The notes beneath the pieces were generated by a model. The model was not told where the DNA came from. It was given only the letters and a program-made list of their open reading frames with translations, and ran no database searches. A program made the position numbers and the translations under genes. From positions 1 through 64,000 of the forward strand of contig NZ_ANOH01000228.1 in the NCBI RefSeq assembly GCF_000346505.1: 64,000 nt of DNA, written 5' to 3'. Of this stretch, positions 1 to 64,000 are shown piece after piece. Within the stretch, counting starts at the first letter, position 1, and every line of letters begins with the position of its first letter. Source of the DNA: Aporhodopirellula sallentina SM41 (GTDB lineage Bacteria > Planctomycetota > Planctomycetia > Pirellulales > Pirellulaceae).

Positions 1-125
1 GTTCCAAGGGTGTTTGAGCGATCAAGTCATCGATGTCGCTCATATACGATGATGAGTTTCGGGTGTTCATGCAAGGCGAAAGGGGAGTGGTGGTTCGCTT
101 AGTATGGTACGCTTACAAGCACTCT

Positions 126-959
126 ATGGCAAAACAAAACTCCGTCGCCCTGACTGCTCGTGACTTCGAGATTTTGACCGCTTTGGATCGAACGCCACTG
201 ACACCACGGCAGCTACAGACAACAAGTCAGTCATTCGATCAGCCGTTCTCCGATGAAGCGTTGGCACGTCGTCGGCTCGGCAAACTACGAGACGCTGGTT
301 TCGTCCAATCATTTCCTTACTCGCTAGTCAGCGAAGGCAGGGCCCCAAAGTATTGGAAGCTGACGCGGGCCGGCTATCGATTGATCTACGGTGCGGATGC
401 AATCATGCCCAGCCGAAGGTATTTCTCTGAAGTACCAATGGGTAACCATTTCCACACTCATTCGATCGCGGCGGTCATTGCTCATATCGTCGCTTGTGGG
501 AAGCGACACGGGGTCGAGATGGATCAGTTTGCTCGGGAGAATAGCTTCAAACTCCAAGCGGGCCAGTTTCAACTGTACCCCGATGCCGCCTTTCGGCTGG
601 TTCGCAAGTCGCAACGTGATCGCCCGTATTCGTTCGTATTGGAACTGGATAACGGAACCGAACGGGTGCGGAGCAACCGCGACACCGAATCATTGGAACG
701 CAAGATCCGAGGCTACGACGCTCATCAATCACAGTACAAACGTGACGATCCAGCCAGGTATCTTGTCCTCTTTGTCACCACGCGGAGCAAATCACGCCTT
801 GATCATGTTCTTGCTGCTTGCGGCAGCTTGGTTCGCAATCCGAATCGAACCACGGTGATTGGGACAACACTCCAAACTCTGCTCGACTGTGATCCCTTCG
901 CTTCCCCGAATCAGGAATCCAATCAAGGTCTCAAAAGAACGCTGATTCCCGTATGTTGA
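126..959 (+). CDS. Replication-relaxation family protein (copy 1)
   Basis: A 277-residue protein with the layout of the replication-relaxation family found on plasmids and integrative elements. An N-terminal winged-helix region (about residues 8-90) ends in a wing around APKYWKLTRAGYRLI. The C-terminal half carries the family-like strand LELDNGTERV. Family members are thought to bind DNA during plasmid replication or mobilisation, but no reaction is established. The frame is open back to position 33; I prefer the ATG at 126 because the family-like sequence begins there. A second member lies at 38659. Both sit in the same island as a VirD4/HerA-like ATPase, and in this copy the Roco gene and an insertion sequence lie between the two. 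Family call is by eye; confidence is moderate to good. Confidence 0.72.
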   Translation: MAKQNSVALTARDFEILTALDRTPLTPRQLQTTSQSFDQPFSDEALARRRLGKLRDAGFVQSFPYSLVSEGRAPKYWKLTRAGYRLIYGADAIMPSRRYFSEVPMGNHFHTHSIAAVIAHIVACGKRHGVEMDQFARENSFKLQAGQFQLYPDAAFRLVRKSQRDRPYSFVLELDNGTERVRSNRDTESLERKIRGYDAHQSQYKRDDPARYLVLFVTTRSKSRLDHVLAACGSLVRNPNRTTVIGTTLQTLLDCDPFASPNQESNQGLKRTLIPVC

Positions 960-1367
960 GGCCTGGACGCCGATTGAAATTCTCGACAAATAAAGGTAAG
1001 AAATGAGTTGGAAAAGTGGCTCCGGCGTCGGCCACCGGAGCAGCTTCGTTTGGGATCGTTTCAACGCGTCGGTGCCAGCTTTTCGGACACCGATGCGAAT
1101 TCCGCGTACAGCTTCAACGCCTCGAACGATGCAACCTCAGCTTCCTGATGAGCTTCTGAACTCGCGTCGGTCTACTTGTCATTGCATGGCTTAAAGAGCT
1201 CTTGATCGGGAAGGATTCAGCTAACGAGGATTTGGCAAAAAATGCTCCGCAGTTGTGGAGCCACGAAAACGCACGCTGACAACATCAGAATGCGAAAGAG
1301 GATAGAATCCCCTGACACCAAATTTCATCAGCCCATGGAAGATTCTGCAACTGCGCAAGGATAGAAA
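960..1367. other. 408-bp gap with a palindrome, no convincing gene
   Basis: This stretch lies between the replication-relaxation gene and the Roco gene. The only clear structure is the 23-nt palindrome at 1019-1041. A 63-codon frame from 1003 has no recognisable features and I treat it as chance. The Roco promoter presumably lies between 1100 and 1360, but I cannot point to convincing -35/-10 boxes. Confidence 0.5.
1019..1041. repeat. REP-like palindrome, intact copy
   Basis: A 23-nt imperfect hairpin: GCTCCGG arm, TCGGC loop, CCGGAGC arm, with one mismatched pair. The same unit, inverted and with one base change over about 22 nt, can be rebuilt from 5069-5085 plus 6642-6647, where an IS4-type element has split it. 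The two copies bracket the Roco gene. Confidence 0.7.
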
Positions 1368-4300
1368 ATGAGTGACTCCTCTCCTGAGACAGCCTTTGAC
1401 GAGTTTAATCAGAGCGTATCCAACGAAATCCGTGCGGTGCGGCGAAGCGGAAAAAGAAAACTGAAAATCGCGAACATTCCCCTCGAGGAACTGACGCCGG
1501 AAATATGCACTATTGAGGGACTAGAATCGTTATCACTCAGTTCGCTTAACGTCCGTGAACTCCCGGATTGGGTTGGAACACTAACGGACTTGACGGAACT
1601 CAGCATCCGACAAGTTCCCTTGACGTCGTCTTTGGACTGCATATGCAATCTTACAAATCTCCAGGTCTTGGACATTAGCGGATTAAGGGTTGCCAAACTT
1701 CCCGCGAATCTTGGTGCATTGAGGGCCCTGACACATCTCCGCATTCACTCATGCCAATTTGATTCGCTCCCAGATTCGATAGGCGAACTTGATTGTTTGA
1801 TCGAACTTGAGGTGGTAAACGCTCGACTGGCCACCTTGACGCGGCATATTGGCAATCTGCAGTCGCTGTGCCGCCTCGATTTATCAAAAAATAAACTCAC
1901 CAATGTTCCGGACGAACTTGGAGCGGTAAGTCACCTCAAATTCTTAAATCTGTCCGAGAACAACATTGAGGTTCTTCCAAATGAGATCAGCGATTTAGAA
2001 GAACTTGAGATACTTAAAGTGTCTATGAACTCACTCAAGACATTGCCATCGAACTTACGAGGACTCAAGAGTTTGGCGGAATTGGACTTGGCTGAAAATG
2101 ATTTGGTTGGATTACCGGAGAGCCTATCTTTCGTTCGCTCTCTCAAAACAATTGACGTACGTTGCAATAAAATCCAGTCTTTGCCAGGAAGTTTGGGTGA
2201 TTTGCATGACTTGCGAGAATTGAAACTGCAGGGCAACAGAATTGAACAGCTACCAGAATCAATTGGAAAACTGACTGATCTCAATTTCGTAGATCTATCT
2301 GAAAATAGACTGACTTTCCTACCGGACCAAATTGCAGGATTGAAGAGTCTTCGAAGGATTTCATTGAAGTCAAATAATCTGCTTACGATCCCAGCCAGTA
2401 TCGGCGAGCTAAGTGAGCTGGCTTCGCTAGACCTAAGCAATAACCGTTTGTCATCGCTTCCCAGAAGTGTTTCGTCGCTTGACAGAATCGAGTTGCGTTT
2501 GCATGGAAATCCGATTCCAGATTCTATGAAAGCGGCTCACGAAGCTGGCTGGGATGCATTCTGTGCGTTTTTGCAAGGTGTCTCGACCGATGGGATTCGG
2601 TTGTATGAAGCAAAAATGCTGCTGATCGGTGAAGGTGGTGTGGGTAAAACATCACTCGTGGAAGCGCTGCTCGGCAAAGAGTTTGTAGACGGCCGGAAAA
2701 CGACCCATGGTATCGAATTAAAGCAACTCGTTCTCGATCATCCGGACGATGTGGACGATGACGGAAACGCCACATCAATATCCTTAAATACCTGGGATTT
2801 CGGAGGGCAGAAGGTTTATCGTGTCACGCACCAGTTTTTCTACAGTCCGCGTGCACTTTACGTGATTGTCTGGGAGGCCAGACGCGGAGTTGAGAACTCC
2901 AGGGTCGAAGAATGGTTGCGTCACATTAAGATGCGTGCGGGAGCCGATGTACGAGCATTGGTGGTTGCCACACATTGCGGGTCATTGGATCGCGTACCAA
3001 GAATTGATGAACAAAGGTTACGCGATGAATTCGGAGATGTTATTTGCGGTTTTTTTGAAGTTGACAGCAAAACAGGATTGGGCATCGAGCATCTTCGATC
3101 TGCAATTTCGGTCCAGGCAGCTGCACTTCCCCAAGTTGGAGAACTATTCCCTAAGGCTTGGAGCCATGCGAAGCAGGAAGTTATTAGATCGAGATCTGCG
3201 ACGATAAAGTGGTCTACATTCAAGCGAAAATGCAGGACTCACAAACTGGATTCAGTTGCAACTACAGCTTTGGCTGGTCTCTTAGACAACCTGGGTCTCA
3301 TCGTTTACTTTGGTGAATCCTTGGAGCTAGACGACCTAGTGATCCTGAAACCCGAGTGGCTGAGTAAAGCAATTGGCTTTGTTCTTGAAGATAAAGAAAC
3401 CATTCGTGACAACGGCGTACTGTCTCACAAGCGGCTACCTCAAATCTGGGACAACCCGTCACGCCCTAACAACGAGCGTTATGGGCGTGATCTACATCCC
3501 CACTTCCTTCGATTAATGGAGAGGTTTGACCTTTCCTATCGGATTGATGATCAATCTAGCCTCGTGGCAGAACTTGTCCCCACCAACCGCCCCAAGCTAC
3601 CTTGGAATAGAACAGATCGGTTGGATCCGAAGCAGCAGAAAGAACTAAGTGAAACTCGCTTGGTTGTCCAAATTGAGGAGGATCCACCCGGGCTTATCCC
3701 TTGGCTGATCGTTAGGAATCACCGGCACAATGAACGTCGTCTACACTGGACGTCGGGCGTTTTCTTGACCCATGTCCGACACGGGCAAGCACATCTTGAG
3801 ATGGTTGATCGAGAGCTCTTCATTACGGTGCGATCTGTCTATCCTCAGCATTTCATGAATTTGCTCCATGACTCAGTGTCGTCACTGATCGATGAGCGAT
3901 GGCCTGGCTTGAGAGGTAAGTACCATATGTCTGTTCCATGCCCAACCGAAAACGTGCAAAAGTCGAAGACCGTTTTCTGCAGAGGACGTTTTGAGCTGAC
4001 GGCCCTACGGCATTTTCGGTCAGAAGGCGAGTCAAGCGAAAGGTGTCCTGCATGTTTTGAGAAACACGGAATTCAGAGATTACTCGATGGATTTGAAACT
4101 GGCGACTTCGATTGGGAATCCGAGTTTGGAAACATTGTCAAGTTTCGTGACACGGCGGCCGCGCAGTTGAGCCGTCTTGAGTCTGCCGTACGGAGTGTGC
4201 TTACGGCGCTGGGAACTAAGCCAGAGTGTCCGCGTCTTTTTTCAATTGTTACTGATGAGCTTTCCTGGATTGACCGTGCGAAACCATCGAATTGGTCAGA

Positions 4301-4841
4301 TGTGTGGGCCAAACAGAGGTGGAGGCTCACGCTTTGGTGCGAGATGCCGGATGAATACCACCCTGTTTGTTGTATTGGAGAAACGGGGGATCACGGTGAC
4401 AGCACAAAAGGCGAGTACATAATCCGGGAGCCACGTAAGTGGCTCTTGAAGTTGATGCCGTTGGTTCACTTATCGGCGCGGACGCTTGCGCTTGCTGGCG
4501 AGACCTTTTCTGCAGGATTTTCGACTTCGCCGTATTCGGAATTAGCTGATGTTAAGGAGACTATAAAAATATTGGATGCGGCGGTTAAAATGTCCAAGCT
4601 AATGCTTGAGCGAGAGAAGGAAACTCGTAAGTACGCGGAAGAGTTGGACTGGGACATGAAGGAACCGAAGGCATCGGGAGCTGTACTTCGCGATTTCGAA
4701 CGTCTCCTTCGACATCTCGACCCAGTTCGAAAGTGGGGCGGCTTGAGCCGAGTTCTCGACAAATCGAGCGGTGACTGGATTTGGGTATGTGAACACCATC
4801 GGAGGTCAATCCAGCCTGGCCTTCCTGATCTGCAGAATTAG
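1368..4841 (+). CDS. Roco protein: leucine-rich repeats, Roc GTPase, COR domain
   Basis: An 1157-residue protein. About fifteen leucine-rich repeats (consensus LxxLxLxxNxLxxLP) fill residues 45-400. A Ras-like Roc domain follows: P-loop GEGGVGKTS near 420, switch-II motif WDFGGQ near 475, and a divergent G4 region (VVATHC) near 533. A COR-type dimerisation region covers roughly 600-800. The C-terminal part has a CPAC pair (zinc-binding-like) and ends in VCEHH plus PGLPDL, an ending I associate with bacterial Roco proteins. Roco proteins are GTP-controlled dimeric switches; their roles in bacteria are mostly unknown. The gene stands alone, bracketed by two palindrome copies (1019-1041 and the IS-split copy). 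Several codons, such as repeated AAT and TTG, look more A/T-rich than the chromosomal genes, but I did not compute this. Domain call is strong; function unknown. Confidence 0.9.
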   Translation: MSDSSPETAFDEFNQSVSNEIRAVRRSGKRKLKIANIPLEELTPEICTIEGLESLSLSSLNVRELPDWVGTLTDLTELSIRQVPLTSSLDCICNLTNLQVLDISGLRVAKLPANLGALRALTHLRIHSCQFDSLPDSIGELDCLIELEVVNARLATLTRHIGNLQSLCRLDLSKNKLTNVPDELGAVSHLKFLNLSENNIEVLPNEISDLEELEILKVSMNSLKTLPSNLRGLKSLAELDLAENDLVGLPESLSFVRSLKTIDVRCNKIQSLPGSLGDLHDLRELKLQGNRIEQLPESIGKLTDLNFVDLSENRLTFLPDQIAGLKSLRRISLKSNNLLTIPASIGELSELASLDLSNNRLSSLPRSVSSLDRIELRLHGNPIPDSMKAAHEAGWDAFCAFLQGVSTDGIRLYEAKMLLIGEGGVGKTSLVEALLGKEFVDGRKTTHGIELKQLVLDHPDDVDDDGNATSISLNTWDFGGQKVYRVTHQFFYSPRALYVIVWEARRGVENSRVEEWLRHIKMRAGADVRALVVATHCGSLDRVPRIDEQRLRDEFGDVICGFFEVDSKTGLGIEHLRSAISVQAAALPQVGELFPKAWSHAKQEVIRSRSATIKWSTFKRKCRTHKLDSVATTALAGLLDNLGLIVYFGESLELDDLVILKPEWLSKAIGFVLEDKETIRDNGVLSHKRLPQIWDNPSRPNNERYGRDLHPHFLRLMERFDLSYRIDDQSSLVAELVPTNRPKLPWNRTDRLDPKQQKELSETRLVVQIEEDPPGLIPWLIVRNHRHNERRLHWTSGVFLTHVRHGQAHLEMVDRELFITVRSVYPQHFMNLLHDSVSSLIDERWPGLRGKYHMSVPCPTENVQKSKTVFCRGRFELTALRHFRSEGESSERCPACFEKHGIQRLLDGFETGDFDWESEFGNIVKFRDTAAAQLSRLESAVRSVLTALGTKPECPRLFSIVTDELSWIDRAKPSNWSDVWAKQRWRLTLWCEMPDEYHPVCCIGETGDHGDSTKGEYIIREPRKWLLKLMPLVHLSARTLALAGETFSAGFSTSPYSELADVKETIKILDAAVKMSKLMLEREKETRKYAEELDWDMKEPKASGAVLRDFERLLRHLDPVRKWGGLSRVLDKSSGDWIWVCEHHRRSIQPGLPDLQN

Positions 4842-5068
4842 ATTTTTGCTTTTGGACTCGAAAGATCGTAAGGGACTTTTGGTGCGTGGCGAGAACGATG
4901 ATACATCCTGCAAAGTAGGTGCGTCCAGCGACTGGGAACCCGTGCCTTGTCGCTGAGACCGATGCTAGTTATGTCTCGATTGACCTGAGCGAGGTTGGAC
5001 AAACCGACCGCTCTGGGAGAAGTGGCAAACTGACCTCGGTGTAGACGACCGAAGAGCGTTTCCCTGAT

Positions 5069-5085
5069 GCTCCGGTGGCCGACAC
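5069..5085. repeat. Left half of IS-split palindrome, includes target duplication
   Basis: Positions 5069-5085 (GCTCCGGTGGCCGACAC) continue at 6642 with CGGAGG if the IS and one copy of the duplicated target are removed. The rebuilt unit is a hairpin with 8-bp arms CTCCGGTG/CACCGGAG and loop GCCGA, followed by GCATTTT, so it may also have been a terminator reading rightwards. It matches the palindrome at 1019-1041 in opposite orientation. Confidence 0.65.
5075..5085. repeat. 11-bp target site duplication, left copy
   Basis: GTGGCCGACAC occurs directly outside the left terminal repeat and again at 6631-6641 outside the right one. An 11-bp duplication fits the IS4 family, and the perfect match indicates a fairly recent insertion. 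Confidence 0.85.
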
Positions 5086-6630
5086 GAATGGCACGTAGTT
5101 ATTTTGTAAGTCCTGCCAGTATTTGACGTTTCGCTTCGTGTCGATGCACGTGCAGGAAGTCATGATGCTTTCGAGTAGGCTGTTTAATCTTCCTTGGTTC
5201 AAAGCGGTCTGGTCTATCTCCAACTCGATGGACTGAAATTGCCGCGATCATTTGGTCGTACAATTGCTGCCGGAAGTCCGAAGGACAGCGTCTCAAGTTT
5301 GCAAGGACTGGTTGAAAAGCCTTCAGCATTTGCACGGTCATTTTGAAACTGATCGAACGTGGTTCTATGTCGACTTCGTGAGCGGCCCTGGCCATGATTG
5401 TTCGAATGAGGTTGTAGGCAAGAACATGAGTCCAGATTTCCTTGCGAACAAGATCTGGAGTTTTGCAACGCAGCATGTCCATTTGCAGAGTCTGTTTCAA
5501 AGATCGGATGTCCAACTCGACATTCCATCGCTTGCGGTAGAGCAAGGCGAGTTCTTCTTTCGGATACTCAATCGGATCGAAAAGCGTTGTCGCGACGACA
5601 AGCACTTTGCTGCGGAAACCTGGGCGAGCGATTCGAATGCGACAGACTCGCACTTTTAGATTGTCCGGCAAGCTCTTCCGATAGGCGTTGGCTTCTTTGG
5701 TACGTGCGTGTCGCTTTGGCCAGTTCACGATTTGATCGTCTTTGCCAAGACGTTGTCCACAACGGAAATCAAGCTTGCGAGTGGTAGCATGTCTGACGAC
5801 AAAATCCACGCCACGAGTTTGAAGTGCGGTCAGTTCGCCCCAGGAACACATAAGTCGATCAGCTACCATGATGTCACCCGAACGAAAGGCATCCATTAAT
5901 CGACGGAGCAAACCGAGTTCGCTTTGGCCTTTACCCGAATAGGCGCAAATTGCCATGTCGACGACAGCTCCGCACGAAAGTGAAAAGACGGTGCACACTC
6001 TCGCCATTGGGCGTCCAAGCCCCGGCCTTTGATACGATGGCTGGGGGTATTCTGATTGATTATCTGCCGTGTCCGGCATCTTCACCGTCGTGCCGTCGTA
6101 CAGATAGACGCGCCGACCATGCCATAACCATTCAGCTTTCGCACTGTCATCCAGCGCACGTCCCGCTCGACGCGCGACATCGGAGAAGAATTTCTCCGGG
6201 AGCCGTTTTCTTGCCTGACAATATGCGGAAGTCTCTGACGAACAAGGGCCTTGATTGCGTGAGATCCTGTGAGCAATCAGCCTTGCGACCGCAGATGCAC
6301 ACGACTGGTCTTCGCTGAGGATTTGCCCCAGAAAAACCCACAGGGTTACGAGCGGCGAGTAGATCCTTTCTTTCCAACAGACGCCATTCTGAGACAGTGC
6401 ATTAGAGATAGACTGCTCTGAAAGAACGTCAGTGAATGGTAGACCGCCATCCTGTAAGAACTGGCGACGCAAGAAACTGATCTGTTCACCCAACGGACCT
6501 TGGTTCAAACTACCCATCACAGAGGCCTCCTTGCCGAAGATGAAGTTGTGGTAAACCCATCTAAGCAAGTGAGGCCTTTCTTGCATATGTCGTTTCAGTG
6601 AAACGAGTTAGCGATAACTACGTGCCATTC
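5086..6630 (-). mobile_element. IS4-family insertion sequence, complete (1545 bp)
   Basis: The element has 17-bp perfect terminal inverted repeats (GAATGGCACGTAGTTAT at 5086-5102, its complement at 6614-6630), one transposase gene on the minus strand, and an 11-bp direct duplication of the target on both sides. The transposase stop codon lies inside the left repeat. Length, duplication size and transposase motifs all fit IS4. It landed in a palindromic unit downstream of the Roco gene. Confidence 0.88.
5099..6517 (-). CDS. IS4-family DDE transposase
   Basis: A 472-residue transposase. Visible catalytic motifs are DGTT (first Asp), VADR (second Asp), and the complete IS4 signature Y-x2-R-x3-E-x6-K in YRKRWNVELDIRSLK (third acidic residue). 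It would cut and rejoin the ends of the surrounding element. The frame is open to 6586, but the ATG at 6517 follows an excellent ribosome-binding site (AGGAGG, about 8 nt upstream), so I start there. The frame is intact and both ends of the element are preserved, so it may be active. It is the only gene in the element. Confidence 0.92.
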   Translation of the reverse strand: MGSLNQGPLGEQISFLRRQFLQDGGLPFTDVLSEQSISNALSQNGVCWKERIYSPLVTLWVFLGQILSEDQSCASAVARLIAHRISRNQGPCSSETSAYCQARKRLPEKFFSDVARRAGRALDDSAKAEWLWHGRRVYLYDGTTVKMPDTADNQSEYPQPSYQRPGLGRPMARVCTVFSLSCGAVVDMAICAYSGKGQSELGLLRRLMDAFRSGDIMVADRLMCSWGELTALQTRGVDFVVRHATTRKLDFRCGQRLGKDDQIVNWPKRHARTKEANAYRKSLPDNLKVRVCRIRIARPGFRSKVLVVATTLFDPIEYPKEELALLYRKRWNVELDIRSLKQTLQMDMLRCKTPDLVRKEIWTHVLAYNLIRTIMARAAHEVDIEPRSISFKMTVQMLKAFQPVLANLRRCPSDFRQQLYDQMIAAISVHRVGDRPDRFEPRKIKQPTRKHHDFLHVHRHEAKRQILAGLTK

Positions 6631-6641
6631 GTGGCCGACAC
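6631..6641. repeat. 11-bp target site duplication, right copy
   Basis: GTGGCCGACAC, identical to 5075-5085, directly outside the right inverted repeat of the IS4-type element. Confidence 0.85.
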
Positions 6642-6968
6642 CGGAGGCATTTTGCGTGCTTTGCAATGCACCGGCTACGTTTGTTGGAGGGGATGATCCT
6701 TGATTGCCGATCGGCAGACTGTGATCATTTTGAAGAGTTTTCTTGACAAAGTTGCGTGACGATTGATGCTGAAAAATGCTACTATGAGACGCCGCTTGAT
6801 TCGCCGCTGACTCATCATCCTTCGTACCGCTCCTATGCGTGCGGCCCCTTCCTTCGCTACTCAACCGGCGATCCTGGACGAATGTAGGTTGCGTCTCTTC
6901 GTTCCGCATCGCTGGACCAGTGTCGAACACACTCGGATCGAGATGGGAATGGGTTTTGGACATTATCG
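6642..6968. other. 327-bp gap, no convincing gene
   Basis: This stretch lies between the IS right end and the ATPase gene. It starts with the right arm of the split palindrome. A 122-codon minus-strand frame here runs across the IS boundary and is low in complexity, so it is not called. No clear promoter seen. Confidence 0.4.
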
Positions 6969-9212
6969 GTGACTTCCGGAAATCGATCGGCCTCGTCTCG
7001 GCTTGGCCGCAATCGATGGCCTCGCCGAGCGAGTACCCCCGCTATCCCTCGCATGCTGCATTGTTTGACTCTCCCCACTGGCGTAACCAATGGATCGGAA
7101 GCGATGGCTGCAGTGCTGAGAAGCATGCACGCCGCAAATCAGGCTCGCCAAGCGGTTGAACTGATCTTGGCTGAACATGATGGACTTGTTCAATTCTTCG
7201 TTGATTGTCCGCTCAACTTACGATCGCTTCTGCTCGTTCATCTGTTGGATGCATTTCCTGGAGTCAAACTTGAGCGAGTCTCAGAGAGCCTCTTTGATCG
7301 AGATTCCCAAAAATCTCGGGTTGTCACGATTCGACCTGAATACGGCTTTGAATATCTGCGACGTCGCTTCGATCGACATGATCCCATGACGGCGGCGCTT
7401 AGCCTGTTAAAAGGGAGACGTTCATTGCCAAGTCATGCTCGGATCGCGATCCGGTTGCGGCCCGCTCGTGAACACCAAAAACGCTGGGCAGAACGAGCTG
7501 AGTATGTGCAACATGGCCGCTGTTTCAGTGTAGCGCTGCAACGCAGGCTGGTTGAAATGCTGAGTCATGGACGAATGTTGAACCGCTGGTGGGCGATGGC
7601 AATCCGTGCTCTCTGCGTTCGTGGCCCAAGCGGAACGCCACAGGTTAATCGCAAGCTGCATGATTGCCTCTTTGAAGCAGAGATAGGAATCACTGTTAGT
7701 TCAAGTTCCGGTCAACCCAACGCCACAAACGAAAGACTGGTGGGTCTTGTCGGCGGGTTCGCGTTGTTTGCTTCGCCTACGAATCGAATGGTAGTCGGCC
7801 GCAATCGGGGGCTAATGACACCCGAGGAGATCGCCTTGATGTGGCATCCGGTCAGTGACGATGTGCGAGTATCTAAGCTGCACCGTAGCGGTCACATTGA
7901 GCTTGAGCCACCGATCGAATTGCCGGCACCGGGACGGCATACGTCTATGACACCGCTAGGACGCATCGCATACCGAAAAGACAATCGCTTGGTTTGCCTG
8001 CCGATCGCATCGATCCGAAGGCATTGTTACCTAACGGGAAAGACGGGTGTAGGTAAAAGTTCGTTGATGCTGTCAATGCTCACGGCGAATCTGCGAGACA
8101 ATTTCGGCATCGCGCTGCTTGATCCGCATGGTGACCTCTTTCTCGATGCTGCATTGCAAGTACCGAAACGACGCACGAACGACTTGATACTGTTTGATCC
8201 GGGTGACGTTCAGCAACTCGTTCCGTTTAATCCGCTCGATGCTTCAGGTGGCATGGATCGCGGTCGGATTGCCGATGGTGTGTTATCGGCTTTCGTGAAA
8301 GTGTTTAATCTGGATGCTGCGTCGGCACCACGGCTTCTTCACATCTTCAGAAACGCGCTCTACACGCTGGTTGAACAGCCAGACGCCACCTTGATCGGCA
8401 TTAACCGACTCTTAACCGACGCACCTTATCGCAAATCGGCGGTCGCCAGAGTCAGCAATCCGGTAGTGCGGGACTTCTGGCACGGTGAGTTCGGAAAATG
8501 GAACGAGCGTGATCGGGCTCAGTTTCTGGCGAGCTTGCAGAACAAGCTGGGAGCGTTTTTGTCTAATCGTCAGTTGCAGTTGGTTCTGGGGCAACCCAAA
8601 AGCGGCTTCAATCTTCGACAGGTCATGGATAGTGGTGGGATCCTGCTGTGCAATCTCTCGAAAGGACGTCTTGGTGAAGACTCGGCGAATCTTCTCGGGG
8701 CGTTGCTACTCAGTTCGCTGCAACTAGCAGGGGAGTCGCGGGCCGATATTCCAGAAAGTGAACGTCGCGACTTTGTCTGTTACGTGGACGAGTTGCAGAA
8801 CTATTCAACAACCGCTTTGGCAACCTCGTTGTCCGAGGCGCGAAAGTACCGCTCCCCGCTGTTTGTATTGGCGAACCAATATCGAGAGCAGTTGATCCCT
8901 GAACTACGATCCGCCATTATCGGTAATTGTGGATCAGTGATTACGTTTCAAGTTGGTTCGGAAGATGCCCCATTTTGGTCGCGTCACTTCGGAGGCAAGG
9001 TGTCACCGGAACACTTGATGACAATCCCCAAATACCACGCCGTTGCCGACATCCTGATTGACGGAATGCCATCCGGCCCAATGACGTTTCGCACGCTACC
9101 CCCACCACAATGCATTGCGAGTCGGGCCGAAAAGATCAAACGTCACGCAGTGCGTCAATTTGCGCGACCGCGAACTGAACTGGAACGATATGCCGATTCG
9201 ATGTTTCGATAA
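6969..9212 (+). CDS. VirD4/HerA-like conjugation ATPase (copy 1)
   Basis: Up to 747 residues. The C-terminal half is a P-loop motor of the type IV coupling protein/HerA kind: Walker A LTGKTGVGKSS near residue 353, ALLDPHGD just after it, Walker B CYVDELQNY near 604, and LANQYREQL further on. This arrangement fits a TraM-recognition/TraG-type DNA pump for conjugative transfer. The N-terminal 330 residues have no predicted membrane segment I can see; in VirD4 proteins the N-terminus is usually membrane-spanning. The frame opens at a GTG (6969); ATG 7104 is an alternative with a weak GGAAG upstream. The RadC-like gene follows closely. A distant analogue is at 35323. Family call is good; true substrate unknown. 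Confidence 0.8.
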   Translation: MTSGNRSASSRLGRNRWPRRASTPAIPRMLHCLTLPTGVTNGSEAMAAVLRSMHAANQARQAVELILAEHDGLVQFFVDCPLNLRSLLLVHLLDAFPGVKLERVSESLFDRDSQKSRVVTIRPEYGFEYLRRRFDRHDPMTAALSLLKGRRSLPSHARIAIRLRPAREHQKRWAERAEYVQHGRCFSVALQRRLVEMLSHGRMLNRWWAMAIRALCVRGPSGTPQVNRKLHDCLFEAEIGITVSSSSGQPNATNERLVGLVGGFALFASPTNRMVVGRNRGLMTPEEIALMWHPVSDDVRVSKLHRSGHIELEPPIELPAPGRHTSMTPLGRIAYRKDNRLVCLPIASIRRHCYLTGKTGVGKSSLMLSMLTANLRDNFGIALLDPHGDLFLDAALQVPKRRTNDLILFDPGDVQQLVPFNPLDASGGMDRGRIADGVLSAFVKVFNLDAASAPRLLHIFRNALYTLVEQPDATLIGINRLLTDAPYRKSAVARVSNPVVRDFWHGEFGKWNERDRAQFLASLQNKLGAFLSNRQLQLVLGQPKSGFNLRQVMDSGGILLCNLSKGRLGEDSANLLGALLLSSLQLAGESRADIPESERRDFVCYVDELQNYSTTALATSLSEARKYRSPLFVLANQYREQLIPELRSAIIGNCGSVITFQVGSEDAPFWSRHFGGKVSPEHLMTIPKYHAVADILIDGMPSGPMTFRTLPPPQCIASRAEKIKRHAVRQFARPRTELERYADSMFR

Positions 9213-9265
9213 ACCGTGTGAGTTTCTTGGTTAATGGAGGTTGCTGTGGCAGACTATATGTCATT

Positions 9266-10222
9266 ATGCAACGTCAACTCGAATTTTGGAATGATGACGA
9301 GAAGGAAACCTCCAAGCGGACTCATCTGGAAGTTAAAAATGCTCAAGCAGAGACGAAACGCGAAGCGAAAGGCCTCTTCACCAACCCAGATCGTCAGTGC
9401 GATTTTGACGGTGACCCCCACGAAAAGTGGCCACAGCCCGCCAACACACGCAACAGCATCTTTGTCGACCGCATTCGCAATGACATTGACGGCCCAGCTC
9501 ACCGTTTTGAAATTCGTCGGCATGACTTCGTAGAAGTTTTCGTCGACAAAGACAACCTGCGATACGGACACATCGTAGGAATCTCGCAGAAAAAACAAGA
9601 AGTGCGAGTTGCTTTCGATGACGCGAATGAAGAGATCTGGTTCGATATCGCCTGTATCTTCCCGGCAATAAACGAAACCGAACGGAAACAGAAGCCTCGA
9701 TCGCTGGACTGGAAACACGTCAGTGAGAACGGAGATTCAATATGTCTTCAACAAGAGATCGCTAAACGGATCTCGCGGCAAACCGACTACACATCGTTGA
9801 AGATCGTGTCGGTGGTACGAGTCGGCTCGATGAAGGGGAGGCCCAAACTGACCAGCACCTCTGAGGCTCAAGCATTCTTCAAGAAGTACTGGAAGGATAA
9901 CCCGTCACCGGACCAAGAAAAATTTGCGATTGCGACGCTGGATACAAAGCACGCCGTCCAAAGCGTCGTGGTCATTACGCAGGGAACACTCGACGCGTCG
10001 TTGGTTCATCCCCGCGAGGTTTTCAAACCCGCGATAATCGAAGGTGCGAGCGCAATCTGCCTATCACACAATCATCCATCAGGTGATCCAACCCCCAGTC
10101 GCGAAGATCACGAAGTGACGAGACGCTTGACCGAGATTGGCACGCTGATCGGAATCACGGTCCTGGACCACATCGTCGTTGGCGATGGCACACTCGAAAG
10201 CGTGTCGATCCGAGAGTGCTGA
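9266..10222 (+). CDS. RadC-like JAMM-domain protein with N-terminal extension
   Basis: A 318-residue protein. The C-terminal third has the RadC/MPN+ metal-binding motif HxH-x7-S-x2-D in SHNHPSGDPTPSRED, with LDHIVVGDG after it. The preceding 200 residues are an unusual extension containing a possible small beta domain (KDNLRYGHIVGISQKKQEV). RadC proteins are common on plasmids and integrative elements; the old DNA-repair role is doubtful and the true activity is unsettled. The frame opens at a GTG (9218); I choose ATG 9266 because it begins a normal-looking hydrophilic N-terminus. It follows the ATPase gene by about 50 bp and may share its transcript. Confidence 0.82.
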   Translation: MQRQLEFWNDDEKETSKRTHLEVKNAQAETKREAKGLFTNPDRQCDFDGDPHEKWPQPANTRNSIFVDRIRNDIDGPAHRFEIRRHDFVEVFVDKDNLRYGHIVGISQKKQEVRVAFDDANEEIWFDIACIFPAINETERKQKPRSLDWKHVSENGDSICLQQEIAKRISRQTDYTSLKIVSVVRVGSMKGRPKLTSTSEAQAFFKKYWKDNPSPDQEKFAIATLDTKHAVQSVVVITQGTLDASLVHPREVFKPAIIEGASAICLSHNHPSGDPTPSREDHEVTRRLTEIGTLIGITVLDHIVVGDGTLESVSIREC

Positions 10223-10408
10223 GTACGTGTTGAACAGAGTGGCAAGACGTGAGCGAACTGCCTTTGTGCCAGGCGGTGCGAGTTTCGCATCTCCCGATTC
10301 CAACCGATCAAGGTTGTCTGCGAGCAGCTCCACCTTGATCTGGAATCACGCAATGCGTTTTCCGCACCGAGGCCACACAGGCCGCTCACTATCTTTCCCC
10401 CCGTTGAC

Positions 10409-10717
10409 ATGTTCACGATAAATTTTCACGGACGACACCAAGTCGAGATTGCTACCGGTCGCTACTGCGACAACGATCAGCTCTACGTTTGCCTGGAGCA
10501 AAATGGCGAACTGTTCGCAGACGTTTCAGTTTGCTTCCCCGAGATTTCACTCAAGCCCGATGAGTTTATCTTCAAAACGTACGGCGAAAACACAGGCTTA
10601 TTTCAGGCGATGATTGACGCTGAACGAGTCGTGATGGTCAATCTAATTGACACTCCGATGGACTTCCTACCTGTCTGTCGCTTGTCGGAATCGTTGCACG
10701 TATCGCCTGATTGCTAA
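10409..10717 (+). CDS. Small mobile-element protein, possibly DUF4313-like
   Basis: 102 residues, acidic, with a beta-rich look: LYVCLEQNGELFADVSVCFP, then a patch around KTYGENTGLFQAMIDAERV. The pattern (read-out of a value with aromatic and acidic residues, ending near FLP) resembles DUF4313-type proteins of mobile elements, but I hold that loosely. No membrane segment. The ATG lies 7 nt after a pyrimidine tract (TATCTTTCCCCCC, 10390-10402) and no purine-rich ribosome-binding site is seen; several other island genes start the same way. Confidence 0.6.
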   Translation: MFTINFHGRHQVEIATGRYCDNDQLYVCLEQNGELFADVSVCFPEISLKPDEFIFKTYGENTGLFQAMIDAERVVMVNLIDTPMDFLPVCRLSESLHVSPDC

Positions 10718-10757
10718 AATGCGTTGTGATTGATTCAATGCCGTGCCCCAATCACGC

Positions 10758-10776
10758 GGAAGGCAGTTTGCCTTCC
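10758..10776 (+). promoter_or_regulatory. Leader stem-loop
   Basis: Perfect 8-bp hairpin GGAAGGCA-GTT-TGCCTTCC about 30 nt before the start codon at 10807. It is followed by a C/T/A-rich tract without a T run, so a leader structure is more likely than a terminator. Confidence 0.5.
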
Positions 10777-10806
10777 TGTACCACACGAATCCAACTTCAA
10801 AGACAT

Positions 10807-11082
10807 ATGAGCAGAAATATTTACCAGATGTACCAAGATAACGGTGATTCAGCAGGCTTTTTCGTGCGACGAGATTCTTGGAGTACGGTCGTCGCAAAAG
10901 TCTTGTCGATCGACGGTATGGAAACCGGCACCCTTGCAGGACAACCGCCCTATCACGGTAATCCACCCGTATTGATGGCGGTCTATAGCAACGATGGGAC
11001 GATTCAGAAGGAATCCGAGGTGATGTCTTGCCCTGGAACATACGCATACACGCAAGTGGATCCACCGCCTGCGCTGAAGTAG
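10807..11082 (+). CDS. Hypothetical small protein
   Basis: 91 residues if started at ATG 10807; the frame is open to 10711 but the preceding region holds the 10758-10776 hairpin, so the shorter form is preferred. The protein is hydrophilic and contains FFVRRDSWSTVVAKV and ends in a proline-rich tail (VDPPPALK). I do not recognise a family. It lies in a run of small plus-strand genes with the same orientation as the RadC-like gene. Confidence 0.5.
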   Translation: MSRNIYQMYQDNGDSAGFFVRRDSWSTVVAKVLSIDGMETGTLAGQPPYHGNPPVLMAVYSNDGTIQKESEVMSCPGTYAYTQVDPPPALK

Positions 11083-11274
11083 GGAAGCCAAACACTCTTC
11101 GGCACAGCGATGAGGTTTTTTGATGCAGACGCTGCTTGGGTCTTGGGTAAGGAACCATTGCCGCCGAGGCACGACCAGAAAACACAATCACTCACTGCCG
11201 TGTCAAAAGCTTCCTGCGGCTCTGCTTTGTGACACCGCTCGCGATCGTGCATGACAAAGCGTGCCCTCGCGGCA

Positions 11275-11298
11275 TTTTGTTTTCTTCCCCATTTCATC
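11275..11298 (+). promoter_or_regulatory. Pyrimidine-tract leader of the DUF2958 gene
   Basis: CGCGGCATTTTGTTTTCTTCCCC (from 11268) precedes the GTG at 11299. The leader of the gene at 40580 has almost the same sequence (CGCGGCATTTTTG, then TTTCATTCCCC), suggesting a shared cis element. Confidence 0.45.
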
Positions 11299-11628
11299 GT
11301 GCAGCATCCACGCACCAAATCACCGGCACACACACTTCTAACCAAAGGTATCTTGGCCAAGCTTCCCACGCTCGGAGCAACATCCGAAAACCGCGATCCG
11401 ATTGTTCAAGTCAAATGGTTCACCCCCGATGCCAACTGGACTTGGTGGGTCATCGAATACGATCCTGAATCGCGAATCGCCTACGGTCTGGTTCGCGGTC
11501 TCGAACAGGAATTCGGAACCTTCGCACTCGACGAGATCGAAGAATGCCGGGGTGCTCTCGGTCTTCCGGTCGAGCGTGACCTCCACTTCGATCCGCAACC
11601 GGTTTCGCAGGTCATGAATCGGGCATAG
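11299..11628 (+). CDS. DUF2958 domain protein
   Basis: 109 residues. The order of motifs matches DUF2958: VKWFTPDANWTWWVIEYD, then YGLVRGLEQEFGTFALDEI, then GALGLPVERDLHF. The family is small, cytoplasmic, common on plasmids and integrative elements, and of unknown function. The frame opens at an ATG (11251), but the GTG at 11299 directly follows a pyrimidine tract like those before neighbouring genes, so I prefer it; the domain itself begins near LLTKGILAKLP. A stem-loop terminator follows. Confidence 0.8.
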   Translation: MQHPRTKSPAHTLLTKGILAKLPTLGATSENRDPIVQVKWFTPDANWTWWVIEYDPESRIAYGLVRGLEQEFGTFALDEIEECRGALGLPVERDLHFDPQPVSQVMNRA

Positions 11629-11638
11629 GCAATTGGCC

Positions 11639-11665
11639 AAAGGCTCTCGATCTTCGAGGGCCTTT
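11639..11665. terminator. Bidirectional intrinsic terminator
   Basis: AAAGGCTCTCG and CGAGGGCCTTT pair over 11 bp (one G-U) around a 5-nt loop. It lies between two convergent genes (ends at 11628 and 11699) and has A and T runs on its two sides, so it can serve both. Confidence 0.75.
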
Positions 11666-11698
11666 GCAGTGCGCCGCGAGGAACCTCGACCAAAATCC

Positions 11699-12214
11699 TC
11701 AGTCATCCGATTCCCCAAAAGCTTCACCGAAAAGAAGTGTCCGGATGTAAACAAACTGTTCTTGACTGATGATACCAAACGTGCTGAAAGGTGTCATTCC
11801 AACAAAGATTTTGGTTCTCTCCCACGGGTCGTCTTTGTCTACATGCTTTGCATCAATCAGCATGGTCTGCCAAATCCGGTGATGGTATTCTTCAGTCGCC
11901 GGGTCTTCGTCGAGCGGCTCGTTGTCACCGGCTCGTGAAAGGAAGATCTTCCTCGCGTAGTCCGCTTGTTCTCGAGTAATGTGTTCGACATCGCACGCCG
12001 CTTCGATGCCACAGAGCAACTTTGTGCGTTCCCAAAAATCCAGAGGATCAACAGAATAAGCGTCGGACAAAATTTTGGTCCACCATCGCTGTTCCCCTAC
12101 TTCGTTCATCAGTCCTTCTTTGTATGAATCATCGAGTGCATGTGAGATTACGTCTAATTGTATCAATCTGTAAGTCCAGAATAAGCAGCTCTTTTCGCTA
12201 GGCGGGATCACCAT
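11699..12214 (-). CDS. Hypothetical protein with an internal tandem duplication
   Basis: Up to 171 residues, acidic, no membrane segment. Two halves repeat each other: DPLDFWERTKLLCGI followed by ITREQADYARKIFL, and DKDDPWERTKIFVGM followed by ISQEQFVYIRTLLF. The shared pattern is D-x-WERTK-x3-G, about 15 residues, then I-x-x-EQ-x-x-Y-x-R. This internal repeat argues that the frame is real. ATG 12109 is an alternative start with AAGGA close by. It is the only minus-strand gene in this part and converges on the DUF2958 gene. Family not recognised. Confidence 0.62.
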   Translation of the reverse strand: MVIPPSEKSCLFWTYRLIQLDVISHALDDSYKEGLMNEVGEQRWWTKILSDAYSVDPLDFWERTKLLCGIEAACDVEHITREQADYARKIFLSRAGDNEPLDEDPATEEYHHRIWQTMLIDAKHVDKDDPWERTKIFVGMTPFSTFGIISQEQFVYIRTLLFGEAFGESDD

Positions 12215-12546
12215 AGGCGTTCGGAGCCAATTTGCCGTGAAGTCCTACCGATCGCGAAAAATCACCAAGACGTTCGGGCCGCACTCCATCCACCCTCGCT
12301 CGCAGAATACGATCCGATCTCTGTCAAACGCATCAATTGAAATTGCTCGTCAGCGAGAGCGAAATCATTTGCTTTCGGAAGACGAGGGCCATCCTGTTCC
12401 GCTTCCATCCAACCAACGCGGGCGGATTCGGAACCCTCCAAAATCACTTTCTTTGTGGGGAAAACCCTCTTGGTCACGCTTCCAGCGGGCATGGATAACA
12501 CGGTAATCGCTGGTGTATTCGCCCTTTCCTGTGATACAATAGGGGC
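12215..12546. other. 332-bp divergent gap
   Basis: Lies between the minus-strand gene ending its upstream side at 12214 and the plus-strand pair at 12547. Open frames on both strands here are short and show no family features. Promoters for both flanking genes should be here; TACAATAGGGG just before 12547 is a weak -10 candidate. Confidence 0.4.
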
Positions 12547-12891
12547 ATGAAGTACGAAATTGATCTTCCAGCCGACCTTCAGCAATGTCTTTCCGCTCGC
12601 GCCAGCGAGACGGGGCAAGACGTTGTGCATTTGATCCAGCTTGCTGTGACACGGTTTGTGGCTGAGGAAGTTGGTACGGACGGAGACGATGCTCAGTGGA
12701 CGCAGGCCAAGGACGACCGTCGCTGCGAATTGATTGATCGCGAAATTGCTGGCACCATCAGTGTGCCTGAACTTACCGAGCTCGCGGGCTTGCAAAAGTT
12801 GGCAGAGCGGCACTTCGATGAAATAGCATCTCCGCCGATGGAAGAAGCTCTGAAGCTACACAAGCGGTTACTCTCTCAACCGGATGCGTAG
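12547..12891 (+). CDS. Ribbon-helix-helix-like small protein, antitoxin-like
   Basis: 114 residues. The start (MKYEIDLPADLQQCLSARAS) reads like a ribbon-helix-helix strand followed by a helix, as in CopG-type antitoxins; the rest is an acidic helical tail. It overlaps the HNH-nuclease gene by 8 bp (ATGCGTAG), so the two are translationally coupled. The order small DNA-binding protein then nuclease is like a toxin-antitoxin or self-regulated pair, but this is inference from arrangement only. Confidence 0.62.
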   Translation: MKYEIDLPADLQQCLSARASETGQDVVHLIQLAVTRFVAEEVGTDGDDAQWTQAKDDRRCELIDREIAGTISVPELTELAGLQKLAERHFDEIASPPMEEALKLHKRLLSQPDA

Positions 12892-13501
12892 TGTGCCGCC
12901 GCTTGCGTTCACCTATCCAGGCGGACCGCTAGTTCGTCGTCACGGGCCGAGTGGTTACTCGGATGTCCAATCTTTCCGGCCATGGTTGCGTGACGAGTTT
13001 TCGTTTCGCTGTGTGTACTGTCTGGTTCGCGAGCAGTGGGGAAAACGACTGGGTGAATTTGACCTCGACCATTTCGAGCCAGTGGCTAGCTCGCCAGAGA
13101 CGAGTTTAGAGTATGACAATCTCGTCTATTCGTGTCATGCATGTAATCTCCGCAAAGGAAAACGGCAGGTGCCAGATCCAACTCAGGCCCTTTTGGGTTC
13201 GGCTGTCCGAGTCCATCTCGATGGAAGACTTTCCGGTTTGACCGACGAAGCACGCCGAGTTATTTCGGTGATGGGGTTGAATTCGGCGAACCTTGTTCGA
13301 TGGCGTCTCACTTGGATGCGGATTATCGACATTTGCCAAAAGACTGATCCTGAACTCTTCGCTTCATTGATGAGTTACCCAGACGACATGCCAGACTTGT
13401 CGGTACTTACGCCACCAAGCAACACACGACCAGAAGGTGTCGAGCGTTCCTATTTCGCGAAACATGCTGATGGCAGTTTATCCAACGGCTTCACCGTTTG
13501 A
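12884..13501 (+). CDS. HNH endonuclease
   Basis: 205 residues. Zinc-ribbon HNH layout: CVYC near residue 44, the catalytic strand FDLDHFEP near 64, then SCHACNLRKGK near 85. The C-terminal half is helical and unassigned. HNH enzymes cut DNA using one metal ion held by the histidine of the DH motif. Translationally coupled to the small upstream gene. Similar stand-alone HNH proteins occur in many bacteria with an upstream small partner; whether this one acts in defence, mobility or toxicity cannot be told. Confidence 0.82.
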   Translation: MRSVPPLAFTYPGGPLVRRHGPSGYSDVQSFRPWLRDEFSFRCVYCLVREQWGKRLGEFDLDHFEPVASSPETSLEYDNLVYSCHACNLRKGKRQVPDPTQALLGSAVRVHLDGRLSGLTDEARRVISVMGLNSANLVRWRLTWMRIIDICQKTDPELFASLMSYPDDMPDLSVLTPPSNTRPEGVERSYFAKHADGSLSNGFTV

Positions 13502-13529
13502 GCAACGATAGAACCTTCCCGCTTTTCTT

Positions 13530-14036
13530 ATCAAGCAAACCATCGCCCTGATCGGCTGCGGAAAAGAGAAAGCCAATCGAGCCGCCCCGGCGTGCGAGCT
13601 TTACACGGGACCATTGTTTCGTGCATCACGACGTTGGGCTGAGCAAAATACAGACGCCTATTTTATTGCGTCGGCAAAGCATCTTGTCATTGAACCCAAT
13701 ACAGTCATCGAACCCTACGATCTGGCGATGTCGGACTTACCAGCGGATGAGCAACGATGGCGAGCCAAGCAAATCGAAAGCCAGTTTCATTTGCATTGGA
13801 AGGAGTACTGCGAGTTTGGCAGGAACTCAAGAGGCTTCCAAGTTGCAGTCGATAAGCCACGAGTCGTTCTGCTTGCCAGTCAGCTCTACCTACGCGGTTT
13901 TTACGATCGCATTCTGGCCGGACGCGACAAGTACAGTTTTGAAGATCCGCTTCGCGGACTTGGCATCGGCAACCGACTTGCTTGGTTCAAAGCACAAACG
14001 CGTTCTTCAGTAAATTCCCAACTGGACTTGTTCTAA
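13530..14036 (+). CDS. DUF6884-like protein with no canonical start codon
   Basis: The conserved opening of this family (IALIGCGKEK, then CELYTGPLF) is encoded at 13542-13616, in frame with SAKHLVIEPNTVIEPYDLAM and later LGIGNRLAWFK. The frame opens after a TAG at 13509. The first ATG/GTG/TTG in frame is the TTG at 13614, which would delete the conserved core. Candidate unusual starts are ATC 13530 or CTG 13548, though CTG 13548 lies inside the motif. The upstream HNH gene ends at 13501, so re-initiation is possible. DUF6884 proteins are small cytoplasmic proteins of mobile elements and phages, of unsettled function. Family call good; start uncertain. Confidence 0.68.
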   Translation: MKQTIALIGCGKEKANRAAPACELYTGPLFRASRRWAEQNTDAYFIASAKHLVIEPNTVIEPYDLAMSDLPADEQRWRAKQIESQFHLHWKEYCEFGRNSRGFQVAVDKPRVVLLASQLYLRGFYDRILAGRDKYSFEDPLRGLGIGNRLAWFKAQTRSSVNSQLDLF

Positions 14037-14103
14037 ACGTTTGATTGCGCACGTGAGATTTTACAGGCATTCTGTTTCCGCTTCTGTCCACGTTGGGCAG
14101 ACG

Positions 14104-14118
14104 ACCGCCTATGGCGGT
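14104..14118 (+). promoter_or_regulatory. Terminator-like leader stem-loop
   Basis: ACCGCC-TAT-GGCGGT followed by TTCGTTCTTTCTTT. It sits 28 nt before the ATG at 14146, so it may end the upstream transcript or act as an attenuator in the leader. Confidence 0.5.
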
Positions 14119-14145
14119 TTCGTTCTTTCTTTGCTGAGGAATGCC

Positions 14146-14355
14146 ATGTTGGTCGATCCGAACGATGGCAGCTGCTATGAGTGTGAAGGTCAGCTTGAAA
14201 TCATCGACGCTGATGATTGCTCGATGGCCGTGAAGTGTGCCGAGTGTGGTGAAAACTACGACGTAGAGCCTGACGCCTTTGGCGACGGCTGCGTGACGTA
14301 CTACATCCCGTTTACAACCGAGCGATACCTCGCTGAACACTTTGGAGACGAATGA
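14146..14355 (+). CDS. Small zinc-ribbon-like protein
   Basis: 69 residues, acidic. Two cysteine pairs, SCYEC near residue 10 and CAEC near 33, are spaced like a zinc ribbon. The frame is open further upstream to 14041, but ATG 14146 has TGAGGA just ahead of it and follows the leader hairpin. Its stop overlaps the next gene's ATG (ATGA at 14352), so the two are coupled. Function unknown; such small ribbons often mediate protein or nucleic-acid contacts. Confidence 0.6.
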   Translation: MLVDPNDGSCYECEGQLEIIDADDCSMAVKCAECGENYDVEPDAFGDGCVTYYIPFTTERYLAEHFGDE

Positions 14356-14606
14356 TGGACCCAAATACAGCGTGGGACAGTATGCTCATGGCTTACGCGA
14401 CCAAACAATGGTCCGAAGCGTTTGACTATGCCGAAGCCCTCAAAAACTGGCTCGATGGAGGCGGTTTCCCACCGCGTCCAACCATCGGTTCGTGCAGCGG
14501 TGCACTGACCATGCAGCCAGACGAACACCTATCGCGTGCAATTGCAATCGCAAGTTGCGACTGCATCTACCGACAATGTCTCATCGAGACGAGCGAACCG
14601 GCATGA
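14352..14606 (+). CDS. Hypothetical small protein
   Basis: 84 residues, coupled by an ATGA overlap to the zinc-ribbon gene. It has a helical first half (AYATKQWSEAFDYAEALKNWL) that resembles one TPR-like helical pair, then a conserved-looking GGFPPRP turn. No family recognised. It converges on hsdR, which ends 87 bp away. Confidence 0.55.
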   Translation: MMDPNTAWDSMLMAYATKQWSEAFDYAEALKNWLDGGGFPPRPTIGSCSGALTMQPDEHLSRAIAIASCDCIYRQCLIETSEPA

Positions 14607-14693
14607 GTCTCCGCACTCCCGCCAAACCAAGGCATCCACTTTCCGAAGTGCGGTGCCTTTTTCCAGCTATCCAGTGGTTTTCGCAGTTGGCTC

Positions 14694-17600
14694 TTAGACT
14701 TCGCCAATGCTGTCCTCGAACGTCTGAATGAAGTCCAGAAGTTTACCGATGATCCGCTCTGTGACCTTCTTTCGCTCGAGAATCTTCGGCTTGGCTGTCA
14801 TGCTTGCCACGATGTCGTCGCGAAGTGGCATTCGGCCAGTGAAATGATACTGATCCAGCACCTTCAAGATCGCGTCGGGGACCAGACCCTCAGACTTGCA
14901 AAGTTCCTCGAATTCCGCTGTTCTGGCGGAGTCCCAATAGTCGCGGAACGCATCCTCAACATCGGCATCCGGTTTTAATTGCGGCATGTTCCGATTGATA
15001 AACTGCTCAATCAATACTCGCTTGCTGCGAAGTTGAGTTTCGCTTCCCAACAGGTCGAGGATGCCTCGCTTCTTGTCACCGACCTTCTTTCGCTCCTCAT
15101 CACTATCGCTATTCTGTGCTGCATGCAACTCCGCCAGCAGTTTCAGGATGTAGGCGACGTTAATTTCATCTCTATGAATAAGTTCTAGCTCAAAATCGAC
15201 ATCCTTGACGATCGACGCAGCCTGTTCGGGCTCAGCACGGGTGCGATCGAAAATGTCGAGATACTTACTCTTGTAGTCCTCGAACGTCTGTTCCTTCATG
15301 TAGAGGTCGGCAAACGTGAACTGCGAGAATGTCTTTAGGACATTCATCGCCCGAATCAAATCTCTAAACGCCTGAACAAATCGAAGTATGTCATCTTCGC
15401 TCTGCAAATCATTGACACTGTCTACGGTAGGAGCGATCCCGAGCAGCACTTTGACACCATCATTGAACGCCTTGACGTAGTCTTCGTAGGGTTCAATCAG
15501 AATCGTTTCGCTTGCTTGCTTATTTGAAAAAAGACCAATCGCCTTGTCTGTATTCACTTTGAGATTGCGAAAGCAAACAACATTCCCCTGAGACTTGAGG
15601 CTGTCGAGAATTCGATTGGTTCGGGAGTACGCCTGAATCAGTCCGTGATACTTCAGATTCTTGTCCACGTACAACGTGTTGACTTTTTTTGCATCGAAAC
15701 CGGTTAGGAACATGTTCACAACAAGAAGAATGTCGACGCGATCTTTTTGCTTGAACTTCTTGCGTTCGCGATCTTTGATACGTTTTCCGATGTCCTTGTA
15801 ATAGCTGTAAAACGTGTTGTCGCGTGTCGAATAGGCAGTGCCAAACAAGGCATTGTAATCCGCGATGAACTCGTCTAGCCGTTCACGCGTGTGTCGCTTC
15901 TTCGGGTCAGTGTCGTCGGTGCGTATGTCGAAGTCGGGCTCACCGATCAAACCGTCCGCGTCGGCATCCTCTTCATTGTCAGTGAAGGAGAACACCGTAA
16001 CGACTCTTAGTTTGTGCTCTCCTGCTTCTTTTTTCTCCCTAAATTTTTCGTAGTAAGTGATCAGAGCGTCGACGCTGCCGACTGCCAGAATAGCCGTGAA
16101 CGCTTTGTGATGCGTCTTGCGATCGTGGTTTTCGATTATCCAGTCAACAATCTTCTCGATTCGGTCCTCATCTTCAAAGAACTCCTTCGTGTTGATGGAA
16201 GCGACTTTCTCATCAATCAAACTTCCATCTTTGCGTCTAAGGCGGCCCCAATACTCGACTGAAAACTTCAGGACATTTTCGTCTTTGATGGCGTTTGTGA
16301 TGACGTACTTGTGTAAGCACTCGCCGAACAAGTCCTTGGTGGTTCGCTTTCCCAATTCGTTCTTGGACGCATTGTCCGCAAAGATCGGCGTCCCCGTAAA
16401 ACCAAACATTTGGAAGTTTTGAAAGAACTGCGTAATGCGTTTGTGCGTTTCGCCGAATTGAGAGCGATGGCATTCGTCGAAAATGAAGATGATTCGTTTG
16501 TCGGCAATGGCCTGCATCTTGGCCAAGTGCCTGCTCTTCGGATTGATGGCGTTGTTCAGCTTTTGAATCGTTGTAACGATCAACGATGTGCTATCGGTCA
16601 ACTGCTTTACCAATGACTTGGTGTTGTCTGTGCCATCAACGCTTCCTTTGCTGAAAGCGTTGAATTCAACGGTGGTCTGGTAATCCAAATCTGCGCGGTC
16701 GACGACAAAGACGACTTTGTCGACATCGGGCAAGTCCTGCAGAATTTGGGAGGCTTTAAAACTCGTGAGCGTTTTCCCTGACCCAGTTGTGTGCCAAATG
16801 TATCCGTTGCCGCTATGCGTCTTGACTTGGCGAATCATCTTCTCGACCGCGTAGTACTGGTACGGACGCAATATCATCAAGACCTTGTCCGTCTCTTGAA
16901 GCACGATGTACCTACAGATCATTTTCGAGACATGACACTTTTCCAGAAACGTGTCGGCGAACTGATCGAGTTGCGTAATTAGGTCGTTGTCTTCGCGTGC
17001 CCAGTAGAACGTCTGTTTGAAGTGCTGGTTTCGGTTATTGGCGTAGTACTTGGTGTTCACACCATTCGAGATCACGAATATCTGAACATAGTTGAACAAC
17101 GCCGTGTTCGCCCAGAAACTGTGTCTCTGGTAGCGATTGATTTGGTTGAAAGCTTCTTTAAGCTCCAGGCCTCGGCGTTTCAGTTCGATTTGCACCAGCG
17201 GCAGGCCATTCACAAGCAGCGTTACGTCGTAACGGTTTTTGTAAGACCCGTCCATCGTGATTTGGTTGGCGACCTGATATTCGTTCTGGCACCATCGATC
17301 GACGTTGAGAAACTCAACATAGAACGAACTCCCGTCATCGCGTGTCAGGTTGAAGCGGTCTCGAAGAATCTTTGCTCGTTCAAATACGTTGCCTTTGTCC
17401 AAGTGATTCAAGACTTTGGCAAATTCCTCATCTGAGAAGACAGCGTCGTTGTGCTTCTCCAATTGCTTTTTCAGATTAGCAAGAAGTGCGGCTTCATCGG
17501 GAATGGCCACACGCGTATATCCAAGGCCACCAAGTCTTTCAATTAGGCTCTCTTCCAATTGAGCCTCTGACTGTATCGGAGCGTCGGTGGTGTCTTCCAA

Positions 17601-18407
17601 TCGATGGTCAGTTGGGCGTTCCATCGGAGTGAAAGCAGACTCGGTTGCAGTCGTAGTCCAGGTTTTGATTCCCATGGATTGCAACGCAGCATTTTGTGTT
17701 GGACGAACCAGCACCGCACCGAGCCACAACGGGGCTTCGATCGTCACTCGTACAGATCCATCTTCCAGACCAGCCACATGCACTTGATCAGCAGTTGCTC
17801 CAACCAGATCCGCCAGTTGCTGTTTGAATTCGCCTTGGTCGAACGAATTCATCGTTTGGTTCGGAAGGAAAAAACAAAATTCCTGCTGAGAGTCCTGAGC
17901 CCGCTTGCGAAGTTTGCGTTCCCGCCATTCCGCAGCAGAGAGTGGGAAGTAGCGTTCAACCAGCGTCAAGCCACCGTTCTCGTCACCTAGCAGGCTGCTC
18001 TCGATCTTCTCGCGGTCAAAGACCTGCAGTTCGCATTCGAGCGACTCCAGCTTTCGCATCAAGCCAGAACTGGGCAGAGTCGAGTAGAACGCAATGAATC
18101 CTTGGCACTGGTGCTGCCTGACTCGTCCCTCAATATCGACTTCATCATCAACGCCGACCGCTGCCTGATTCTTTGAATGTGCATTGTGCTTACAACTCAC
18201 CAGCCAGCGAACTTGTGTCTTCCCTCCGACACCGGTACGAGTTTCCTCGACTACGAGGTCGCGACCGTCGTCGGGGCCGCGACTAGGTTCAATGATAATC
18301 TCGTATCCCAAGTGCTTTAAGAAATCACGAGCAAAGAACTCAAACTGGTCTTGGTCCCCATCAGCTTTATTCGCTTGGGCGATTTCTTTGAAGTCTAGTG
18401 CTGGCAT
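14694..18407 (-). CDS. hsdR: Type I restriction enzyme HsdR with extra N-terminal nuclease-like domain
   Basis: About 1237 residues, some 200 longer than usual HsdR. The extra N-terminus (about residues 10-160) looks like an Mrr/restriction-endonuclease fold: GPDDGRDLVVEE then WLVSCKH, with a later CQGFIAFYST. The usual HsdR nuclease domain comes next (YDVTLLVNG then VQIELKRRG near 400), giving two candidate PD-(D/E)XK sites. The SF2 motor follows: HTTGSGKTLTS near 540 and FDECHRSQFG near 645, then helical C-terminal regions that contact the methylase core. In the N-terminal site the residue before the CK is Ser instead of the usual Glu or Gln, so its activity is open. A TTG at 18452 would add 15 residues; ATG 18407 is preferred. 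Last gene of the hsdM-hsdS-abi-hsdR run. Confidence 0.9.
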   Translation of the reverse strand: MPALDFKEIAQANKADGDQDQFEFFARDFLKHLGYEIIIEPSRGPDDGRDLVVEETRTGVGGKTQVRWLVSCKHNAHSKNQAAVGVDDEVDIEGRVRQHQCQGFIAFYSTLPSSGLMRKLESLECELQVFDREKIESSLLGDENGGLTLVERYFPLSAAEWRERKLRKRAQDSQQEFCFFLPNQTMNSFDQGEFKQQLADLVGATADQVHVAGLEDGSVRVTIEAPLWLGAVLVRPTQNAALQSMGIKTWTTTATESAFTPMERPTDHRLEDTTDAPIQSEAQLEESLIERLGGLGYTRVAIPDEAALLANLKKQLEKHNDAVFSDEEFAKVLNHLDKGNVFERAKILRDRFNLTRDDGSSFYVEFLNVDRWCQNEYQVANQITMDGSYKNRYDVTLLVNGLPLVQIELKRRGLELKEAFNQINRYQRHSFWANTALFNYVQIFVISNGVNTKYYANNRNQHFKQTFYWAREDNDLITQLDQFADTFLEKCHVSKMICRYIVLQETDKVLMILRPYQYYAVEKMIRQVKTHSGNGYIWHTTGSGKTLTSFKASQILQDLPDVDKVVFVVDRADLDYQTTVEFNAFSKGSVDGTDNTKSLVKQLTDSTSLIVTTIQKLNNAINPKSRHLAKMQAIADKRIIFIFDECHRSQFGETHKRITQFFQNFQMFGFTGTPIFADNASKNELGKRTTKDLFGECLHKYVITNAIKDENVLKFSVEYWGRLRRKDGSLIDEKVASINTKEFFEDEDRIEKIVDWIIENHDRKTHHKAFTAILAVGSVDALITYYEKFREKKEAGEHKLRVVTVFSFTDNEEDADADGLIGEPDFDIRTDDTDPKKRHTRERLDEFIADYNALFGTAYSTRDNTFYSYYKDIGKRIKDRERKKFKQKDRVDILLVVNMFLTGFDAKKVNTLYVDKNLKYHGLIQAYSRTNRILDSLKSQGNVVCFRNLKVNTDKAIGLFSNKQASETILIEPYEDYVKAFNDGVKVLLGIAPTVDSVNDLQSEDDILRFVQAFRDLIRAMNVLKTFSQFTFADLYMKEQTFEDYKSKYLDIFDRTRAEPEQAASIVKDVDFELELIHRDEINVAYILKLLAELHAAQNSDSDEERKKVGDKKRGILDLLGSETQLRSKRVLIEQFINRNMPQLKPDADVEDAFRDYWDSARTAEFEELCKSEGLVPDAILKVLDQYHFTGRMPLRDDIVASMTAKPKILERKKVTERIIGKLLDFIQTFEDSIGEV

Positions 18408-18441
18408 AGGGATTCTCAGGTAGAAAAACTGATCTTGAGGA

Positions 18442-19107
18442 TCATTCTTCAAGTTCGCCTTGAAGCTCTTGTTCGTATTGGTAGTCGCTTAGTTGAATCG
18501 TGTAGTCTTCGTAGTATTGGTCGTACAACGCACGACTGTACAAGACTCGCCCGTCTAGCGGATTCTCGTCGTCGAGCGACTGATTGAAGTCTGGGTTATC
18601 TTCGTACTCAATGCGTTCTTCGCCGACGGGTGCAACTTCAGGATCAGGAATCGAAAAGAACGCGTCCAGCATGTAGAACAAGACGCTAGCCGTCATTTTC
18701 AGGGAGAGCGATGACAACTTGTCATCGCTTTGATGAAGCTTCGGAGCCCCTTTCCCGTGCGAGATGTCGCCTCGCGCGTTTCTGAGGGCTCCCATCGCAT
18801 ATGCAAGTGAGGAGCACCGCTTTAAGAAGTCGTCCTCGACAATGTCATTGTTTACCTTGAGCTGTGTGACCGCGAGCTTAACCAAAGGCCCAACTTCAAG
18901 TTTGTCTAGGTCAGGTCGGGCGTGAGGATTGGGAAGTTTTTCGATGATCGACTTTGAAATACCTTCTAAAAGCGACTTGCACGTTTCGATGCAGATGTCG
19001 GGATGCTCAACGAGATCAGCCTTTGCCTTCTCAATTAATGGGAGATAGTAAGCGAATTCCGGAAATCGCCCAATTTGGTGTTCGATGATCTCTTTGACTG
19101 TATCCAT
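18442..19107 (-). CDS. Abi_C (abortive infection C-terminal) domain protein inside the RM operon
   Basis: 221 residues from ATG 19107, 8 nt after the hsdS stop. Mid-protein signature CIETCKSLLEGISKSI and GALRNARGDISHGKG match Abi_C/HEPN-like proteins, where the Arg...His pair can form an RNase site. The acidic tail (DQYYEDYTIQLSDYQYEQE) is unassigned. Abi_C proteins often sit inside type I restriction operons and are thought to give back-up defence; that role is known from context, not biochemistry here. If hsdR starts at TTG 18452 the two genes overlap; otherwise they are 34 bp apart. Confidence 0.75.
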   Translation of the reverse strand: MDTVKEIIEHQIGRFPEFAYYLPLIEKAKADLVEHPDICIETCKSLLEGISKSIIEKLPNPHARPDLDKLEVGPLVKLAVTQLKVNNDIVEDDFLKRCSSLAYAMGALRNARGDISHGKGAPKLHQSDDKLSSLSLKMTASVLFYMLDAFFSIPDPEVAPVGEERIEYEDNPDFNQSLDDENPLDGRVLYSRALYDQYYEDYTIQLSDYQYEQELQGELEE

Positions 19108-19115
19108 TGCAGTTC

Positions 19116-19798
19116 TCAAACAAACATCTGTTGAAGCAAGCCGTTCTTGAATTCCTCCAATAACGTTATTCGCAGTGCAACTTCGCGAATCTTGTCATCA
19201 AAAGCTGCAGGCAACGAGTTATCCTGTCCTGCTCTCGAGTGGAGGGCAAATAAATAGGAAGAGAACAATATTCCTCTGCATTGATTCCAGGTTGCCCTGA
19301 TCGCGCTGACATCACAACAACCCAATTTCTGTATCGCTGCAGATCGAATTGATAATTGATGAACGCTGCATTCGCAGACAAAATACGAAACCGAATTAGA
19401 AAGCCCGCGAAATAAACAGCCCCGTCATTTGGATTGTAGAGGTATGTTTTTCCGACACTTGCACCGGTTCGAGCTACAACAATATCTCCAATCTGAAGGC
19501 GGCAGTTTGAATCACCTCCCCCTGCAGGTGATACCCATTTGTCTTGCTTGTACTCTCCAGTCGCTTCGTCGATGTCAGTGATTCGCACATACTTGTTGAC
19601 GCCATCGAAAGTTGCTGCAGCCGCATTCATGCCGTATTTCGGTGGTTCGGACACTTCACCAAGTGTTGTCTCTTCCCAATCGGGAAAGTCGTTTCCGTCA
19701 TCATCTTTCAAACGGAGTTGCTTGGAAAAAATCTGTTGCATCACGCCCTTTTTGTACTGCATGAGCAACGATCGCTTCGTCTCAAGATGTGCAATCTT
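19116..19798 (-). pseudogene. hsdS: hsdS, C-terminal half, with a frameshift
   Basis: Continues the hsdS frame after the TAA at 19799-19801. It carries the central conserved stretch KIAHLE and QYKKGVMQQIFS, then the second target-recognition domain (FPDWEETTLGEV onward). Near the end the frame is lost at a T4 run (19200-19203 on the plus strand as A4): reading continues to a TAA in LMTRFAKLHCE, whereas the expected ending FDDKIREVALRI then LLEEFKNGLLQQMFV is in another frame and stops at 19116. A single missing T explains this. The second half therefore carries its own defect in addition to the nonsense codon. Confidence 0.8.
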
Positions 19799-20323
19799 TT
19801 AATCAACAGAACCCAAAAAGGCTGCTATCTTCTCCTGCTCGTCGATATCAGGTGCAGCGAACGGAATCTGCGCAAAGTCTTTGTAGTAAAGTCGAAGGCG
19901 ATCATTGGTTAATCCATATGAGAACGCCCAGAGCCAGTAGAGTGTTCTTTTGCGATTGAACATATGCAAAAAGAACTTTGAATCCGCAGTCTTTCGAGGC
20001 CGAAGCACGACGTAAGCAGGACTGACCATGCACGACTCGCTCGCCAGACCAACTGCGCCCTGCCACATTCGCATCATGTTGTAGACAAGGTCATCTTTTT
20101 CTGCACGAAGGTTTTGCTCGAATCCCGCGTCAACTCCGATTTGACGGTCAAGGCTATCGCGTCGAACCAACCCATCGTTTTGAGTCACTGAATAGATGGG
20201 CAGTCCTGCAGTGCCCTTCGTGCGACTGCTCGCGAAATACTCGCTTCCTTTTTTCTCTGTCCAGTCGTCTTTAAACTCCGGAAATCGAATCGGTGGGCTA
20301 GGAGACGTATTCTTGGCGGTCAT
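19799..20323 (-). pseudogene. hsdS: hsdS, N-terminal half, ended by a nonsense codon
   Basis: 174 residues carrying the first target-recognition domain of a type I specificity subunit (IRFPEFKDDWTEKKGSE at the start, then NMMRMWQGAVGLA and EQEKIAAFLGSVD). The frame stops with TAA exactly where the family reads SVD-x-KIAHLE; the same frame then continues for 200 codons. One base change from a Glu codon would account for it. Its ATG overlaps the hsdM stop. Half-length HsdS proteins can dimerise and work in some systems, so residual function is not excluded, but the separate frameshift downstream makes decay more likely. Confidence 0.82.
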
Positions 20324-21912
20324 TCACTCGTTCCCACTGGCGATACGACACCAAGTTCTTTGCAGAAATTCGCAATCGCTTGGTCGGTTGCTTTCATCGA
20401 GGATTCCAATAGCTCGAGATCCTTTGCAACAGCCTCCAAGTCAACGAGTGGTTCGGGTTCAAACGTGTCTACGTATCGCGGAATGTTGAGGTTAAACTCG
20501 TTCTCTTTGATTTCGTCGAGTTCCGCGACGTAAGAATATTTGTCTTCTGTTTTCCGTTGCCGATACGTGTCGATTATCCTGTCGATGTCTTTCGGCCGAA
20601 GGGTATTCTGGTTCTTTGTCTTCTCGAAGTTGTCGCTCCCGCTAGCGTCGATAAAAATGATGTCGCCCGGATTTTCGCGACACTTCTTCACTACCAAAAT
20701 GCAGGTGGGAATTCCGGTGCCGTAGAACAGGTTCGGCGGAAGCCCGATAACCGCATCCAACATGTTGAGTTCTTCAATCAAGTACTTGCGAATATGGCCT
20801 TCGGCAGCTCCCCGGAACAGCACTCCGTGTGGCAATACGACCGCCATCTGTCCGTTCTCATCCAGGTGATGAATCATGTGCTGAACAAAAGCGAAATCGG
20901 CTTTCGTCTTCGGCGCTAAAACCCCGTATTGGCTAAACCGATCATCGCCCTTGAATAATTCGCGGGCACTCCATTTGGCTGAGAATGGCGGATTGGCAAC
21001 GAGTGCCTCAAATCGCAACTCGCTGTGTTGAGGATGCTCCAGCGTGTCTTCTTGCTTTAGATCAAACCGACGGTAATGAACGTCGTGCAGGATCATGTTC
21101 ATCCGAGCCAAGTTGTAGGTCGTGCGGTTTAATTCCTGGCCATAAAACGCCCCAACTTCCTCCACTTCACGAGCAACTCGCAGCAACAACGAACCTGAAC
21201 CGCATGTTGGATCGTAAACCGTCTTGAGCCGCTTCTTGCCGGTCGTGACCAACCTCGCCAGCACGGTGGAAACTTCCTGCGGCGTATAGAACTCGCCCGC
21301 CTTTTTGCCTGCACCGCTCGCAAACTTGCCAATCAGGTATTCATAAGCGTCGCCCAGTACGTCGGATTCACTGTCTGCTAGCTCGAAATCAATCTCGTCC
21401 AAATGCGCAAGAACTTTTGCAATCAGTTCGTTCTTCTGCTTTTCGGTTCTTCCTAATTTGGTAGAAGCTAAGTCGAGGTCTTCAAACAACTTGTCAAAGT
21501 CGTCTTCACTCTCGGTCCCCATCGTGCTGCGTTCGATGTTGTCGAGGATCTTTGCCAGATCGCCAAGGATGAAAGTGCTGCCACCATCTTCTAGCGGCGT
21601 GTTTCCCCGCTTGGCTATTTGGCTAAACAACTCCGACGGCTTCAGAAAGAACCCCAGTTGCTCAACTGATTCATGCTGTACCGCTTCGAGATACGCCTTG
21701 CCGTCCTCAGACTCTTCGTTGATGTCCAAATAGTCGATGCCGTCTTCCGCCAAAATTTCATTGGCGTAGATGTGCATTTTCTCGGACAGATATTTGTAAA
21801 AGATAAACCCCAAGATGTAGTCGCGAAACTCATCGGCATTCATCTTGCCGCGAAGCGTATCGGCGATAGCCCAGAGTTGCCGTTCGAGAATTCGTTTCTG
21901 CTCTTCGGTCAC
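20320..21912 (-). CDS. hsdM: Type I modification methylase HsdM
   Basis: 530 residues, normal length. Adenine-N6 methyltransferase motifs are intact: SAM-binding DPTCGSGSLLL at 234-244 and catalytic NPPF at 307-310, with GEFYTPQEV before them. The N-terminal helical region (RGKMNADEFRDYILG) is the usual HsdM_N domain. It would methylate the recognition sequence with HsdS, and without a working HsdS should be inactive. First gene of the minus-strand operon; stop overlaps the hsdS start. Divergent from the XRE regulator with about 120 bp between. Confidence 0.95.
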   Translation of the reverse strand: MTEEQKRILERQLWAIADTLRGKMNADEFRDYILGFIFYKYLSEKMHIYANEILAEDGIDYLDINEESEDGKAYLEAVQHESVEQLGFFLKPSELFSQIAKRGNTPLEDGGSTFILGDLAKILDNIERSTMGTESEDDFDKLFEDLDLASTKLGRTEKQKNELIAKVLAHLDEIDFELADSESDVLGDAYEYLIGKFASGAGKKAGEFYTPQEVSTVLARLVTTGKKRLKTVYDPTCGSGSLLLRVAREVEEVGAFYGQELNRTTYNLARMNMILHDVHYRRFDLKQEDTLEHPQHSELRFEALVANPPFSAKWSARELFKGDDRFSQYGVLAPKTKADFAFVQHMIHHLDENGQMAVVLPHGVLFRGAAEGHIRKYLIEELNMLDAVIGLPPNLFYGTGIPTCILVVKKCRENPGDIIFIDASGSDNFEKTKNQNTLRPKDIDRIIDTYRQRKTEDKYSYVAELDEIKENEFNLNIPRYVDTFEPEPLVDLEAVAKDLELLESSMKATDQAIANFCKELGVVSPVGTSE

Positions 21913-22031
21913 GTGTGAGCCACTTCCTGTTGCGATTCAAATATTGCTACTCGGCCAAACGCATGGGTGCGTTGCCTAAAACCTGCAACAATCGTAAGAT
22001 CTTGGCCAGGGGCTAGCAAGCAGGGAGAAAC

Positions 22032-22388
22032 ATGACCGCATTCGGCGAACGCATTCGAGAGCTGCGAAAATCGAAAGGCTATTCGCTTCGCGAACTTGGG
22101 CCGCTTGTTGATGTTGGTTTCACCTACCTGAGCAAAGTTGAACGCGGCAAGTTGGATTTTGGCGACTATCCGTCTACAGCACTGATTCAACGCCTAGCCA
22201 AGGAACTGGACGCGGACCCAGACGAATTGATGCTGCTGGCAAAACGAATCCCTGAGTCCATTGCGACAAAGATCATGGAGCAACCCGAGGTATTCAGATT
22301 TCTCGCAAGTTGTGAAACCGCGAAGCTTCAAAAGCTCGCGGAAGACGCGGGCCTACGAAAAAACAGCAAAAAGAAAAAGCCGCGATAA
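22032..22388 (+). CDS. XRE-family helix-turn-helix regulator
   Basis: 118 residues. The first 65 residues form a lambda-repressor-like HTH: FGERIRELRKSKGYSLREL, then LSKVERGKLDF. The basic tail (RKNSKKKKPR) may help DNA contact. The ATG has GGGAG about 5 nt upstream. It lies between hsdM (divergent) and hamA (downstream, same strand), a typical place for a regulator that controls one or both defence systems. Target sites not identified. Confidence 0.88.
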   Translation: MTAFGERIRELRKSKGYSLRELGPLVDVGFTYLSKVERGKLDFGDYPSTALIQRLAKELDADPDELMLLAKRIPESIATKIMEQPEVFRFLASCETAKLQKLAEDAGLRKNSKKKKPR

Positions 22389-22538
22389 CGAGCATCGAAT
22401 GGTATTCGCCTTAAATTCTGGACGCGTCAATAGTGTGAGCGTATTGTGGCGACATGACCGATTGATTTGAGTACCAGGAACCTTTCAAAGTCTTGATTTC
22501 AATCCACATTTGTATTTGTTACTCCTAAGCTGCTACCG

Positions 22539-23297
22539 ATGACCGCGTTTCTAAAGAAATGGATGAACGTTAGCCAGCCGCTTGACGACTGCGCCGAGCT
22601 TGTTGTTTTGACGGAACAGCCCGCCGCAAGGAAGGCAATTGAGAAGACGCTCGACTTGGTCGTAAAGGATCATTTCGCGGACCTCGATATCATTCATCGC
22701 ATCGGCGGATACCGAAAATCGCTAGCGTATGTCAGGAACAAACTACCAACGAAAAAGAAAGTGCGATCCGGTGATTTTGGCGAGTTGATGACGAGTGAGT
22801 ACATCGATCAATACACCGAGTATTCGGTCCCCATCAAGAAACTACGATGGAAAGACGATCGAAACACGACTCTGCGTGGCAATGATGTGCTTGCGATTCA
22901 GCGATTGACGCGAGGATCCAAAATCCTGAAAGCGGAATCGAAGAGCCGTTTGTCCCTCAATAATGTTACTGTCACCGAGGCACTTGAGGGGCTTGATGGA
23001 GATGGAGGACGACCGAATCCAAGTTCGCTTGCGTTTATCTCGTCGCGTTTACGCGAACTTGGTCGAGACGATGAAGCCGAGGCCTTCGAGAAGCTGCAGC
23101 AACGGTTAATGCCACCATCCAAGGTTCGGCACCTCCTGTTCACACTCTCTGGTAACGCTCCATTAAATTTCCTGTCCAAAGCAATCGTTGATTCATCTCA
23201 CCCCTACAAGCGTGATATTGTTGGATGCGTCATTGAGGACCACCAAGAGTTCATAGCGGACGTATTCGACCGAAATTATGGCAGAAGATCCAAATGA
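22539..23297 (+). CDS. hamA: Hachiman nuclease subunit HamA (DUF1837)
   Basis: 252 residues. DUF1837 pattern: SGDFGELMTSEYI near residue 78, IKKLRWKDDRNTTLRGNDV near 100-115, and LKAESKSRLS near 130. The D and the E-x-K fit a PD-(D/E)XK nuclease site. In Hachiman systems HamA is the nuclease held in check by HamB and released on damaged or invading DNA. It overlaps hamB by 20 bp, as expected for a coupled two-gene system. The 150-bp leader follows the XRE gene. Assignment rests on motif order plus the helicase partner; both are convincing. Confidence 0.85.
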   Translation: MTAFLKKWMNVSQPLDDCAELVVLTEQPAARKAIEKTLDLVVKDHFADLDIIHRIGGYRKSLAYVRNKLPTKKKVRSGDFGELMTSEYIDQYTEYSVPIKKLRWKDDRNTTLRGNDVLAIQRLTRGSKILKAESKSRLSLNNVTVTEALEGLDGDGGRPNPSSLAFISSRLRELGRDDEAEAFEKLQQRLMPPSKVRHLLFTLSGNAPLNFLSKAIVDSSHPYKRDIVGCVIEDHQEFIADVFDRNYGRRSK

Positions 23298-26200
23298 CCT
23301 TGCACGGCAAATCGAAACTCTGGTCCAGCCGGGGTTTCGGGAGCAGCTATTGGCCCGAGGCCTTGCTCGTGGGTTGATCTGGCAAGACGGTGAATTGCCG
23401 TCCGACGCACCGTCATTTGCGCCGTCCTTGACGACAGATCTGCTCGACCACGGATTTCAGTTGCTTGCACAGTCACTTCGACTTCGAGACGTTGGCCAGT
23501 TCCCCGACGTTGTTAGGCGGGGCCTTTCTGCAGCGGCAGAGTCGCTCGAATCTGCGGCTAGACGTGAGGCGACCTCAAGCACCAATCGCGGATTCTATCT
23601 TGTGATGGCTGCAGGAGCCTTTCATATCGGCGGATATGCTGCTCGCGCATACAGTTTGTTTTCGGGCGAACTGGAAACTTTAAACTTGGCTAGTTACGAG
23701 CGATGTCTTGTTCAGTTAATGCGTCGTGATTTGAATGGCGTTCGAGACACTGTCTTTCAGTGGATGAACAATCGAGAAAATGATGATGCGAGCGTGCAGC
23801 GTCGTCTTGAAACTGACGATGACTTTGGGGCTGGTGATCTACTCGCCATTGCTTTAACTCGCCTGTTTCTTAAGGCGATTGCTTCGTTCGAGTTCGCACT
23901 GCTCACTGGGCGAGCGACGTATCACGAGCGTGCGATGGGATTCCTTCGCGACGGCTCCAAAGCGTCAGCAGAATCCAACCATGTTCCACTTTGGTGGTCT
24001 TTCACTGTCGCAAGACACTTGCTTGACGATCTTTGGGACAACTCGCTTCATAATCGACTTCCTGTCGGCGGTGGATCTCCTGAGTGGCCACGACTTCGCC
24101 GCAAGATGATCGATCTACTGGCTTCGCGTTCAGTCGCTGAAGTTGACCTTTGGCCATCGCAGCTTCAAGCAGCCGGTCGCGTTGTCGATACTGAAGATGA
24201 TCTAGTGATTGCGTTGCCAACCAGTGCAGGAAAAACGCGAATCGCAGAACTCTGTATTTTGAGATGCCTTGCAGACGGCCTCCGTGTTGTCTACGTCACT
24301 CCGCTGCGTGCACTGTCGGCACAGGTTGAGCACGGATTGGCAAGAACATTTCGCCCACTTGGATTCAGTGTCACTTCGGTCTACGGCGCAAGTGGAATCG
24401 CGAACGCCGACATCGACACACTTAGGTCAGCGGCGATCGTGGTTGCAACGCCCGAGAAGCTTGACTACGCGATTCGGCAAGAACCCGACACGATTGACGA
24501 TGTTGGGCTTATCGTACTCGATGAAGGGCACATGATCGGTTTAAGCGAGAGAGAGATTCGGTATGAGATGCTGGTGCAAAGGTTGCTCCGTCGCGACGAC
24601 TCCAGCCAACGACGCCTTGTCTGCTTGTCGGCCGTTTTCTCACCAGGCGAGTCGTTCGATGATTTCACGAACTGGCTTCGCGACGATAAACCAGGAACTG
24701 CAATTCACTCGGCTTGGCGGCCAACACGCCAGCGTCCAGGTCGGCTGATGTGGAATGGTGAGGTGGGACGATTAGAGCTTGAAGTTGGCGACGAAAAACC
24801 GTTCGTTCCGCGATTTGTGCAACAACAAACACCAACAGTCGGTAAGCGGAGAGTCTTGTTCCCCCGTGACGCGGGCGAATTTCTTGTTGGTGCAACGAGT
24901 GCGTTTTTGGCACGTGGCCAAAACGTACTCCTGTATTGTCCTCAGCGTCGTTACGTCGAATCGACCGCAAAAGCATTCATCGAGTCGCATCGGCAGGCCT
25001 TCTTTGCCTATGACGCAGGGGCTCGATTCGTTGACACAATTGCAGACGCTGTTCGGATTGGAACGGAATGGTTGGGGGCGAATCACATTGCAGTTTCTAG
25101 CCTAAAGCTAGGCATCGCCGTTCATCACGGAGCACTGCCAAGGCAGTTTCTCGCTGAAATCGAGGCACTATTGCGACAAGGTGTGTTGCGAGTCGTCATT
25201 TGCTCGCCGACGCTGGCACAGGGAGTCGACTTGAATTTCAGCGTATTGCTTTTCAAGTCAATCTATAAAATGGGCCGAGATCCTATTGATGCAAAGGATT
25301 TCGCGAACGTCGTTGGACGCGTCGGACGGGCGTTCGTCGATTTGGACGGACTTTACGTGTTGCCACTTTTTGATCAAGACGTAAGAAAGAATTCGCGGAG
25401 CCAAAGAGACTTCCGAGCTCTTATCAGCAAGGCGAAAAGCAGGCTACTCGAAAGCGGAGTGCGACTACTCGTTGGGCACATCATTGACGTTTTGCAATCG
25501 AGACTCGGGGGCGATCCTCAGTCAGTTCGCGAGTACGTCCTGAACCAAGAAAGTACATGGGAAGTGGAGGCTCGTGAGGACGAATGGGAAAAGTGGCTCG
25601 ACGTCGCATTAAATGAGTTGGACACAGCGATTCTTGGGGTCATTGACGTGCTGGATTTGCCCACGGAGTCACTCGCTGATTACCTGGATCAATGTTTGCA
25701 AAGTTCATTTTGGCAACGCCGCTTGGCTAAGGAGCCAACAGAACTTCGAGAGCTACACGGTGACGTAATTCGTGGACGTGCCACGTGGCTATGGTCAAAC
25801 ACTAACCTTGCATCGCGAAGAGCATTCTTTTCTGCAGGAATTGGCTACAAAGCCGGAACGGAAATTTCCCAGTACTTGGACGACCTACAATCCAATCTTG
25901 CCGCTGCTGAATCGTTGCTAGGCACGAATGAGATTGACACAGCAGTGAATCACATCAATTTTGTCGCGAAAATTCTTTTCGGCATTCATCCTTTTGAACC
26001 AGAAAAACAAGAGGACAATTGGGAGACATTACTTAAGCACTGGGTGAAGGGGACTGCTCTTGGTGAGTTCGCCGACAACACGGGGATTCACTTTATCCAA
26101 CAAGACGTTGTCTATCGCTTGGTTTGGGGCATCGAAACAGCACGTAGCCATCTGGAGTTTCTCAGTGAAAGCAAAAATGATGCTCCAGGAGCTTTGGTGG

Positions 26201-26679
26201 CTCAGTGTTTGACGTTTGGAGTACCCACACAAACATCGGCGTTCTTCATGCAAGCTGGCTTGCAGTCACGAACCATGGCTACATTGATGCCCACAATGAT
26301 CGGAATGGAGCTCTCAACTTTCGACGAACTACGTGAATGGTTTGGCCAGTACAGTTCCGGTGCGTTGGGGGAACTTGAATGGTCAAGTAACGATCACCAG
26401 GCCGAGTGGAAGCGTTTTTCGCAACAATTCAACCATCACGACGTTCGGGTACTTAGCAATATTGTGGTGAAGATGGCTGTGACATGGGACTCCAAAAAGC
26501 CGCCACGAGACAGAGTGAGAGTTCGAGTTAAGCGTGATGTGGGCTCCGAAGCGACAGTTTTTAGCCAAGCGTATCGTCGCCTCGGGTCCACGAAGATTCC
26601 TCCGTCGATAAAGTCCGACGAATTCACTGGTCTAGTAAGGAATGACGGTAGCAAGATTGCGGTTCGCGTTTTTGGGTGA
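23278..26679 (+). CDS. hamB: Hachiman helicase subunit HamB
   Basis: 1133 residues. Superfamily 2 motor in the middle: Walker A ALPTSAGKTRIAE near 313, TPLRALSAQVE near 342, DEGH in IVLDEGHMIG near 411, LSAVF (motif III, with Val for the usual Thr) near 450, and STLAQGVDLN plus NVVGRVGRAF (motifs V and VI) near 640-685. A 300-residue helical N-terminus and a 400-residue C-terminus flank it. With HamA it would scan DNA and trigger the nuclease. Starts inside the end of hamA. Confidence 0.87.
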   Translation: MAEDPNDLARQIETLVQPGFREQLLARGLARGLIWQDGELPSDAPSFAPSLTTDLLDHGFQLLAQSLRLRDVGQFPDVVRRGLSAAAESLESAARREATSSTNRGFYLVMAAGAFHIGGYAARAYSLFSGELETLNLASYERCLVQLMRRDLNGVRDTVFQWMNNRENDDASVQRRLETDDDFGAGDLLAIALTRLFLKAIASFEFALLTGRATYHERAMGFLRDGSKASAESNHVPLWWSFTVARHLLDDLWDNSLHNRLPVGGGSPEWPRLRRKMIDLLASRSVAEVDLWPSQLQAAGRVVDTEDDLVIALPTSAGKTRIAELCILRCLADGLRVVYVTPLRALSAQVEHGLARTFRPLGFSVTSVYGASGIANADIDTLRSAAIVVATPEKLDYAIRQEPDTIDDVGLIVLDEGHMIGLSEREIRYEMLVQRLLRRDDSSQRRLVCLSAVFSPGESFDDFTNWLRDDKPGTAIHSAWRPTRQRPGRLMWNGEVGRLELEVGDEKPFVPRFVQQQTPTVGKRRVLFPRDAGEFLVGATSAFLARGQNVLLYCPQRRYVESTAKAFIESHRQAFFAYDAGARFVDTIADAVRIGTEWLGANHIAVSSLKLGIAVHHGALPRQFLAEIEALLRQGVLRVVICSPTLAQGVDLNFSVLLFKSIYKMGRDPIDAKDFANVVGRVGRAFVDLDGLYVLPLFDQDVRKNSRSQRDFRALISKAKSRLLESGVRLLVGHIIDVLQSRLGGDPQSVREYVLNQESTWEVEAREDEWEKWLDVALNELDTAILGVIDVLDLPTESLADYLDQCLQSSFWQRRLAKEPTELRELHGDVIRGRATWLWSNTNLASRRAFFSAGIGYKAGTEISQYLDDLQSNLAAAESLLGTNEIDTAVNHINFVAKILFGIHPFEPEKQEDNWETLLKHWVKGTALGEFADNTGIHFIQQDVVYRLVWGIETARSHLEFLSESKNDAPGALVAQCLTFGVPTQTSAFFMQAGLQSRTMATLMPTMIGMELSTFDELREWFGQYSSGALGELEWSSNDHQAEWKRFSQQFNHHDVRVLSNIVVKMAVTWDSKKPPRDRVRVRVKRDVGSEATVFSQAYRRLGSTKIPPSIKSDEFTGLVRNDGSKIAVRVFG

Positions 26680-26923
26680 AACAAAGCTTGGCCGTTTGGC
26701 TCGTAGCAGGCTATTTCCCGAAGCCCGACGCAAATTCTTGCTAGCACAGATTATCTCCGCCATGGGCAAGCGTTTGATTACCAGTGAAGAGCCTGTTACC
26801 GAAGATAATTTGGGTTATGAAAACTAGACGAAAGTTTTTAGGTGAACCTCAAGTCTGTGTCGGCAGTCAAGTCCCAGACAGAAAGATCCTAGAATTCAAT
26901 TAGACAACAAAGGTGTGTCAGTA

Positions 26924-28651
26924 ATGGCAAGAACCACTATCTCCCCATCCCAACAATCCATGACCGTTCACGATGACATTCTCGCTTGGTCGTTGGACCA
27001 ACCACATTGGCAACGAGATGCGTTGCGCCGGATTATCGAAAAGGGAGTTTTCGAGAATACGGACATTGATGAATTGACTGCGGCCTGTCGTGAGGCCCAT
27101 GGGTTGAGTGAGGAAGCTGCACCGGAGCTGAATTTTCTGGCAGCTGAGCATATTCCTTCACGTCACCAGGCCGGTCGAAAGATTACATTGAGTTCAATCT
27201 CGGAAGCCGAGAACGTCAACGCATTGGATTCCAGCCAGACGCTGCCTTTTGCTCCAACCGGTCTGACCGTCGTGTTTGGCAACAACGGTTCGGGTAAAAG
27301 TGGCTATGGGCGAATTCTGCGGCGTGCCTGCCGAGCGCGCAGCAAAGGCGAACCAATTTTGCCCAATGTTCTTGGGAATGCAACGACGGCCCCAGCTAGT
27401 GCAGTGATTACGCACGCTGTAGACGATGCCGAGCAATCACCGGGACAGTGGATCGATGGACAACGTTCACCAGACGGCCTTGGATCAATCAGCTTCTTCG
27501 ATTCGGATTGTGCATCGGTACACGTACGCGATAAGAACGACGTTGCTTTCACGCCGTTCGGCATGGAGATCCTTCCCACTCTTGGCGATCTGTGCAAATC
27601 GATTCAAGCAAGAATCGATACTGAAAAGAAGGCTCTCGAAAGCGAAACGCCACCTTTTCTGCGGAACAACTTTGCGACCGGCGAAACAAAGGTAGGCAAG
27701 AAGCTGACCGGCCTAAAGGCTTCAGCGAATCTGGAAGACCTTGACAGTCTGGCGACTCTGAACGATGCGGAATCGAAGCGATTGAAAGAGATTTCCGTTC
27801 AATTAGCTTCCGACCCGCAGAAGGCGGCAAAAGAACTGCGCGTTCAGGCTGGCCGAATTACCACCCTCGAGCGATCACTCGTGACAGCGGAGAAGGCGTT
27901 ATCTAATGAAGCGATAGCAGCCATTAAAACGCTTGCCAAAGATGCGTCCGCAAAAGCAAAAGCGGCTCAAGTCGCTGCAGCAATGGACTTCAATGATGAT
28001 CCGCTGAGTGGTATCGGTGAACCCGTTTGGCGTGAGCTATGGGATGCGGCTCGTCGATTCTCAACGCTCGCAGTTCCAGACGCCGAATTTCCAGTCACCG
28101 ATACTGAGGATGCTGTCTGCGTTTTGTGTCAACAGCCGCTTGCCGATGATGCAAAGGATCGCCTGCAGCGTTTCGAGAAGTTTGTACGTGATGAGAGTGC
28201 CCAGCAATCAACCAAAGCGGCGGCTGCTCTGAAAACTGCCATCAGTGCATTGCAACGGCTGGATCTTCAGGGCGAGGGCCTACGTGAACAAATGAAAGAC
28301 TTAGAGTCGGTTGACGCTGCTGTGGCTCTGTCGGTTCGGAATCAACTTGCAACGATGCTGCGACGATTGCGCGCTGTCAAGCAGGCCTCCGAATCAGGCG
28401 TCTGGTCATTCGATATTCCAGGAACGATAAACGGAATAGGCGACCAACTAGGAACCCTCATCAAGACTCTCGGCTTGCGTGCGGCAGACATCGACAAATC
28501 AGCAGACACAACGGAGCAAAAAAAACTTTCGGACGAACTTGCAGAACTCAAAGCTCGTGAGTGGCTGGCGACCGTTTTGGGCGACGTAAAGGAGCATGTA
28601 TCGCGGCTCGACGACATCAGTAAATTAAAAAAAGCGAATAAAGGAAACTAA
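26924..28651 (+). CDS. PrrC/RloC-like AAA ATPase, N-terminal part (frame broken)
   Basis: 575 residues from ATG 26924, which has AAAGG 10 nt upstream. Walker A is FGNNGSGKSG near 118. Long helical arms follow, with a zinc-hook-like CVLCQQPL near 396. The frame ends at 28651 with KKANKGN. If one A is removed from the A7 run at 28627-28633, the text reads LKKRIKETKTNAITGKSKEL and runs on into the next frame at 28698, making one ATPase of about 880 residues. Related proteins with this layout (PrrC, RloC) are tRNA anticodon nucleases sitting beside restriction systems. The call is by motif; the effector end is not recognisable. Confidence 0.8.
   Translation: MARTTISPSQQSMTVHDDILAWSLDQPHWQRDALRRIIEKGVFENTDIDELTAACREAHGLSEEAAPELNFLAAEHIPSRHQAGRKITLSSISEAENVNALDSSQTLPFAPTGLTVVFGNNGSGKSGYGRILRRACRARSKGEPILPNVLGNATTAPASAVITHAVDDAEQSPGQWIDGQRSPDGLGSISFFDSDCASVHVRDKNDVAFTPFGMEILPTLGDLCKSIQARIDTEKKALESETPPFLRNNFATGETKVGKKLTGLKASANLEDLDSLATLNDAESKRLKEISVQLASDPQKAAKELRVQAGRITTLERSLVTAEKALSNEAIAAIKTLAKDASAKAKAAQVAAAMDFNDDPLSGIGEPVWRELWDAARRFSTLAVPDAEFPVTDTEDAVCVLCQQPLADDAKDRLQRFEKFVRDESAQQSTKAAAALKTAISALQRLDLQGEGLREQMKDLESVDAAVALSVRNQLATMLRRLRAVKQASESGVWSFDIPGTINGIGDQLGTLIKTLGLRAADIDKSADTTEQKKLSDELAELKAREWLATVLGDVKEHVSRLDDISKLKKANKGN
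28627..28633 (+). other. A7 homopolymer at the ATPase frameshift
   Basis: Seven A residues after TT. With six, the two ATPase frames join cleanly; with seven, translation stops 18 bp further on. The possibilities are phase-variable tract, old mutation, sequencing error, or programmed slippage. Confidence 0.7.
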
Positions 28652-28697
28652 AACGAACGCGATCACAGGGAAGAGCAAGGAACTGGCGAAATCCTAT

Positions 28698-29579
28698 GTG
28701 ACTGATCAGCTTCGCAATGCGTTCGCAGATGAAATCAGAAAGATGCAGCAGGGAGTGCGTCGGCTGAATGTGGAACTTGTGGCCGCAGAGGGAAAGCACG
28801 GTCGTACTTTCTATCGTGTGCAGCTAGTCGGGGCCAGCAACGCTCAGATTGGAACCATCGTTTCGGAAGGTGAGCATCGTTGCATTGCTCTGGCTGGATT
28901 TCTGTCAGAGCTGGCAACTGAACCGACCAAGTCCACAGTCGTATTTGACGATCCGGTAACGTCGCTGGACCATCATTGGCGTGGCTGTTTTGCACACCGG
29001 CTAGTGGAAGAATCGGCTGACCGGCAGGTGATCGTTTTTACCCACGACCTCGTGTTTCTCCATGATTTGCTCGACGGTGCAAGTGAACGCAGCCTGCCCG
29101 TTCAGATTCAGCAACTAGAGGCGCGTCGGGCAACTGCTGGGATAGTTGATGAAGGATTGCCTTGGGACGCGAGAAGCGTAGCATCACGTTTAGATACGCT
29201 TGAAAAAGATATTCGGACCGCTCGCACGCTCTACGAAAATCACGAAGACGAGCCGTACAAAGCGAAGATAGAAGGCGTTTATGGCCGACTGAGGGCAACA
29301 ATCGAAAAAGTTGTTGAAGAACAGATTTTTTGTCGAGTGGTTGTTCGGCACCGTGACTACATCAATTTGAAAGAACTACCGAAAACCGTCGCTGTCACAA
29401 GCGACCACTGCACGCGAATTAAGAACCTGTTCAGCAAGTGCTGTGATATTACTGACGCTCACCATCGATCACCGTCGCGTGGTTTCAGTGTCCCAGCACC
29501 CGCTGATGTTCTGAATGACGTTGCTGAACTCAAGAGTATCGTCGATGCCGTAAAACTTGAGCAAAAGAATCTTTGCTAG
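28698..29579 (+). CDS. PrrC/RloC-like AAA ATPase, C-terminal part
   Basis: The second half of the split ATPase, up to 293 residues by its own GTG but really the continuation of the first. ABC-type signature SEGEHRCIALAGFL near 57, Walker B with VVFDDPVTSLDHH near 81, and the H-loop FTHDLVFLHDL near 113: these complete the nucleotide-binding site begun by the first half. The last 150 residues (ARTLYENHEDE onward) are likely the effector end, with basic and histidine-rich stretches (RHRDYINLKEL, DAHHRSPSRGF), but I see no named nuclease motif. On its own it lacks a Walker A and should not hydrolyse ATP. Confidence 0.78.
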   Translation: MTDQLRNAFADEIRKMQQGVRRLNVELVAAEGKHGRTFYRVQLVGASNAQIGTIVSEGEHRCIALAGFLSELATEPTKSTVVFDDPVTSLDHHWRGCFAHRLVEESADRQVIVFTHDLVFLHDLLDGASERSLPVQIQQLEARRATAGIVDEGLPWDARSVASRLDTLEKDIRTARTLYENHEDEPYKAKIEGVYGRLRATIEKVVEEQIFCRVVVRHRDYINLKELPKTVAVTSDHCTRIKNLFSKCCDITDAHHRSPSRGFSVPAPADVLNDVAELKSIVDAVKLEQKNLC

Positions 29580-29640
29580 GACGCAGCATCGTCGTCGCTA
29601 GTGCTAATCATGGTTCAGTTTTTGCGAAGTTGAACTGTTT

Positions 29641-30639
29641 TCAGATGAGTATCCGTTCAACCTCATCCAGTGTCACTGCATCGCTGCTTCGATTGTATAG
29701 ATTCGTTGTTTTGGACGATGCGTGGGCGGCCATTTGCTGTGCCTTTTCTAGCGTGCCACCGGCCATCATGTAAGCGGTGATGCCTGAGGCGCGGCATGAA
29801 TGATTATTAAATTGGTCGCCCAGACCGGCTTTTCGAGCACGGCGTTTAATCATCCAGCGGGAGTACTCGGCGGCCATGCGGTTTTCGGATAGGTTTCGCT
29901 TGCGATCAAGCGAGCGGAACAGGGGAGTGCCGTTTTGGCCCCATAGGTTTGCACCGTCCAAATAAGCGATCATGGCCTCTTCGGCGTGATGGTTTAGGGG
30001 AAGTGTGTGCTCTCTTCCTCCTTTTTCTTTGAGGCGAACCCAGTAACGGCGACCGTTCTGGTAAACGTCTTCGACGTTCATCGCTACCGCAGCTCCGATG
30101 CGGGCGAATGTGAACAGCATCAGCGAAATCAGAGCCTTGTCGCGAAGGCCACCGACCGTGTCGGTAGAGATCGAGTCAAGAAGAAGCCTCGCATCGATAG
30201 GTTGAAGAGCGGGTGTCTTTCCTTTGACGATGGTGAGCTTTGGCCCTTTGACCGACAGCGATGGATTGTGCCGCATCAATCCGCCGGTCACAAAGTAGTC
30301 GAACATCATGCGAATCGCTGCGAGGTTCTGTTTGACCGATGCCTTGCTGTACCCATCCTGCATTTCCTCGATATAGAAGGCGATCATGGTCGGTTCAATA
30401 TCAGCCAGCCGTGTAATACCACGACCTTCCATCCAACTGCAAAACCGATCGATGGCACGGAGGTATGCCCGCCGCGTATTCTTGTTGCGAACTGAGGCGG
30501 CAAAGAACTCGACATATCTTCGTTTTGTGTCGTCGCCTGCATTCTCAATCAGTGCCGGCACGGTCGCCGCTTCGGTGATCGAGTGCGTCACTTGACGCGA
30601 AGTGAATCCGATGTCTTGATCGCTCTTGGGGAATTCCAT
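29641..30639 (-). CDS. Tyrosine recombinase/integrase
   Basis: 332 residues. A SAM-like N-terminal DNA-binding domain (RRAYLRAIDRFCSWM) precedes the catalytic domain. The catalytic residues are present: Arg180 in FTFARIG, Lys206 in RLKEKGG, His280 and Arg283 in NHSCRASG, His306 in MAAHASS, and nucleophile Tyr315 in TTNLYNR. Sequence is clearly phage-integrase type. It would integrate and excise the island, with crossover likely in the anticodon loop of the tRNA-Leu at 42412. It lies 12 kb from the att site, which is unusual, so a second integrase may exist beyond the left edge. Confidence 0.92.
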   Translation of the reverse strand: MEFPKSDQDIGFTSRQVTHSITEAATVPALIENAGDDTKRRYVEFFAASVRNKNTRRAYLRAIDRFCSWMEGRGITRLADIEPTMIAFYIEEMQDGYSKASVKQNLAAIRMMFDYFVTGGLMRHNPSLSVKGPKLTIVKGKTPALQPIDARLLLDSISTDTVGGLRDKALISLMLFTFARIGAAVAMNVEDVYQNGRRYWVRLKEKGGREHTLPLNHHAEEAMIAYLDGANLWGQNGTPLFRSLDRKRNLSENRMAAEYSRWMIKRRARKAGLGDQFNNHSCRASGITAYMMAGGTLEKAQQMAAHASSKTTNLYNRSSDAVTLDEVERILI

Positions 30640-30760
30640 TTCTTTGAGGGGAAGTGATTTTCTAAATGCATCTGATAACGTCCTTTATCCCAGATAGTCT
30701 TAGTCTGCCAAATTAGCTAGGCGAAAGCTATTGACAAGAAGGGAAATTGAAGTCCACTTT

Positions 30761-31123
30761 TCACGGTTCGTCAATTCCAGCTTCCTTTCTAAGATCGTCT
30801 CCAACCTTTCTTAACTGCCCCACAGCCCACCAGACGCTCACCGAAAAACTTATAAAAGCAATAAAGGTAAATATCATGTTATAAGGCTCTGACTGCGGAA
30901 AAAAAGTTTCTTCGTATTTCACCAGGGCATAAGCACAGGCAATGCCGATTGGAAAGCCAGTGATTCTGCCAAGGCGATAGAAAAAGCTGAGCCTTGTCAT
31001 ATAAGCAGCATTATCTTCTTCGATCAGTTGTAGCAACTGATCGAATTCCCGTGCATCGCTGAATTCGGAACGCCAGCGTTCAAGAATTGCGTCTGCTTCT
31101 TCATCGGAAAGATCGTCAATCAT
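30761..31123 (-). CDS. Small membrane protein
   Basis: 120 residues from ATG 31123, which overlaps the upstream stop in ATGATTGA (translational coupling); the frame is open to 31192. The N-terminal half is an acidic helix (DDLSDEEADAILERW), then two hydrophobic helices: FPIGIACAYALV and NMIFTFIAFISFSVSVWW. No family recognised. It may tether the upstream gene product's activity to the membrane, but this is a guess from the coupling. Confidence 0.62.
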   Translation of the reverse strand: MIDDLSDEEADAILERWRSEFSDAREFDQLLQLIEEDNAAYMTRLSFFYRLGRITGFPIGIACAYALVKYEETFFPQSEPYNMIFTFIAFISFSVSVWWAVGQLRKVGDDLRKEAGIDEP

Positions 31124-31505
31124 CCCTGTTTCGAGCCTCAATATACGAACTTGCAATTCGCTCGATAGTGTCGTCATCAAGCGATGGGTCATCTCTTTTG
31201 AGCAGGTTGCATAACCAAGTCATCCTTGTCGGGTACAACTCGTGTACTTCAACACGAAGTGCAATGGCAAAACGTAGGTAGGCGTGCTTTTTGTGATTTG
31301 TCGTGGCCTTTACGTGCTTCCTGCTGAGCCCAAGCCATTCGGAGAGCTCTTTGATCCCGGACGGCGTAACTTGATCTCGTCGGTTCTTTGCCAACTGAGT
31401 ATCGATAACCTTGATCAATTTGTTTCGACCAATTCGCGAGATTATGTCTGAACTCGCTTTCTCCTTGATGAGAGCCTCAACTCGTCGGAACGTCTCCGGG
31501 TCCAT
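31116..31505 (-). CDS. Hypothetical helix-turn-helix-like protein
   Basis: 129 residues, basic. The middle (GIKELSEWLGLSRKHVKATT) reads like a helix-turn-helix, supporting a DNA-binding role. The end overlaps the start of the membrane-protein gene. A paired palindromic site (31563-31610) lies about 60-100 bp upstream and could be its own operator. Family not recognised. Confidence 0.6.
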   Translation of the reverse strand: MDPETFRRVEALIKEKASSDIISRIGRNKLIKVIDTQLAKNRRDQVTPSGIKELSEWLGLSRKHVKATTNHKKHAYLRFAIALRVEVHELYPTRMTWLCNLLKRDDPSLDDDTIERIASSYIEARNRDD

Positions 31506-31893
31506 CGCGACAACTTCTCCAAACAGCGAAGATTCAAACAGAAAAATGCTAAAGGTCTGAGCGGGTCGTTTTTCGACTCACTTCACCAACCACGAGTCGT
31601 TTTCCGACCCAAAAACTCGAAAACAATTCTTGCGTCGCATTTAACCATCGTCAACTGAAGACGAGAGGGCTTTAATTCGAGCAGTTCGGCGGTGAAGACA
31701 TCGTTAGCTGCCAGCAATTCTGCGTCACATTCTGACCGAGCGTGAGAGGACGTTAACCAAAAAGCCAGTCACTGCACACGGCAGCGCTGATCGAATCGCT
31801 GAATTACTAGTCTTACGAAACCAAGCGAAACACTTACTTCGAATATTCACAATACCCTGAGGAGAGTCGCCACTGAAAGCATGCACGGTCGAC
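31506..31893. other. 388-bp gap with a candidate operator and an imperfect direct repeat
   Basis: No gene seen. It holds the paired palindromes at 31563-31610 and, further on, two similar stretches (TTCTTGCGTCGCATTTAACC at 31623 and TTCTGCGTCACATTCTGACC at 31719) that look like a diverged direct repeat. Probably the divergent control region for the minus-strand pair and the TPR gene. Confidence 0.45.
31563..31610. promoter_or_regulatory. Paired palindromic operator candidate
   Basis: GGGTCG-TTTTT-CGACTC (31563-31579) and GAGTCG-TTTTC-CGACCC (31594-31610) are each palindromic and are also inverted copies of each other around a 14-nt spacer. Spacing and symmetry suit a dimeric regulator, perhaps the HTH-like product of the adjacent minus-strand gene. 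Confidence 0.5.
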
Positions 31894-32217
31894 TTGATTC
31901 GCCTAAGCAATCCACTTCCTGCCGGTTCCGGTCCAGACGAGGATCGACGTTCGCAAGCGTATGCTTTGGCGAGTCGAGCGATGCTACATCATAACGCAGG
32001 ACGGTGTCAGAAGTCGTTGGATGATTACAACGAGGCTATTCGTCTCGATCCTTCGCTCGTGATGGCGTACAACGGTCGAGGGCATCTCTTCGAACGCCTG
32101 GGTGAAGATGCGAAAGCACTTGCTGACTTCGAAAAGGCTCTTGATCTCACCAATGTCGATTCTCATTCATCGACGTCACCGCTTAATGAAATAGCTGAGC
32201 CGAACTCGTTCGACTAG
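31894..32217 (+). CDS. Small TPR-repeat protein
   Basis: 107 residues with two tetratricopeptide repeats: AMLHHNAGRCQKSLDDYNEA then RLDPSLVMAYNGRGHLFERL, followed by DAKALADFEKAL. TPRs mediate protein-protein contacts. The start is uncertain: the frame opens with TTG at 31894 and no better start lies before the repeats, with little ribosome-binding signal. It precedes the membrane-protein/vWA cluster in the same direction. Confidence 0.62.
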   Translation: MIRLSNPLPAGSGPDEDRRSQAYALASRAMLHHNAGRCQKSLDDYNEAIRLDPSLVMAYNGRGHLFERLGEDAKALADFEKALDLTNVDSHSSTSPLNEIAEPNSFD

Positions 32218-32361
32218 CCGTTTCTCCCCCCGAAGTTTGCCTCACTGAGCGTTCTGTTCGCTCATCTCTTTAACCCCGCAGATCATTGTTCTTCTCTTTG
32301 CCGTCAAAAGTTTCCGGTCAAGAGCCTGGCCACCGGTCTGCACTTTACAAAGGAAAGCCGA

Positions 32362-33000
32362 ATGTCGACTACTCGAGTGCTGGAGCCGCCGAGCTCCGAA
32401 CGAAATGGCCGGATCCGTTCGCGGGAACAGCCAATCAAGAGGCAAGTGAAACCGATCAATTGGGGTCGGGTCTATGCCACAGTTAAGTATTGGATAGTGT
32501 CCTTGGTCACGAAAATCGGCCTGGGCATTATCTACATCTCTGCGATCCGCGAGGGTCTTGCCTACATGGTCCCGTTTCTTGGTCAGCGTTTAAGCAAGCT
32601 GCCGGGGTTGTCATTCTTAAATGACTTCGAAGCCACCTACAAGCTTGATCTAGCGATCGTGCTTTCACTGTTTTTACTGGTATTTGTCTGGTGGCTTTGG
32701 GAGAAACTGCTCCTCCTTTGGCTCTACGACGATGACGCAGTGTTTGCGGGCAAGAGCGTTCGAATGCGTGAGCGACGGGCCTGGACTTTTCGCATTCTGG
32801 CACTCGTGATCCTGGGTGCTGATGCGGCATTGTTCTATATCGCGATGTGCATCTCGGGTTGGGGGGACTCAATGTTCTCGTTGCCCGCACTTTTAGCGAC
32901 GGCCGCCTACGTTGGCGTGCTGATCGCGGTTTCTATCCTTTGCATCGATTTAAAGATGCAAGTCAAGCTAGCGAAGGAGCTTTACTCTGATGATGTCTAG
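32362..33000 (+). CDS. Four-helix membrane protein
   Basis: 212 residues. A basic N-terminus (about 35 residues) then four predicted membrane helices: WIVSLVTKIGLGIIYISAI, LDLAIVLSLFLLVFVWWLW, ILALVILGADAALFYIAMC, and LLATAAYVGVLIAVSILC. No family recognised. A hairpin GAGCG/CGCTC with ATCTCTTTAACCCC lies upstream (about 32250-32277). Its end overlaps the vWA lipoprotein gene by 11 bp, so they form a pair. Probably inner-membrane; function unknown. Confidence 0.68.
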   Translation: MSTTRVLEPPSSERNGRIRSREQPIKRQVKPINWGRVYATVKYWIVSLVTKIGLGIIYISAIREGLAYMVPFLGQRLSKLPGLSFLNDFEATYKLDLAIVLSLFLLVFVWWLWEKLLLLWLYDDDAVFAGKSVRMRERRAWTFRILALVILGADAALFYIAMCISGWGDSMFSLPALLATAAYVGVLIAVSILCIDLKMQVKLAKELYSDDV

Positions 33001-33685
33001 AACTTTCATGAAGCACACAATTGCGGTCGTGCTTTTCTTTGGTCTGTTTACGGGATGCGAGGCCCGTCGACAGACGGAACAAACAACATTTGAAGCCCCC
33101 GAGGCGGAATATGTTTTGGCGATTGCTGTCGATTTCAGCGGTTCCTTCATCGACAAGATGGCGAACGATGGTGAGGCATATCGCTTTACCATGGATGTCA
33201 TCGACCGGTATATGCGTGAGCGTCCAAGCGACGAAGGTCGTTTGGTCATCACACAATTGTCGGCGACGGATGACCCGCTTCTGTGGGAAGGGCCTCCAAT
33301 GCAACTGCGAAAAGATTTCGCGTCGGCGGATGACTTTAGAAACTTTGTCCTGGCTCGCAATGATCCTAATGGCAGTCGGATCTTCGAAGGGTTGTCGAGT
33401 ACGCTTTCGTACCTCGACGGCCACCGCGCTATTCGTAACGGTGCAAAGCCAGCCTTGTTCGTTCTTTCGGACATGGCTGATACCAGCGACGACGCGGACG
33501 AACAAGAGGCGGAGATTAGTCTCAAGTTCAAGGAGTTTGGCCAGAGTGGTGGCACGGTGGGAATGTACTACGTGCATCAACAGCTCTTGCCACGCTGGCA
33601 GCAAACGCTCGCCAAGAGCGGAATGCGAGACTACGTCGTCGAGTGTGACATCGTCACACGCCCGACGTTGCCCGAGTTTCAATGA
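32990..33685 (+). CDS. vWA-domain lipoprotein
   Basis: 231 residues. Signal peptide with lipobox: VVLFFGLFTGCE, Cys near 23, so exported and lipid-anchored. A von Willebrand A fold follows with a metal-site motif IAVDFSGSF (DxSxS), then GSRIFEGLSS and LFVLSDMADTS strands. vWA domains bind partners through a metal ion; the lipid anchor puts it at the membrane surface. Overlaps the membrane-protein gene upstream by 11 bp. ATG 33008 is an equally good start. With the ATPase and coiled-coil genes downstream it could belong to an envelope-spanning machine (inference). Confidence 0.75.
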   Translation: MMSRTFMKHTIAVVLFFGLFTGCEARRQTEQTTFEAPEAEYVLAIAVDFSGSFIDKMANDGEAYRFTMDVIDRYMRERPSDEGRLVITQLSATDDPLLWEGPPMQLRKDFASADDFRNFVLARNDPNGSRIFEGLSSTLSYLDGHRAIRNGAKPALFVLSDMADTSDDADEQEAEISLKFKEFGQSGGTVGMYYVHQQLLPRWQQTLAKSGMRDYVVECDIVTRPTLPEFQ

Positions 33686-33915
33686 GTCGCCCATTGTGAC
33701 CCTGGTGACATAACGACATGGCTGGAAATGGAATGCCAGCCTTCTTTCATACGCATAGTTGGCCCGGTGCTGCCTGGTGCTGAAGACTTCCGCTACGTGA
33801 GCTCGATCAATGCTCAAACAAGCGTCTCCGTTTCATGCAGTGACGATCCTGTTGACTCATAGCCGCAGCTTTTCTTCATTCTTTCCAATGCAATTTAGCC
33901 AAACAAAGTGGTGCC

Positions 33916-34455
33916 ATGCTTCCTGCAAAACCAATTCGACGATTTGTATACTTGCTGTGGCTCGGAACTGCAGTTGCTTTCATCTTCTCTACACTCCTTA
34001 TATTGTTCCGCGAGTACCTCTTAGCCAACGATCCTAAACTCGCACGGATGGCCATCGAACTAACCAATCGATTCCTTCCGGGGGCATTCGATCCCATGTT
34101 TACGATTGATTTTGCGACTCTCGTCTCAGCGCTCCTATCGATCAGTACCGTTCCGTCATTGCATGGGTACTTTGCCGTTTTCTTTTTCGGCGAGCCACTT
34201 CCTTGGTACATCGCACTGTTTTTTGACGATCAGTCTGAAAAGCACCTCACGCCTGATAAAGCACGAAGATTGGCGATGGGACAAGCTTGTGCAACGACCG
34301 GAATGATTCTCTATTTAGATTCACATTATTCATTCCTAGCCGCTCGTTCACTCGGGCTATCTTTGTCGACTGCATTTTTAGTCGTGCCGGCAACGGCAGT
34401 CGTAATTGTCCTAGTTGGGTATATCTCATTTCTCCTTGATCGAGCGAGCAAATGA
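33916..34455 (+). CDS. Membrane protein
   Basis: 179 residues. Hydrophobic helices: YLLWLGTAVAFIFSTLLIL near the N-terminus, GYFAVFFFGEPLPWYIALFF in the middle, and STAFLVVPATAVVIVLVGY near the end. No family recognised. Its stop overlaps the next ATG (ATGA), so it is translated together with the coiled-coil protein and probably with the ATPase. Confidence 0.66.
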   Translation: MLPAKPIRRFVYLLWLGTAVAFIFSTLLILFREYLLANDPKLARMAIELTNRFLPGAFDPMFTIDFATLVSALLSISTVPSLHGYFAVFFFGEPLPWYIALFFDDQSEKHLTPDKARRLAMGQACATTGMILYLDSHYSFLAARSLGLSLSTAFLVVPATAVVIVLVGYISFLLDRASK

Positions 34456-35312
34456 TAGACAACAACGTTGGAAGTAGATTCTGGACGATCATTGACACCA
34501 CGCCGATACTCTACTTGTTGGGACTCGCCTACGTGCTTAATAAGCTCGGGGTCGCTTTCGCTCAGCGTTTCCCTCATGTTGGGAACTGGCAGTATGGACT
34601 GGCTGTTGCCACCTTCGCTGCGCTCGGAACCCGACGGTTGGCGGTTGATCCTCCGGCCGAGTTCTTGAACGTTGCACTGGTTCTAATGCGCTGCGGAGCG
34701 TTTGGCTTGGTCGTGTTCGGCCTGGTGGGAACGATTGGCACCGGTTTACTGTCCGTGCGGGATTTTCATCGAGCTGTTATCCGGTGGTTCACTTATCGCC
34801 AACACGAGTCTGCTCGAAGACGCGAGGAAGCTCGCCTCGCTCGGTTACGAGCTGAAAGAAATGCACCACTTACGCCAGAGCAACTGGCGAGACGTCAAGA
34901 AGAGGAACGTCAACAACAAGAACGCTCAATTCGGGAGCAAATTGAACGTGAGCAAGCCGAGCGAGAACTCCATCTCCGCAAGGAAATGGAACTGAGGCTT
35001 AAACTGCGTCTGCGATTGACGACTGATGATGAAATCAAGCAAGTGCTCGAAGAACTGATGACCGAGTTCATGTCAACGTCGCTGCCGATGGATCAGTTCG
35101 AAAAACGAATTGCGATGCTGGAACAGGCTATCAGCGAATTCATTCCTAGGCGAGAGAAAAACTATCAGAGTATTGAGGAGGTGCTGTCAGATTACGACGA
35201 AAAAATTCGCCAGGTTGATTGCTCAAGTCATGCCAAGGAACAGAAGGACAGTTTGAAAGCGGTTTTGTTGATGGAACGTGACTCGATGGTTCAACGGCTG
35301 GCTAACCAATAG
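34452..35312 (+). CDS. Membrane-anchored coiled-coil protein
   Basis: 286 residues. Two to three membrane helices occupy the first 100 residues (TTPILYLLGLAYVLNKLG, RCGAFGLVVFGLVGTIGTGL). A long charged coiled coil follows (ARRREEARLARLRAERN, then a Glu/Arg-rich stretch to about residue 190), then a helical tail with MDQFEKRIAMLEQAI. Overlaps the upstream gene by 4 bp and ends 10 bp before the ATPase gene. Because the ATPase has no membrane helix, this protein is a good candidate for its membrane partner (inference). Confidence 0.7.
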   Translation: MIDNNVGSRFWTIIDTTPILYLLGLAYVLNKLGVAFAQRFPHVGNWQYGLAVATFAALGTRRLAVDPPAEFLNVALVLMRCGAFGLVVFGLVGTIGTGLLSVRDFHRAVIRWFTYRQHESARRREEARLARLRAERNAPLTPEQLARRQEEERQQQERSIREQIEREQAERELHLRKEMELRLKLRLRLTTDDEIKQVLEELMTEFMSTSLPMDQFEKRIAMLEQAISEFIPRREKNYQSIEEVLSDYDEKIRQVDCSSHAKEQKDSLKAVLLMERDSMVQRLANQ

Positions 35313-35322
35313 TAGACTTAAC

Positions 35323-37053
35323 ATGAAGAAGTTTAGGCTGGGCATCGAGGTTCCAGGTGGCGAGCCGGTGTGGTTTCCCCGCGGGCTTTTTGGCACGCAC
35401 CTGCACTACTTGGGGGGCACGGGAAGCGGCAAAACATCGAGTCTCATCAAACTGATCGCACAGGTAATGGTAGCGTCTGTGCTACCCTATACCGTGTTCG
35501 TGATCGATCCGATGGGCGGACTCGCGGAGGCGCTCCTCAATTATCTCGCCCATCCGTATCTCTGCACCGACGAGGTTCGTAAACGGCTCGTGTACTTGGA
35601 GCCGGCCGATACGGATTGGGTTATGCCGTTCTCTTCGCTCGATCACCGGGACGCGGATGAGCTGTACTATGCCCTCGGTCGGCATTGCGACTGCATGCTT
35701 CGCACTGGTCGTGACCATGATTTGACAACGCAACTTCGGCTCAGGCGATGGCTCTATACCTGCTTCCTCTCGACCGCAATGATGCGGTACCCGCCGGCGG
35801 CTGCGCAGTTCTTGCTTCGTCCTGGAACGGAGCAGCACGAGGTTATGCTGTCGCAGTTGCCTGATGTTCTGCAGCTTGAGTGGGCAGAGATCATCAACGC
35901 AGGATCCCGTGAACGCATCACGATGCTCGACAGCACGCGAAACCGGCTAGCGCCATTTTTTAGCTGTCCGGCGCTCAGCCGAATGTTGTCGCGGACGCAA
36001 AACTACTTTGATGTCGCCCGTTTCTTTCGTGAAAAACGCATTGTGATCATCAACCTCGACACCAAAGGCAAACTGGATCGCAACGTTGCCCACGCGATCG
36101 GCGGGCTGCTCGCCAATCAGATAATCGAGGGTGCCCGCAACCTTTCCCCGATGTTGGTTGGACCGTCGATACTCGTGATGGACGAGTTTCAGCATTTCGT
36201 CGATGACACGATGTACGAGAACTTGCCACTGCTAAGACAACGGGGCATGGGCGTCGTTTTGAGCCATCAAAGTTTCGATCAATTGATTAAGGGTGAAGTC
36301 GATATGTCGTCCATTGTTTGGCAGGCGAGGAGTCGCGTCGTTTTGCCCAATGACGGAGCGGATGCGGACCTGATCGCTCAGGAGTTGGCAAGCCTCAACT
36401 ACGACCCGAAGGCGGTCAAGGATGAGATTGTTTCGTTCCGTCAAAAAAAAGTTGGTCAGCAACTCGTGAAATTACACGGCGGCAATTCAGTGAGTACAAC
36501 ATCCAGTGCGACGGATGAAACGCGATCGCTCGGTGGAAACACGGGAACGGCTCGACCTCTTCATGGCGGGGCATTGGAGGGTTCGAAATCCCACGGAGAA
36601 TCTTGGAATCGAGGACAATCAGAGAAAAAGGCGACCAGCGTTGGCGAAACCGAATCCTGGTCAGAAACGTTGGTCGACATCTTGGAGGACTTTTACGAAG
36701 TCAGCGGGCGAACCTTCTACACGTTTGAAGATCAAATGCGGTGCATGGCTCGGGACATTCGTCAGCTCAGGACCGGACAAGGTTTTCTTAAATTGAAAGA
36801 TGATCCACGACTACGACGAGTTGACTTTGATCGACTCGCAATGGCGGCCACCAATGAGATCATCGAACGCCGAGCCGAATTGCTCGAACGAAATTACCGT
36901 GATGCCAGTTTGTTTCTTCCCAAAGCGGTCGTTGAACAAGATTGGGAGCGATTCGTTTCCGGCTTAGCGGGTGGAACAGTAATTCCTCCGCATTTGACAC
37001 GTGGGATCGAGGATACACGCGAGAATGAGGCTGACGATATTTTTCTTCGTTAA
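35323..37053 (+). CDS. VirD4/HerA-like ATPase (copy 2)
   Basis: 576 residues. Walker A LGGTGSGKTSS near 30, FVIDPMGGLAEALLN near 65, Walker B SILVMDEFQHFVDD near 283, and LSHQSFDQL after it. Near 390-450 there is a Ser/Gly-rich linker of the type seen in TraG/TraD-like coupling proteins. No membrane helix. Frame is open to 35278, but ATG 35323 begins the conserved strand. Tightly linked to the membrane/coiled-coil genes, so the ATPase, anchor and vWA lipoprotein may work as one DNA- or protein-moving complex. Followed by a convergent gene, a structured gap and then the second replication-relaxation gene. Confidence 0.82.
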   Translation: MKKFRLGIEVPGGEPVWFPRGLFGTHLHYLGGTGSGKTSSLIKLIAQVMVASVLPYTVFVIDPMGGLAEALLNYLAHPYLCTDEVRKRLVYLEPADTDWVMPFSSLDHRDADELYYALGRHCDCMLRTGRDHDLTTQLRLRRWLYTCFLSTAMMRYPPAAAQFLLRPGTEQHEVMLSQLPDVLQLEWAEIINAGSRERITMLDSTRNRLAPFFSCPALSRMLSRTQNYFDVARFFREKRIVIINLDTKGKLDRNVAHAIGGLLANQIIEGARNLSPMLVGPSILVMDEFQHFVDDTMYENLPLLRQRGMGVVLSHQSFDQLIKGEVDMSSIVWQARSRVVLPNDGADADLIAQELASLNYDPKAVKDEIVSFRQKKVGQQLVKLHGGNSVSTTSSATDETRSLGGNTGTARPLHGGALEGSKSHGESWNRGQSEKKATSVGETESWSETLVDILEDFYEVSGRTFYTFEDQMRCMARDIRQLRTGQGFLKLKDDPRLRRVDFDRLAMAATNEIIERRAELLERNYRDASLFLPKAVVEQDWERFVSGLAGGTVIPPHLTRGIEDTRENEADDIFLR

Positions 37054-37439
37054 TTCGAGACTGCCTCGCTTCCGTGGCGGACCAGATTCTCCAAACGCGG
37101 TAGTCCCCGACCAGCGGTCGCTGCATACGAGACTTGCGCTGTATCACGGGCTTGCTGAAGCGATGGACTCTGGCCACCGATTACGGACAACAGCTGTTCG
37201 CGGTAATGATGACGCATCTCAAAATGGATCCCAAACCGCTCGTGGTATCCCATCGTTAGGTCGAAAAGGAGCCTCGCCCGACTGGCTATGTCGTTCTGCA
37301 TGGCTGCAGCGGTTTCAATACTCGATAGTCCCACTTCGAGTACATCGAGACGATGAAGCTCGGAAAAGGCTTCCAGGCGGTGGGCAAGGTGCCGGTGGTG
37401 ATCGAAGGATTCAGTCATGGGATGACAGTAGCACGTCAA
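37050..37439 (-). CDS. Hypothetical helical protein
   Basis: 129 residues on the minus strand. Histidine-rich and helical: HHRHLAHRLEAFSELHRLD, then GLSSIETAAAMQNDIASRAR. Composition is more protein-like than the opposite plus-strand frame. Ends 4 bp inside the ATPase stop region (convergent). The start at 37439 faces the structured gap. No family; moderate doubt that it is expressed. Confidence 0.42.
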   Translation of the reverse strand: MTCYCHPMTESFDHHRHLAHRLEAFSELHRLDVLEVGLSSIETAAAMQNDIASRARLLFDLTMGYHERFGIHFEMRHHYREQLLSVIGGQSPSLQQARDTAQVSYAATAGRGLPRLENLVRHGSEAVSN

Positions 37440-37960
37440 CCCCTGAAAGTCACTTGGCGCCGCTGGGAACTGGTGCGAGATGCGCTTTGTGGCTGATATG
37501 GAATGGTTCCGCAGGTCGGTCCAGGGTTCGGTCCGGACTGAGGCCCCCCCGGTCCAGCGGGACCGGTTTGTGTGTGTTCATGTATGTTTTTGCCCCCCAA
37601 CCGATTAGGATCGCCTGCGGCTGGCAACGCGATGCGTTTCCAGCCTTGGCTGGAGGGCCACGTTCGCAAAGGAATTGCTCATTAGATTCGTGCCCCTCCA
37701 GCCAAGGCTTCGCCTTAGCGATCCAGCCGTCCACGGAACACCGTGTGCTCCGTAATTACACGCCTGATCGATCATCCGTGGCCGTCTCTTCGTCGTGGCC
37801 GACGAAGGCTAATCGGTCCCCCTTAAGTCGGTCTGCTCGATCGACTTTTCGAACCGCTGATCACCACCGTGGCCGAGCTGGGTTGACCCAGCGTTCGCGA
37901 CTGCGAACAACTACCGTATCGTTGGCAATTTCGCCTACGAGTATCTTTCCCCTTTTTCCT
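37440..37960. other. 521-bp hairpin-rich gap, candidate origin of transfer
   Basis: No gene seen. Stem-loops: CCGGTCC/GGACCGG (37549-37566), a 16-bp inverted repeat AGCCTTGGCTGGAGGG with arms at 37642-37657 and 37694-37709, GCTGGGT/ACCCAGC (37877-37892), and GTTCGC/GCGAAC (37893-37908) directly after it. The density of inverted repeats next to a coupling-type ATPase and a replication-relaxation gene is what an oriT or a structured RNA would look like. The last 20 nt are a pyrimidine leader of the next gene. Confidence 0.5.
37642..37709. repeat. 16-bp inverted repeat with self-palindromic arm
   Basis: AGCCTTGGCTGGAGGG pairs with CCCTCCAGCCAAGGCT across a 36-nt loop. The left arm also overlaps its own palindrome CCAGCC-TT-GGCTGG, so two alternative folds are possible. 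Confidence 0.65.
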
Positions 37961-38401
37961 ATGGAGGATTTCTTTTTACAGCAGCGGCAACCTCGACTGC
38001 TGACAACACCGGCCGACCCGTTTCCGTCTTTGATGGATGCCGTCAAAGAGTTCGCGTGCGTTTCACTCGTTCCCATTCCTGCGAATTGGATCGTCGACGT
38101 GCTGCGAACACGAGAACAACCAGTAGCAATGCCAATTTGCTCGTGGCTGTTTTTGGTTCAAGGTCCGTGGCAGGTTCTAGCGATTCGAAAACGGCTTTCG
38201 GATCATGACTTCGGTGAAGATCTGGATCGTCAAAACCTGATGGATGCCGGTTGGAAAGTCGTTCCTGAAACAGGGCTTTTCGCCATTGAACTCGATCGGC
38301 AATTGCTGATCGGTATCGATGGAATTGGGTATGACTTTGTTGAGGCACATTGGAGGCCGCTCTATGAAGTGCTTGGATTGAGGTGGCATCTCGATGACTA
38401 G
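37961..38401 (+). CDS. Hypothetical protein
   Basis: 146 residues from ATG 37961, after the pyrimidine leader TATCTTTCCCCTTTTTCCT. The frame is open back to 37001 but that part is low-complexity Arg/Ser text overlapping the ATPase gene, so I exclude it. Hydrophobic/aromatic core (ICSWLFLVQGPWQVLAI, then GIDGIGYDFVEAHWRPLYE) suggests a compact alpha-beta protein. It overlaps the next gene by 8 bp and so seems to start a coupled run ending in the replication-relaxation gene. Family not recognised. Confidence 0.6.
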   Translation: MEDFFLQQRQPRLLTTPADPFPSLMDAVKEFACVSLVPIPANWIVDVLRTREQPVAMPICSWLFLVQGPWQVLAIRKRLSDHDFGEDLDRQNLMDAGWKVVPETGLFAIELDRQLLIGIDGIGYDFVEAHWRPLYEVLGLRWHLDD

Positions 38402-38672
38402 CCGATTCTCGGACTTCAAAAATATCTGTACGCCGGACTTGACTCGATCCATGTTCGGCGTACAAATGATTTACCGTTCGCTTGTCGAACGCCTCCATGA
38501 CGCGTTTTCCGCCAGCGTCCCCGTGACGCTGAAGAAAATCCGCTTGGTTGTAATTGCTCCCACCCGGGACCGTCTCTACCGAACATTGCTTCATTTCAGC
38601 AATCGTTCGGTATCTCTATTTGCTTCTGATGCAATGACGGTGAAACAAGGGTCGGTCGATGCAACTTACTGA
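38394..38672 (+). CDS. Hypothetical small protein coupled to both neighbours
   Basis: 92 residues. It overlaps the preceding gene by 8 bp and the following replication-relaxation gene by 14 bp, an arrangement that suggests a real coupled gene. The sequence is basic with strands such as KKIRLVVIAPTRDRLY, and no family is recognised. Coding reality is uncertain: length is modest and there is no ribosome-binding site. Confidence 0.42.
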   Translation: MTSRFSDFKNICTPDLTRSMFGVQMIYRSLVERLHDAFSASVPVTLKKIRLVVIAPTRDRLYRTLLHFSNRSVSLFASDAMTVKQGSVDATY

Positions 38673-39573
38673 ATTGGACATGACGGTACTGAAAACCGTT
38701 GCTCGCTACTACGTTCTGACCCGTGAAATGGTCCAGTCAGTCTGTTGCGCCGATCACGCCAGTGGCCGTGGGACACGCAAGAGATTGTCGCGTCTTGGCC
38801 AAGCAGGCTATCTCACCAAACATCGCGTGCCCGTCGCTTTGCCGGGCACCAACGGAGCGGCCCCGGTGTACTACGCAACCAAGAAGGGATGCGAGGCACT
38901 TGCCAGCTACTTTGGTGATGATGAGTTTTTGGCGACCAATACGCGTACGCCTCGCGCTGATCGCCTGTCGCACTGGATCGCAATTAACAAAACGCGACTT
39001 TTGATTGAAGAGGCTGCTTTGCTTGTCCCCGGATTGAAACTGGTTCACTGGATTACCGAGTGGGAAACGATCAATAAAGGCGATGCCGCATCGGATCAGT
39101 TCTATCTCCATACACAATTCTCAAAAACTCCGCCGCTCTCCTGCTCCCCAGATGCCGGATTTTTATTGGAGTATCGCGGGCAGCGAAAGGTCTACTATCT
39201 GGAGCAAGACTTGGCAACTTCGAGCCCGCGTCAGATTGCTGCGCGGAAGTCAAAGGGCTATGAACGCCTTGCGAAGACAGAGGTTCACCGCAAACACTTC
39301 CCGGAAACAACCATCGGAGCATTTCGGGTATTGTTCGTCACGAGCAACGACTATCGAGCTCGCAAAACGGTGGAAGAAATGAGTGATAAGCCAGGTAAAG
39401 AACTGTGGCTGATGATGAATGAATCCGCATTGACGGTAGACAACTTTTTCACTGGCGACGTCGCGTTGGATCATGAAGGGATCGTCGGGCCATTGGTGCG
39501 AACCCAATCGACACAACAGGTTGATACGACACAGCCTAACCGACCACACGCCGCATCACCGGCTACTGCATAG
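38659..39573 (+). CDS. Replication-relaxation family protein (copy 2)
   Basis: 304 residues. The N-terminal winged helix (LTELDMTVLKTVARYYVLT, then RLSRLGQAGYLTKHRVP, then YYATKKGCEALASYFGDD) matches the family better than copy 1. The C-terminal half has the conserved acidic segment (SPDAGFLLEY then VYYLEQDLATS). It likely binds DNA for replication or transfer. Last gene of a coupled run; the ATPase (copy 2) lies 1.6 kb upstream. Copies 1 and 2 are clearly diverged, so not a recent duplication. Confidence 0.8.
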   Translation: MQLTELDMTVLKTVARYYVLTREMVQSVCCADHASGRGTRKRLSRLGQAGYLTKHRVPVALPGTNGAAPVYYATKKGCEALASYFGDDEFLATNTRTPRADRLSHWIAINKTRLLIEEAALLVPGLKLVHWITEWETINKGDAASDQFYLHTQFSKTPPLSCSPDAGFLLEYRGQRKVYYLEQDLATSSPRQIAARKSKGYERLAKTEVHRKHFPETTIGAFRVLFVTSNDYRARKTVEEMSDKPGKELWLMMNESALTVDNFFTGDVALDHEGIVGPLVRTQSTQQVDTTQPNRPHAASPATA

Positions 39574-39618
39574 CAGTCAGGGTGCTGTGCACGCTGGTGT
39601 TGCGTGTGGATTTTTGTC

Positions 39619-39658
39619 ACTGCGTCTTGACGCAGTATTCTCTGTTTCTTTCCCCTCC
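39619..39658 (+). terminator. Terminator-like leader element
   Basis: Perfect hairpin ACTGCGTC-TT-GACGCAGT (39619-39636) followed by ATTCTCTGTTTCTTTCCCCTCC. The tail ends 6 nt before the ATG at 39664, so it either ends transcription of copy 2 or forms an attenuating leader. Confidence 0.55.
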
Positions 39659-39663
39659 TACCC

Positions 39664-39936
39664 ATGAGCAATCAAACTCAAAAAGACCAATCCAACGAAC
39701 CGATTCGAGTGTTTCGTGCACCCGGCATGAGTGTCGCGGTTTTCGCAAACACCTCGGATGATGGCCGTACCTTCCACAAGCTGTCGGCTCAACGCGTCTA
39801 CAAATCAGGCGATAAGTTTCGCACCAGTACCAGTTTCTCGGTCGCTGAACTGCCGCAACTGATTTTGCTAATGCTTCGAGCTTGGGCTTATGCCTCAGAC
39901 CTTGAAGATAGCGGCAAGGAACGTGACAACGGTTAG
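39664..39936 (+). CDS. Small protein, paralogue A
   Basis: 90 residues. Pattern: APGMSVAVFAN, RVYKSGDKFRTSTSFSVAEL, then LILLMLRAWAYASD. The gene at 40173 has the same pattern (GNVSASVFARK, QKRYMDGASAKFSSSFGLTEL, IEVLKRALQYVAD), so they are tandem paralogues. The fold looks like a small beta sheet followed by one helix, possibly nucleic-acid binding, but this is inference. ATG lies just after a pyrimidine tract. Confidence 0.62.
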   Translation: MSNQTQKDQSNEPIRVFRAPGMSVAVFANTSDDGRTFHKLSAQRVYKSGDKFRTSTSFSVAELPQLILLMLRAWAYASDLEDSGKERDNG

Positions 39937-40172
39937 TCTTGAAAGAATCGGAGCGGGTCACTTCCCTGACGAAGACCCGCTCCCGCGACCGCTTGGTTGA
40001 TGCATCGAATGACACAATCGAGATTGCCCGTGGGCATTCCGCAAGGTGTCGCTTTGCTGGATTTACGAAAACTCTTCAAGCGATGCTGCTTTCGCATGAT
40101 GCTTGGACTTCCATTGCCGCCCCCAATCGCTGAAGACGAGTCCGTCATTTGCGAGTTTTGAAAGGTCCAAAC

Positions 40173-40448
40173 ATGAACCGAAAAAATCCTGAACATGTCA
40201 TTCGTATTGGCAACGTTTCCGCGAGTGTCTTTGCTCGCAAGATCGAGAAAGAAGGCGAACCGGCCCGCGTTATCCGAAGCGTCAATCTGCAAAAGCGCTA
40301 TATGGATGGTGCCTCCGCCAAGTTCAGTTCTTCATTTGGATTGACTGAACTACCCCAAGCTATCGAGGTATTGAAACGAGCGCTGCAATACGTTGCTGAT
40401 GCCGAATCGGTCGTTGCCCAAGTGTCCAGCGAGCCAGACGACTTCTAG
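40173..40448 (+). CDS. Small protein, paralogue B
   Basis: 91 residues from ATG 40173, preceded by GAAAGG about 7 nt upstream; the frame is open to 40149. It shares its motif order with the gene at 39664 and keeps the two core strands, the ELPQ turn and the final helix. The N-terminal tail is more basic than in paralogue A and the C-terminus more acidic. Between A and B lies a 236-bp spacer with no gene. Confidence 0.62.
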   Translation: MNRKNPEHVIRIGNVSASVFARKIEKEGEPARVIRSVNLQKRYMDGASAKFSSSFGLTELPQAIEVLKRALQYVADAESVVAQVSSEPDDF

Positions 40449-40579
40449 CAATGACGTTCCCGCACACTCTGGAGGCATCTAAGTTCCCCGTCGGTTGCGG
40501 ACGACGGAAACACCGGTGTCACCGAGTCGTATGTCGCAATCGGATCGCGGCATTTTTGTATTTCATTCCCCTAACAAAC

Positions 40580-41029
40580 ATGGCTACACGTTCATTTATC
40601 GCACGCAAAATCACTGTTGGCTACGAAGGTTGTTACTGTCACTGGGACGGTTACTTGGAAGGCGTTGGTCAAACCTTGGTTGAGTATTATCTCGACGAAG
40701 ACAAGATCGCGTACTTGCTTAGCTTCGGTGACATTTCATCACTGGGCACCGACGTCGGCTCGAAGCATGACTTCATGGATCGCAGCGAAGATGCCACAAC
40801 ATTTTACGGGCGAGATCGAGGAGAAACGGGCACGAACATTCAGACGAAACAATTTCCAACCATTGAACGGCTACTTCAGTATGCTGAATATTCTGGTTGC
40901 GAATTTGTGTATCTGTTTGAACGAAACGGCTGGCGTTATGCAAGCCGCGGAGCCCAATACTTTGGATTGAGTGACGGAAGCGGCTTTTCTGAATTTCAAT
41001 GGATGAAATCAGCAGCCACAGCCGCTTAG
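40580..41029 (+). CDS. Conserved mobile-element protein (YCHWDGY motif)
   Basis: 149 residues from ATG 40580. The opening (RSFIARKITVGYEGCYCHWD then GYLEGVGQTLVEYYLDEDKI) is a pattern I know from small plasmid and integrative-element proteins without assigned function. Later it has CEFVYLFERNGWRYASRG. The frame is open to 40451, but the upstream part is basic non-domain text and holds the leader (CGCGGCATTTTTGTATTTCATTCCCC at 40546-40571) shared with the DUF2958 gene. Cytoplasmic; no catalytic motif seen. Confidence 0.72.
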   Translation: MATRSFIARKITVGYEGCYCHWDGYLEGVGQTLVEYYLDEDKIAYLLSFGDISSLGTDVGSKHDFMDRSEDATTFYGRDRGETGTNIQTKQFPTIERLLQYAEYSGCEFVYLFERNGWRYASRGAQYFGLSDGSGFSEFQWMKSAATAA

Positions 41030-41281
41030 CCAATTCAATCGTGTTCACGCGGATGGATGACGACCGCAATCGTCATCGCCGTGTAGCACGACCATCGGGC
41101 GTACGCGGCAGACTGCTACTTTGAGCAGCTCGTCTCTATCACCGATGGATATTGCGAATCGCTGGTGGGTTCGACTCTCACGAACGTTCGTCTTTCACGA
41201 TCGTTCGACTCTGTTTTGATCGCGCACGCTCGATTGTCGGGCGGCGATCACTCCCCTGCTTCAACAAAGAGAGTTTGAACG

Positions 41282-41485
41282 ATGAAAGTTGTGTTGAGTG
41301 GCCACGAAGAAAAGGCCAAATGTGTTTGGTGTATGCGGGAGAGAGAAACCGTGAAAGCGAGCTTCTCCGATCGTATGTTTACCAATGCTTCCATTTGCTG
41401 GAAGTGTCTCGCGACCATCGTACGGGTCAAAGCCCAAGACATGGTGGAGCCTTCGTCACAGACGGTTACTGAGAAGAAAGAGTAG
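41282..41485 (+). CDS. Small four-cysteine protein
   Basis: 67 residues. CVWC near residue 14 and CWKC near 40 form two CxxC pairs, typical of a small zinc finger. A short acidic tail follows. GAGAG lies ahead of the ATG at 41282. No family recognised; position before the excisionase-like gene suggests part of the island's control genes. Confidence 0.6.
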   Translation: MKVVLSGHEEKAKCVWCMRERETVKASFSDRMFTNASICWKCLATIVRVKAQDMVEPSSQTVTEKKE

Positions 41486-41500
41486 TCGTTTTTGATTTGC

Positions 41501-41532
41501 GTGGCGTCTCGGCGGGGTCGCTGGGACGCCAC
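41501..41532 (+). promoter_or_regulatory. Leader stem-loop before excisionase-like gene
   Basis: GTGGCGTC (41501-41508) pairs with GACGCCAC (41525-41532) over 8 bp around a G-rich 16-nt loop, then CTCCTCTTC. The start codon is at 41575. Could be a terminator for the four-cysteine gene or a leader element. Confidence 0.5.
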
Positions 41533-41574
41533 CTCCTCTTCAAAGAAACTCCACTGAATATACGAGGCACGGCG

Positions 41575-41841
41575 ATGGATACAGACGAGATTACCAGCCG
41601 ATTAAACCGCATCGAATCTTTACTAAGCACATTGATCGAAAAGGAGAAACCCCGGGATTACTACACCACTGCCGAGATCGCCAAAATCTTGGGAAAAGCC
41701 GAATTTACCGTTCGCGAATGGGCGAGAAATGGACGCATTTGGGCGGAGAAACGGCAATGCGGACGTGGTCGCAGCCGAGAATGGATGATCTCGCATGTTG
41801 AGCTTGAACGGATTCAGAACGAAGGGCTTTTGCCTGGCTAG
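41575..41841 (+). CDS. Excisionase-like winged-helix protein
   Basis: 88 residues from ATG 41575. A short coiled N-terminus (RLNRIESLLSTLIEKE), then a MerR/excisionase helix-turn-helix: YYTTAEIAKILGKAEFTVRE with a wing around ARNGRIWAEKRQ and GRSREWMISHVEL. Such proteins bend DNA at att sites to favour excision, or act as small activators. It lies 600 bp from the att site and its four CCTAGTGGG copies, which fits a recombination directionality factor (inference). Frame open to 41497; the upstream part overlaps a hairpin. Confidence 0.72.
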   Translation: MDTDEITSRLNRIESLLSTLIEKEKPRDYYTTAEIAKILGKAEFTVREWARNGRIWAEKRQCGRGRSREWMISHVELERIQNEGLLPG

Positions 41842-41899
41842 CCAAGCTGACGGCCCATTTATTTGTTCGCTAACTCCCCCAGTGCTAGGCTGCCTGCAG

Positions 41900-42157
41900 A
41901 TGACACATAACGAATCCCCTACCTCCCTTTCGCCGGAACATGCCGAACACGTTTATGAAGCCCTTCGCATCATTCAAAAGGCCCAGTCTCTGATCAACGA
42001 AGCCGCTCGCGAGCTTTGTCCGGTTGATGGGTTTGCCGATGAATGGTCCGAGTCGGTTGTCGTTCACGACGCGATCAAGACGTACTGGCATCAAGTGAAT
42101 AGCCGCTTGATGCAGGTCCATCCGCCCGACGAATCGCCCAACGGAACAAAAGCGTGA
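41900..42157 (+). CDS. Hypothetical helical protein at island end
   Basis: 85 residues from ATG 41900; the frame is open to 41795 but that part overlaps the previous gene. Mostly one long helix (AEHVYEALRIIQKAQSLINEAA) and a second (DAIKTYWHQVNSRLMQV). No family recognised. It is the last island gene before the att region, 23 bp from the first CCTAGTGGG copy. Confidence 0.5.
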   Translation: MTHNESPTSLSPEHAEHVYEALRIIQKAQSLINEAARELCPVDGFADEWSESVVVHDAIKTYWHQVNSRLMQVHPPDESPNGTKA

Positions 42158-42179
42158 CTGCCACTGCACGCAACTTTTT

Positions 42180-42427
42180 CCCACTAGGTGCGGTGCATAG
42201 CGTGAATTTCAACAATCCCCCACTAGGTTCGTCGAAAAGCCGCCTTTTTGGCTAACCTAGTGGGGCGAAAAAAGTGACAAAACACGGAACAATTTGACTG
42301 TTTAAAGGCAACTTGTTACAACTGCAAAAGCAACGCGACCCCGTGTTTTACGATGTTTTAAGCTCTGTTTGCAATTTAGCCTCAATTCAAAGCAAGTGAC
42401 AATTTGCGCGATTGAGGGCCTAGTGGG
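42180..42427. repeat. Four copies of CCTAGTGGG around the att site
   Basis: The 9-mer occurs at 42180-42188 and 42219-42227 (as CCCACTAGG), 42256-42264, and 42419-42427 inside the tRNA fragment. The middle two form a hairpin: CCCCACTAGGTT at 42218-42229 pairs with AACCTAGTGGGG at 42254-42265. Likely recombinase or excisionase binding sites. Confidence 0.6.
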
Positions 42428-42464
42428 AGTTAATCCCGTGGAGGTTCGAGTCCTCTCGGCCGCA
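42412..42464 (+). other. att site: 3' fragment of tRNA-Leu(GAG)
   Basis: Anticodon loop TTGAGGG (anticodon GAG), 3' anticodon stem CCTAG, class II variable arm (GGGA-GTTAA-TCCC), T arm around GGTTCGAGTCC, 3' acceptor strand CGGCCGC and discriminator A. The 5' acceptor, D arm and 5' anticodon stem (expected GCGGCCG ... CTAGG) are absent: the sequence to the left is unrelated. This is what an island leaves when it integrates at the anticodon loop. CCA is not encoded. Not a functional tRNA. Confidence 0.82.
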
Positions 42465-42467
42465 TCC

Positions 42468-42496
42468 AAAAAGCCCCGTGACTCACGGGGCTTTTT
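42468..42496 (+). terminator. Intrinsic terminator after the tRNA fragment
   Basis: AAAAAGCCCCGT-GACTC-ACGGGGCTTTTT: a 12-bp perfect stem with flanking A and T runs. It is 4 nt past the tRNA 3' end and was presumably the original tRNA-Leu terminator. Confidence 0.85.
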
Positions 42497-42762
42497 CATG
42501 CGCGGACGGAATCTAAACTTTCCAGCAGAATGATCCGGCCACCCAATCCGTACGGCGCCCAATCAATCCGTACGGTGCCAGCCACCAAACCCGCCAGCAA
42601 GACATGAGATTGCAACAGGGTGCACCGGCGACCTTTCGGGGCGCGAAATAGGGCTGCGCGAAAGACTAGAAGTCGTTGCTGCACAGTTTTTCGCCGGGCC
42701 AACAGATGCCCGCGCAGCAAACAACCTCGCTTGGTGCTCTTGCCTGTTAAGCGGAACAATGA
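42497..42762. other. 266-bp gap right of the att site
   Basis: No gene seen. Two direct copies of CAATCCGTACGG (42544-42555 and 42564-42575) 20 bp apart. This is the start of chromosome-like DNA and the downstream side of the RAYT gene. Confidence 0.45.
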
Positions 42763-43932
42763 CTACGCGGTGAAGCAGGCCTTGCCGAGAGCTTGGCCTC
42801 GGTAGTGGTGACGATCGGTCTGCTCGGCGTGCTCTCGCATCGATTCAGGCCGCCCGACACACACGCTCTTGCCGAAGTACTTCTGCCAATCCCAAACCAA
42901 ATCTCGCCACATCGCTGCGTCAATGCCAACCTCCGCCAACGTCTTGGCGATCGCTTTCGGGATCTCTTGAACTGACGTCGTTCCGTTCTCCGTTCGCTTC
43001 GCCGTCCAGTCCAACAACCGCTTGTACTGCTTCAAGCTCAAATGCAAAAACCCTTTGTCGCTGCTGCGCAAACCACCGGTGTGAGCTTCAGGCTGATCCG
43101 ACAACATGTCTGGCTTCAAACGCAAAGGACTTAGCCATCCGTCACGACGAATCCGTCGTCCCGTCGGGTTTCGGCGTTTCGCCTTACGTTCTCCGCGAAG
43201 CGCCTCAACCGGTGTTTCACGGATCTTGCGTGCGGCTTCTTCCGTAGGGATCGGCTTCAGATCGAAAGCTGCCGACGAGATCATTCCTCCCTTGCTGCCT
43301 TCAATGCGATCGTAGGCACTGGTATGGACACATTCCTCTGGAGTTTCGGCAATCGCTGCCCTGACGGGGTTAAGATCCACGTACATGCTGCAGGCAAGCA
43401 AACCGGCCTCGTCAACAATCCGCTGTGCCTTGAAGCGACCTTCCCAGAAGCGTCCCGTGCACTCGTCTTGCTTGTTCGCCATCCTCGCAATCGGCTCGGC
43501 CAGTGCCCGCATGAACCAAGAGATGTCCGATAGCCGCTGCCGGACTTCGGCCAGTCGCTCCTTGTCTCGCACCAGCGTCTTGACATCGTTCTCGGTCGGT
43601 TCAGCCAAGTGCTCTTCGAGCCTCCGCCCAGGAAAGACCCTCAGCCAACGGATAGCGACCTCTTCATCTGACCACTGAGCACAAACGTCCGGTCGATTAC
43701 GAAGGATCTGATGCATGTGATTACTCATCACCGCGTAGGAAAGCACGTCGACGGCAAAGACCGACGCGAGAGCCTCCATCCTTCGCCGGATCCACTCCTT
43801 GCGGAACGAGTAGTCCTTTCCCGTTGCGTGGTCGATCCCCGCCAGAAAGGCACGTCGCACGCATCGCTGAACGACATGGACAATACAAACTTCGCTCGAA
43901 CCAAACTGTTCGCATCGCTGAGGTCGCGGCAT
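42763..43932 (-). CDS. RAYT-like (Y1/HUH) transposase
   Basis: 389 residues from ATG 43932 (frame open to 43983). HUH-type single-strand transposase signs: SYAVMSNHMHQILRN with the His-x-His pair, and SMYVDLNPVRAA near 200, a motif typical of REP-associated tyrosine transposases. The N-terminus has VVQRCVRRAFLAG. The C-terminal 180 residues are an extra Arg-rich region often present in planctomycete members. Such enzymes act on REP-like palindromes; the GGTGGGTGGCACC repeats around 43995-45322 are possible targets. Frame intact. Confidence 0.85.
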   Translation of the reverse strand: MPRPQRCEQFGSSEVCIVHVVQRCVRRAFLAGIDHATGKDYSFRKEWIRRRMEALASVFAVDVLSYAVMSNHMHQILRNRPDVCAQWSDEEVAIRWLRVFPGRRLEEHLAEPTENDVKTLVRDKERLAEVRQRLSDISWFMRALAEPIARMANKQDECTGRFWEGRFKAQRIVDEAGLLACSMYVDLNPVRAAIAETPEECVHTSAYDRIEGSKGGMISSAAFDLKPIPTEEAARKIRETPVEALRGERKAKRRNPTGRRIRRDGWLSPLRLKPDMLSDQPEAHTGGLRSSDKGFLHLSLKQYKRLLDWTAKRTENGTTSVQEIPKAIAKTLAEVGIDAAMWRDLVWDWQKYFGKSVCVGRPESMREHAEQTDRHHYRGQALGKACFTA

Positions 43933-43994
43933 CTCGAATTCTCCTGAATAGATGAGATGAAACATCCTACCAACTCCCACCACGCTGTCAACGC

Positions 43995-44009
43995 TTGGTG
44001 GGTGGCACC
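43995..44009. repeat. TTGGTGGGTGGCACC repeat, copy near RAYT
   Basis: The 15-mer recurs at 45261-45275 and 45308-45322, with a variant (TGGTGAGTGGCACC) near 45194. Here a partly inverted CCCACCA lies just upstream at about 43975. Confidence 0.6.
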
Positions 44010-44157
44010 ATACAGAACAGATACATCGTATGGAAATGGCTGCACTTCGTGGGTGGCCCTTTTTCTCTCATAAGCGGCCTTCACAACTGGCACGGCCAAA
44101 CGGCATACTTTGAGTGGCCCCGTCGCTTCCACGCAGTTCAACAATGTTGGTGCATGC

Positions 44158-45120
44158 ATGAAACCTCGTTTCCAAAACAGCCTCTCGCTTCCCGAGGGCT
44201 ATCGTTACCTGCATCAGATTGCTCCCACACCACTGGTGCCGGTAACGTTGGAGGACGCTGGCGTGGAAATTTGGTGCAAATTGGAGTTTCTCAATCCGAG
44301 CGGTTCGACAAAGGACCGCATCGCAAGGCATATCATTGAGAAAGCGTGGCGAGCCGGAAAAATCACACGCGGAAGCACCGTCGTCGAGGCATCGAGCGGT
44401 TCGACCAGCATCGCGTTCGCCCTCGCGTGCAGCCAGATGGGACTTCGATTCGTTGCCTTCATTCCTGATTCAGCAACATCCGAACGAGAACTAATCATTC
44501 GAGCGTACGGAGGGATCGTCAAACGGGTTCCTGGCGATATGACGGAGGTGCTTCGTGCGGCAAGGGAAGCCAGCGAGAACGAAGGATGGTTTCTAGGCCA
44601 GCAGTTTTCGAACGAAGACAACACCGAAGCACATCGGCTGTTTACGGGATCCGAGATTCTCTCGCAAATCCCCGGTGGCTGCGTCGACGGCATTGTCAGT
44701 GGAGTCGGCACAGGAGGCACGCTCCGCGGACTGTATGAAGCGTTCCGCAGTGCAGGATGCGAGGTGGGCGCCCACGCTGCAATTCCTTGCGAAGGCAAAC
44801 TCTTCGGAGCCAACGTAGAATGCTGCAGTCTAAGATTCAGTCCGAACGTACCAGGCGTCGCCAATGGCATCAGCGACATTTACGGGCAATGGAATTGCCC
44901 TCATCTCACGGAATGGGAAATCCCCGATGACGAGTGCCTTGAGCTGACCCGCCAGCTATGGGCCAAGGGGTTCCCAGTCGGCCCCAGTTCGGGTCTCAAC
45001 ATGGCTGCGGCGATCCGCGTGGCCGATAGATTGGGAAAAGATTGCGCTGTGGTCACTGTCTTCCCAGATCGGATGGAGCGGTACTTTTCCCACACGGTAT
45101 TCGACGGCATACGGCCCTGA
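44158..45120 (+). CDS. PLP-dependent cysteine synthase-family enzyme
   Basis: 320 residues from ATG 44158 (TTG at 44110 would add 16). Type II PLP fold: the cofactor lysine lies in NPSGSTKDRIA near 45, substrate loop EASSGSTSIAFA near 75, and the phosphate-binding loop GVGTGGTLRG near 185. The enzyme would join a beta-substituted serine (such as O-acetylserine) with a sulphur or other nucleophile; cysteine synthase and cystathionine beta-synthase share this fold. The exact substrate cannot be told. Stand-alone gene; close to the GGTGGGTGGCACC repeats. Confidence 0.85.
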   Translation: MKPRFQNSLSLPEGYRYLHQIAPTPLVPVTLEDAGVEIWCKLEFLNPSGSTKDRIARHIIEKAWRAGKITRGSTVVEASSGSTSIAFALACSQMGLRFVAFIPDSATSERELIIRAYGGIVKRVPGDMTEVLRAAREASENEGWFLGQQFSNEDNTEAHRLFTGSEILSQIPGGCVDGIVSGVGTGGTLRGLYEAFRSAGCEVGAHAAIPCEGKLFGANVECCSLRFSPNVPGVANGISDIYGQWNCPHLTEWEIPDDECLELTRQLWAKGFPVGPSSGLNMAAAIRVADRLGKDCAVVTVFPDRMERYFSHTVFDGIRP

Positions 45121-45431
45121 TATTCCGCGCAGTAGCACTAGCATGCGTGATTCGGCAGACGCCGTGATCCTCTACACGTCAATCGCCAACCGATGGTGAG
45201 TGGCACCACTTGGCAAGGAGCCCGCCGCTAGTTGGTGCATGGCATTGGCTGGAAGGATAGTTGGTGGGTGGCACCGTTTGAAAAATGGGATAGCAGATTG
45301 CCGCGGGTTGGTGGGTGGCACCGTTTGAAAAATGCTTGACACGCTATTGTATTACCAATAAAACAGAATCAACTACCGTTGCGGGGCTGCAGTGGAGCCC
45401 GGTCTACCACTGATATTCAAGGGTATTTGTC
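45121..45431. other. 311-bp gap with direct repeats upstream of DUF1559 gene
   Basis: Holds two direct copies of TTGGTGGGTGGCACCGTTT plus GAAAAATG (45261-45287 and 45308-45334, 27 bp identical, 47-bp spacing) and a diverged copy near 45194. TTGACA-like and TATTGT-like boxes are possible around 45336-45360, but unproven. Confidence 0.55.
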
Positions 45432-46721
45432 ATGATTAGAAATTCGGAGCGACTTCGCCAGGGATTTACCTTGGTGGAGTTGTTGGTTGTGATCGCCATC
45501 ATTGGTGTCTTGGTCGGTCTGTTATTACCTGCGGTTCAAGCCGCACGCGAAGCCGCTCGGCGGATGAGTTGCAGCAACAATTTCAAACAAATTGGCTTGG
45601 CACTGCACAATTACCACTCAGCGTACAAACAGTTGCCACGGCACATGGGCGGCACACGCTCACCGACGAACAAACAGTGGTACTCGGGTGGTGATGGAGC
45701 GCAGGCCGCCAACGCTTCTTCCCTGAGTGTCTTCGTCGGAATGCTGCCGTTCATTGAGCAACAAGCATTGTGGGAGCAAATTTCCAATCCCAACAATACC
45801 TATTGGAACGGATCGTCGGTGGTCAGCCCGATGCCGACAAGTCCATGGAATTCCATGGGGCCTTCACCGCATGAATCACGGTATGTTCCATGGCGTACCC
45901 AGGTTCCTGGCTTTCGATGCCCAAGCGATCCGGGGCAAGGTGAACCATCCTATGGTCGGACGAACTATGCCGCGTGCCTTGGAGACGGAATCAGCTATAC
46001 ATCAACAGGCGTCGGAGCATACAACTCCGCCGGATGGCTCGACGAAGTGTCGGTGGGTTCGAACGCTTGGCAAACTCCAGAAGGTCGTTCGCGTTATACT
46101 CGCGCGGGTTGCCGGGGAGTGTTCGTTCCACGGCAAGACATGCGTTTCCGTGACATCCTCGACGGTCTCGCTAACACCATCATGGCTGGTGAGATCGCCA
46201 CAGACCTAGGCGATCTCGACAAACGAACGATCCCAATGCGAACCGGCAGTCACAACAGTGCCACGACCGGACCTCTCCGCGAGCCCGATGCGTGCACGGA
46301 TCTCGGTTACATCGATCCCGAACGGCCACAGTTTTGGGAAGGATCGCGAGCCTATTCCGGGTCGGGCGCGCCGAGCAATGGCCAAGCCGAACGTCCTCAA
46401 TTTGGACGCGGTTATCGTTGGGCGGTTGGCTCGCCGACCATGACCGGAATGTTGACAGTCCTGCCGCCAAACCGCGAACTCTGCAACGCGTATAATCACG
46501 ATGGCGAGTCCACCGCGACAGCGAGCAGTCGCCACCAAGGAGGTGTCCACGTATTGATGGGCGATGGGGCGGTCAGGTTCATCACCGATTCTATTGAAGC
46601 AGGTGATTCCAGCGCGGACGGAATCTTCCTCAACAATCAACCAGGTGGACCAAGCCCATACGGACTATGGGGCGCGTTGGGATCGCGTGCCGCTAAAGAA
46701 GTGATTGACGAGGAGTTCTAA
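45432..46721 (+). CDS. DUF1559 prepilin-type protein with H-X9-DG end (copy 1)
   Basis: 429 residues. The N-terminus is a type IV pilin-like signal: short basic leader, [20 protein letters not shown], with cleavage before Phe expected. The DUF1559 body follows ([20 protein letters not shown]). The C-terminus has [15 protein letters not shown], which is the H-X9-DG signature of these proteins ([12 protein letters not shown]). They are abundant in planctomycetes, probably exported pseudopilins or surface proteins. Followed 258 bp later by a small lipoprotein gene; the unit is repeated at 48116. Confidence 0.93.
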
Positions 46722-46787
46722 TTTTCCTTCTCAACACGACGACTCAATAAAGAAGTCTCGAGTCGCATGGCTCTCGCGTGAACAGAT

Positions 46788-46810
46788 CCAGCATCGGAGT
46801 TCGATGCTGG
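46788..46810 (+). terminator. Stem-loop after DUF1559 copy 1
   Basis: Perfect 9-bp hairpin CCAGCATCG-GAGTT-CGATGCTGG, 66 bp after the stop. No T run follows, so it may be an RNA-stabilising hairpin rather than a terminator. Confidence 0.5.
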
Positions 46811-46979
46811 AACGAAGCATTGGAACGTCGAGTACCCTATCGAATTCTCCAAGATGCCGAGCTAGATGCTTGGTGGACTTCCCGTTCGGTTTACCGCTTT
46901 CACGAGACACCGTTCGTCATCGATGGCATCCGGTGTCTGTCTCTTTTTTTGCTACGCTCACCTTCCCAATGGAATTGAC

Positions 46980-47159
46980 ATGTTGTTCACACGCTTCGCG
47001 CTCGTAGGTTTGTTGGCCTTCTCGTTGTCTTGTGTTACCGGCTGTGGAGGCAGCCAAGAACCTCAACTGGTCGAGGGAGCCGTGATGGATAACGGGGGGA
47101 TGTCCGAGGAAGAACTCAACTTCGACACCCCCGAAGAAGAAACATCGGGCGCCTATTAG
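46980..47159 (+). CDS. Small lipoprotein next to DUF1559 (copy 1)
   Basis: 59 residues from ATG 46980. Signal peptide (FALVGLLAFSLSCVTGCGG) with lipobox VTGC, then an acidic tail (MSEEELNFDTPEEET). It would be lipid-anchored on the membrane surface. The frame is open further upstream but only this start gives a signal peptide. A similar small lipoprotein follows the second DUF1559 gene, so the pair likely works together. Confidence 0.72.
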   Translation: MLFTRFALVGLLAFSLSCVTGCGGSQEPQLVEGAVMDNGGMSEEELNFDTPEEETSGAY

Positions 47160-48115
47160 CAACATGCGCCGCTGCGAACAGGGCGGTTCACAGCGGTAAT
47201 CACTCGCCGGTGAAGCACTCGAGACAGGCTGCCCAACTGCCATCCCCCTGAGACAGGACCAACCATGGCTCCGTTTGAGCCGAGTGCAATGGCGATTTGC
47301 ACAAATGGGTTCGTGGTGGGCCGTTTGGGCGGAGTTTACAAAGGCAGCCGCTTGAAATTCGATTCCCCCTCAGCCGGTGACAAAAACTTTCTCCCCGGCG
47401 TCACCAACCATCCTCTGGTTGGCTAATTGGCTTTTGTCACACGTACCGGCAGACAACGCCCCCAACGGCCCCATAGCCCGGAACATGATGAACTGTTGTC
47501 CCCTTCGTGCACAGCCAAATCGGTCGTCTGAGAAAGCCTTAAGGGAATCTGCAACGCCTTATCGCCAGAGCGATTTATTGCGCACAACCTAGGCAGCTTC
47601 CACCACTTCAAAGTGCGCCCAAAGAGATATATAGGCAGTGCCGCGCATGCTTGAACAGGAGTCCGCGCCACCGTTATCGTCCGCGCACCCACCCACATGG
47701 CAGAGAATCCTGCGCTATCGCAAACATAGTGTTCGCTCACGCGACATTTTCTCCAACCGCATCAACGCTGCCTGTTCCTTTTTGCAATTCGGATGGGGTG
47801 CCTGATACCGGCTCGACGTCTAAAGCAACCGTGATCAAAAAACAGGCACCCAATGCATGCAACACGTGCACGCTTCATTTTGAAAACCCCTAGCGTTGAC
47901 AACAACGGTCACCGAACTGCCTTTACCAAAACGGTCCGCTGTTTGCCTATAGAAGCGACCGAAAGATGTGATGGCATGTCTTTCATGCTCGCTTCATTTC
48001 ATGCAGAGCAATTTTTGCGACCTCCCAATTTCCCTATTGGAAACATCCCAAGATGTCACGTACGTACTGTCCTACCTCTTCGGCACCCCTGATAGTCACA
48101 GGCCCTCCGTCCGAA
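47160..48115. other. 956-bp gap, no convincing gene
   Basis: Lies between the two DUF1559 units. Frames of up to 105 codons on both strands lack any recognisable feature. Structures: GGTGAC/GTCACC around 47377-47406, and a 9-bp inverted repeat GGGTGCCTG/CAGGCACCC (47796-47804 and 47843-47851). Could hold a small RNA or a degraded gene; nothing firm. Confidence 0.4.
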
Positions 48116-49369
48116 ATGACCGACCGCCAATCCCGCCGCGGTTTCACCCTCGTCGAACTGCTAGTTGTCATCGCAATCATCGCTGTTCTCGTCGGCCTTC
48201 TTCTCCCGGCGGTCCAAGCCGCTCGCGAAGCAGCCCGACGGATGAGCTGCAGCAACAACGTCAAGCAACTCGGCTTGGCGCTTCACAACTACCATTCCGC
48301 CTACCAACAACTGCCACGGCAACTGGGCGGCACCAACGGCCACTTCGACAAAGGTAGCACGGGCGGAAACAGCCTTCGCCGATACGCTCCAGGCAACAAC
48401 GGCGGCGAACTGTCGGCGTTGGTCGGTTTGACCCCGTTCTTCGAGCAACAAGCGTTGTGGGAACAAATCTCCAACCCGTATCAAGTCCACGAAGGTACCG
48501 GTGCCGGAAACATCTACCAAGCGATGGGTCCATGGCCAAACCGAACTCTGATCGAATCGGTCAACGCAGCGAGCGGAATGTATGACCCTTGGGTAACAGA
48601 AATCCCAACCTTGCGTTGCCCTAGTGATCCAGGCGTCGGTCTGCCCGCACAAGGCCGCAGTAACTACGGCGTTTGCATGGGCGATTCCATCGACCAAACA
48701 ATCGGCAACAAATATCACCCATACAACGGTTCGATGTACGCCAGCACGACGACGCTGACCAAAATTCAAGCTGCCACTCGCGGTATGTTCCAACCGGAGA
48801 TCGACAACCGATTCCGTGACATTTTGGACGGCTTGTCGAACACGGTAGCGATGGGCGAGTTTGTCACCGACAACGGCGACAAGAACATTCGCACCACCGG
48901 CGTCAAAGGCGTCTCGGTCAAAACAATCGGTGGGGTTCGTGGCTGCGAAGGCTACATCGATCCAGAACGTCCTCTCTACTGGGATGACTCGACGTCGATC
49001 CTTAACTCCGGGAACGTGGAATGGCGACGCGGGATGCGATGGGCTTCCGGGTACGCGATCTTCACCGGCATGTTCACAATCCTGCCGCCCAACCGCGAAA
49101 TCTGCTACTCGTCCGGTTACGTGCAAGGCGACGGGATCCTCACTCCTAGCAGCAACCACCAAGGTGGCTGCCACGTCTTGATGGGCGATGGTGCGGTTCG
49201 ATTCATCACCGATTCGATCGACTCAGGCGATCTCAATCGTGCGATGGTTACCGTCAGCAGCACCAACGGTGACTCGACATTGTCGGTTCCTGGTTCAGCA
49301 AGCCCCTATGGGTTGTGGGGATCACTCGGAACTCGCGCAAGTCGTGAAGTCATCTCCGAAGAGTTTTAG
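48116..49369 (+). CDS. DUF1559 prepilin-type protein with H-X9-DG end (copy 2)
   Basis: 417 residues from ATG 48116 (frame open to 48053). Same layout as copy 1: pilin-like [40 protein letters not shown], and C-terminal [16 protein letters not shown]. The first 90 residues are nearly identical to copy 1; the middle differs. Codon use shows more C-ending codons than copy 1, so not a very recent duplicate. Followed by a terminator-like hairpin and the second small lipoprotein. Confidence 0.93.
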
Positions 49370-49468
49370 TCACACCACGACCTGTCGGTTGCATTCACGT
49401 CACAAGGTGGCATAGCCTCCTTCACGGAAATCGGTCGCACCGACTTCGTCGTCTTTCAACTATTCAGT

Positions 49469-49508
49469 GCCAACCGACATAATCGGTTGGCGCTGTTTTC
49501 CTTTTTCC
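49469..49508 (+). terminator. Intrinsic terminator/leader hairpin
   Basis: GCCAACCGA-CATAA-TCGGTTGGC (9-bp perfect stem, 49469-49491), then GCTGTTTTCCTTTTTCC. It lies after DUF1559 copy 2 and only 15 nt before the lipoprotein start, so it must be read through or act as attenuator if the two are co-transcribed. Confidence 0.65.
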
Positions 49509-49523
49509 AAGAGATTTTGTCAA

Positions 49524-49694
49524 ATGAAATACGTCATCACCTCCTTCCTGTTCATCGCATGCTTCAGCGCCATCGGTTGCCAAGAATCGGGACCTGAGCT
49601 TGCCTACGACTCAACCGATGTCGAACAGTACCTCGAGGCTCACCCAGAGCTCAAAGAAGAGCAACCATACCACGAGCCATCGAGTGACGAGTAG
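49524..49694 (+). CDS. Small lipoprotein next to DUF1559 (copy 2)
   Basis: 56 residues from ATG 49524. Signal peptide (MKYVITSFLFIACFSAIGCQ) with lipobox AIGC. The acidic tail after the Cys (DSTDVEQYLEAHPELKEEQ) is hydrophilic. Same position and size as the lipoprotein after DUF1559 copy 1. The frame is open upstream but only this start fits a lipoprotein signal. Function unknown; likely a partner of the pilin-like protein. Confidence 0.75.
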   Translation: MKYVITSFLFIACFSAIGCQESGPELAYDSTDVEQYLEAHPELKEEQPYHEPSSDE

Positions 49695-49761
49695 GGAACC
49701 GGCCGCTATCGGCCTTCCCTTCGGATAGACACCTATCACGCCGCACGAGTAACCATTCCAT

Positions 49762-51531
49762 TCACCGGATTCCCAGTTCGGCGATTTCGTCGAGCTGTTT
49801 GCGAGCGCTGCGAAGACTCGCTCCTGCAAATTTGTCTTTCCAGCTTTGACGGTTTTCTCGTCCTGCCCGCTGGACATGATAAAACGCCCACAGGGACACA
49901 CCGATCCCAACACATCCAACGATTAGAGATGGGATCAGTGAATTGGGATGCATAATTTGGTCAAATCCGGCGGCGATTCCCGTTGGAATCCACATTAGCC
50001 ACCACGGGAACCCGATCAGCGGACTCAGACGCAAGTAAATGCTTTGCACGTCCGAAACTCTTCCCTGTACCATTTCAATGGGCTGGAAATAGTCGATTCG
50101 TTTTATTCGGACCATGACGGCGATTGCGGCAGCGATCACGGCAACGCCGTAAACGTGCAGGATCACCCCAGAGACCAACCGGTGCGGGACATCCACATTC
50201 CGTGTCCAGCAAAACGCCCCCAAGACGATCAGCGTAACGCCGAGGAAGATCTGGAACATCTGCCACGCAAACAATGGCCGCAGCGACGCCTGGACTTGGC
50301 TCATCAAGTTGCGACGATCCAACAACATCCGCGCCGCCGGTCCCGACTGCTCGCCAGATCGCGCCTCGGAAATCGCTTCGCGCGAGGGCCGAGACAGATC
50401 GGCGTCTAACGTGACCGCCATTGAGACTTCGCCAGAGTTCGCAATCGACTGCAGATCCGACTTCACATCACTGGCGGCCTGATATCGAAAACGGGGTTCC
50501 TTTTCGAGCGACCGCAAGACGACTTCGTCCAAACGAACGTCTATCGACACCTTCTTCGACGGCGGTGCAAACCGTCCCAACGGTACCTCACCCGTCAACA
50601 GCTCATAGAAGACAACTCCCAGCGAATAGATATCTGCGCGGTGGTCGACGTTGTGAACGCCATCGTACTGCTCCGGAGCCATGTAACGCGGGGTCCCCAT
50701 GACCTGATTAGTTGCCGTCAAAGGTGAAGTCTGATCGGCGTTGCCAATGATCCGAGATAACCCAAAGTCGACAATCTTCACCTCGCCGTTTCGGTTTAAA
50801 AGGATATTCTCCGGTTTGATGTCTCGATGGATCACGCCTTGATCGTGAGCGTACTGCAGTGCATCGCAAAGCTGCGGCACGATGGCTAGAGCTTGCTTGG
50901 GCGACAGTTCACCGGACTGGACAACATTTCGCAGCGTTGTTCCGTCGACGTGTTCCATGAAAAAGTAATACGCTTCACCGATATTCCCGAATTCATACAC
51001 CGAAACGATGTTGGGATGATTCAGTTTCGCGAGCGCCCGAGCCTCGCGTGTGAACCTCAGTGAAAACCGAGCGTCGTGATGAAACTCTTCCGGCAGCAAT
51101 TTCAACGCGACGTCGCGATCGAGCCCCGGTTGTCTGGCCCGATAAACCGCGCCCATCCCTCCGGCACCGAGCAACTCGATCACCTGCAGACTCGGAAACA
51201 ACTTTGCGACTCGGTCGACCGAAGGTGGTGCAAACGGCAAAGCGGACCGTTTCTCCGCCGCGAATGCATCCTCAACAACACCGGCGTGCTCCGGGAAACG
51301 AACGTTGTACTCCTCCTGCGATGGCGACTCGCCCTTTTGCTTTCGATAATCAAGATCCAACGCGATAAGCTCCGCCAGCAAGAGCTCTCGTTGGCCTCCA
51401 TTGTCCACGTCGGCGATTAACGACTCGATCGCAATCGGTTCGCCTGACTGCCACGCGGTTTCAAATCGCTCGCAGTGGTCATCGATCTGTTGCAGGATCG
51501 CGACCGGTAGGTTTTTCTGACGAATGTTCAT
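49762..51531 (-). CDS. Membrane Ser/Thr protein kinase
   Basis: 589 residues. Kinase domain about 115-380: glycine loop LLGAGGMGAVYRA, Lys144 in VALKLLP, catalytic HRDIKPEN with Asp237, DFG at 255-257, and GTPRYMAPEQ. After it, about four membrane helices, for example FQIFLGVTLIVLGAFCW and GVAVIAAAIAVMV. It phosphorylates Ser/Thr of unknown targets. The start overlaps the end of the ECF sigma gene by 53 bp, the usual ECF-kinase pair of planctomycetes, where the kinase may control the sigma factor. Confidence 0.93.
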   Translation of the reverse strand: MNIRQKNLPVAILQQIDDHCERFETAWQSGEPIAIESLIADVDNGGQRELLLAELIALDLDYRKQKGESPSQEEYNVRFPEHAGVVEDAFAAEKRSALPFAPPSVDRVAKLFPSLQVIELLGAGGMGAVYRARQPGLDRDVALKLLPEEFHHDARFSLRFTREARALAKLNHPNIVSVYEFGNIGEAYYFFMEHVDGTTLRNVVQSGELSPKQALAIVPQLCDALQYAHDQGVIHRDIKPENILLNRNGEVKIVDFGLSRIIGNADQTSPLTATNQVMGTPRYMAPEQYDGVHNVDHRADIYSLGVVFYELLTGEVPLGRFAPPSKKVSIDVRLDEVVLRSLEKEPRFRYQAASDVKSDLQSIANSGEVSMAVTLDADLSRPSREAISEARSGEQSGPAARMLLDRRNLMSQVQASLRPLFAWQMFQIFLGVTLIVLGAFCWTRNVDVPHRLVSGVILHVYGVAVIAAAIAVMVRIKRIDYFQPIEMVQGRVSDVQSIYLRLSPLIGFPWWLMWIPTGIAAGFDQIMHPNSLIPSLIVGCVGIGVSLWAFYHVQRAGRENRQSWKDKFAGASLRSARKQLDEIAELGIR

Positions 51532-52132
51532 CGCTGGCGTTCATTTCCTGTTGGCATTTTTGTCGGATCAGGTGCAGACGACGTTCAACCGTCCGTTCCG
51601 AACACCCAAAACGCTCGGCCATTTCCGCGTTCGAGTATCCCTCTAACTTGGCACCCGCCAAATCTCGAAGCTGCCCGACACCCAAATGAGAAAAAAAATT
51701 CTCGATCGTTTCTTGGGTCATCAACACCATCTCGGGTGAGGGTTCGTTCCCGATCACTTCCATGAAACGATCATCGGCGTCATTTGTCGCTTGAAGCGAG
51801 CTAACGTCCACGTTTCCCCCGCGTCGAACGCGTTGGTCACGTCGGTGTTTGTCCACCACCTTGCGGGCGGCCATCCGCAACAGCAGATGCCACAGGTCAT
51901 CCCGATCGGCCAAGTCGGGAAAACGTCCTTGCTGAGCGGCGTCATAAAAACTATCGAAAACGCTCAGGGCGACGTCTTCTTCATCGCTAACCGCACGATT
52001 CTGTCCCTGCATCCGGCGTCGAACTGACCGTACCAGTCGGTCGAAATAGTGCTGCCAAATTTGATCGGCTGCGCGCGAGTCGCCCACTTTGACCTGTTCG
52101 ATCCAGTGAGTCACGCCATTCGTTTTTGCCAT
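51479..52132 (-). CDS. ECF-type RNA polymerase sigma factor
   Basis: 217 residues from ATG 52132 (frame open to 52300; the extra part is not sigma-like). Region 2 around AADQIWQHYFDRLVRSVRRR and HLLLRMAARKVVDKHRRD; region 4 around LEGYSNAEMAERFGCSERTV. No N-terminal anti-sigma contact domain seen. It would direct polymerase to a regulon of unknown scope and is overlapped by the kinase gene, so its activity is probably set by phosphorylation (known for similar ECF-kinase pairs, inferred here). Confidence 0.9.
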   Translation of the reverse strand: MAKTNGVTHWIEQVKVGDSRAADQIWQHYFDRLVRSVRRRMQGQNRAVSDEEDVALSVFDSFYDAAQQGRFPDLADRDDLWHLLLRMAARKVVDKHRRDQRVRRGGNVDVSSLQATNDADDRFMEVIGNEPSPEMVLMTQETIENFFSHLGVGQLRDLAGAKLEGYSNAEMAERFGCSERTVERRLHLIRQKCQQEMNASDEHSSEKPTGRDPATDR

Positions 52133-52446
52133 TTTCGCAGACACCTTCAGGACGAAACGCCCCTCCTCGAACATCGTCACGCAGCAAATTGGATCATCCG
52201 ATCCAACGGCAGTCGGGCAGAAGGGCACCGGAGCACATTGTTTGTGTTTGGCGGGACCACGTGATTCCGAAATACCGGATTCTAGCCTATCTGGCGACAA
52301 CGACTGTACCGCGGATACGTTCGAGTGTTCTCGTATTCCGACGCAGCTTGGATTTCGGGTAGGGGGTAGTTGATATTGTCAAAGAGCCTGCTGCGTAGGG
52401 ATCTTTAACAAGATCCACTGCCGGAGAAGAGAGCTAGCGTAGATGA

Positions 52447-53892
52447 CTAATGAGCCTCGTCGACATGAGTGAGTGGCTTGCGATACGTATCCATCCGTTC
52501 CATCGCCGCTGCCTCATATTTTCTTTGAAGTTGCCATAGCGGACGTTTGAGAGTTACTTCCCATTCGAAGAGTTTCCTAAACATATCCCGCACACGTTCC
52601 GGATGCACCGCCGCCAAATCATTTACCTCCGAAATGTCATCGGGCAGGTAATACAATTCGGCAGGCCGGTCTGGGTAGCGAAGCAGTTTCCAATCGCCGT
52701 CGCGGATGGCCCCCCGAGCCTCTTTCTTCCAAAACAAAGTTTGGTGCGGTCGGTCTTGCGTTTCGCCGGTCACATACGGCCGCAGATCAACACCATCAAT
52801 CGAGGTGAGCGACTCAACCTCTCCTCCTGCGGCGGCCACAAAGGTTGGCAAGAGATCGAGCGTGCTGATCGGATGTTTGAAGACCGATCCCGCAGACGCG
52901 ACGCCCGGCCACCGCATCAAGAATGGGACGCGGATGCCGCCTTCGAGATGGTTCGCCTTGGTGCCGCTGAGCGGATCATTGTTCGAAGCGTTGCTATCGG
53001 TGGGACCGCCGTTGTCATTGGTGAAAACAACAATCGTGTTTTCCTCGAGCCCCAACTCGGCCAACGCATCGAACACGCGACCACAAGCTCGATCCATCGA
53101 CAATGTCATGGCGGCCAAAGTTCTGCGTTTGCCGTTGAGTTCAGGGAATTTCGCGAGATCATTTTTCTCCGCCTGCATCGGACTGTGAACGGCATTGAAG
53201 GACAGCATCACGAAAAACGGGCTGGCTTGGTTCCGGCGAAGGAACGCAATCGTTTCGTCAGCAAACGCGTCGGTTAAGTATTGATCCGATTCGGCAAAGC
53301 TGTTCAACCCGCGTTCGAGACGATCTTCCTTGCGTGGGTTTCGATTCTTTGGACCGAACGCGAAGTAGCTCCTCGCTCCCCCACGAAAACCGTAGAACTC
53401 ATCGAAACCACGATGCAACGGATGAAAACGCTCTGCGTTCCCTTGGTGCCACTTGCCGATCAGTGCCGTGCGATAGCCGAGCTTCTTCAATCGATCGGCT
53501 ACGGTCGTTTGATCCAACGGCAGCCCCATTTCATCATCCGGCAAGCATGAATCGCTCATGTAGCCGGGAACATTATTCTCCTCATAACCAAACCGTTGTT
53601 GATAGCGGCCCGTCAGAATTCCGGCACGCGAAGGGCCACAAACCGCAGCGGTCACGTAAGCTTGCTCGAAACGCATGCTCTGCTCCGAGAACTGATCTAA
53701 ATGTGGCGTCCGGATTACCTTGCTGCCGTGAAAACCGAAGTCGGCATACCCCGCGTCATCCGCAACGATCAATACGATGTTCGGTTTTGCCACCGTGTAC
53801 ACCGGAGAAAGGCAACACGCAACAAACGCGATAATGGCGGCCAGCAAACACTGCGAGGACTTGCCAAGAGGTAGATCGAGATAGTGAAGCAT
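52447..53892 (-). CDS. Secreted formylglycine-dependent sulfatase
   Basis: 481 residues. Signal peptide ([18 protein letters not shown]). Alkaline-phosphatase fold: metal-binding [16 protein letters not shown], then the formylglycine site Cys85 in [12 protein letters not shown], later GKWHQGN and TNDNGG. It removes sulfate esters from sugars or steroids outside the cytoplasm; planctomycetes carry many for marine polysaccharides. A maturase (FGE or anSME) must be elsewhere. No polysaccharide lyase is near, so substrate unknown. Confidence 0.93.
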
Positions 53893-54287
53893 GGGCTAGT
53901 AGTGACTCTGATGAAGAAGGCGTTGGTGGGGCGACGCAATAAGAGCATAAGACATTGTGGACACTCCCACACGTCCGCGCGAAAGCCGCGACGCGAACGC
54001 GAGTTCAGAACCACGCACGAGAACTCATGGCCGAATGGCGTCGACGCAGTCTATAGGGCAACACGAACCTGCGAGTCGATTCACGGCGTCATCGGCCCAG
54101 GTTGTTTTCGGCCAAGGTTTGCCTTCGCAATCGGGAGTGATGACGACGACAAATTCTAGTCATACGCCCGGCAGGATGCTCGAACTCGCTGGCATGCTCG
54201 TTCTCACCCGCGTGGGAATACGCGAGAGAGGTTTGCCGAACCGCGGGTCAGCGAATGAGCTTTCTGAACCTACGTAGCGTTGATCTT
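53893..54287. other. 395-bp gap, no convincing gene
   Basis: Lies upstream of the sulfatase and downstream of the kinase-receiver gene. Two overlapping plus-strand frames look random. Nothing specific seen. Confidence 0.4.
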
Positions 54288-56297
54288 CTAGGCTGACGCT
54301 TCGGTGCTGCTGGAGAGAAGAGAACGGTTTACCTGCAACCGGCTCGCCGTCGTGAAGATAGCCCGTTCCAACTGCTTGCTATCTGTCATGTTTTTGGAGA
54401 CGAATTCCATCGCTCCCGCCTGCAAACATCGCTGACGGATCTCGGTCGAGTCATCACCGGAAACCGCAATGACGCCGACCTGTTCTTGGGTGAGTTGCGT
54501 GATCGCGGCGAGAGTTTCCTCCACGGGCGAATCAGGCAAATTGAGATCGAGCAAGATCACGGTTGGAGAATGGGGCCCGACCGGGTGCTCATCCAACAAT
54601 CGCAATAAACCTGCCAAGGTCGGCGAATGCAAAAGATCAACGGAATGATTCGAGCGGTCCAAAACCCGCTGGGCGACGGCGACGTCCGTTGGGTTATCCT
54701 CAACGACCATCACGGTAATCCGGCAATCATCCTGCGAGAAAGAGTGGTCACACAACAGTTCTAAAACCTCCTCATCGCTCTGCGGACGATCCTCTCGTTC
54801 GTATTGCAGAAGGATTTGCAACAGTTCAGTGACGCGTGGGGAGAAGCCGAACTGCGACAGGTCTCGCGTACGACGTTCGACCAAGAGCAAATGCAAACGC
54901 TCTCGCAGGGATCCTCCCTCGAGATAGCACTTCCCGGTCAAGAGAAAGAACAGCAAACTGCCGAGGCTGTAGTAGTCCGACCGATAGTCGACCTTGCCTT
55001 CTCGGTCGAGCTGCTCAGGCGCGGCATAGCCGATCGTTCCGTAGGTGCTTGAGTCCCCGAGATCGAACGAATCGAATTCACACAACGTTCCCGACGGTCG
55101 GCAGATGCCCACATCCATCAGTTTGTAACGTCCCGAGTCCAACCGCATCACGTTGCTCGGTTTGATGTCACGATGGACCACGCCACGATCGTGCATGTGA
55201 TGCATCGCCCGAGCGACTTGATGAACGGATTCCAGTGCGGTTGCTTCGTCGAACGGTCCGTTTCGTTTTACGATACGAAAGAGGTTATCACCGTTTAGCA
55301 GTTCCATCGCGATGTAATGAAACCCGTCCGCGTCCCCGACTTCATATGCGGTCACGAGGTTTGGGTGAGCCAACTCCTGCAGGACAGACATCTCGCGGCG
55401 AATGAACAGTAGATGTCGCCCGAGGTTTTGAAACAGTTTGAGCGCGACTTCTTCGTTTCGATCTCGATCGAACGCTCGATAGACCGTCCCCATTCCTCCG
55501 CTTCCCAGTTCGGTTAGCAGCGTGTAGCGGCCGACTCGCAAACGACGTTCAGCATTGTCGGCGATGCAATCGGCTTGGAACCCCGTTAACTTTCCATACA
55601 GAACACACCGCTGCAGTCCCAGTTCCAGGTTGGGAGCGTCGTTCAAAATTGACGTGATGACTTCGCACTCACTACGCGAAAACACTCCCGTATCGATCAA
55701 CCTGACCAACATGGACGTGGGGTGCATACGGTCGCTGCGAGGACTGCAATCCGGATCAACCAATAGCAGCGAACTCTCGTCAGTGTTGCCGCTGGAAAAA
55801 CCAGTCAGATGGCAACCTTCTCCAGAGGATGTCGCTTCTTCCAAACCCTCACTGGGCTGCGAACCGACATCGAGCACACGGGCGTCATTGATCTCCTGCT
55901 GCGTCGCGGTTTGCTGCACGTGGTCAGGTGGCAGATGGTCTTGCTGCAGATGGTTTTGCCGCGCGCTATCGGCCTGCTCGGAAGCCGACTGTCGCAACCG
56001 ATACCACAACCAAAAGCAAATCAACGCGATCAAGATGCGAAACCATGGCACGGCCTGATGCCAGTACGCCTGAGCAATACTATCGACGGTCAGCGAGATC
56101 ACGCCCGTCAACGCGAGGACACGCTGCTCACGATCTCGGAAGATCCCTCCCAAGAGCACGAGCAGAATTCCGTTGGTCGCTAGCAGCGGCAAATCGAATC
56201 TTAGGTCGAAACCAACCAACGCGACGATGACAAACAGGCCCAACCAGCGAGGATGTCGACTACCGTCGCGCGATGTTCCCCGCATCATCTGATCCAC
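54288..56297 (-). CDS. Membrane Ser/Thr kinase fused to a receiver domain
   Basis: 669 residues. N-terminal membrane helices (LFVIVALVGF, ILLVLLGGIF, ILIALICFWLWY). A Gln/His-rich linker, a helical region, then the kinase: LGSGGMGTVYRA, Lys287, HRDIKPSN with Asp377. The DFG motif reads DVG (395-397), which is unusual. C-terminal receiver (526-655): acidic pair in VVEDNP, phosphoacceptor Asp584 in ILLDLNLPD, and VSKNM with the conserved Lys. So one protein joins eukaryote-like kinase and two-component input. Partner histidine kinase not in window. Confidence 0.9.
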   Translation of the reverse strand: MDQMMRGTSRDGSRHPRWLGLFVIVALVGFDLRFDLPLLATNGILLVLLGGIFRDREQRVLALTGVISLTVDSIAQAYWHQAVPWFRILIALICFWLWYRLRQSASEQADSARQNHLQQDHLPPDHVQQTATQQEINDARVLDVGSQPSEGLEEATSSGEGCHLTGFSSGNTDESSLLLVDPDCSPRSDRMHPTSMLVRLIDTGVFSRSECEVITSILNDAPNLELGLQRCVLYGKLTGFQADCIADNAERRLRVGRYTLLTELGSGGMGTVYRAFDRDRNEEVALKLFQNLGRHLLFIRREMSVLQELAHPNLVTAYEVGDADGFHYIAMELLNGDNLFRIVKRNGPFDEATALESVHQVARAMHHMHDRGVVHRDIKPSNVMRLDSGRYKLMDVGICRPSGTLCEFDSFDLGDSSTYGTIGYAAPEQLDREGKVDYRSDYYSLGSLLFFLLTGKCYLEGGSLRERLHLLLVERRTRDLSQFGFSPRVTELLQILLQYEREDRPQSDEEVLELLCDHSFSQDDCRITVMVVEDNPTDVAVAQRVLDRSNHSVDLLHSPTLAGLLRLLDEHPVGPHSPTVILLDLNLPDSPVEETLAAITQLTQEQVGVIAVSGDDSTEIRQRCLQAGAMEFVSKNMTDSKQLERAIFTTASRLQVNRSLLSSSTEASA

Positions 56298-56786
56298 GTC
56301 CCCGATACCCCCACAGTTGACGCCTCAACGAATAAAACGCATTGATAAAAACACAAAAGCACACGTTTACATACGAACAGCATACCCTCCGCTTGGGTGG
56401 ATGCAATACGCTCGTTTCACATTTCAAGGTGAAACCTCTGCACAAATGTATGCTGAGCTGGCGGTCTGCGACAGCTTCATTCTCGCGTAGCGACACTCAC
56501 CAAGAGTATCGCGAAGGCTCGTGATTCACCGAAAGTCTTGGCTACTTTTCGCTACGGGTTTGGCGCAGATTAATGGCGGTAGTCATCCACGAACAACAGA
56601 GCAACCCGACGTCGGGGAAGTTCGGCGAGCCATCGATGCAAACGAAAAAACGCACATTCACAGGACGCACGCACTTGCACGCAGAGAAGGACACCACTCG
56701 AATCGGCGTTGTGCAACTGGGGATGCAACAAAGCTGCGCCGCATGCGGGGCAGGAGAAGCCCCGAGCATGGCCAGAATTCAACTGT
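56298..56786. other. 489-bp gap with a repeat element
   Basis: No gene seen; short frames only. Holds CCGAAAGTCTTGGC then TACTTTTCGCTAC at 56529-56555, related to the element at 63902-63955. Promoter of the kinase-receiver gene is expected near 56300-56500. Confidence 0.5.
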
Positions 56787-58214
56787 CTAGGCAGACGCCT
56801 CAGCCATGAGGTTTTCGATCGAGGCGACGTAGTGAGCCAGAAACTCGCGAGAGTCCGCCACACTGAACGCCTTCGGATCACATCGCAAACAGATCTTCAG
56901 CACGCGGCGATACGTGAAGACCGAGATCGTAAGGCGTGTCCCATGACGCATCGGCGGTACACCGTTGATGTCGGTCATCCGCAAGTTACCCGCCTTCAAC
57001 ATTCCCTTTTCGCTCGGGAAGGAAACACTGAATCGCTTCGTCGGGTCACCGGTGTTCGATACGATCGCGGTGGCCAAGCGGCGGTGGCCGGCAAAGCCTC
57101 GCTTCAGCCAAGTGGGCAGTTTGACTAGGAACGCCATCACATTCATGAACGGTGTTTTGTGACGCGTGTGCTTCAGTTTCAGCAGTTCCTGTGACAACGA
57201 ATCGATCAACTCAGGCGAGTCGACGCATTCGCTTCTTGGCCGGCGAATCAAGGCATAAGTGACTAAGTTTGCGGCGGTCGTCAAACGGGTGTCGGCTTCT
57301 CGCAGATCCATCGGCATCATGATGCAGAACTGGCCGCCACGCCGGTCGCCTTGATCAGTGTTCCAACTGTTGAGCGAAACGAGCAGTTGTTGAATCAGCA
57401 ACTCATTGGTCGATTGTCCGCGGGCTTCGGCGACATGCCGCAGTTGTTTGAACCGTTTCTTATCGAATTCGAAATCACACAGCCCGGGAAACAGCGGTTC
57501 GGGTTCTGCGTTCGGTTGCCCTTCCGCCTGCACGGCTGGCCAACTTTTTTGCTTCGACTTTGGAGCGAGCGATCGCATTGTTTGGATCGCGAGTTTGTAC
57601 GCTTCTGATCGATCGAACTCGATCTTGCCATCGTCTCGCCGATAACGCTCGATATTATACGATGCTTTGACTCGCATCCTCAGTTGCAACGGATCAAACT
57701 CGGGCAACGGCGTCTCAATCGGTTCACCCACGAGGTCGGCGTAATGCCACAACCAGTCGCCGAGCATCTGATACGCACCGATACCGTCACACGTCGCATG
57801 ATGGAATTGCGTGGTGACGACGCAGCGGTCGTCTGCGGTACGAATCCAAACTCGCAGACCGACCTCTGATCGCAAATCGATGAACTCACCGCGAGGCAAC
57901 TCCAGAGGTTCACCGATCTCTCCCCAAGAGATTTTGACTTCCGGATCCGGCGCCGCTACCCAGCAATCGCGATTGCCTTTGGCAGGTTTGACAATCGCCT
58001 GCAACAACGGATGACGCTGCAGTGCTAAGCCGAGTGCCTGAGTGATTGCGTCGCGATCGACCTTACCGTCGAACTCCATTTTGACGACGAACGTCATCGG
58101 AAAATCCGCGCGATCGTCCCATAACATGTATTCTTCGAACGGAGTCAGGTATAGTGGGAACAGTCGAGGCGAACGTGCCGGGGCGGCGACCTGAGGGGCT
58201 TCTAATGTGGACAT
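56787..58214 (-). CDS. Condensation/acyltransferase-like (HHxxxDG) protein
   Basis: 475 residues. N-terminal half of the chloramphenicol-acetyltransferase/condensation fold with active-site FHHATCDGIGAYQ (HHxxxDG) near 137. The C-terminal half has ANLVTYALIRRPRSE and VSNTGDP. Such proteins form esters or amides from acyl-CoA or carrier-bound acyl groups: condensation domains, wax-ester synthases and PapA-like acyltransferases. No carrier protein or NRPS is near, so it is a stand-alone enzyme of unknown substrate. Confidence 0.8.
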   Translation of the reverse strand: MSTLEAPQVAAPARSPRLFPLYLTPFEEYMLWDDRADFPMTFVVKMEFDGKVDRDAITQALGLALQRHPLLQAIVKPAKGNRDCWVAAPDPEVKISWGEIGEPLELPRGEFIDLRSEVGLRVWIRTADDRCVVTTQFHHATCDGIGAYQMLGDWLWHYADLVGEPIETPLPEFDPLQLRMRVKASYNIERYRRDDGKIEFDRSEAYKLAIQTMRSLAPKSKQKSWPAVQAEGQPNAEPEPLFPGLCDFEFDKKRFKQLRHVAEARGQSTNELLIQQLLVSLNSWNTDQGDRRGGQFCIMMPMDLREADTRLTTAANLVTYALIRRPRSECVDSPELIDSLSQELLKLKHTRHKTPFMNVMAFLVKLPTWLKRGFAGHRRLATAIVSNTGDPTKRFSVSFPSEKGMLKAGNLRMTDINGVPPMRHGTRLTISVFTYRRVLKICLRCDPKAFSVADSREFLAHYVASIENLMAEASA

Positions 58215-58439
58215 GAAAACGCTCCCGCAATCATGCGGCGAGGTAATGAAATGTTTCTGCGGATCAAACGAAGCGGAACGCTGCTACACGCTTTGCCCGA
58301 TTGAGCGAACGCGCAGGCTTGCCCGCGGATGTCATGCCCCTCCCAACGCGAAAAGCCCGCCTGACGCGAAAAGGTAACCCGCGATGGATTACCACCCCTC
58401 GAAAATAGTCAGATCGATCCCAGATTTACGGGTTTTAGG

Positions 58440-60977
58440 ATGGTTTTTAGGATTCCTTTGACAACGGTGACGTTTTTTCGGGAAATTCGACGTGTCCTCA
58501 CGCTGTGGGTCCTGACGACGCCGGTGATCGGCGTGGCTGCGGAATTTGAGCAGGCAGAGTCGCTCGAAAAGGCGGGAGCACTCGAGCATGTAGAGTCGCT
58601 CGAACAGGTGGAGTCCTTCATCAACCAGTACTGCATGGATTGCCACAATCAGGCGGATGCGATCGCGGACCTCGACCTGGAATCGGTGCCGTTGTCGGAC
58701 GTCGATTGGGAGTCAGACAACGACGCAGTAGACTCGCACGCCGCCGGAGCCTTTTCGGAAAACTCGGCTTCACTCGCGAAATGGGAAACCACCCTCAAAC
58801 GCATCGCGTCGCGGCAAATGCCTCCGGCAGACGCGGACCGCCCGTCGATCGACGAATACCAAAATATCACCGAACAACTCGGGCGTATCCTTGACGCAAG
58901 AGCCGCCGAGGCGCCGCGGATTCCGCCGGTCGATTCGCTGCGAAGACTGACACGTACCGAGTATCAAAACAGCGTCCGCGATCTGCTCGGTGTGGAAGTC
59001 GACATTACATCTTGGTTGCCCAAGGATGAATCGAGCGGTGGCTTTGACAACATCACCGTGGGCGATTTGTCCCCGTCGCTCATGAGCCGTTATCTCACCG
59101 CCGCGGAACAGATCAGCCGCATCGCAGTCGGGCGGCCGGCCGGTGTTCCGATGGGAATCAACGTTCGGTTGCCTGCCGACTTGACTCAGGAACGTCACAT
59201 CGCCGGGCTTCCTCTCGGCACTCGCGGCGGAACCAATATCCGGCACACGTTCGCGGAGTCGGGGATTTATGAAATCGCGGTACGATTGACTCGCGATCGT
59301 GATGAAATGATCGAAGGTTTGTACCGGCCTCACGATCTCGACGTGTTGATCGATCGCAAACCTACTCACCGCTGGACGCTCGTTCCGACCAAAGGCAACC
59401 GCGACGATACTCTGATCGACGCGAACCTCAACGTCCGAGTGCCGATCACCGCGGGACCTCACGACATCGCGGTCGCCTTCGTCAGCCAAGGCGACTCGCT
59501 GCTGGAAATCAAACGGCAACCTTTTGATTCCGCGTACAACCGACACCGACATCCGAGACAACAGCCCGCGTTGTTTGAAGTTTCAATCGTTGGCCCATTA
59601 TCGGTCGACGAAGATTTCGACGAGGCGCGCAACCGAAACACTATCGACACGCCGAGTCGCCGACGCATCTTTGCCACTCGCCCGGAATCATCCGACACCG
59701 CAGACCAACTCGCCGCGGCCGACTCCATCCTTCGCGGTTTGACGCGAATTGCGTTTCGTCGCGACGTGACTGACGATGACGTGCGAACGGCGATGACATT
59801 CTTTGAGGACGCGATCGATCCGAACCAAGACAGCGAACTGAGTTGGCAGAATCGTTTCGAACTGGGAATCGAACGCGCGATCGCGTCCATCTTGGTAAAC
59901 CCGAACTTCTTGTTCCACGTCGAGCGACCAGTTGATCCCGATACGGAAACAGAAGTTATTCGGATCAGCGACTTCGAACTCGCCTCGCGACTCGCGGCGT
60001 TTCTTTGGAGCAGCCTGCCTGACGACCGACTACTGAACCTCGCGTCGTCGGGAAAACTATCCGATCCGAACGTCTTACGTGATGAAGTCGACCGGATGCT
60101 GTCCGATTCGCGTTCACGAAGTCTCGTCGATCACTTCGCCTCGCAGTGGTTGTATCTCAAAAATCTCGATGCGATCACGCCGGACCTGCGACTGTTCCCT
60201 GACTTCGATGAAAACCTCCGCCGCGCCTTCCGTGGTGAGACGGCGTCAATGTTCGCACACGTTCTCGAAACCGACGCGAGCCTGTTGACGTTAATCGATT
60301 GCGACTACACGTTTCTCAACGAGCGATTGGCTCGGCACTACGACATTCCCGGCGTCCTGGGTGATCAATTTCGTAAAGTCGACCTCGCCCCCGGTTCTCA
60401 TCGTGGTGGGATTTTGCGTCACGGCAGCATCCTGTCGGTTACCTCGTATGCCACTCGCACCTCGCCGACGATCCGCGGGAACTGGATTCTCGAAAACATC
60501 GTCGGGACGCCACCGCCACCTCCTCCGCCCGACGTCCCCACGCTGAAAGAGAAATCGAATATCACGCCGGCGACGTTCCGCGAACGTTTGGCACTGCATC
60601 GCGAAAATGAATCCTGCGCGTCGTGCCATGCGTTGATCGACCCGGTCGGATTCTCGCTCGATCATTATGATGCAGTCGGTCGTTGGAGAACGTATGATGG
60701 AGAGCATCCGATCGACGCTTCGGGAACACTGCCTGATGGAACGGAAGTCAACGGTGTCGAAGATCTCGAGTCAAGCTTGCTTGAAAACCCAGAGATGTTC
60801 GTCAGTTGCTTCACTGAAAAACTGATGACGTTTGCTCTCGGTCGGTTCGTCACTCACGACGACGCGTCAGCAGTTCGCGAGATCGTCCGGGACGCGAGAG
60901 AAGACGACTTTCGGATCTCGGCGATTATTCAATCGGTCGTTGCCAGCCGACCGTTTCAGTATCGCTCCCGCCTATAA
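58440..60977 (+). CDS. Planctomycete cytochrome c / DUF1587-1592-1588-1585 protein
   Basis: 845 residues. Signal-like N-terminus, then haem motif CMDCH near 65 (PSCyt1). DUF1587-type LRRLTRTEYQNSVRDLLG near 167, a beta region, a helical DUF1592/1595 part, DUF1588 with GILRHGSILSVTSYATRTSP near 657, a second CxxCH in CASCHALIDPVGF near 726, and DUF1585 with KLMTFALGRF at the end. This multi-domain family is a planctomycete hallmark, exported, and likely redox-active; substrate unknown. First gene of a three-gene run (43 and 3 bp spacings). Confidence 0.93.
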   Translation: MVFRIPLTTVTFFREIRRVLTLWVLTTPVIGVAAEFEQAESLEKAGALEHVESLEQVESFINQYCMDCHNQADAIADLDLESVPLSDVDWESDNDAVDSHAAGAFSENSASLAKWETTLKRIASRQMPPADADRPSIDEYQNITEQLGRILDARAAEAPRIPPVDSLRRLTRTEYQNSVRDLLGVEVDITSWLPKDESSGGFDNITVGDLSPSLMSRYLTAAEQISRIAVGRPAGVPMGINVRLPADLTQERHIAGLPLGTRGGTNIRHTFAESGIYEIAVRLTRDRDEMIEGLYRPHDLDVLIDRKPTHRWTLVPTKGNRDDTLIDANLNVRVPITAGPHDIAVAFVSQGDSLLEIKRQPFDSAYNRHRHPRQQPALFEVSIVGPLSVDEDFDEARNRNTIDTPSRRRIFATRPESSDTADQLAAADSILRGLTRIAFRRDVTDDDVRTAMTFFEDAIDPNQDSELSWQNRFELGIERAIASILVNPNFLFHVERPVDPDTETEVIRISDFELASRLAAFLWSSLPDDRLLNLASSGKLSDPNVLRDEVDRMLSDSRSRSLVDHFASQWLYLKNLDAITPDLRLFPDFDENLRRAFRGETASMFAHVLETDASLLTLIDCDYTFLNERLARHYDIPGVLGDQFRKVDLAPGSHRGGILRHGSILSVTSYATRTSPTIRGNWILENIVGTPPPPPPPDVPTLKEKSNITPATFRERLALHRENESCASCHALIDPVGFSLDHYDAVGRWRTYDGEHPIDASGTLPDGTEVNGVEDLESSLLENPEMFVSCFTEKLMTFALGRFVTHDDASAVREIVRDAREDDFRISAIIQSVVASRPFQYRSRL

Positions 60978-61037
60978 CCCCGCCCCTGCAATTCATCCCT
61001 TCTGTATCCAATCCCCTCTGTGATCAAAGGCCCGCCC

Positions 61038-62375
61038 ATGTTTCTGCAAAAGAAATCATTACCCCGTCGAACCATGTTGCGAGGCCTGGGAACCACAATC
61101 GCGTTACCGCTGCTAGACGCAATGGTGCCAACGCTGACGGCGGAAGATCAAACGCCCGCGGCGAGCGACAACCTTCGGCGAATCGGTTACATCTACACAC
61201 CGATGGGATACAACCCGGCCGAATGGAAACCGAAAGACGACACGCTCAACGATTTGCCATCGAGTCTCTCGCCGCTCGAGTCGGTCAAAGATCAACTATG
61301 CGTGATCACCGGGATGGATTTGCAGAACGCATACCCCGGGTCTCACGCGACGTCCAACGCGGCGTTCCTAAGTGCCGCACAAGCCAAACTGACCGAGAGC
61401 AGCGACTATTACCTCGGCACCACTGTCGACCAAATCGCGGCGAAGCAATTCGGGCACCAAACCCAACTGCCCTCGCTCGAACTGGCGATGGACCTTTTGT
61501 CGACCGTCGGCCAATGTGACAACGGATACGCGTGCGTCTATCAAAACAACCTGTCATGGTCCTCTCCGACAACGCCACTGCCGTCGGAAGCACATCCACG
61601 GATCGTGTTTGAACAACTCTTTGGCGAAGGAGGCACGCCGCTGCAACGCAGCGAAGCGATGCGCCGCAGAGCGAGCCTTCTCGACAGCGTCGCGGTCGAG
61701 ATCAAACGACTCAAACAACAACTCGGCGGAGGCGACCGCAACAAGATCGACCAATACGTCGAAAGCATTCGCGAAGTCGAACGTCGAATTGATCGCTCGA
61801 TGGCGACCGCCAAAGAGAACCCGTTGCCGGACCTCGATCGTCCCGTCGGCGTTCCGGTGGCTTATGCGGATCACGCACGTTTGATGTTTGACCTGCAGTT
61901 GCTCGCCTTCCAGGGCGACATAACCCGAATCGTCACTTTCCAACTCGCACGCGAAGCCAGCACGCGAACTTATCCAGAAATCGGCGTTCCCGACCCACAC
62001 CATCCGGTCACGCACCACGGTGGGAACCCAGCCAAACTCGCCAAGATCGCAAAAATCAATCAGTTCCACGTTTCGCTGTTCGCCGAATTCCTCGAGAAGA
62101 TGAACTCAATCCCGGAAGGCAACGGAACGCTGCTTGATCACTCGCTGTATATGTACGGCAGTGGCATGGGCGATCCCGACGCACACGACCACAAAGACCT
62201 GCCGATCTTGGTCGCCGGTGGAGCCGCCGGCAACATGCAAGGCGGACGTCATCTTCGTTACGAGAAACCCGAACCGCTGTCCAACCTCCATTTGACGTTG
62301 CTCAACAAAGTCGGCGTGCCGCTCGAGCAATTCGCCGATAGCACCGGACAAGTCGACGCGTTATTCGGGGTTTAA
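61038..62375 (+). CDS. DUF1552 protein
   Basis: 445 residues from ATG 61038. Twin-arginine-like start (KKSLPRRTMLRGLG), then DUF1552 with IGYIYTPMGYNPAEW, TGMDLQNAYPGSH, and LYMYGSGMGDPDAHDHKDLP. Always paired with the DUF1592-type gene in planctomycetes; both are thought to be exported and to work together on an unknown polymer or redox reaction. Sits 60 bp after its partner. Confidence 0.92.
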   Translation: MFLQKKSLPRRTMLRGLGTTIALPLLDAMVPTLTAEDQTPAASDNLRRIGYIYTPMGYNPAEWKPKDDTLNDLPSSLSPLESVKDQLCVITGMDLQNAYPGSHATSNAAFLSAAQAKLTESSDYYLGTTVDQIAAKQFGHQTQLPSLELAMDLLSTVGQCDNGYACVYQNNLSWSSPTTPLPSEAHPRIVFEQLFGEGGTPLQRSEAMRRRASLLDSVAVEIKRLKQQLGGGDRNKIDQYVESIREVERRIDRSMATAKENPLPDLDRPVGVPVAYADHARLMFDLQLLAFQGDITRIVTFQLAREASTRTYPEIGVPDPHHPVTHHGGNPAKLAKIAKINQFHVSLFAEFLEKMNSIPEGNGTLLDHSLYMYGSGMGDPDAHDHKDLPILVAGGAAGNMQGGRHLRYEKPEPLSNLHLTLLNKVGVPLEQFADSTGQVDALFGV

Positions 62376-62378
62376 TCC

Positions 62379-63854
62379 ATGTACGGTTGGAACATCTTCG
62401 CGCCTCGACGCGCCAGCCTCGCTATCGCTTTGGCCGTATTTACGGTGACAACGATTTCAGACTCACCGAACTGCGCTGCGAAATCTCCGGCGTTTCATTT
62501 GGTTGACGCCGTCGAGCGTCAAGACTGGACGCTTTCAGATGCAATACTCGACTCATCATCAGACGTCAGCGACCTGTTGCAGCAGTCTCAACCGGACGGC
62601 ATGACGCCGCTTCACTGGGCCGTTGTTCACGAAAACGCAAAATACACGCGTCGGCTTCTCGTCGAAGGCGCAGACCCGAATGCGGTCACGTACTTTGACG
62701 TCACTCCACTATCGATCGCGTGCCGCAGCGGGAATGTCGAAATCTCAAAAGCACTGCTCACGCACGGCGCCGATCCGGACGCGAGACTTCCGGGCAAGAT
62801 GACGGCATTGATGCTCGCCTCGCGGGGCGGCAACGTGGAATTGTGTCGCCTCCTGATCGAACATGATGCCGACGTGGAAGCGACCGAACGTGCCGGCCAA
62901 TCGTCGTTGATGTTTGCCGCCGCCGAAGGCCATGCCGACGTGATCAACCTGCTGCTCGATAACGATGCGAAACTCGATCGGACGCTCTCGTCCGGCTTCT
63001 CTGCGATCTGTTTCGCCGCACGGCAAGGCCGGATCGAGGCCACGATGACACTGCTCGAACGCGGTGCAGACGTGAACACGACCATGGCCCCCAAACGCAC
63101 CAACGGACGCAACCCACGCAAAGGGATGACACCGTTGATGTTGGCGGTTGAGAGCGCCCACTACGAACTCGCAATGAAATTGATTCACCGCGGCGCGGAT
63201 CCCAACCGCGAGTCCAGCGAGTATGCACCGCTGCATGCGTTGTGCTGGGTACGCCGTCCCGGCAAAGGAGACAACCCTGCCGGCGACCCCGCACCGCGAG
63301 GCAGCGGCGGGCTTTCCTCACTCAATTTCGTTCGACAGATCGTCGACGCTGGTGCGGATGTGAACCTACAACTTCGCCGAGGAAAGGCGGCCAAGGGGCT
63401 GATCAACCCTCGAGGAGCAACGCCGTTTCTATTGGCCGCGCAGCGAGTCGATCTACCGCTTATGAGACTGCTCTTGGAATTGGGAGCCGACCCGCACCTG
63501 GCCAACGCAGACGGCGTGAATGCGTTGATGGCCGCCGCCGGCATCGGCACCGATCACGTCGGCGAGCACGCAGGAACGCCCGAAGAGGTTGATGAGGCAG
63601 TCCGCATGCTTGTCGACTTGGGCTTGGACATCAACGCGGTCGCTAAAAACGGAGAAACCGCGATGCACGGCGCGGCCTATCGCTGTTTCCCACAAACGAT
63701 CCGCCTCGTTGCTCAACTCGGCGCCAAACAAGAGGCCTGGGATCATAAGAACAAATACGGGTGGACCCCGATGGATATCGCCAAAGGCTATCGACCGGGA
63801 TCTTTCAAACCTGATCCCGCCACCATCGATGCGTTACAAGAAGTCAGCCACTAA
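62379..63854 (+). CDS. Exported ankyrin-repeat protein
   Basis: 491 residues. Signal peptide (SLAIALAVFTVTTIS). About eight ankyrin repeats, e.g. GMTPLHWAVVHENAKYTRRL, ALMLASRGGNVELCRLLIEH, and SSLMFAAAEGHADVINLLLD. Ankyrin stacks mediate protein contacts. It starts 4 bp after the DUF1552 stop, so it belongs to the same transcript and is a plausible scaffold for the DUF1592/DUF1552 pair. Confidence 0.9.
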   Translation: MYGWNIFAPRRASLAIALAVFTVTTISDSPNCAAKSPAFHLVDAVERQDWTLSDAILDSSSDVSDLLQQSQPDGMTPLHWAVVHENAKYTRRLLVEGADPNAVTYFDVTPLSIACRSGNVEISKALLTHGADPDARLPGKMTALMLASRGGNVELCRLLIEHDADVEATERAGQSSLMFAAAEGHADVINLLLDNDAKLDRTLSSGFSAICFAARQGRIEATMTLLERGADVNTTMAPKRTNGRNPRKGMTPLMLAVESAHYELAMKLIHRGADPNRESSEYAPLHALCWVRRPGKGDNPAGDPAPRGSGGLSSLNFVRQIVDAGADVNLQLRRGKAAKGLINPRGATPFLLAAQRVDLPLMRLLLELGADPHLANADGVNALMAAAGIGTDHVGEHAGTPEEVDEAVRMLVDLGLDINAVAKNGETAMHGAAYRCFPQTIRLVAQLGAKQEAWDHKNKYGWTPMDIAKGYRPGSFKPDPATIDALQEVSH

Positions 63855-63901
63855 GGGTGCGTCACGATCGAGAAAGAGGGTTCATCGGCGTAGCGCACGC
63901 C

Positions 63902-63945
63902 GCCAAGACTTTCGGTGATTGACGAGCTCTGCCGAAACTCTTGGC
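63902..63945. repeat. Inverted repeat, GCCAAGA(C/G)TTTCGG family
   Basis: GCCAAGACTTTCGG (63902-63915) and CCGAAACTCTTGGC (63932-63945) pair over 14 bp with one mismatch, then GAGTTCCGCTAC. A related single arm is at 56529-56542. It could end transcription of the ankyrin operon or be a dispersed repeat. Confidence 0.6.
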
Positions 63946-64000
63946 GAGTTCCGCTACCCTAACATTAGGCTTTGACGCACCACGCTGAGTCAGCGCATGC

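What the first reader, a model, noticed from the sequence alone, without database searches (positions are those of the whole stretch)
32362..37053. Membrane, vWA lipoprotein, coiled coil and HerA/VirD4-like ATPase cluster: possible uncharacterised transfer machine
Five plus-strand genes with overlapping or near-touching ends encode a four-helix membrane protein, a vWA lipoprotein with a DxSxS metal site, a second membrane protein, a membrane-anchored coiled coil, and a coupling-type ATPase without membrane helices. A canonical VirD4 carries its own helices; here the anchor looks like a separate subunit. No VirB4 or relaxase is seen in the window. With the structured gap downstream and a replication-relaxation gene, this could be a noncanonical conjugation or secretion module.
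Basis: partly seen in the sequence, partly recalled or inferred. Interest (0 to 1): 0.66.

Follow-up and report, generated by a model that had tools for sequence, protein, structure and literature searches.

The report
Planctomycete mobile element's DNA-transfer module
The five genes sit inside a roughly 50-kb mobile DNA element of a planctomycete bacterium and include the motor and, nearby, the DNA-nicking enzyme expected for moving that element between cells, although no known DNA-transfer channel was found in the host genome.

Summary
The genes are real, but the conserved unit differs from the one proposed. Core: a membrane-anchored coiled coil (34452-35312), an ATPase without membrane helices (35323-37053) and a PF13814 protein (38659-39573). 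The ATPase resembles conjugative coupling proteins; it aligns to the CloDF13-type coupling protein MobB from MobB residue 237 on, i.e. without MobB's membrane part. An anchor-type gene precedes it in 14 of 14 loci. PF13814 includes CloDF13-type MobC relaxase, so a relaxase candidate IS present. A second, related pair lies at 126-959 and 7053-9212. All sit on an integrative element of about 49.6 kb, bounded by a 54-bp exact repeat of a tRNA-Leu end (attR 42412-42465; attL on another contig), with empty sites in relatives. Coupling proteins with a separate anchor have a precedent (pIP501 TraI/TraJ), as do PF13814 relaxases with VirD4 (streptococcal IMEs). New: the combination, its planctomycete elements, two pairs per element, and no helper in sight: VirB4 was absent from 13 of 14 ATPase-positive genomes. 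The vWA/TM pair recurs in 4 loci but is optional; the 179-aa protein had no relative. Most likely a mobilization module with a two-subunit motor; transfer itself is inferred.

The parts
126..959 (+). RR-B: second PF13814 (MOBC-type) protein; ORF opens at 33, likely start ATG 126; contig starts at window base 1
   Evidence: PF13814 E 4.6e-13; relatives have it next to ATPase-B
7053..9212 (+). ATPase-B: longer ATPase with an extra N-terminal domain; separated from RR-B here by a Roco gene and a transposase gene
   Evidence: DUF87 1.1e-7, TrwB_AAD_bind 1.2e-4; SXT_TraD best NCBIfam match
29641..30639 (-). internal tyrosine recombinase upstream of the anchor/ATPase-A module
   Evidence: Phage_integrase 8.9e-20; 91.6% identical to Rubripirellula obstinata locus L096
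32362..33000 (+). four-helix membrane protein, partner of the vWA lipoprotein (accessory, 4 loci)
32990..33685 (+). vWA lipoprotein with DxSxS (accessory, 4 loci)
   Evidence: no Pfam match itself; relative in G289 matches PF00092 at 0.0066, below cut-off; alignment of 4
33916..34455 (+). 179-aa membrane protein, no relative in the stretches compared
34452..35312 (+). anchor: N-terminal membrane segments plus charged coiled coil
35323..37053 (+). ATPase-A: coupling-type ATPase without a membrane domain
37642..37709 (.). 68-bp hairpin between ATPase-A and RR-A; oriT candidate (low confidence)
37961..38401 (+). 146-aa ORF, start of a chain of overlapping ORFs running into RR-A; no Pfam match
   Evidence: grouped with a G289 ORF
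38394..38672 (+). 92-aa ORF overlapping both neighbours
38659..39573 (+). RR-A: MOBC-type relaxase candidate (winged helix + PD-(D/E)XK-like domain)
39664..39936 (+). small protein of the family that follows RR-A in relatives
   Evidence: 38% identical to the G166 protein at that place, E 1e-20
40149..40448 (+). second member of the same small family
   Evidence: 52% identical to the G059 protein, E 3e-26
41282..41485 (+). small four-cysteine protein
   Evidence: E 8e-9 to a G289 protein
41575..41841 (+). HTH_17 protein, excisionase candidate
   Evidence: PF12728 3.7e-8; family member before the terminal integrase in G166
42412..42465 (+). attR: 54-bp exact repeat of the 3' part of tRNA-Leu(GAG); right end of the element

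Best explanation
The cluster is the mobilization module of an integrative element (about 49.6 kb, in tRNA-Leu). Shown: integration with a duplicated att site; a recurrent anchor-ATPase-PF13814 core; an ATPase related to coupling proteins; a PF13814 protein related to MobC relaxases. Inferred: the tyrosine integrase excises the element; the MOBC-type protein binds an oriT through its winged helix and nicks one strand with its PD-(D/E)XK-like site; the anchor recruits the ATPase to the inner membrane and together they do what one VirD4/MobB chain does, pumping the strand to a mating channel. No channel genes were recognised on the element, so the channel must come from a helper element (IME-like life style) that was not found in the host genome, or be of unknown kind. 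The second pair (ATPase-B + RR-B), next to a primase, is probably a second DNA-processing pair, perhaps for replication of the excised circle.
For: att sites and empty sites; second case G166, 66.1 kb, 56-bp repeat with 2 mismatches; a tRNA within about 180 bp of the terminal tyrosine recombinase in 8 distinct loci (integrase domains confirmed for those tested). Anchor-type gene upstream in 14 of 14 loci, 4-nt overlap in 9 of 15. Of 17 PF13814 genes in 392 genomes, 10 have an ATPase of this superfamily within 2 kb, 11 within 7 kb. ATPase-A profile vs MobB: hhalign 95%, E 3.5e-8, from MobB residue 237. The MobC compared is PF13814, E 1.7e-22. H105, P164, D165, E182 invariant in 18 sequences including MobC. 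Correlated divergence of the three proteins, r 0.68-0.81, p 1e-4, 15 loci.
Against: No transfer channel: VirB4 in 1 of 14 ATPase-positive genomes and 12 of 392 in the phylum, all 12 listed outside the window's class. No oriT demonstrated; strong hairpins in only 2 or 3 of 14 gaps. No NCBIfam cut-off reached by the ATPases. For ATPase-B, Pfam ranks HerA's DUF87 first in 2 of 4. By fold, DndH and VirB4 score slightly above TrwB for ATPase-A. hhalign of a six-row RR profile with MobC was weak and covered only the winged helix (7%, E 0.005). The PD-(D/E)XK domain was not returned by the fold search. Anchor and MobB membrane part share no detectable similarity. Of 14 loci, 5 show no RR-A in the sequence held. 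Correlated divergence may reflect shared descent only.
Confidence: 0.65

Rival explanations
1. Self-contained transfer system without VirB4: the two ATPases (one with a separate anchor, one with its own N-terminal domain) and host or element envelope proteins move the DNA without any conventional T4SS, in the manner of Streptomyces TraB-type transfer (comparison recalled).
For: VirB4 missing in 13 of 14 ATPase-positive genomes, among them five single-contig ones; none of the 12 VirB4-bearing genomes of 392 is listed in the window's class; both ATPase types on one contig in G000, G166, G310, G289, G479 and G408.
Against: No gene for an envelope channel was recognised to recur; genes in front of the anchor change from locus to locus. 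A helper may be transient or diverged beyond the profile; only 2 candidates a genome were scored.
Confidence: 0.15
2. Intracellular DNA processing only: PF13814 protein and ATPase serve replication, resolution or partition of the excised element, not cell-to-cell transfer.
For: RR-B sits beside a primase and a replication-initiator candidate; DnaB in the G166 element; PHROG label 'replication initiation by nicking'.
Against: A membrane anchor for a replication motor is hard to justify; both protein families are those of CloDF13 mobilization.
Confidence: 0.12
3. HerA-like repair or defence ATPase with a nuclease partner.
For: Fold overlap with HerA (Z 22.3); weak PADLOC mad8/HerA hits for ATPase-A; DUF87 first in Pfam for 2 of 4 ATPase-B proteins; defence genes in the same element.
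Against: NCBIfam ranks coupling proteins first for 8 of 8 ATPases tested; DUF87 below cut-off for ATPase-A; TrwB aligned over more residues than HerA (381 vs 307); the partner is a MobC relative.
Confidence: 0.04
4. Genome-packaging motor of an undetected virus-like element.
For: FtsK/HerA-superfamily ATPases also package DNA in some viruses (established knowledge, not tested here).
Against: No relative found in the viral contigs or 50,697 phage records (the viral scan depends on short patterns); no capsid family among the Pfam and PHROG matches of the proteins scanned, which were a selection.
Confidence: 0.04

Closest known systems
CloDF13 MobB-MobC (MOBC1 mobilizable plasmids)
   Same: Coupling protein gene followed by a PF13814 relaxase gene; ATPase-A aligns to MobB; RR-A and MobC are both PF13814 (the MobB/MobC compared are those of the CloDF13-type plasmid NZ_CP090938.1)
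   Different: MobB is one chain with three N-terminal hydrophobic segments; here the membrane part is another protein without detectable similarity; integrative element, two pairs, planctomycete
pIP501 TraI/TraJ two-protein coupling protein
   Same: VirD4-like ATPase without membrane domain, membrane protein encoded directly upstream (PMC4981023, PMC7434980; passages seen)
   Different: pIP501 has a full T4SS with VirB4-like TraE and an IncQ-type relaxase; sequence relation to it not tested here
Streptococcal IMEs with PF13814 relaxase and VirD4
   Same: Integrase, PF13814 relaxase and VirD4-type coupling protein, no T4SS (PMC5357655, PMC12479173; passages seen)
   Different: Serine integrases in the two IMEs of PMC5357655; no split anchor mentioned in the passages seen; Firmicutes
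pAD1 TraX (MOBC)
   Same: MOBC relaxase of the PD-(D/E)XK type, active site supported by mutagenesis (as reviewed in PMC12857230, passage seen)
   Different: Sequence not compared here; the original paper was not held

Membership tests
MOBC relaxase (PF13814) | match to PF13814 above its cut-off, the family that holds CloDF13-type MobC | tested here: met
   RR-A 67.8 bits, RR-B 50.1 bits against 25.3; MobC of NZ_CP090938.1 80.9 bits
MOBC relaxase (PF13814) | PD...E-x-(D/E) active-site residues | tested here: met
   P164, D165, E182 invariant in 18 sequences with MobC; residue 184 is D, in MobC E; all four invariant in 9
MOBC relaxase (PF13814) | PD-(D/E)XK fold | tested here: inconclusive
   Model pLDDT 84.6: helix 100-122, strand 126-133, strands 166-172 and 175-184, helix 190-207, strand 222-228 fit the topology, but the fold search returned the N-terminal winged helix
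MOBC relaxase (PF13814) | site-specific nicking at an oriT | not testable with these tools
   needs biochemistry
Type IV coupling protein (VirD4/TraD/TrwB) | RecA-like NTPase domain with Walker motifs, nearest to coupling-protein profiles | tested here: met
   TrwB_AAD_bind 26.9 bits vs cut-off 20.5 for ATPase-A; coupling-protein models first in NCBIfam for 8 of 8 ATPases; TrwB Z 24.4 over 381 residues, though DndH 26.6 and VirB4 26.4 score higher
Type IV coupling protein (VirD4/TraD/TrwB) | curated NCBIfam cut-off of a named coupling-protein family | tested here: not met
   P0001 best 28.3 bits vs 366; none of 8 ATPases reaches a cut-off
Type IV coupling protein (VirD4/TraD/TrwB) | N-terminal membrane domain in the same chain | tested here: not met
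   none in ATPase-A; alignment to MobB starts at MobB 237
Two-protein coupling protein (pIP501 type) | separate membrane protein encoded directly upstream | tested here: met
   anchor-type gene in 14 of 14 loci; physical interaction not testable
Integrative mobilizable element | integrase, att repeats, relaxase candidate, no VirB4 | tested here: met
Integrative conjugative element | own VirB4 | tested here: not met
   TIGR00929: no match in G000 at E 1e-10
HerA-NurA | DUF87 over cut-off in ATPase-A | tested here: not met
   16.8 bits vs 23.2

The most novel reading that the evidence does not exclude
Planctomycetes of this class use a VirB4-free DNA-transfer machine: a two-subunit membrane motor and a MOBC relaxase, working in tandem with a second ATPase/MOBC pair in the same element, move integrative elements between cells through a channel that is not a type IV secretion system.
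Probability: 0.15. Interest if true: 0.88.

Novelty: new variant of a known kind. Interest (0 to 1): 0.58.

Why it matters
A defence island rides on this element, yet VirB4-based conjugation was rare in the sampled phylum and not listed for the window's class. These elements give delimited units, with att sites, a candidate relaxase and a candidate motor, in which the question how DNA leaves and enters such cells becomes testable. They also offer a natural division of a coupling protein into motor and anchor, besides that of pIP501.

Tried and rejected
Five genes as a conserved machine: rejected, since the genes before the anchor vary: vWA/TM pair, ABC transporter with FtsX permease, ECF sigma factor and kinase, trypsin-like peptidase, ThiF (domains checked on examples). 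Anchor as homologue of the MobB membrane domain: no similarity (hhalign 0.5%). Hairpin as a dispersed REP element: rejected, a 15-nt arm pattern occurs only there in the 8.2-Mb assembly at up to one mismatch. Hairpin as conserved oriT: not supported. att repeat for G310: not found; a blind repeat search around five elements found nothing convincing (the G166 repeat lay outside the stretch then held). Relatives in viral contigs, plasmids and phages: none found. First genome-contig scan with one sequence: nothing. The C-terminal domain of RR-A gave no match in the fold lists shown, which says nothing against it. My first labels for three proteins did not stand the check: 42763-43983 (called REP-type transposase) has no Pfam match; the C110 protein 3352-4122 is not shown to be HTH; the JAB-like protein of G472 is below cut-off and that of G092 has no match. 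Literature: planctomycetes with relaxase and coupling protein (4 papers, all listed), with VirB4 and conjugation (5, all listed), with ICE/T4SS/relaxase terms (15 of 223 listed), Rhodopirellula with mobile-element terms (15 of 3,016 listed) gave no description of such elements in the listings; passages of two of these papers were also seen. This is an open-licence library only.

A first Mantel run used a frame-shifted L091 relaxase and is superseded. In one search one query file failed to parse at its fourth entry, so the direct searches with the anchor and RR queries did not run there; anchor and RR labels come from the other search of the same call. The ORF finder skips ORFs that run off a contig end, so ATPases cut by an end were not counted.
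Full report
CHECK. The five ORFs are present at the stated places. The ATPase most likely starts at ATG 35323 (576 aa), 10 nt after the anchor gene; the junction 33685/33916 is a 230-bp gap. Pfam gives nothing above cut-off for the first four proteins, TrwB_AAD_bind above cut-off for the ATPase (26.9 bits, cut-off 20.5) and Replic_Relax for 38659-39573. The window is bases 1-64000 of a 92,994-bp contig of an 8.19-Mb genome in 491 contigs.

A SECOND PAIR. The same genome holds one further, weaker ATPase relative, in the ORF 7053-9212, and the window's first gene is another PF13814 protein. In G019, G092 and G310 these two are neighbours. ATPase-A and an ATPase of B type lie on one contig, 6 to 26 kb apart, in G000, G166, G310, G289, G479 and G408 (in G408 the type is judged by score and gene order). 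Three other loci of which I held 52-60 kb (G276, G392, G059) showed no second ATPase in the stretch held.

DISTRIBUTION. P0001 at E 1e-10: 4 of 98 genomes with the own one included; the others are G059 (34% identity), G092 (24 and 25%) and G019 (25%, B type); none of the 12 other genomes of the genus. Three-row ATPase profile at E 1e-20: 20 of 392 genomes of the phylum, own included, B-type and remoter ATPases among them. PF13814 at E 1e-8: 10 of 392, own included. None found in viral contigs, plasmids, phages.

CONSERVED CORE. In 14 of 14 loci an ORF labelled anchor by similarity is the nearest same-strand gene before the ATPase (in L093 cut by the contig end, in L097 about 880 bp away with an opposite ORF between, in L096 without a recognised membrane segment as called); coiled-coil composition may help the similarity. 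In 15 loci with all three genes, anchor and ATPase overlap by 4 nt in 9. An RR-A homologue follows in 9 of 14; two contigs end first (L085, L087), in L097 it lies 13.5 kb on, L089 and L098 show none in the sequence held. Conversely, of 17 PF13814 genes, 10 have an ATPase of this superfamily within 2 kb and 11 within 7 kb; of the other six, three were held only in part (G408:C202, G187, G360:C76), two start within 1.6 kb of a contig end (G360:C63, G360:C72), one (G273) has none in 18 kb. Pairwise divergences correlate: ATPase-anchor 0.81, RR-anchor 0.76, ATPase-RR 0.68, each p 1e-4, 15 loci; shared descent explains this as well as physical partnership. The vWA lipoprotein and its TM partner recur together in 4 loci: directly before the anchor in L088 and L091, with one gene between in the window, and beyond RR-A in G289; D-x-S-x-S is kept in 4 of 4. 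The 179-aa protein had no relative in the 27 stretches compared.

WHAT THE PROTEINS ARE. NCBIfam ranks coupling proteins (SXT TraD, CD1115 VirD4-like) first for 4 of 4 ATPase-A and 4 of 4 ATPase-B proteins, far below curated cut-offs; VirB4 and HerA, where listed, are weaker. Pfam is less clear for ATPase-B: DUF87 (HerA) first in 2 of 4, coupling-protein families first in 2. The three-row ATPase-A profile aligns to MobB of a CloDF13-type plasmid at 95% probability, E 3.5e-8, ATPase residue 4 to MobB 237, so the first 236 MobB residues, with three hydrophobic segments, have no counterpart in the chain. The predicted ATPase (pLDDT 78.3) matches DndH-C, VirB4, TrwB and HerA by fold (Z 26.6, 26.4, 24.4, 22.3; rmsd 3.0, 3.2, 3.8, 4.0; aligned 336, 332, 381, 307), TrwB over 1-526 against 107-505; Foldseek ranks Cag-beta and TrwB first. 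The fold alone does not separate VirD4 from VirB4. The anchor shows no similarity to the MobB membrane part.

RELAXASE. The plasmid MobC is PF13814 (E 1.7e-22) and is annotated 'MobC family replication-relaxation protein', the plasmid typed MOBC. A review places MOBC in the PD-(D/E)XK superfamily and cites mutagenesis of pAD1 TraX (PMC12857230, passage); IMEs with PF13814 relaxase plus VirD4 are on record (PMC5357655, PMC12479173, passages). In 18 aligned sequences with MobC, H105, P164, D165 and E182 are invariant. The RR-A model (pLDDT 84.6, pTM 0.82) has a MarR-like winged helix (residues 2-87, Z 12.6, rmsd 1.7, 78 aligned) and then helix-strand-strand-strand-helix-strand with PD just before strand 166-172 and E182/D184 at the end of strand 175-184, the arrangement expected of PD-(D/E)XK enzymes (topology recalled). 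A direct hhalign of a six-row profile with MobC was weak and covered only the winged helix.

THE ELEMENT. A relative of the primase that neighbours RR-B elsewhere starts at base 3 of contig C110 of the same genome, 66% identical to the G289 protein. C110, read in reverse, gives trpF (PRAI), tRNA-Leu(GAG), a 436-aa tyrosine integrase 42% identical to that of G166, a coiled-coil protein related to one in G310, a replication-initiator candidate (47% identical to a G092 protein; no Pfam match; the G310 member has a sub-threshold RPA match) and the primase, and should abut window base 1. A 54-bp exact repeat joins the tRNA (C110 7033-7086) with window 42412-42465. Element: 7086 + 42465 = 49,551 bp plus any gap between contigs. 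In 8 of 9 same-genus loci tRNA-Leu(GAG) stands beside trpF (the ninth ends early). In 5 of these 8 the tRNA end and the following sequence match the window's right flank over about 100 bp at 88-96%, i.e. the empty site; the other three match over 54-68 bp. In the single-contig chromosome G166 a 56-bp repeat (2 mismatches) of tRNA-Leu(CAA) bounds 66.1 kb. Eight distinct loci have a tRNA within about 180 bp of the terminal tyrosine recombinase (23 stretches scanned, several cut before an element end).

NO CHANNEL. VirB4 (TIGR00929, E 1e-10) is in 1 of 14 genomes chosen for an ATPase hit (G472); G445 and G438 entered by an ATPase hit only and were not examined further. The control rang in 6 of 14 well-known genomes, in 1 over the cut-off. 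In 392 genomes of the phylum at E 1e-30: 12, all listed as 'same phylum', i.e. outside the window's class; 2 candidates scored per genome, 1 over the cut-off.

MECHANISM. Shown: past mobility, core, family relations. Inferred: nick, recruitment, strand pumping, channel. The separate anchor is not unprecedented: pIP501 TraJ lacks a membrane domain and TraI, encoded just upstream, is thought to recruit it (PMC4981023, passages; PMC7434980, passages); deletion of the MobB membrane domain abolishes mobilization (PMC7431656, passages), so a soluble MobB-like motor would need such a partner. Verdict: new variant of a known kind, with an open question about the channel. On rechecking, the odds moved only slightly (best reading 0.66 to 0.65, intracellular rival 0.11 to 0.12), because the Pfam ranking of ATPase-B is now counted against.

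Noticed in passing
window 1368-29579: The element's cargo is rich in defence-type genes: Roco/LRR GTPase, RadC, type I restriction-modification (HsdR, HsdM), Hachiman HamA/HamB, and a PDC-S06 candidate split over two ORFs (26915-28651 matches its first 552 positions, 28698-29579 positions 573-854).
   Followed up: partly
window 37642-37709: Strong hairpin (z -6.9) between ATPase-A and RR-A; Rubripirellula locus L096 has a different hairpin in the same gap (12811-12901). oriT or terminator unknown.
   Followed up: partly
window 42180-42402: Repeated CCCACTAGG/CCTAGTGGG and AAGTGACA motifs beside attR, AAGTGACA also beside attL on C110; integrase arm-type sites possible.
   Followed up: no
L052 17584-18531, L064 8075-8932, L008 840-2510, L063: ThiF/E1-type genes just before the anchor or ATPase in G479, G472 and, further upstream, G092, same family in G392; a sub-threshold JAB-like gene beside it in G472. 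Recurrent cargo or partner unknown.
   Followed up: partly
window 5099-6586: DDE transposase gene, with a Roco gene, lies between RR-B and ATPase-B, which are neighbours in relatives.
   Followed up: no
window 42763-43983: Large minus-strand ORF just outside attR, transposase-like by eye but without a Pfam match; similar sequence lies beside the empty site of relative L112.
   Followed up: partly
L046 2230-4595 (G166): ATPase-B of G166 is split over two overlapping ORFs, possibly inactive.
   Followed up: no
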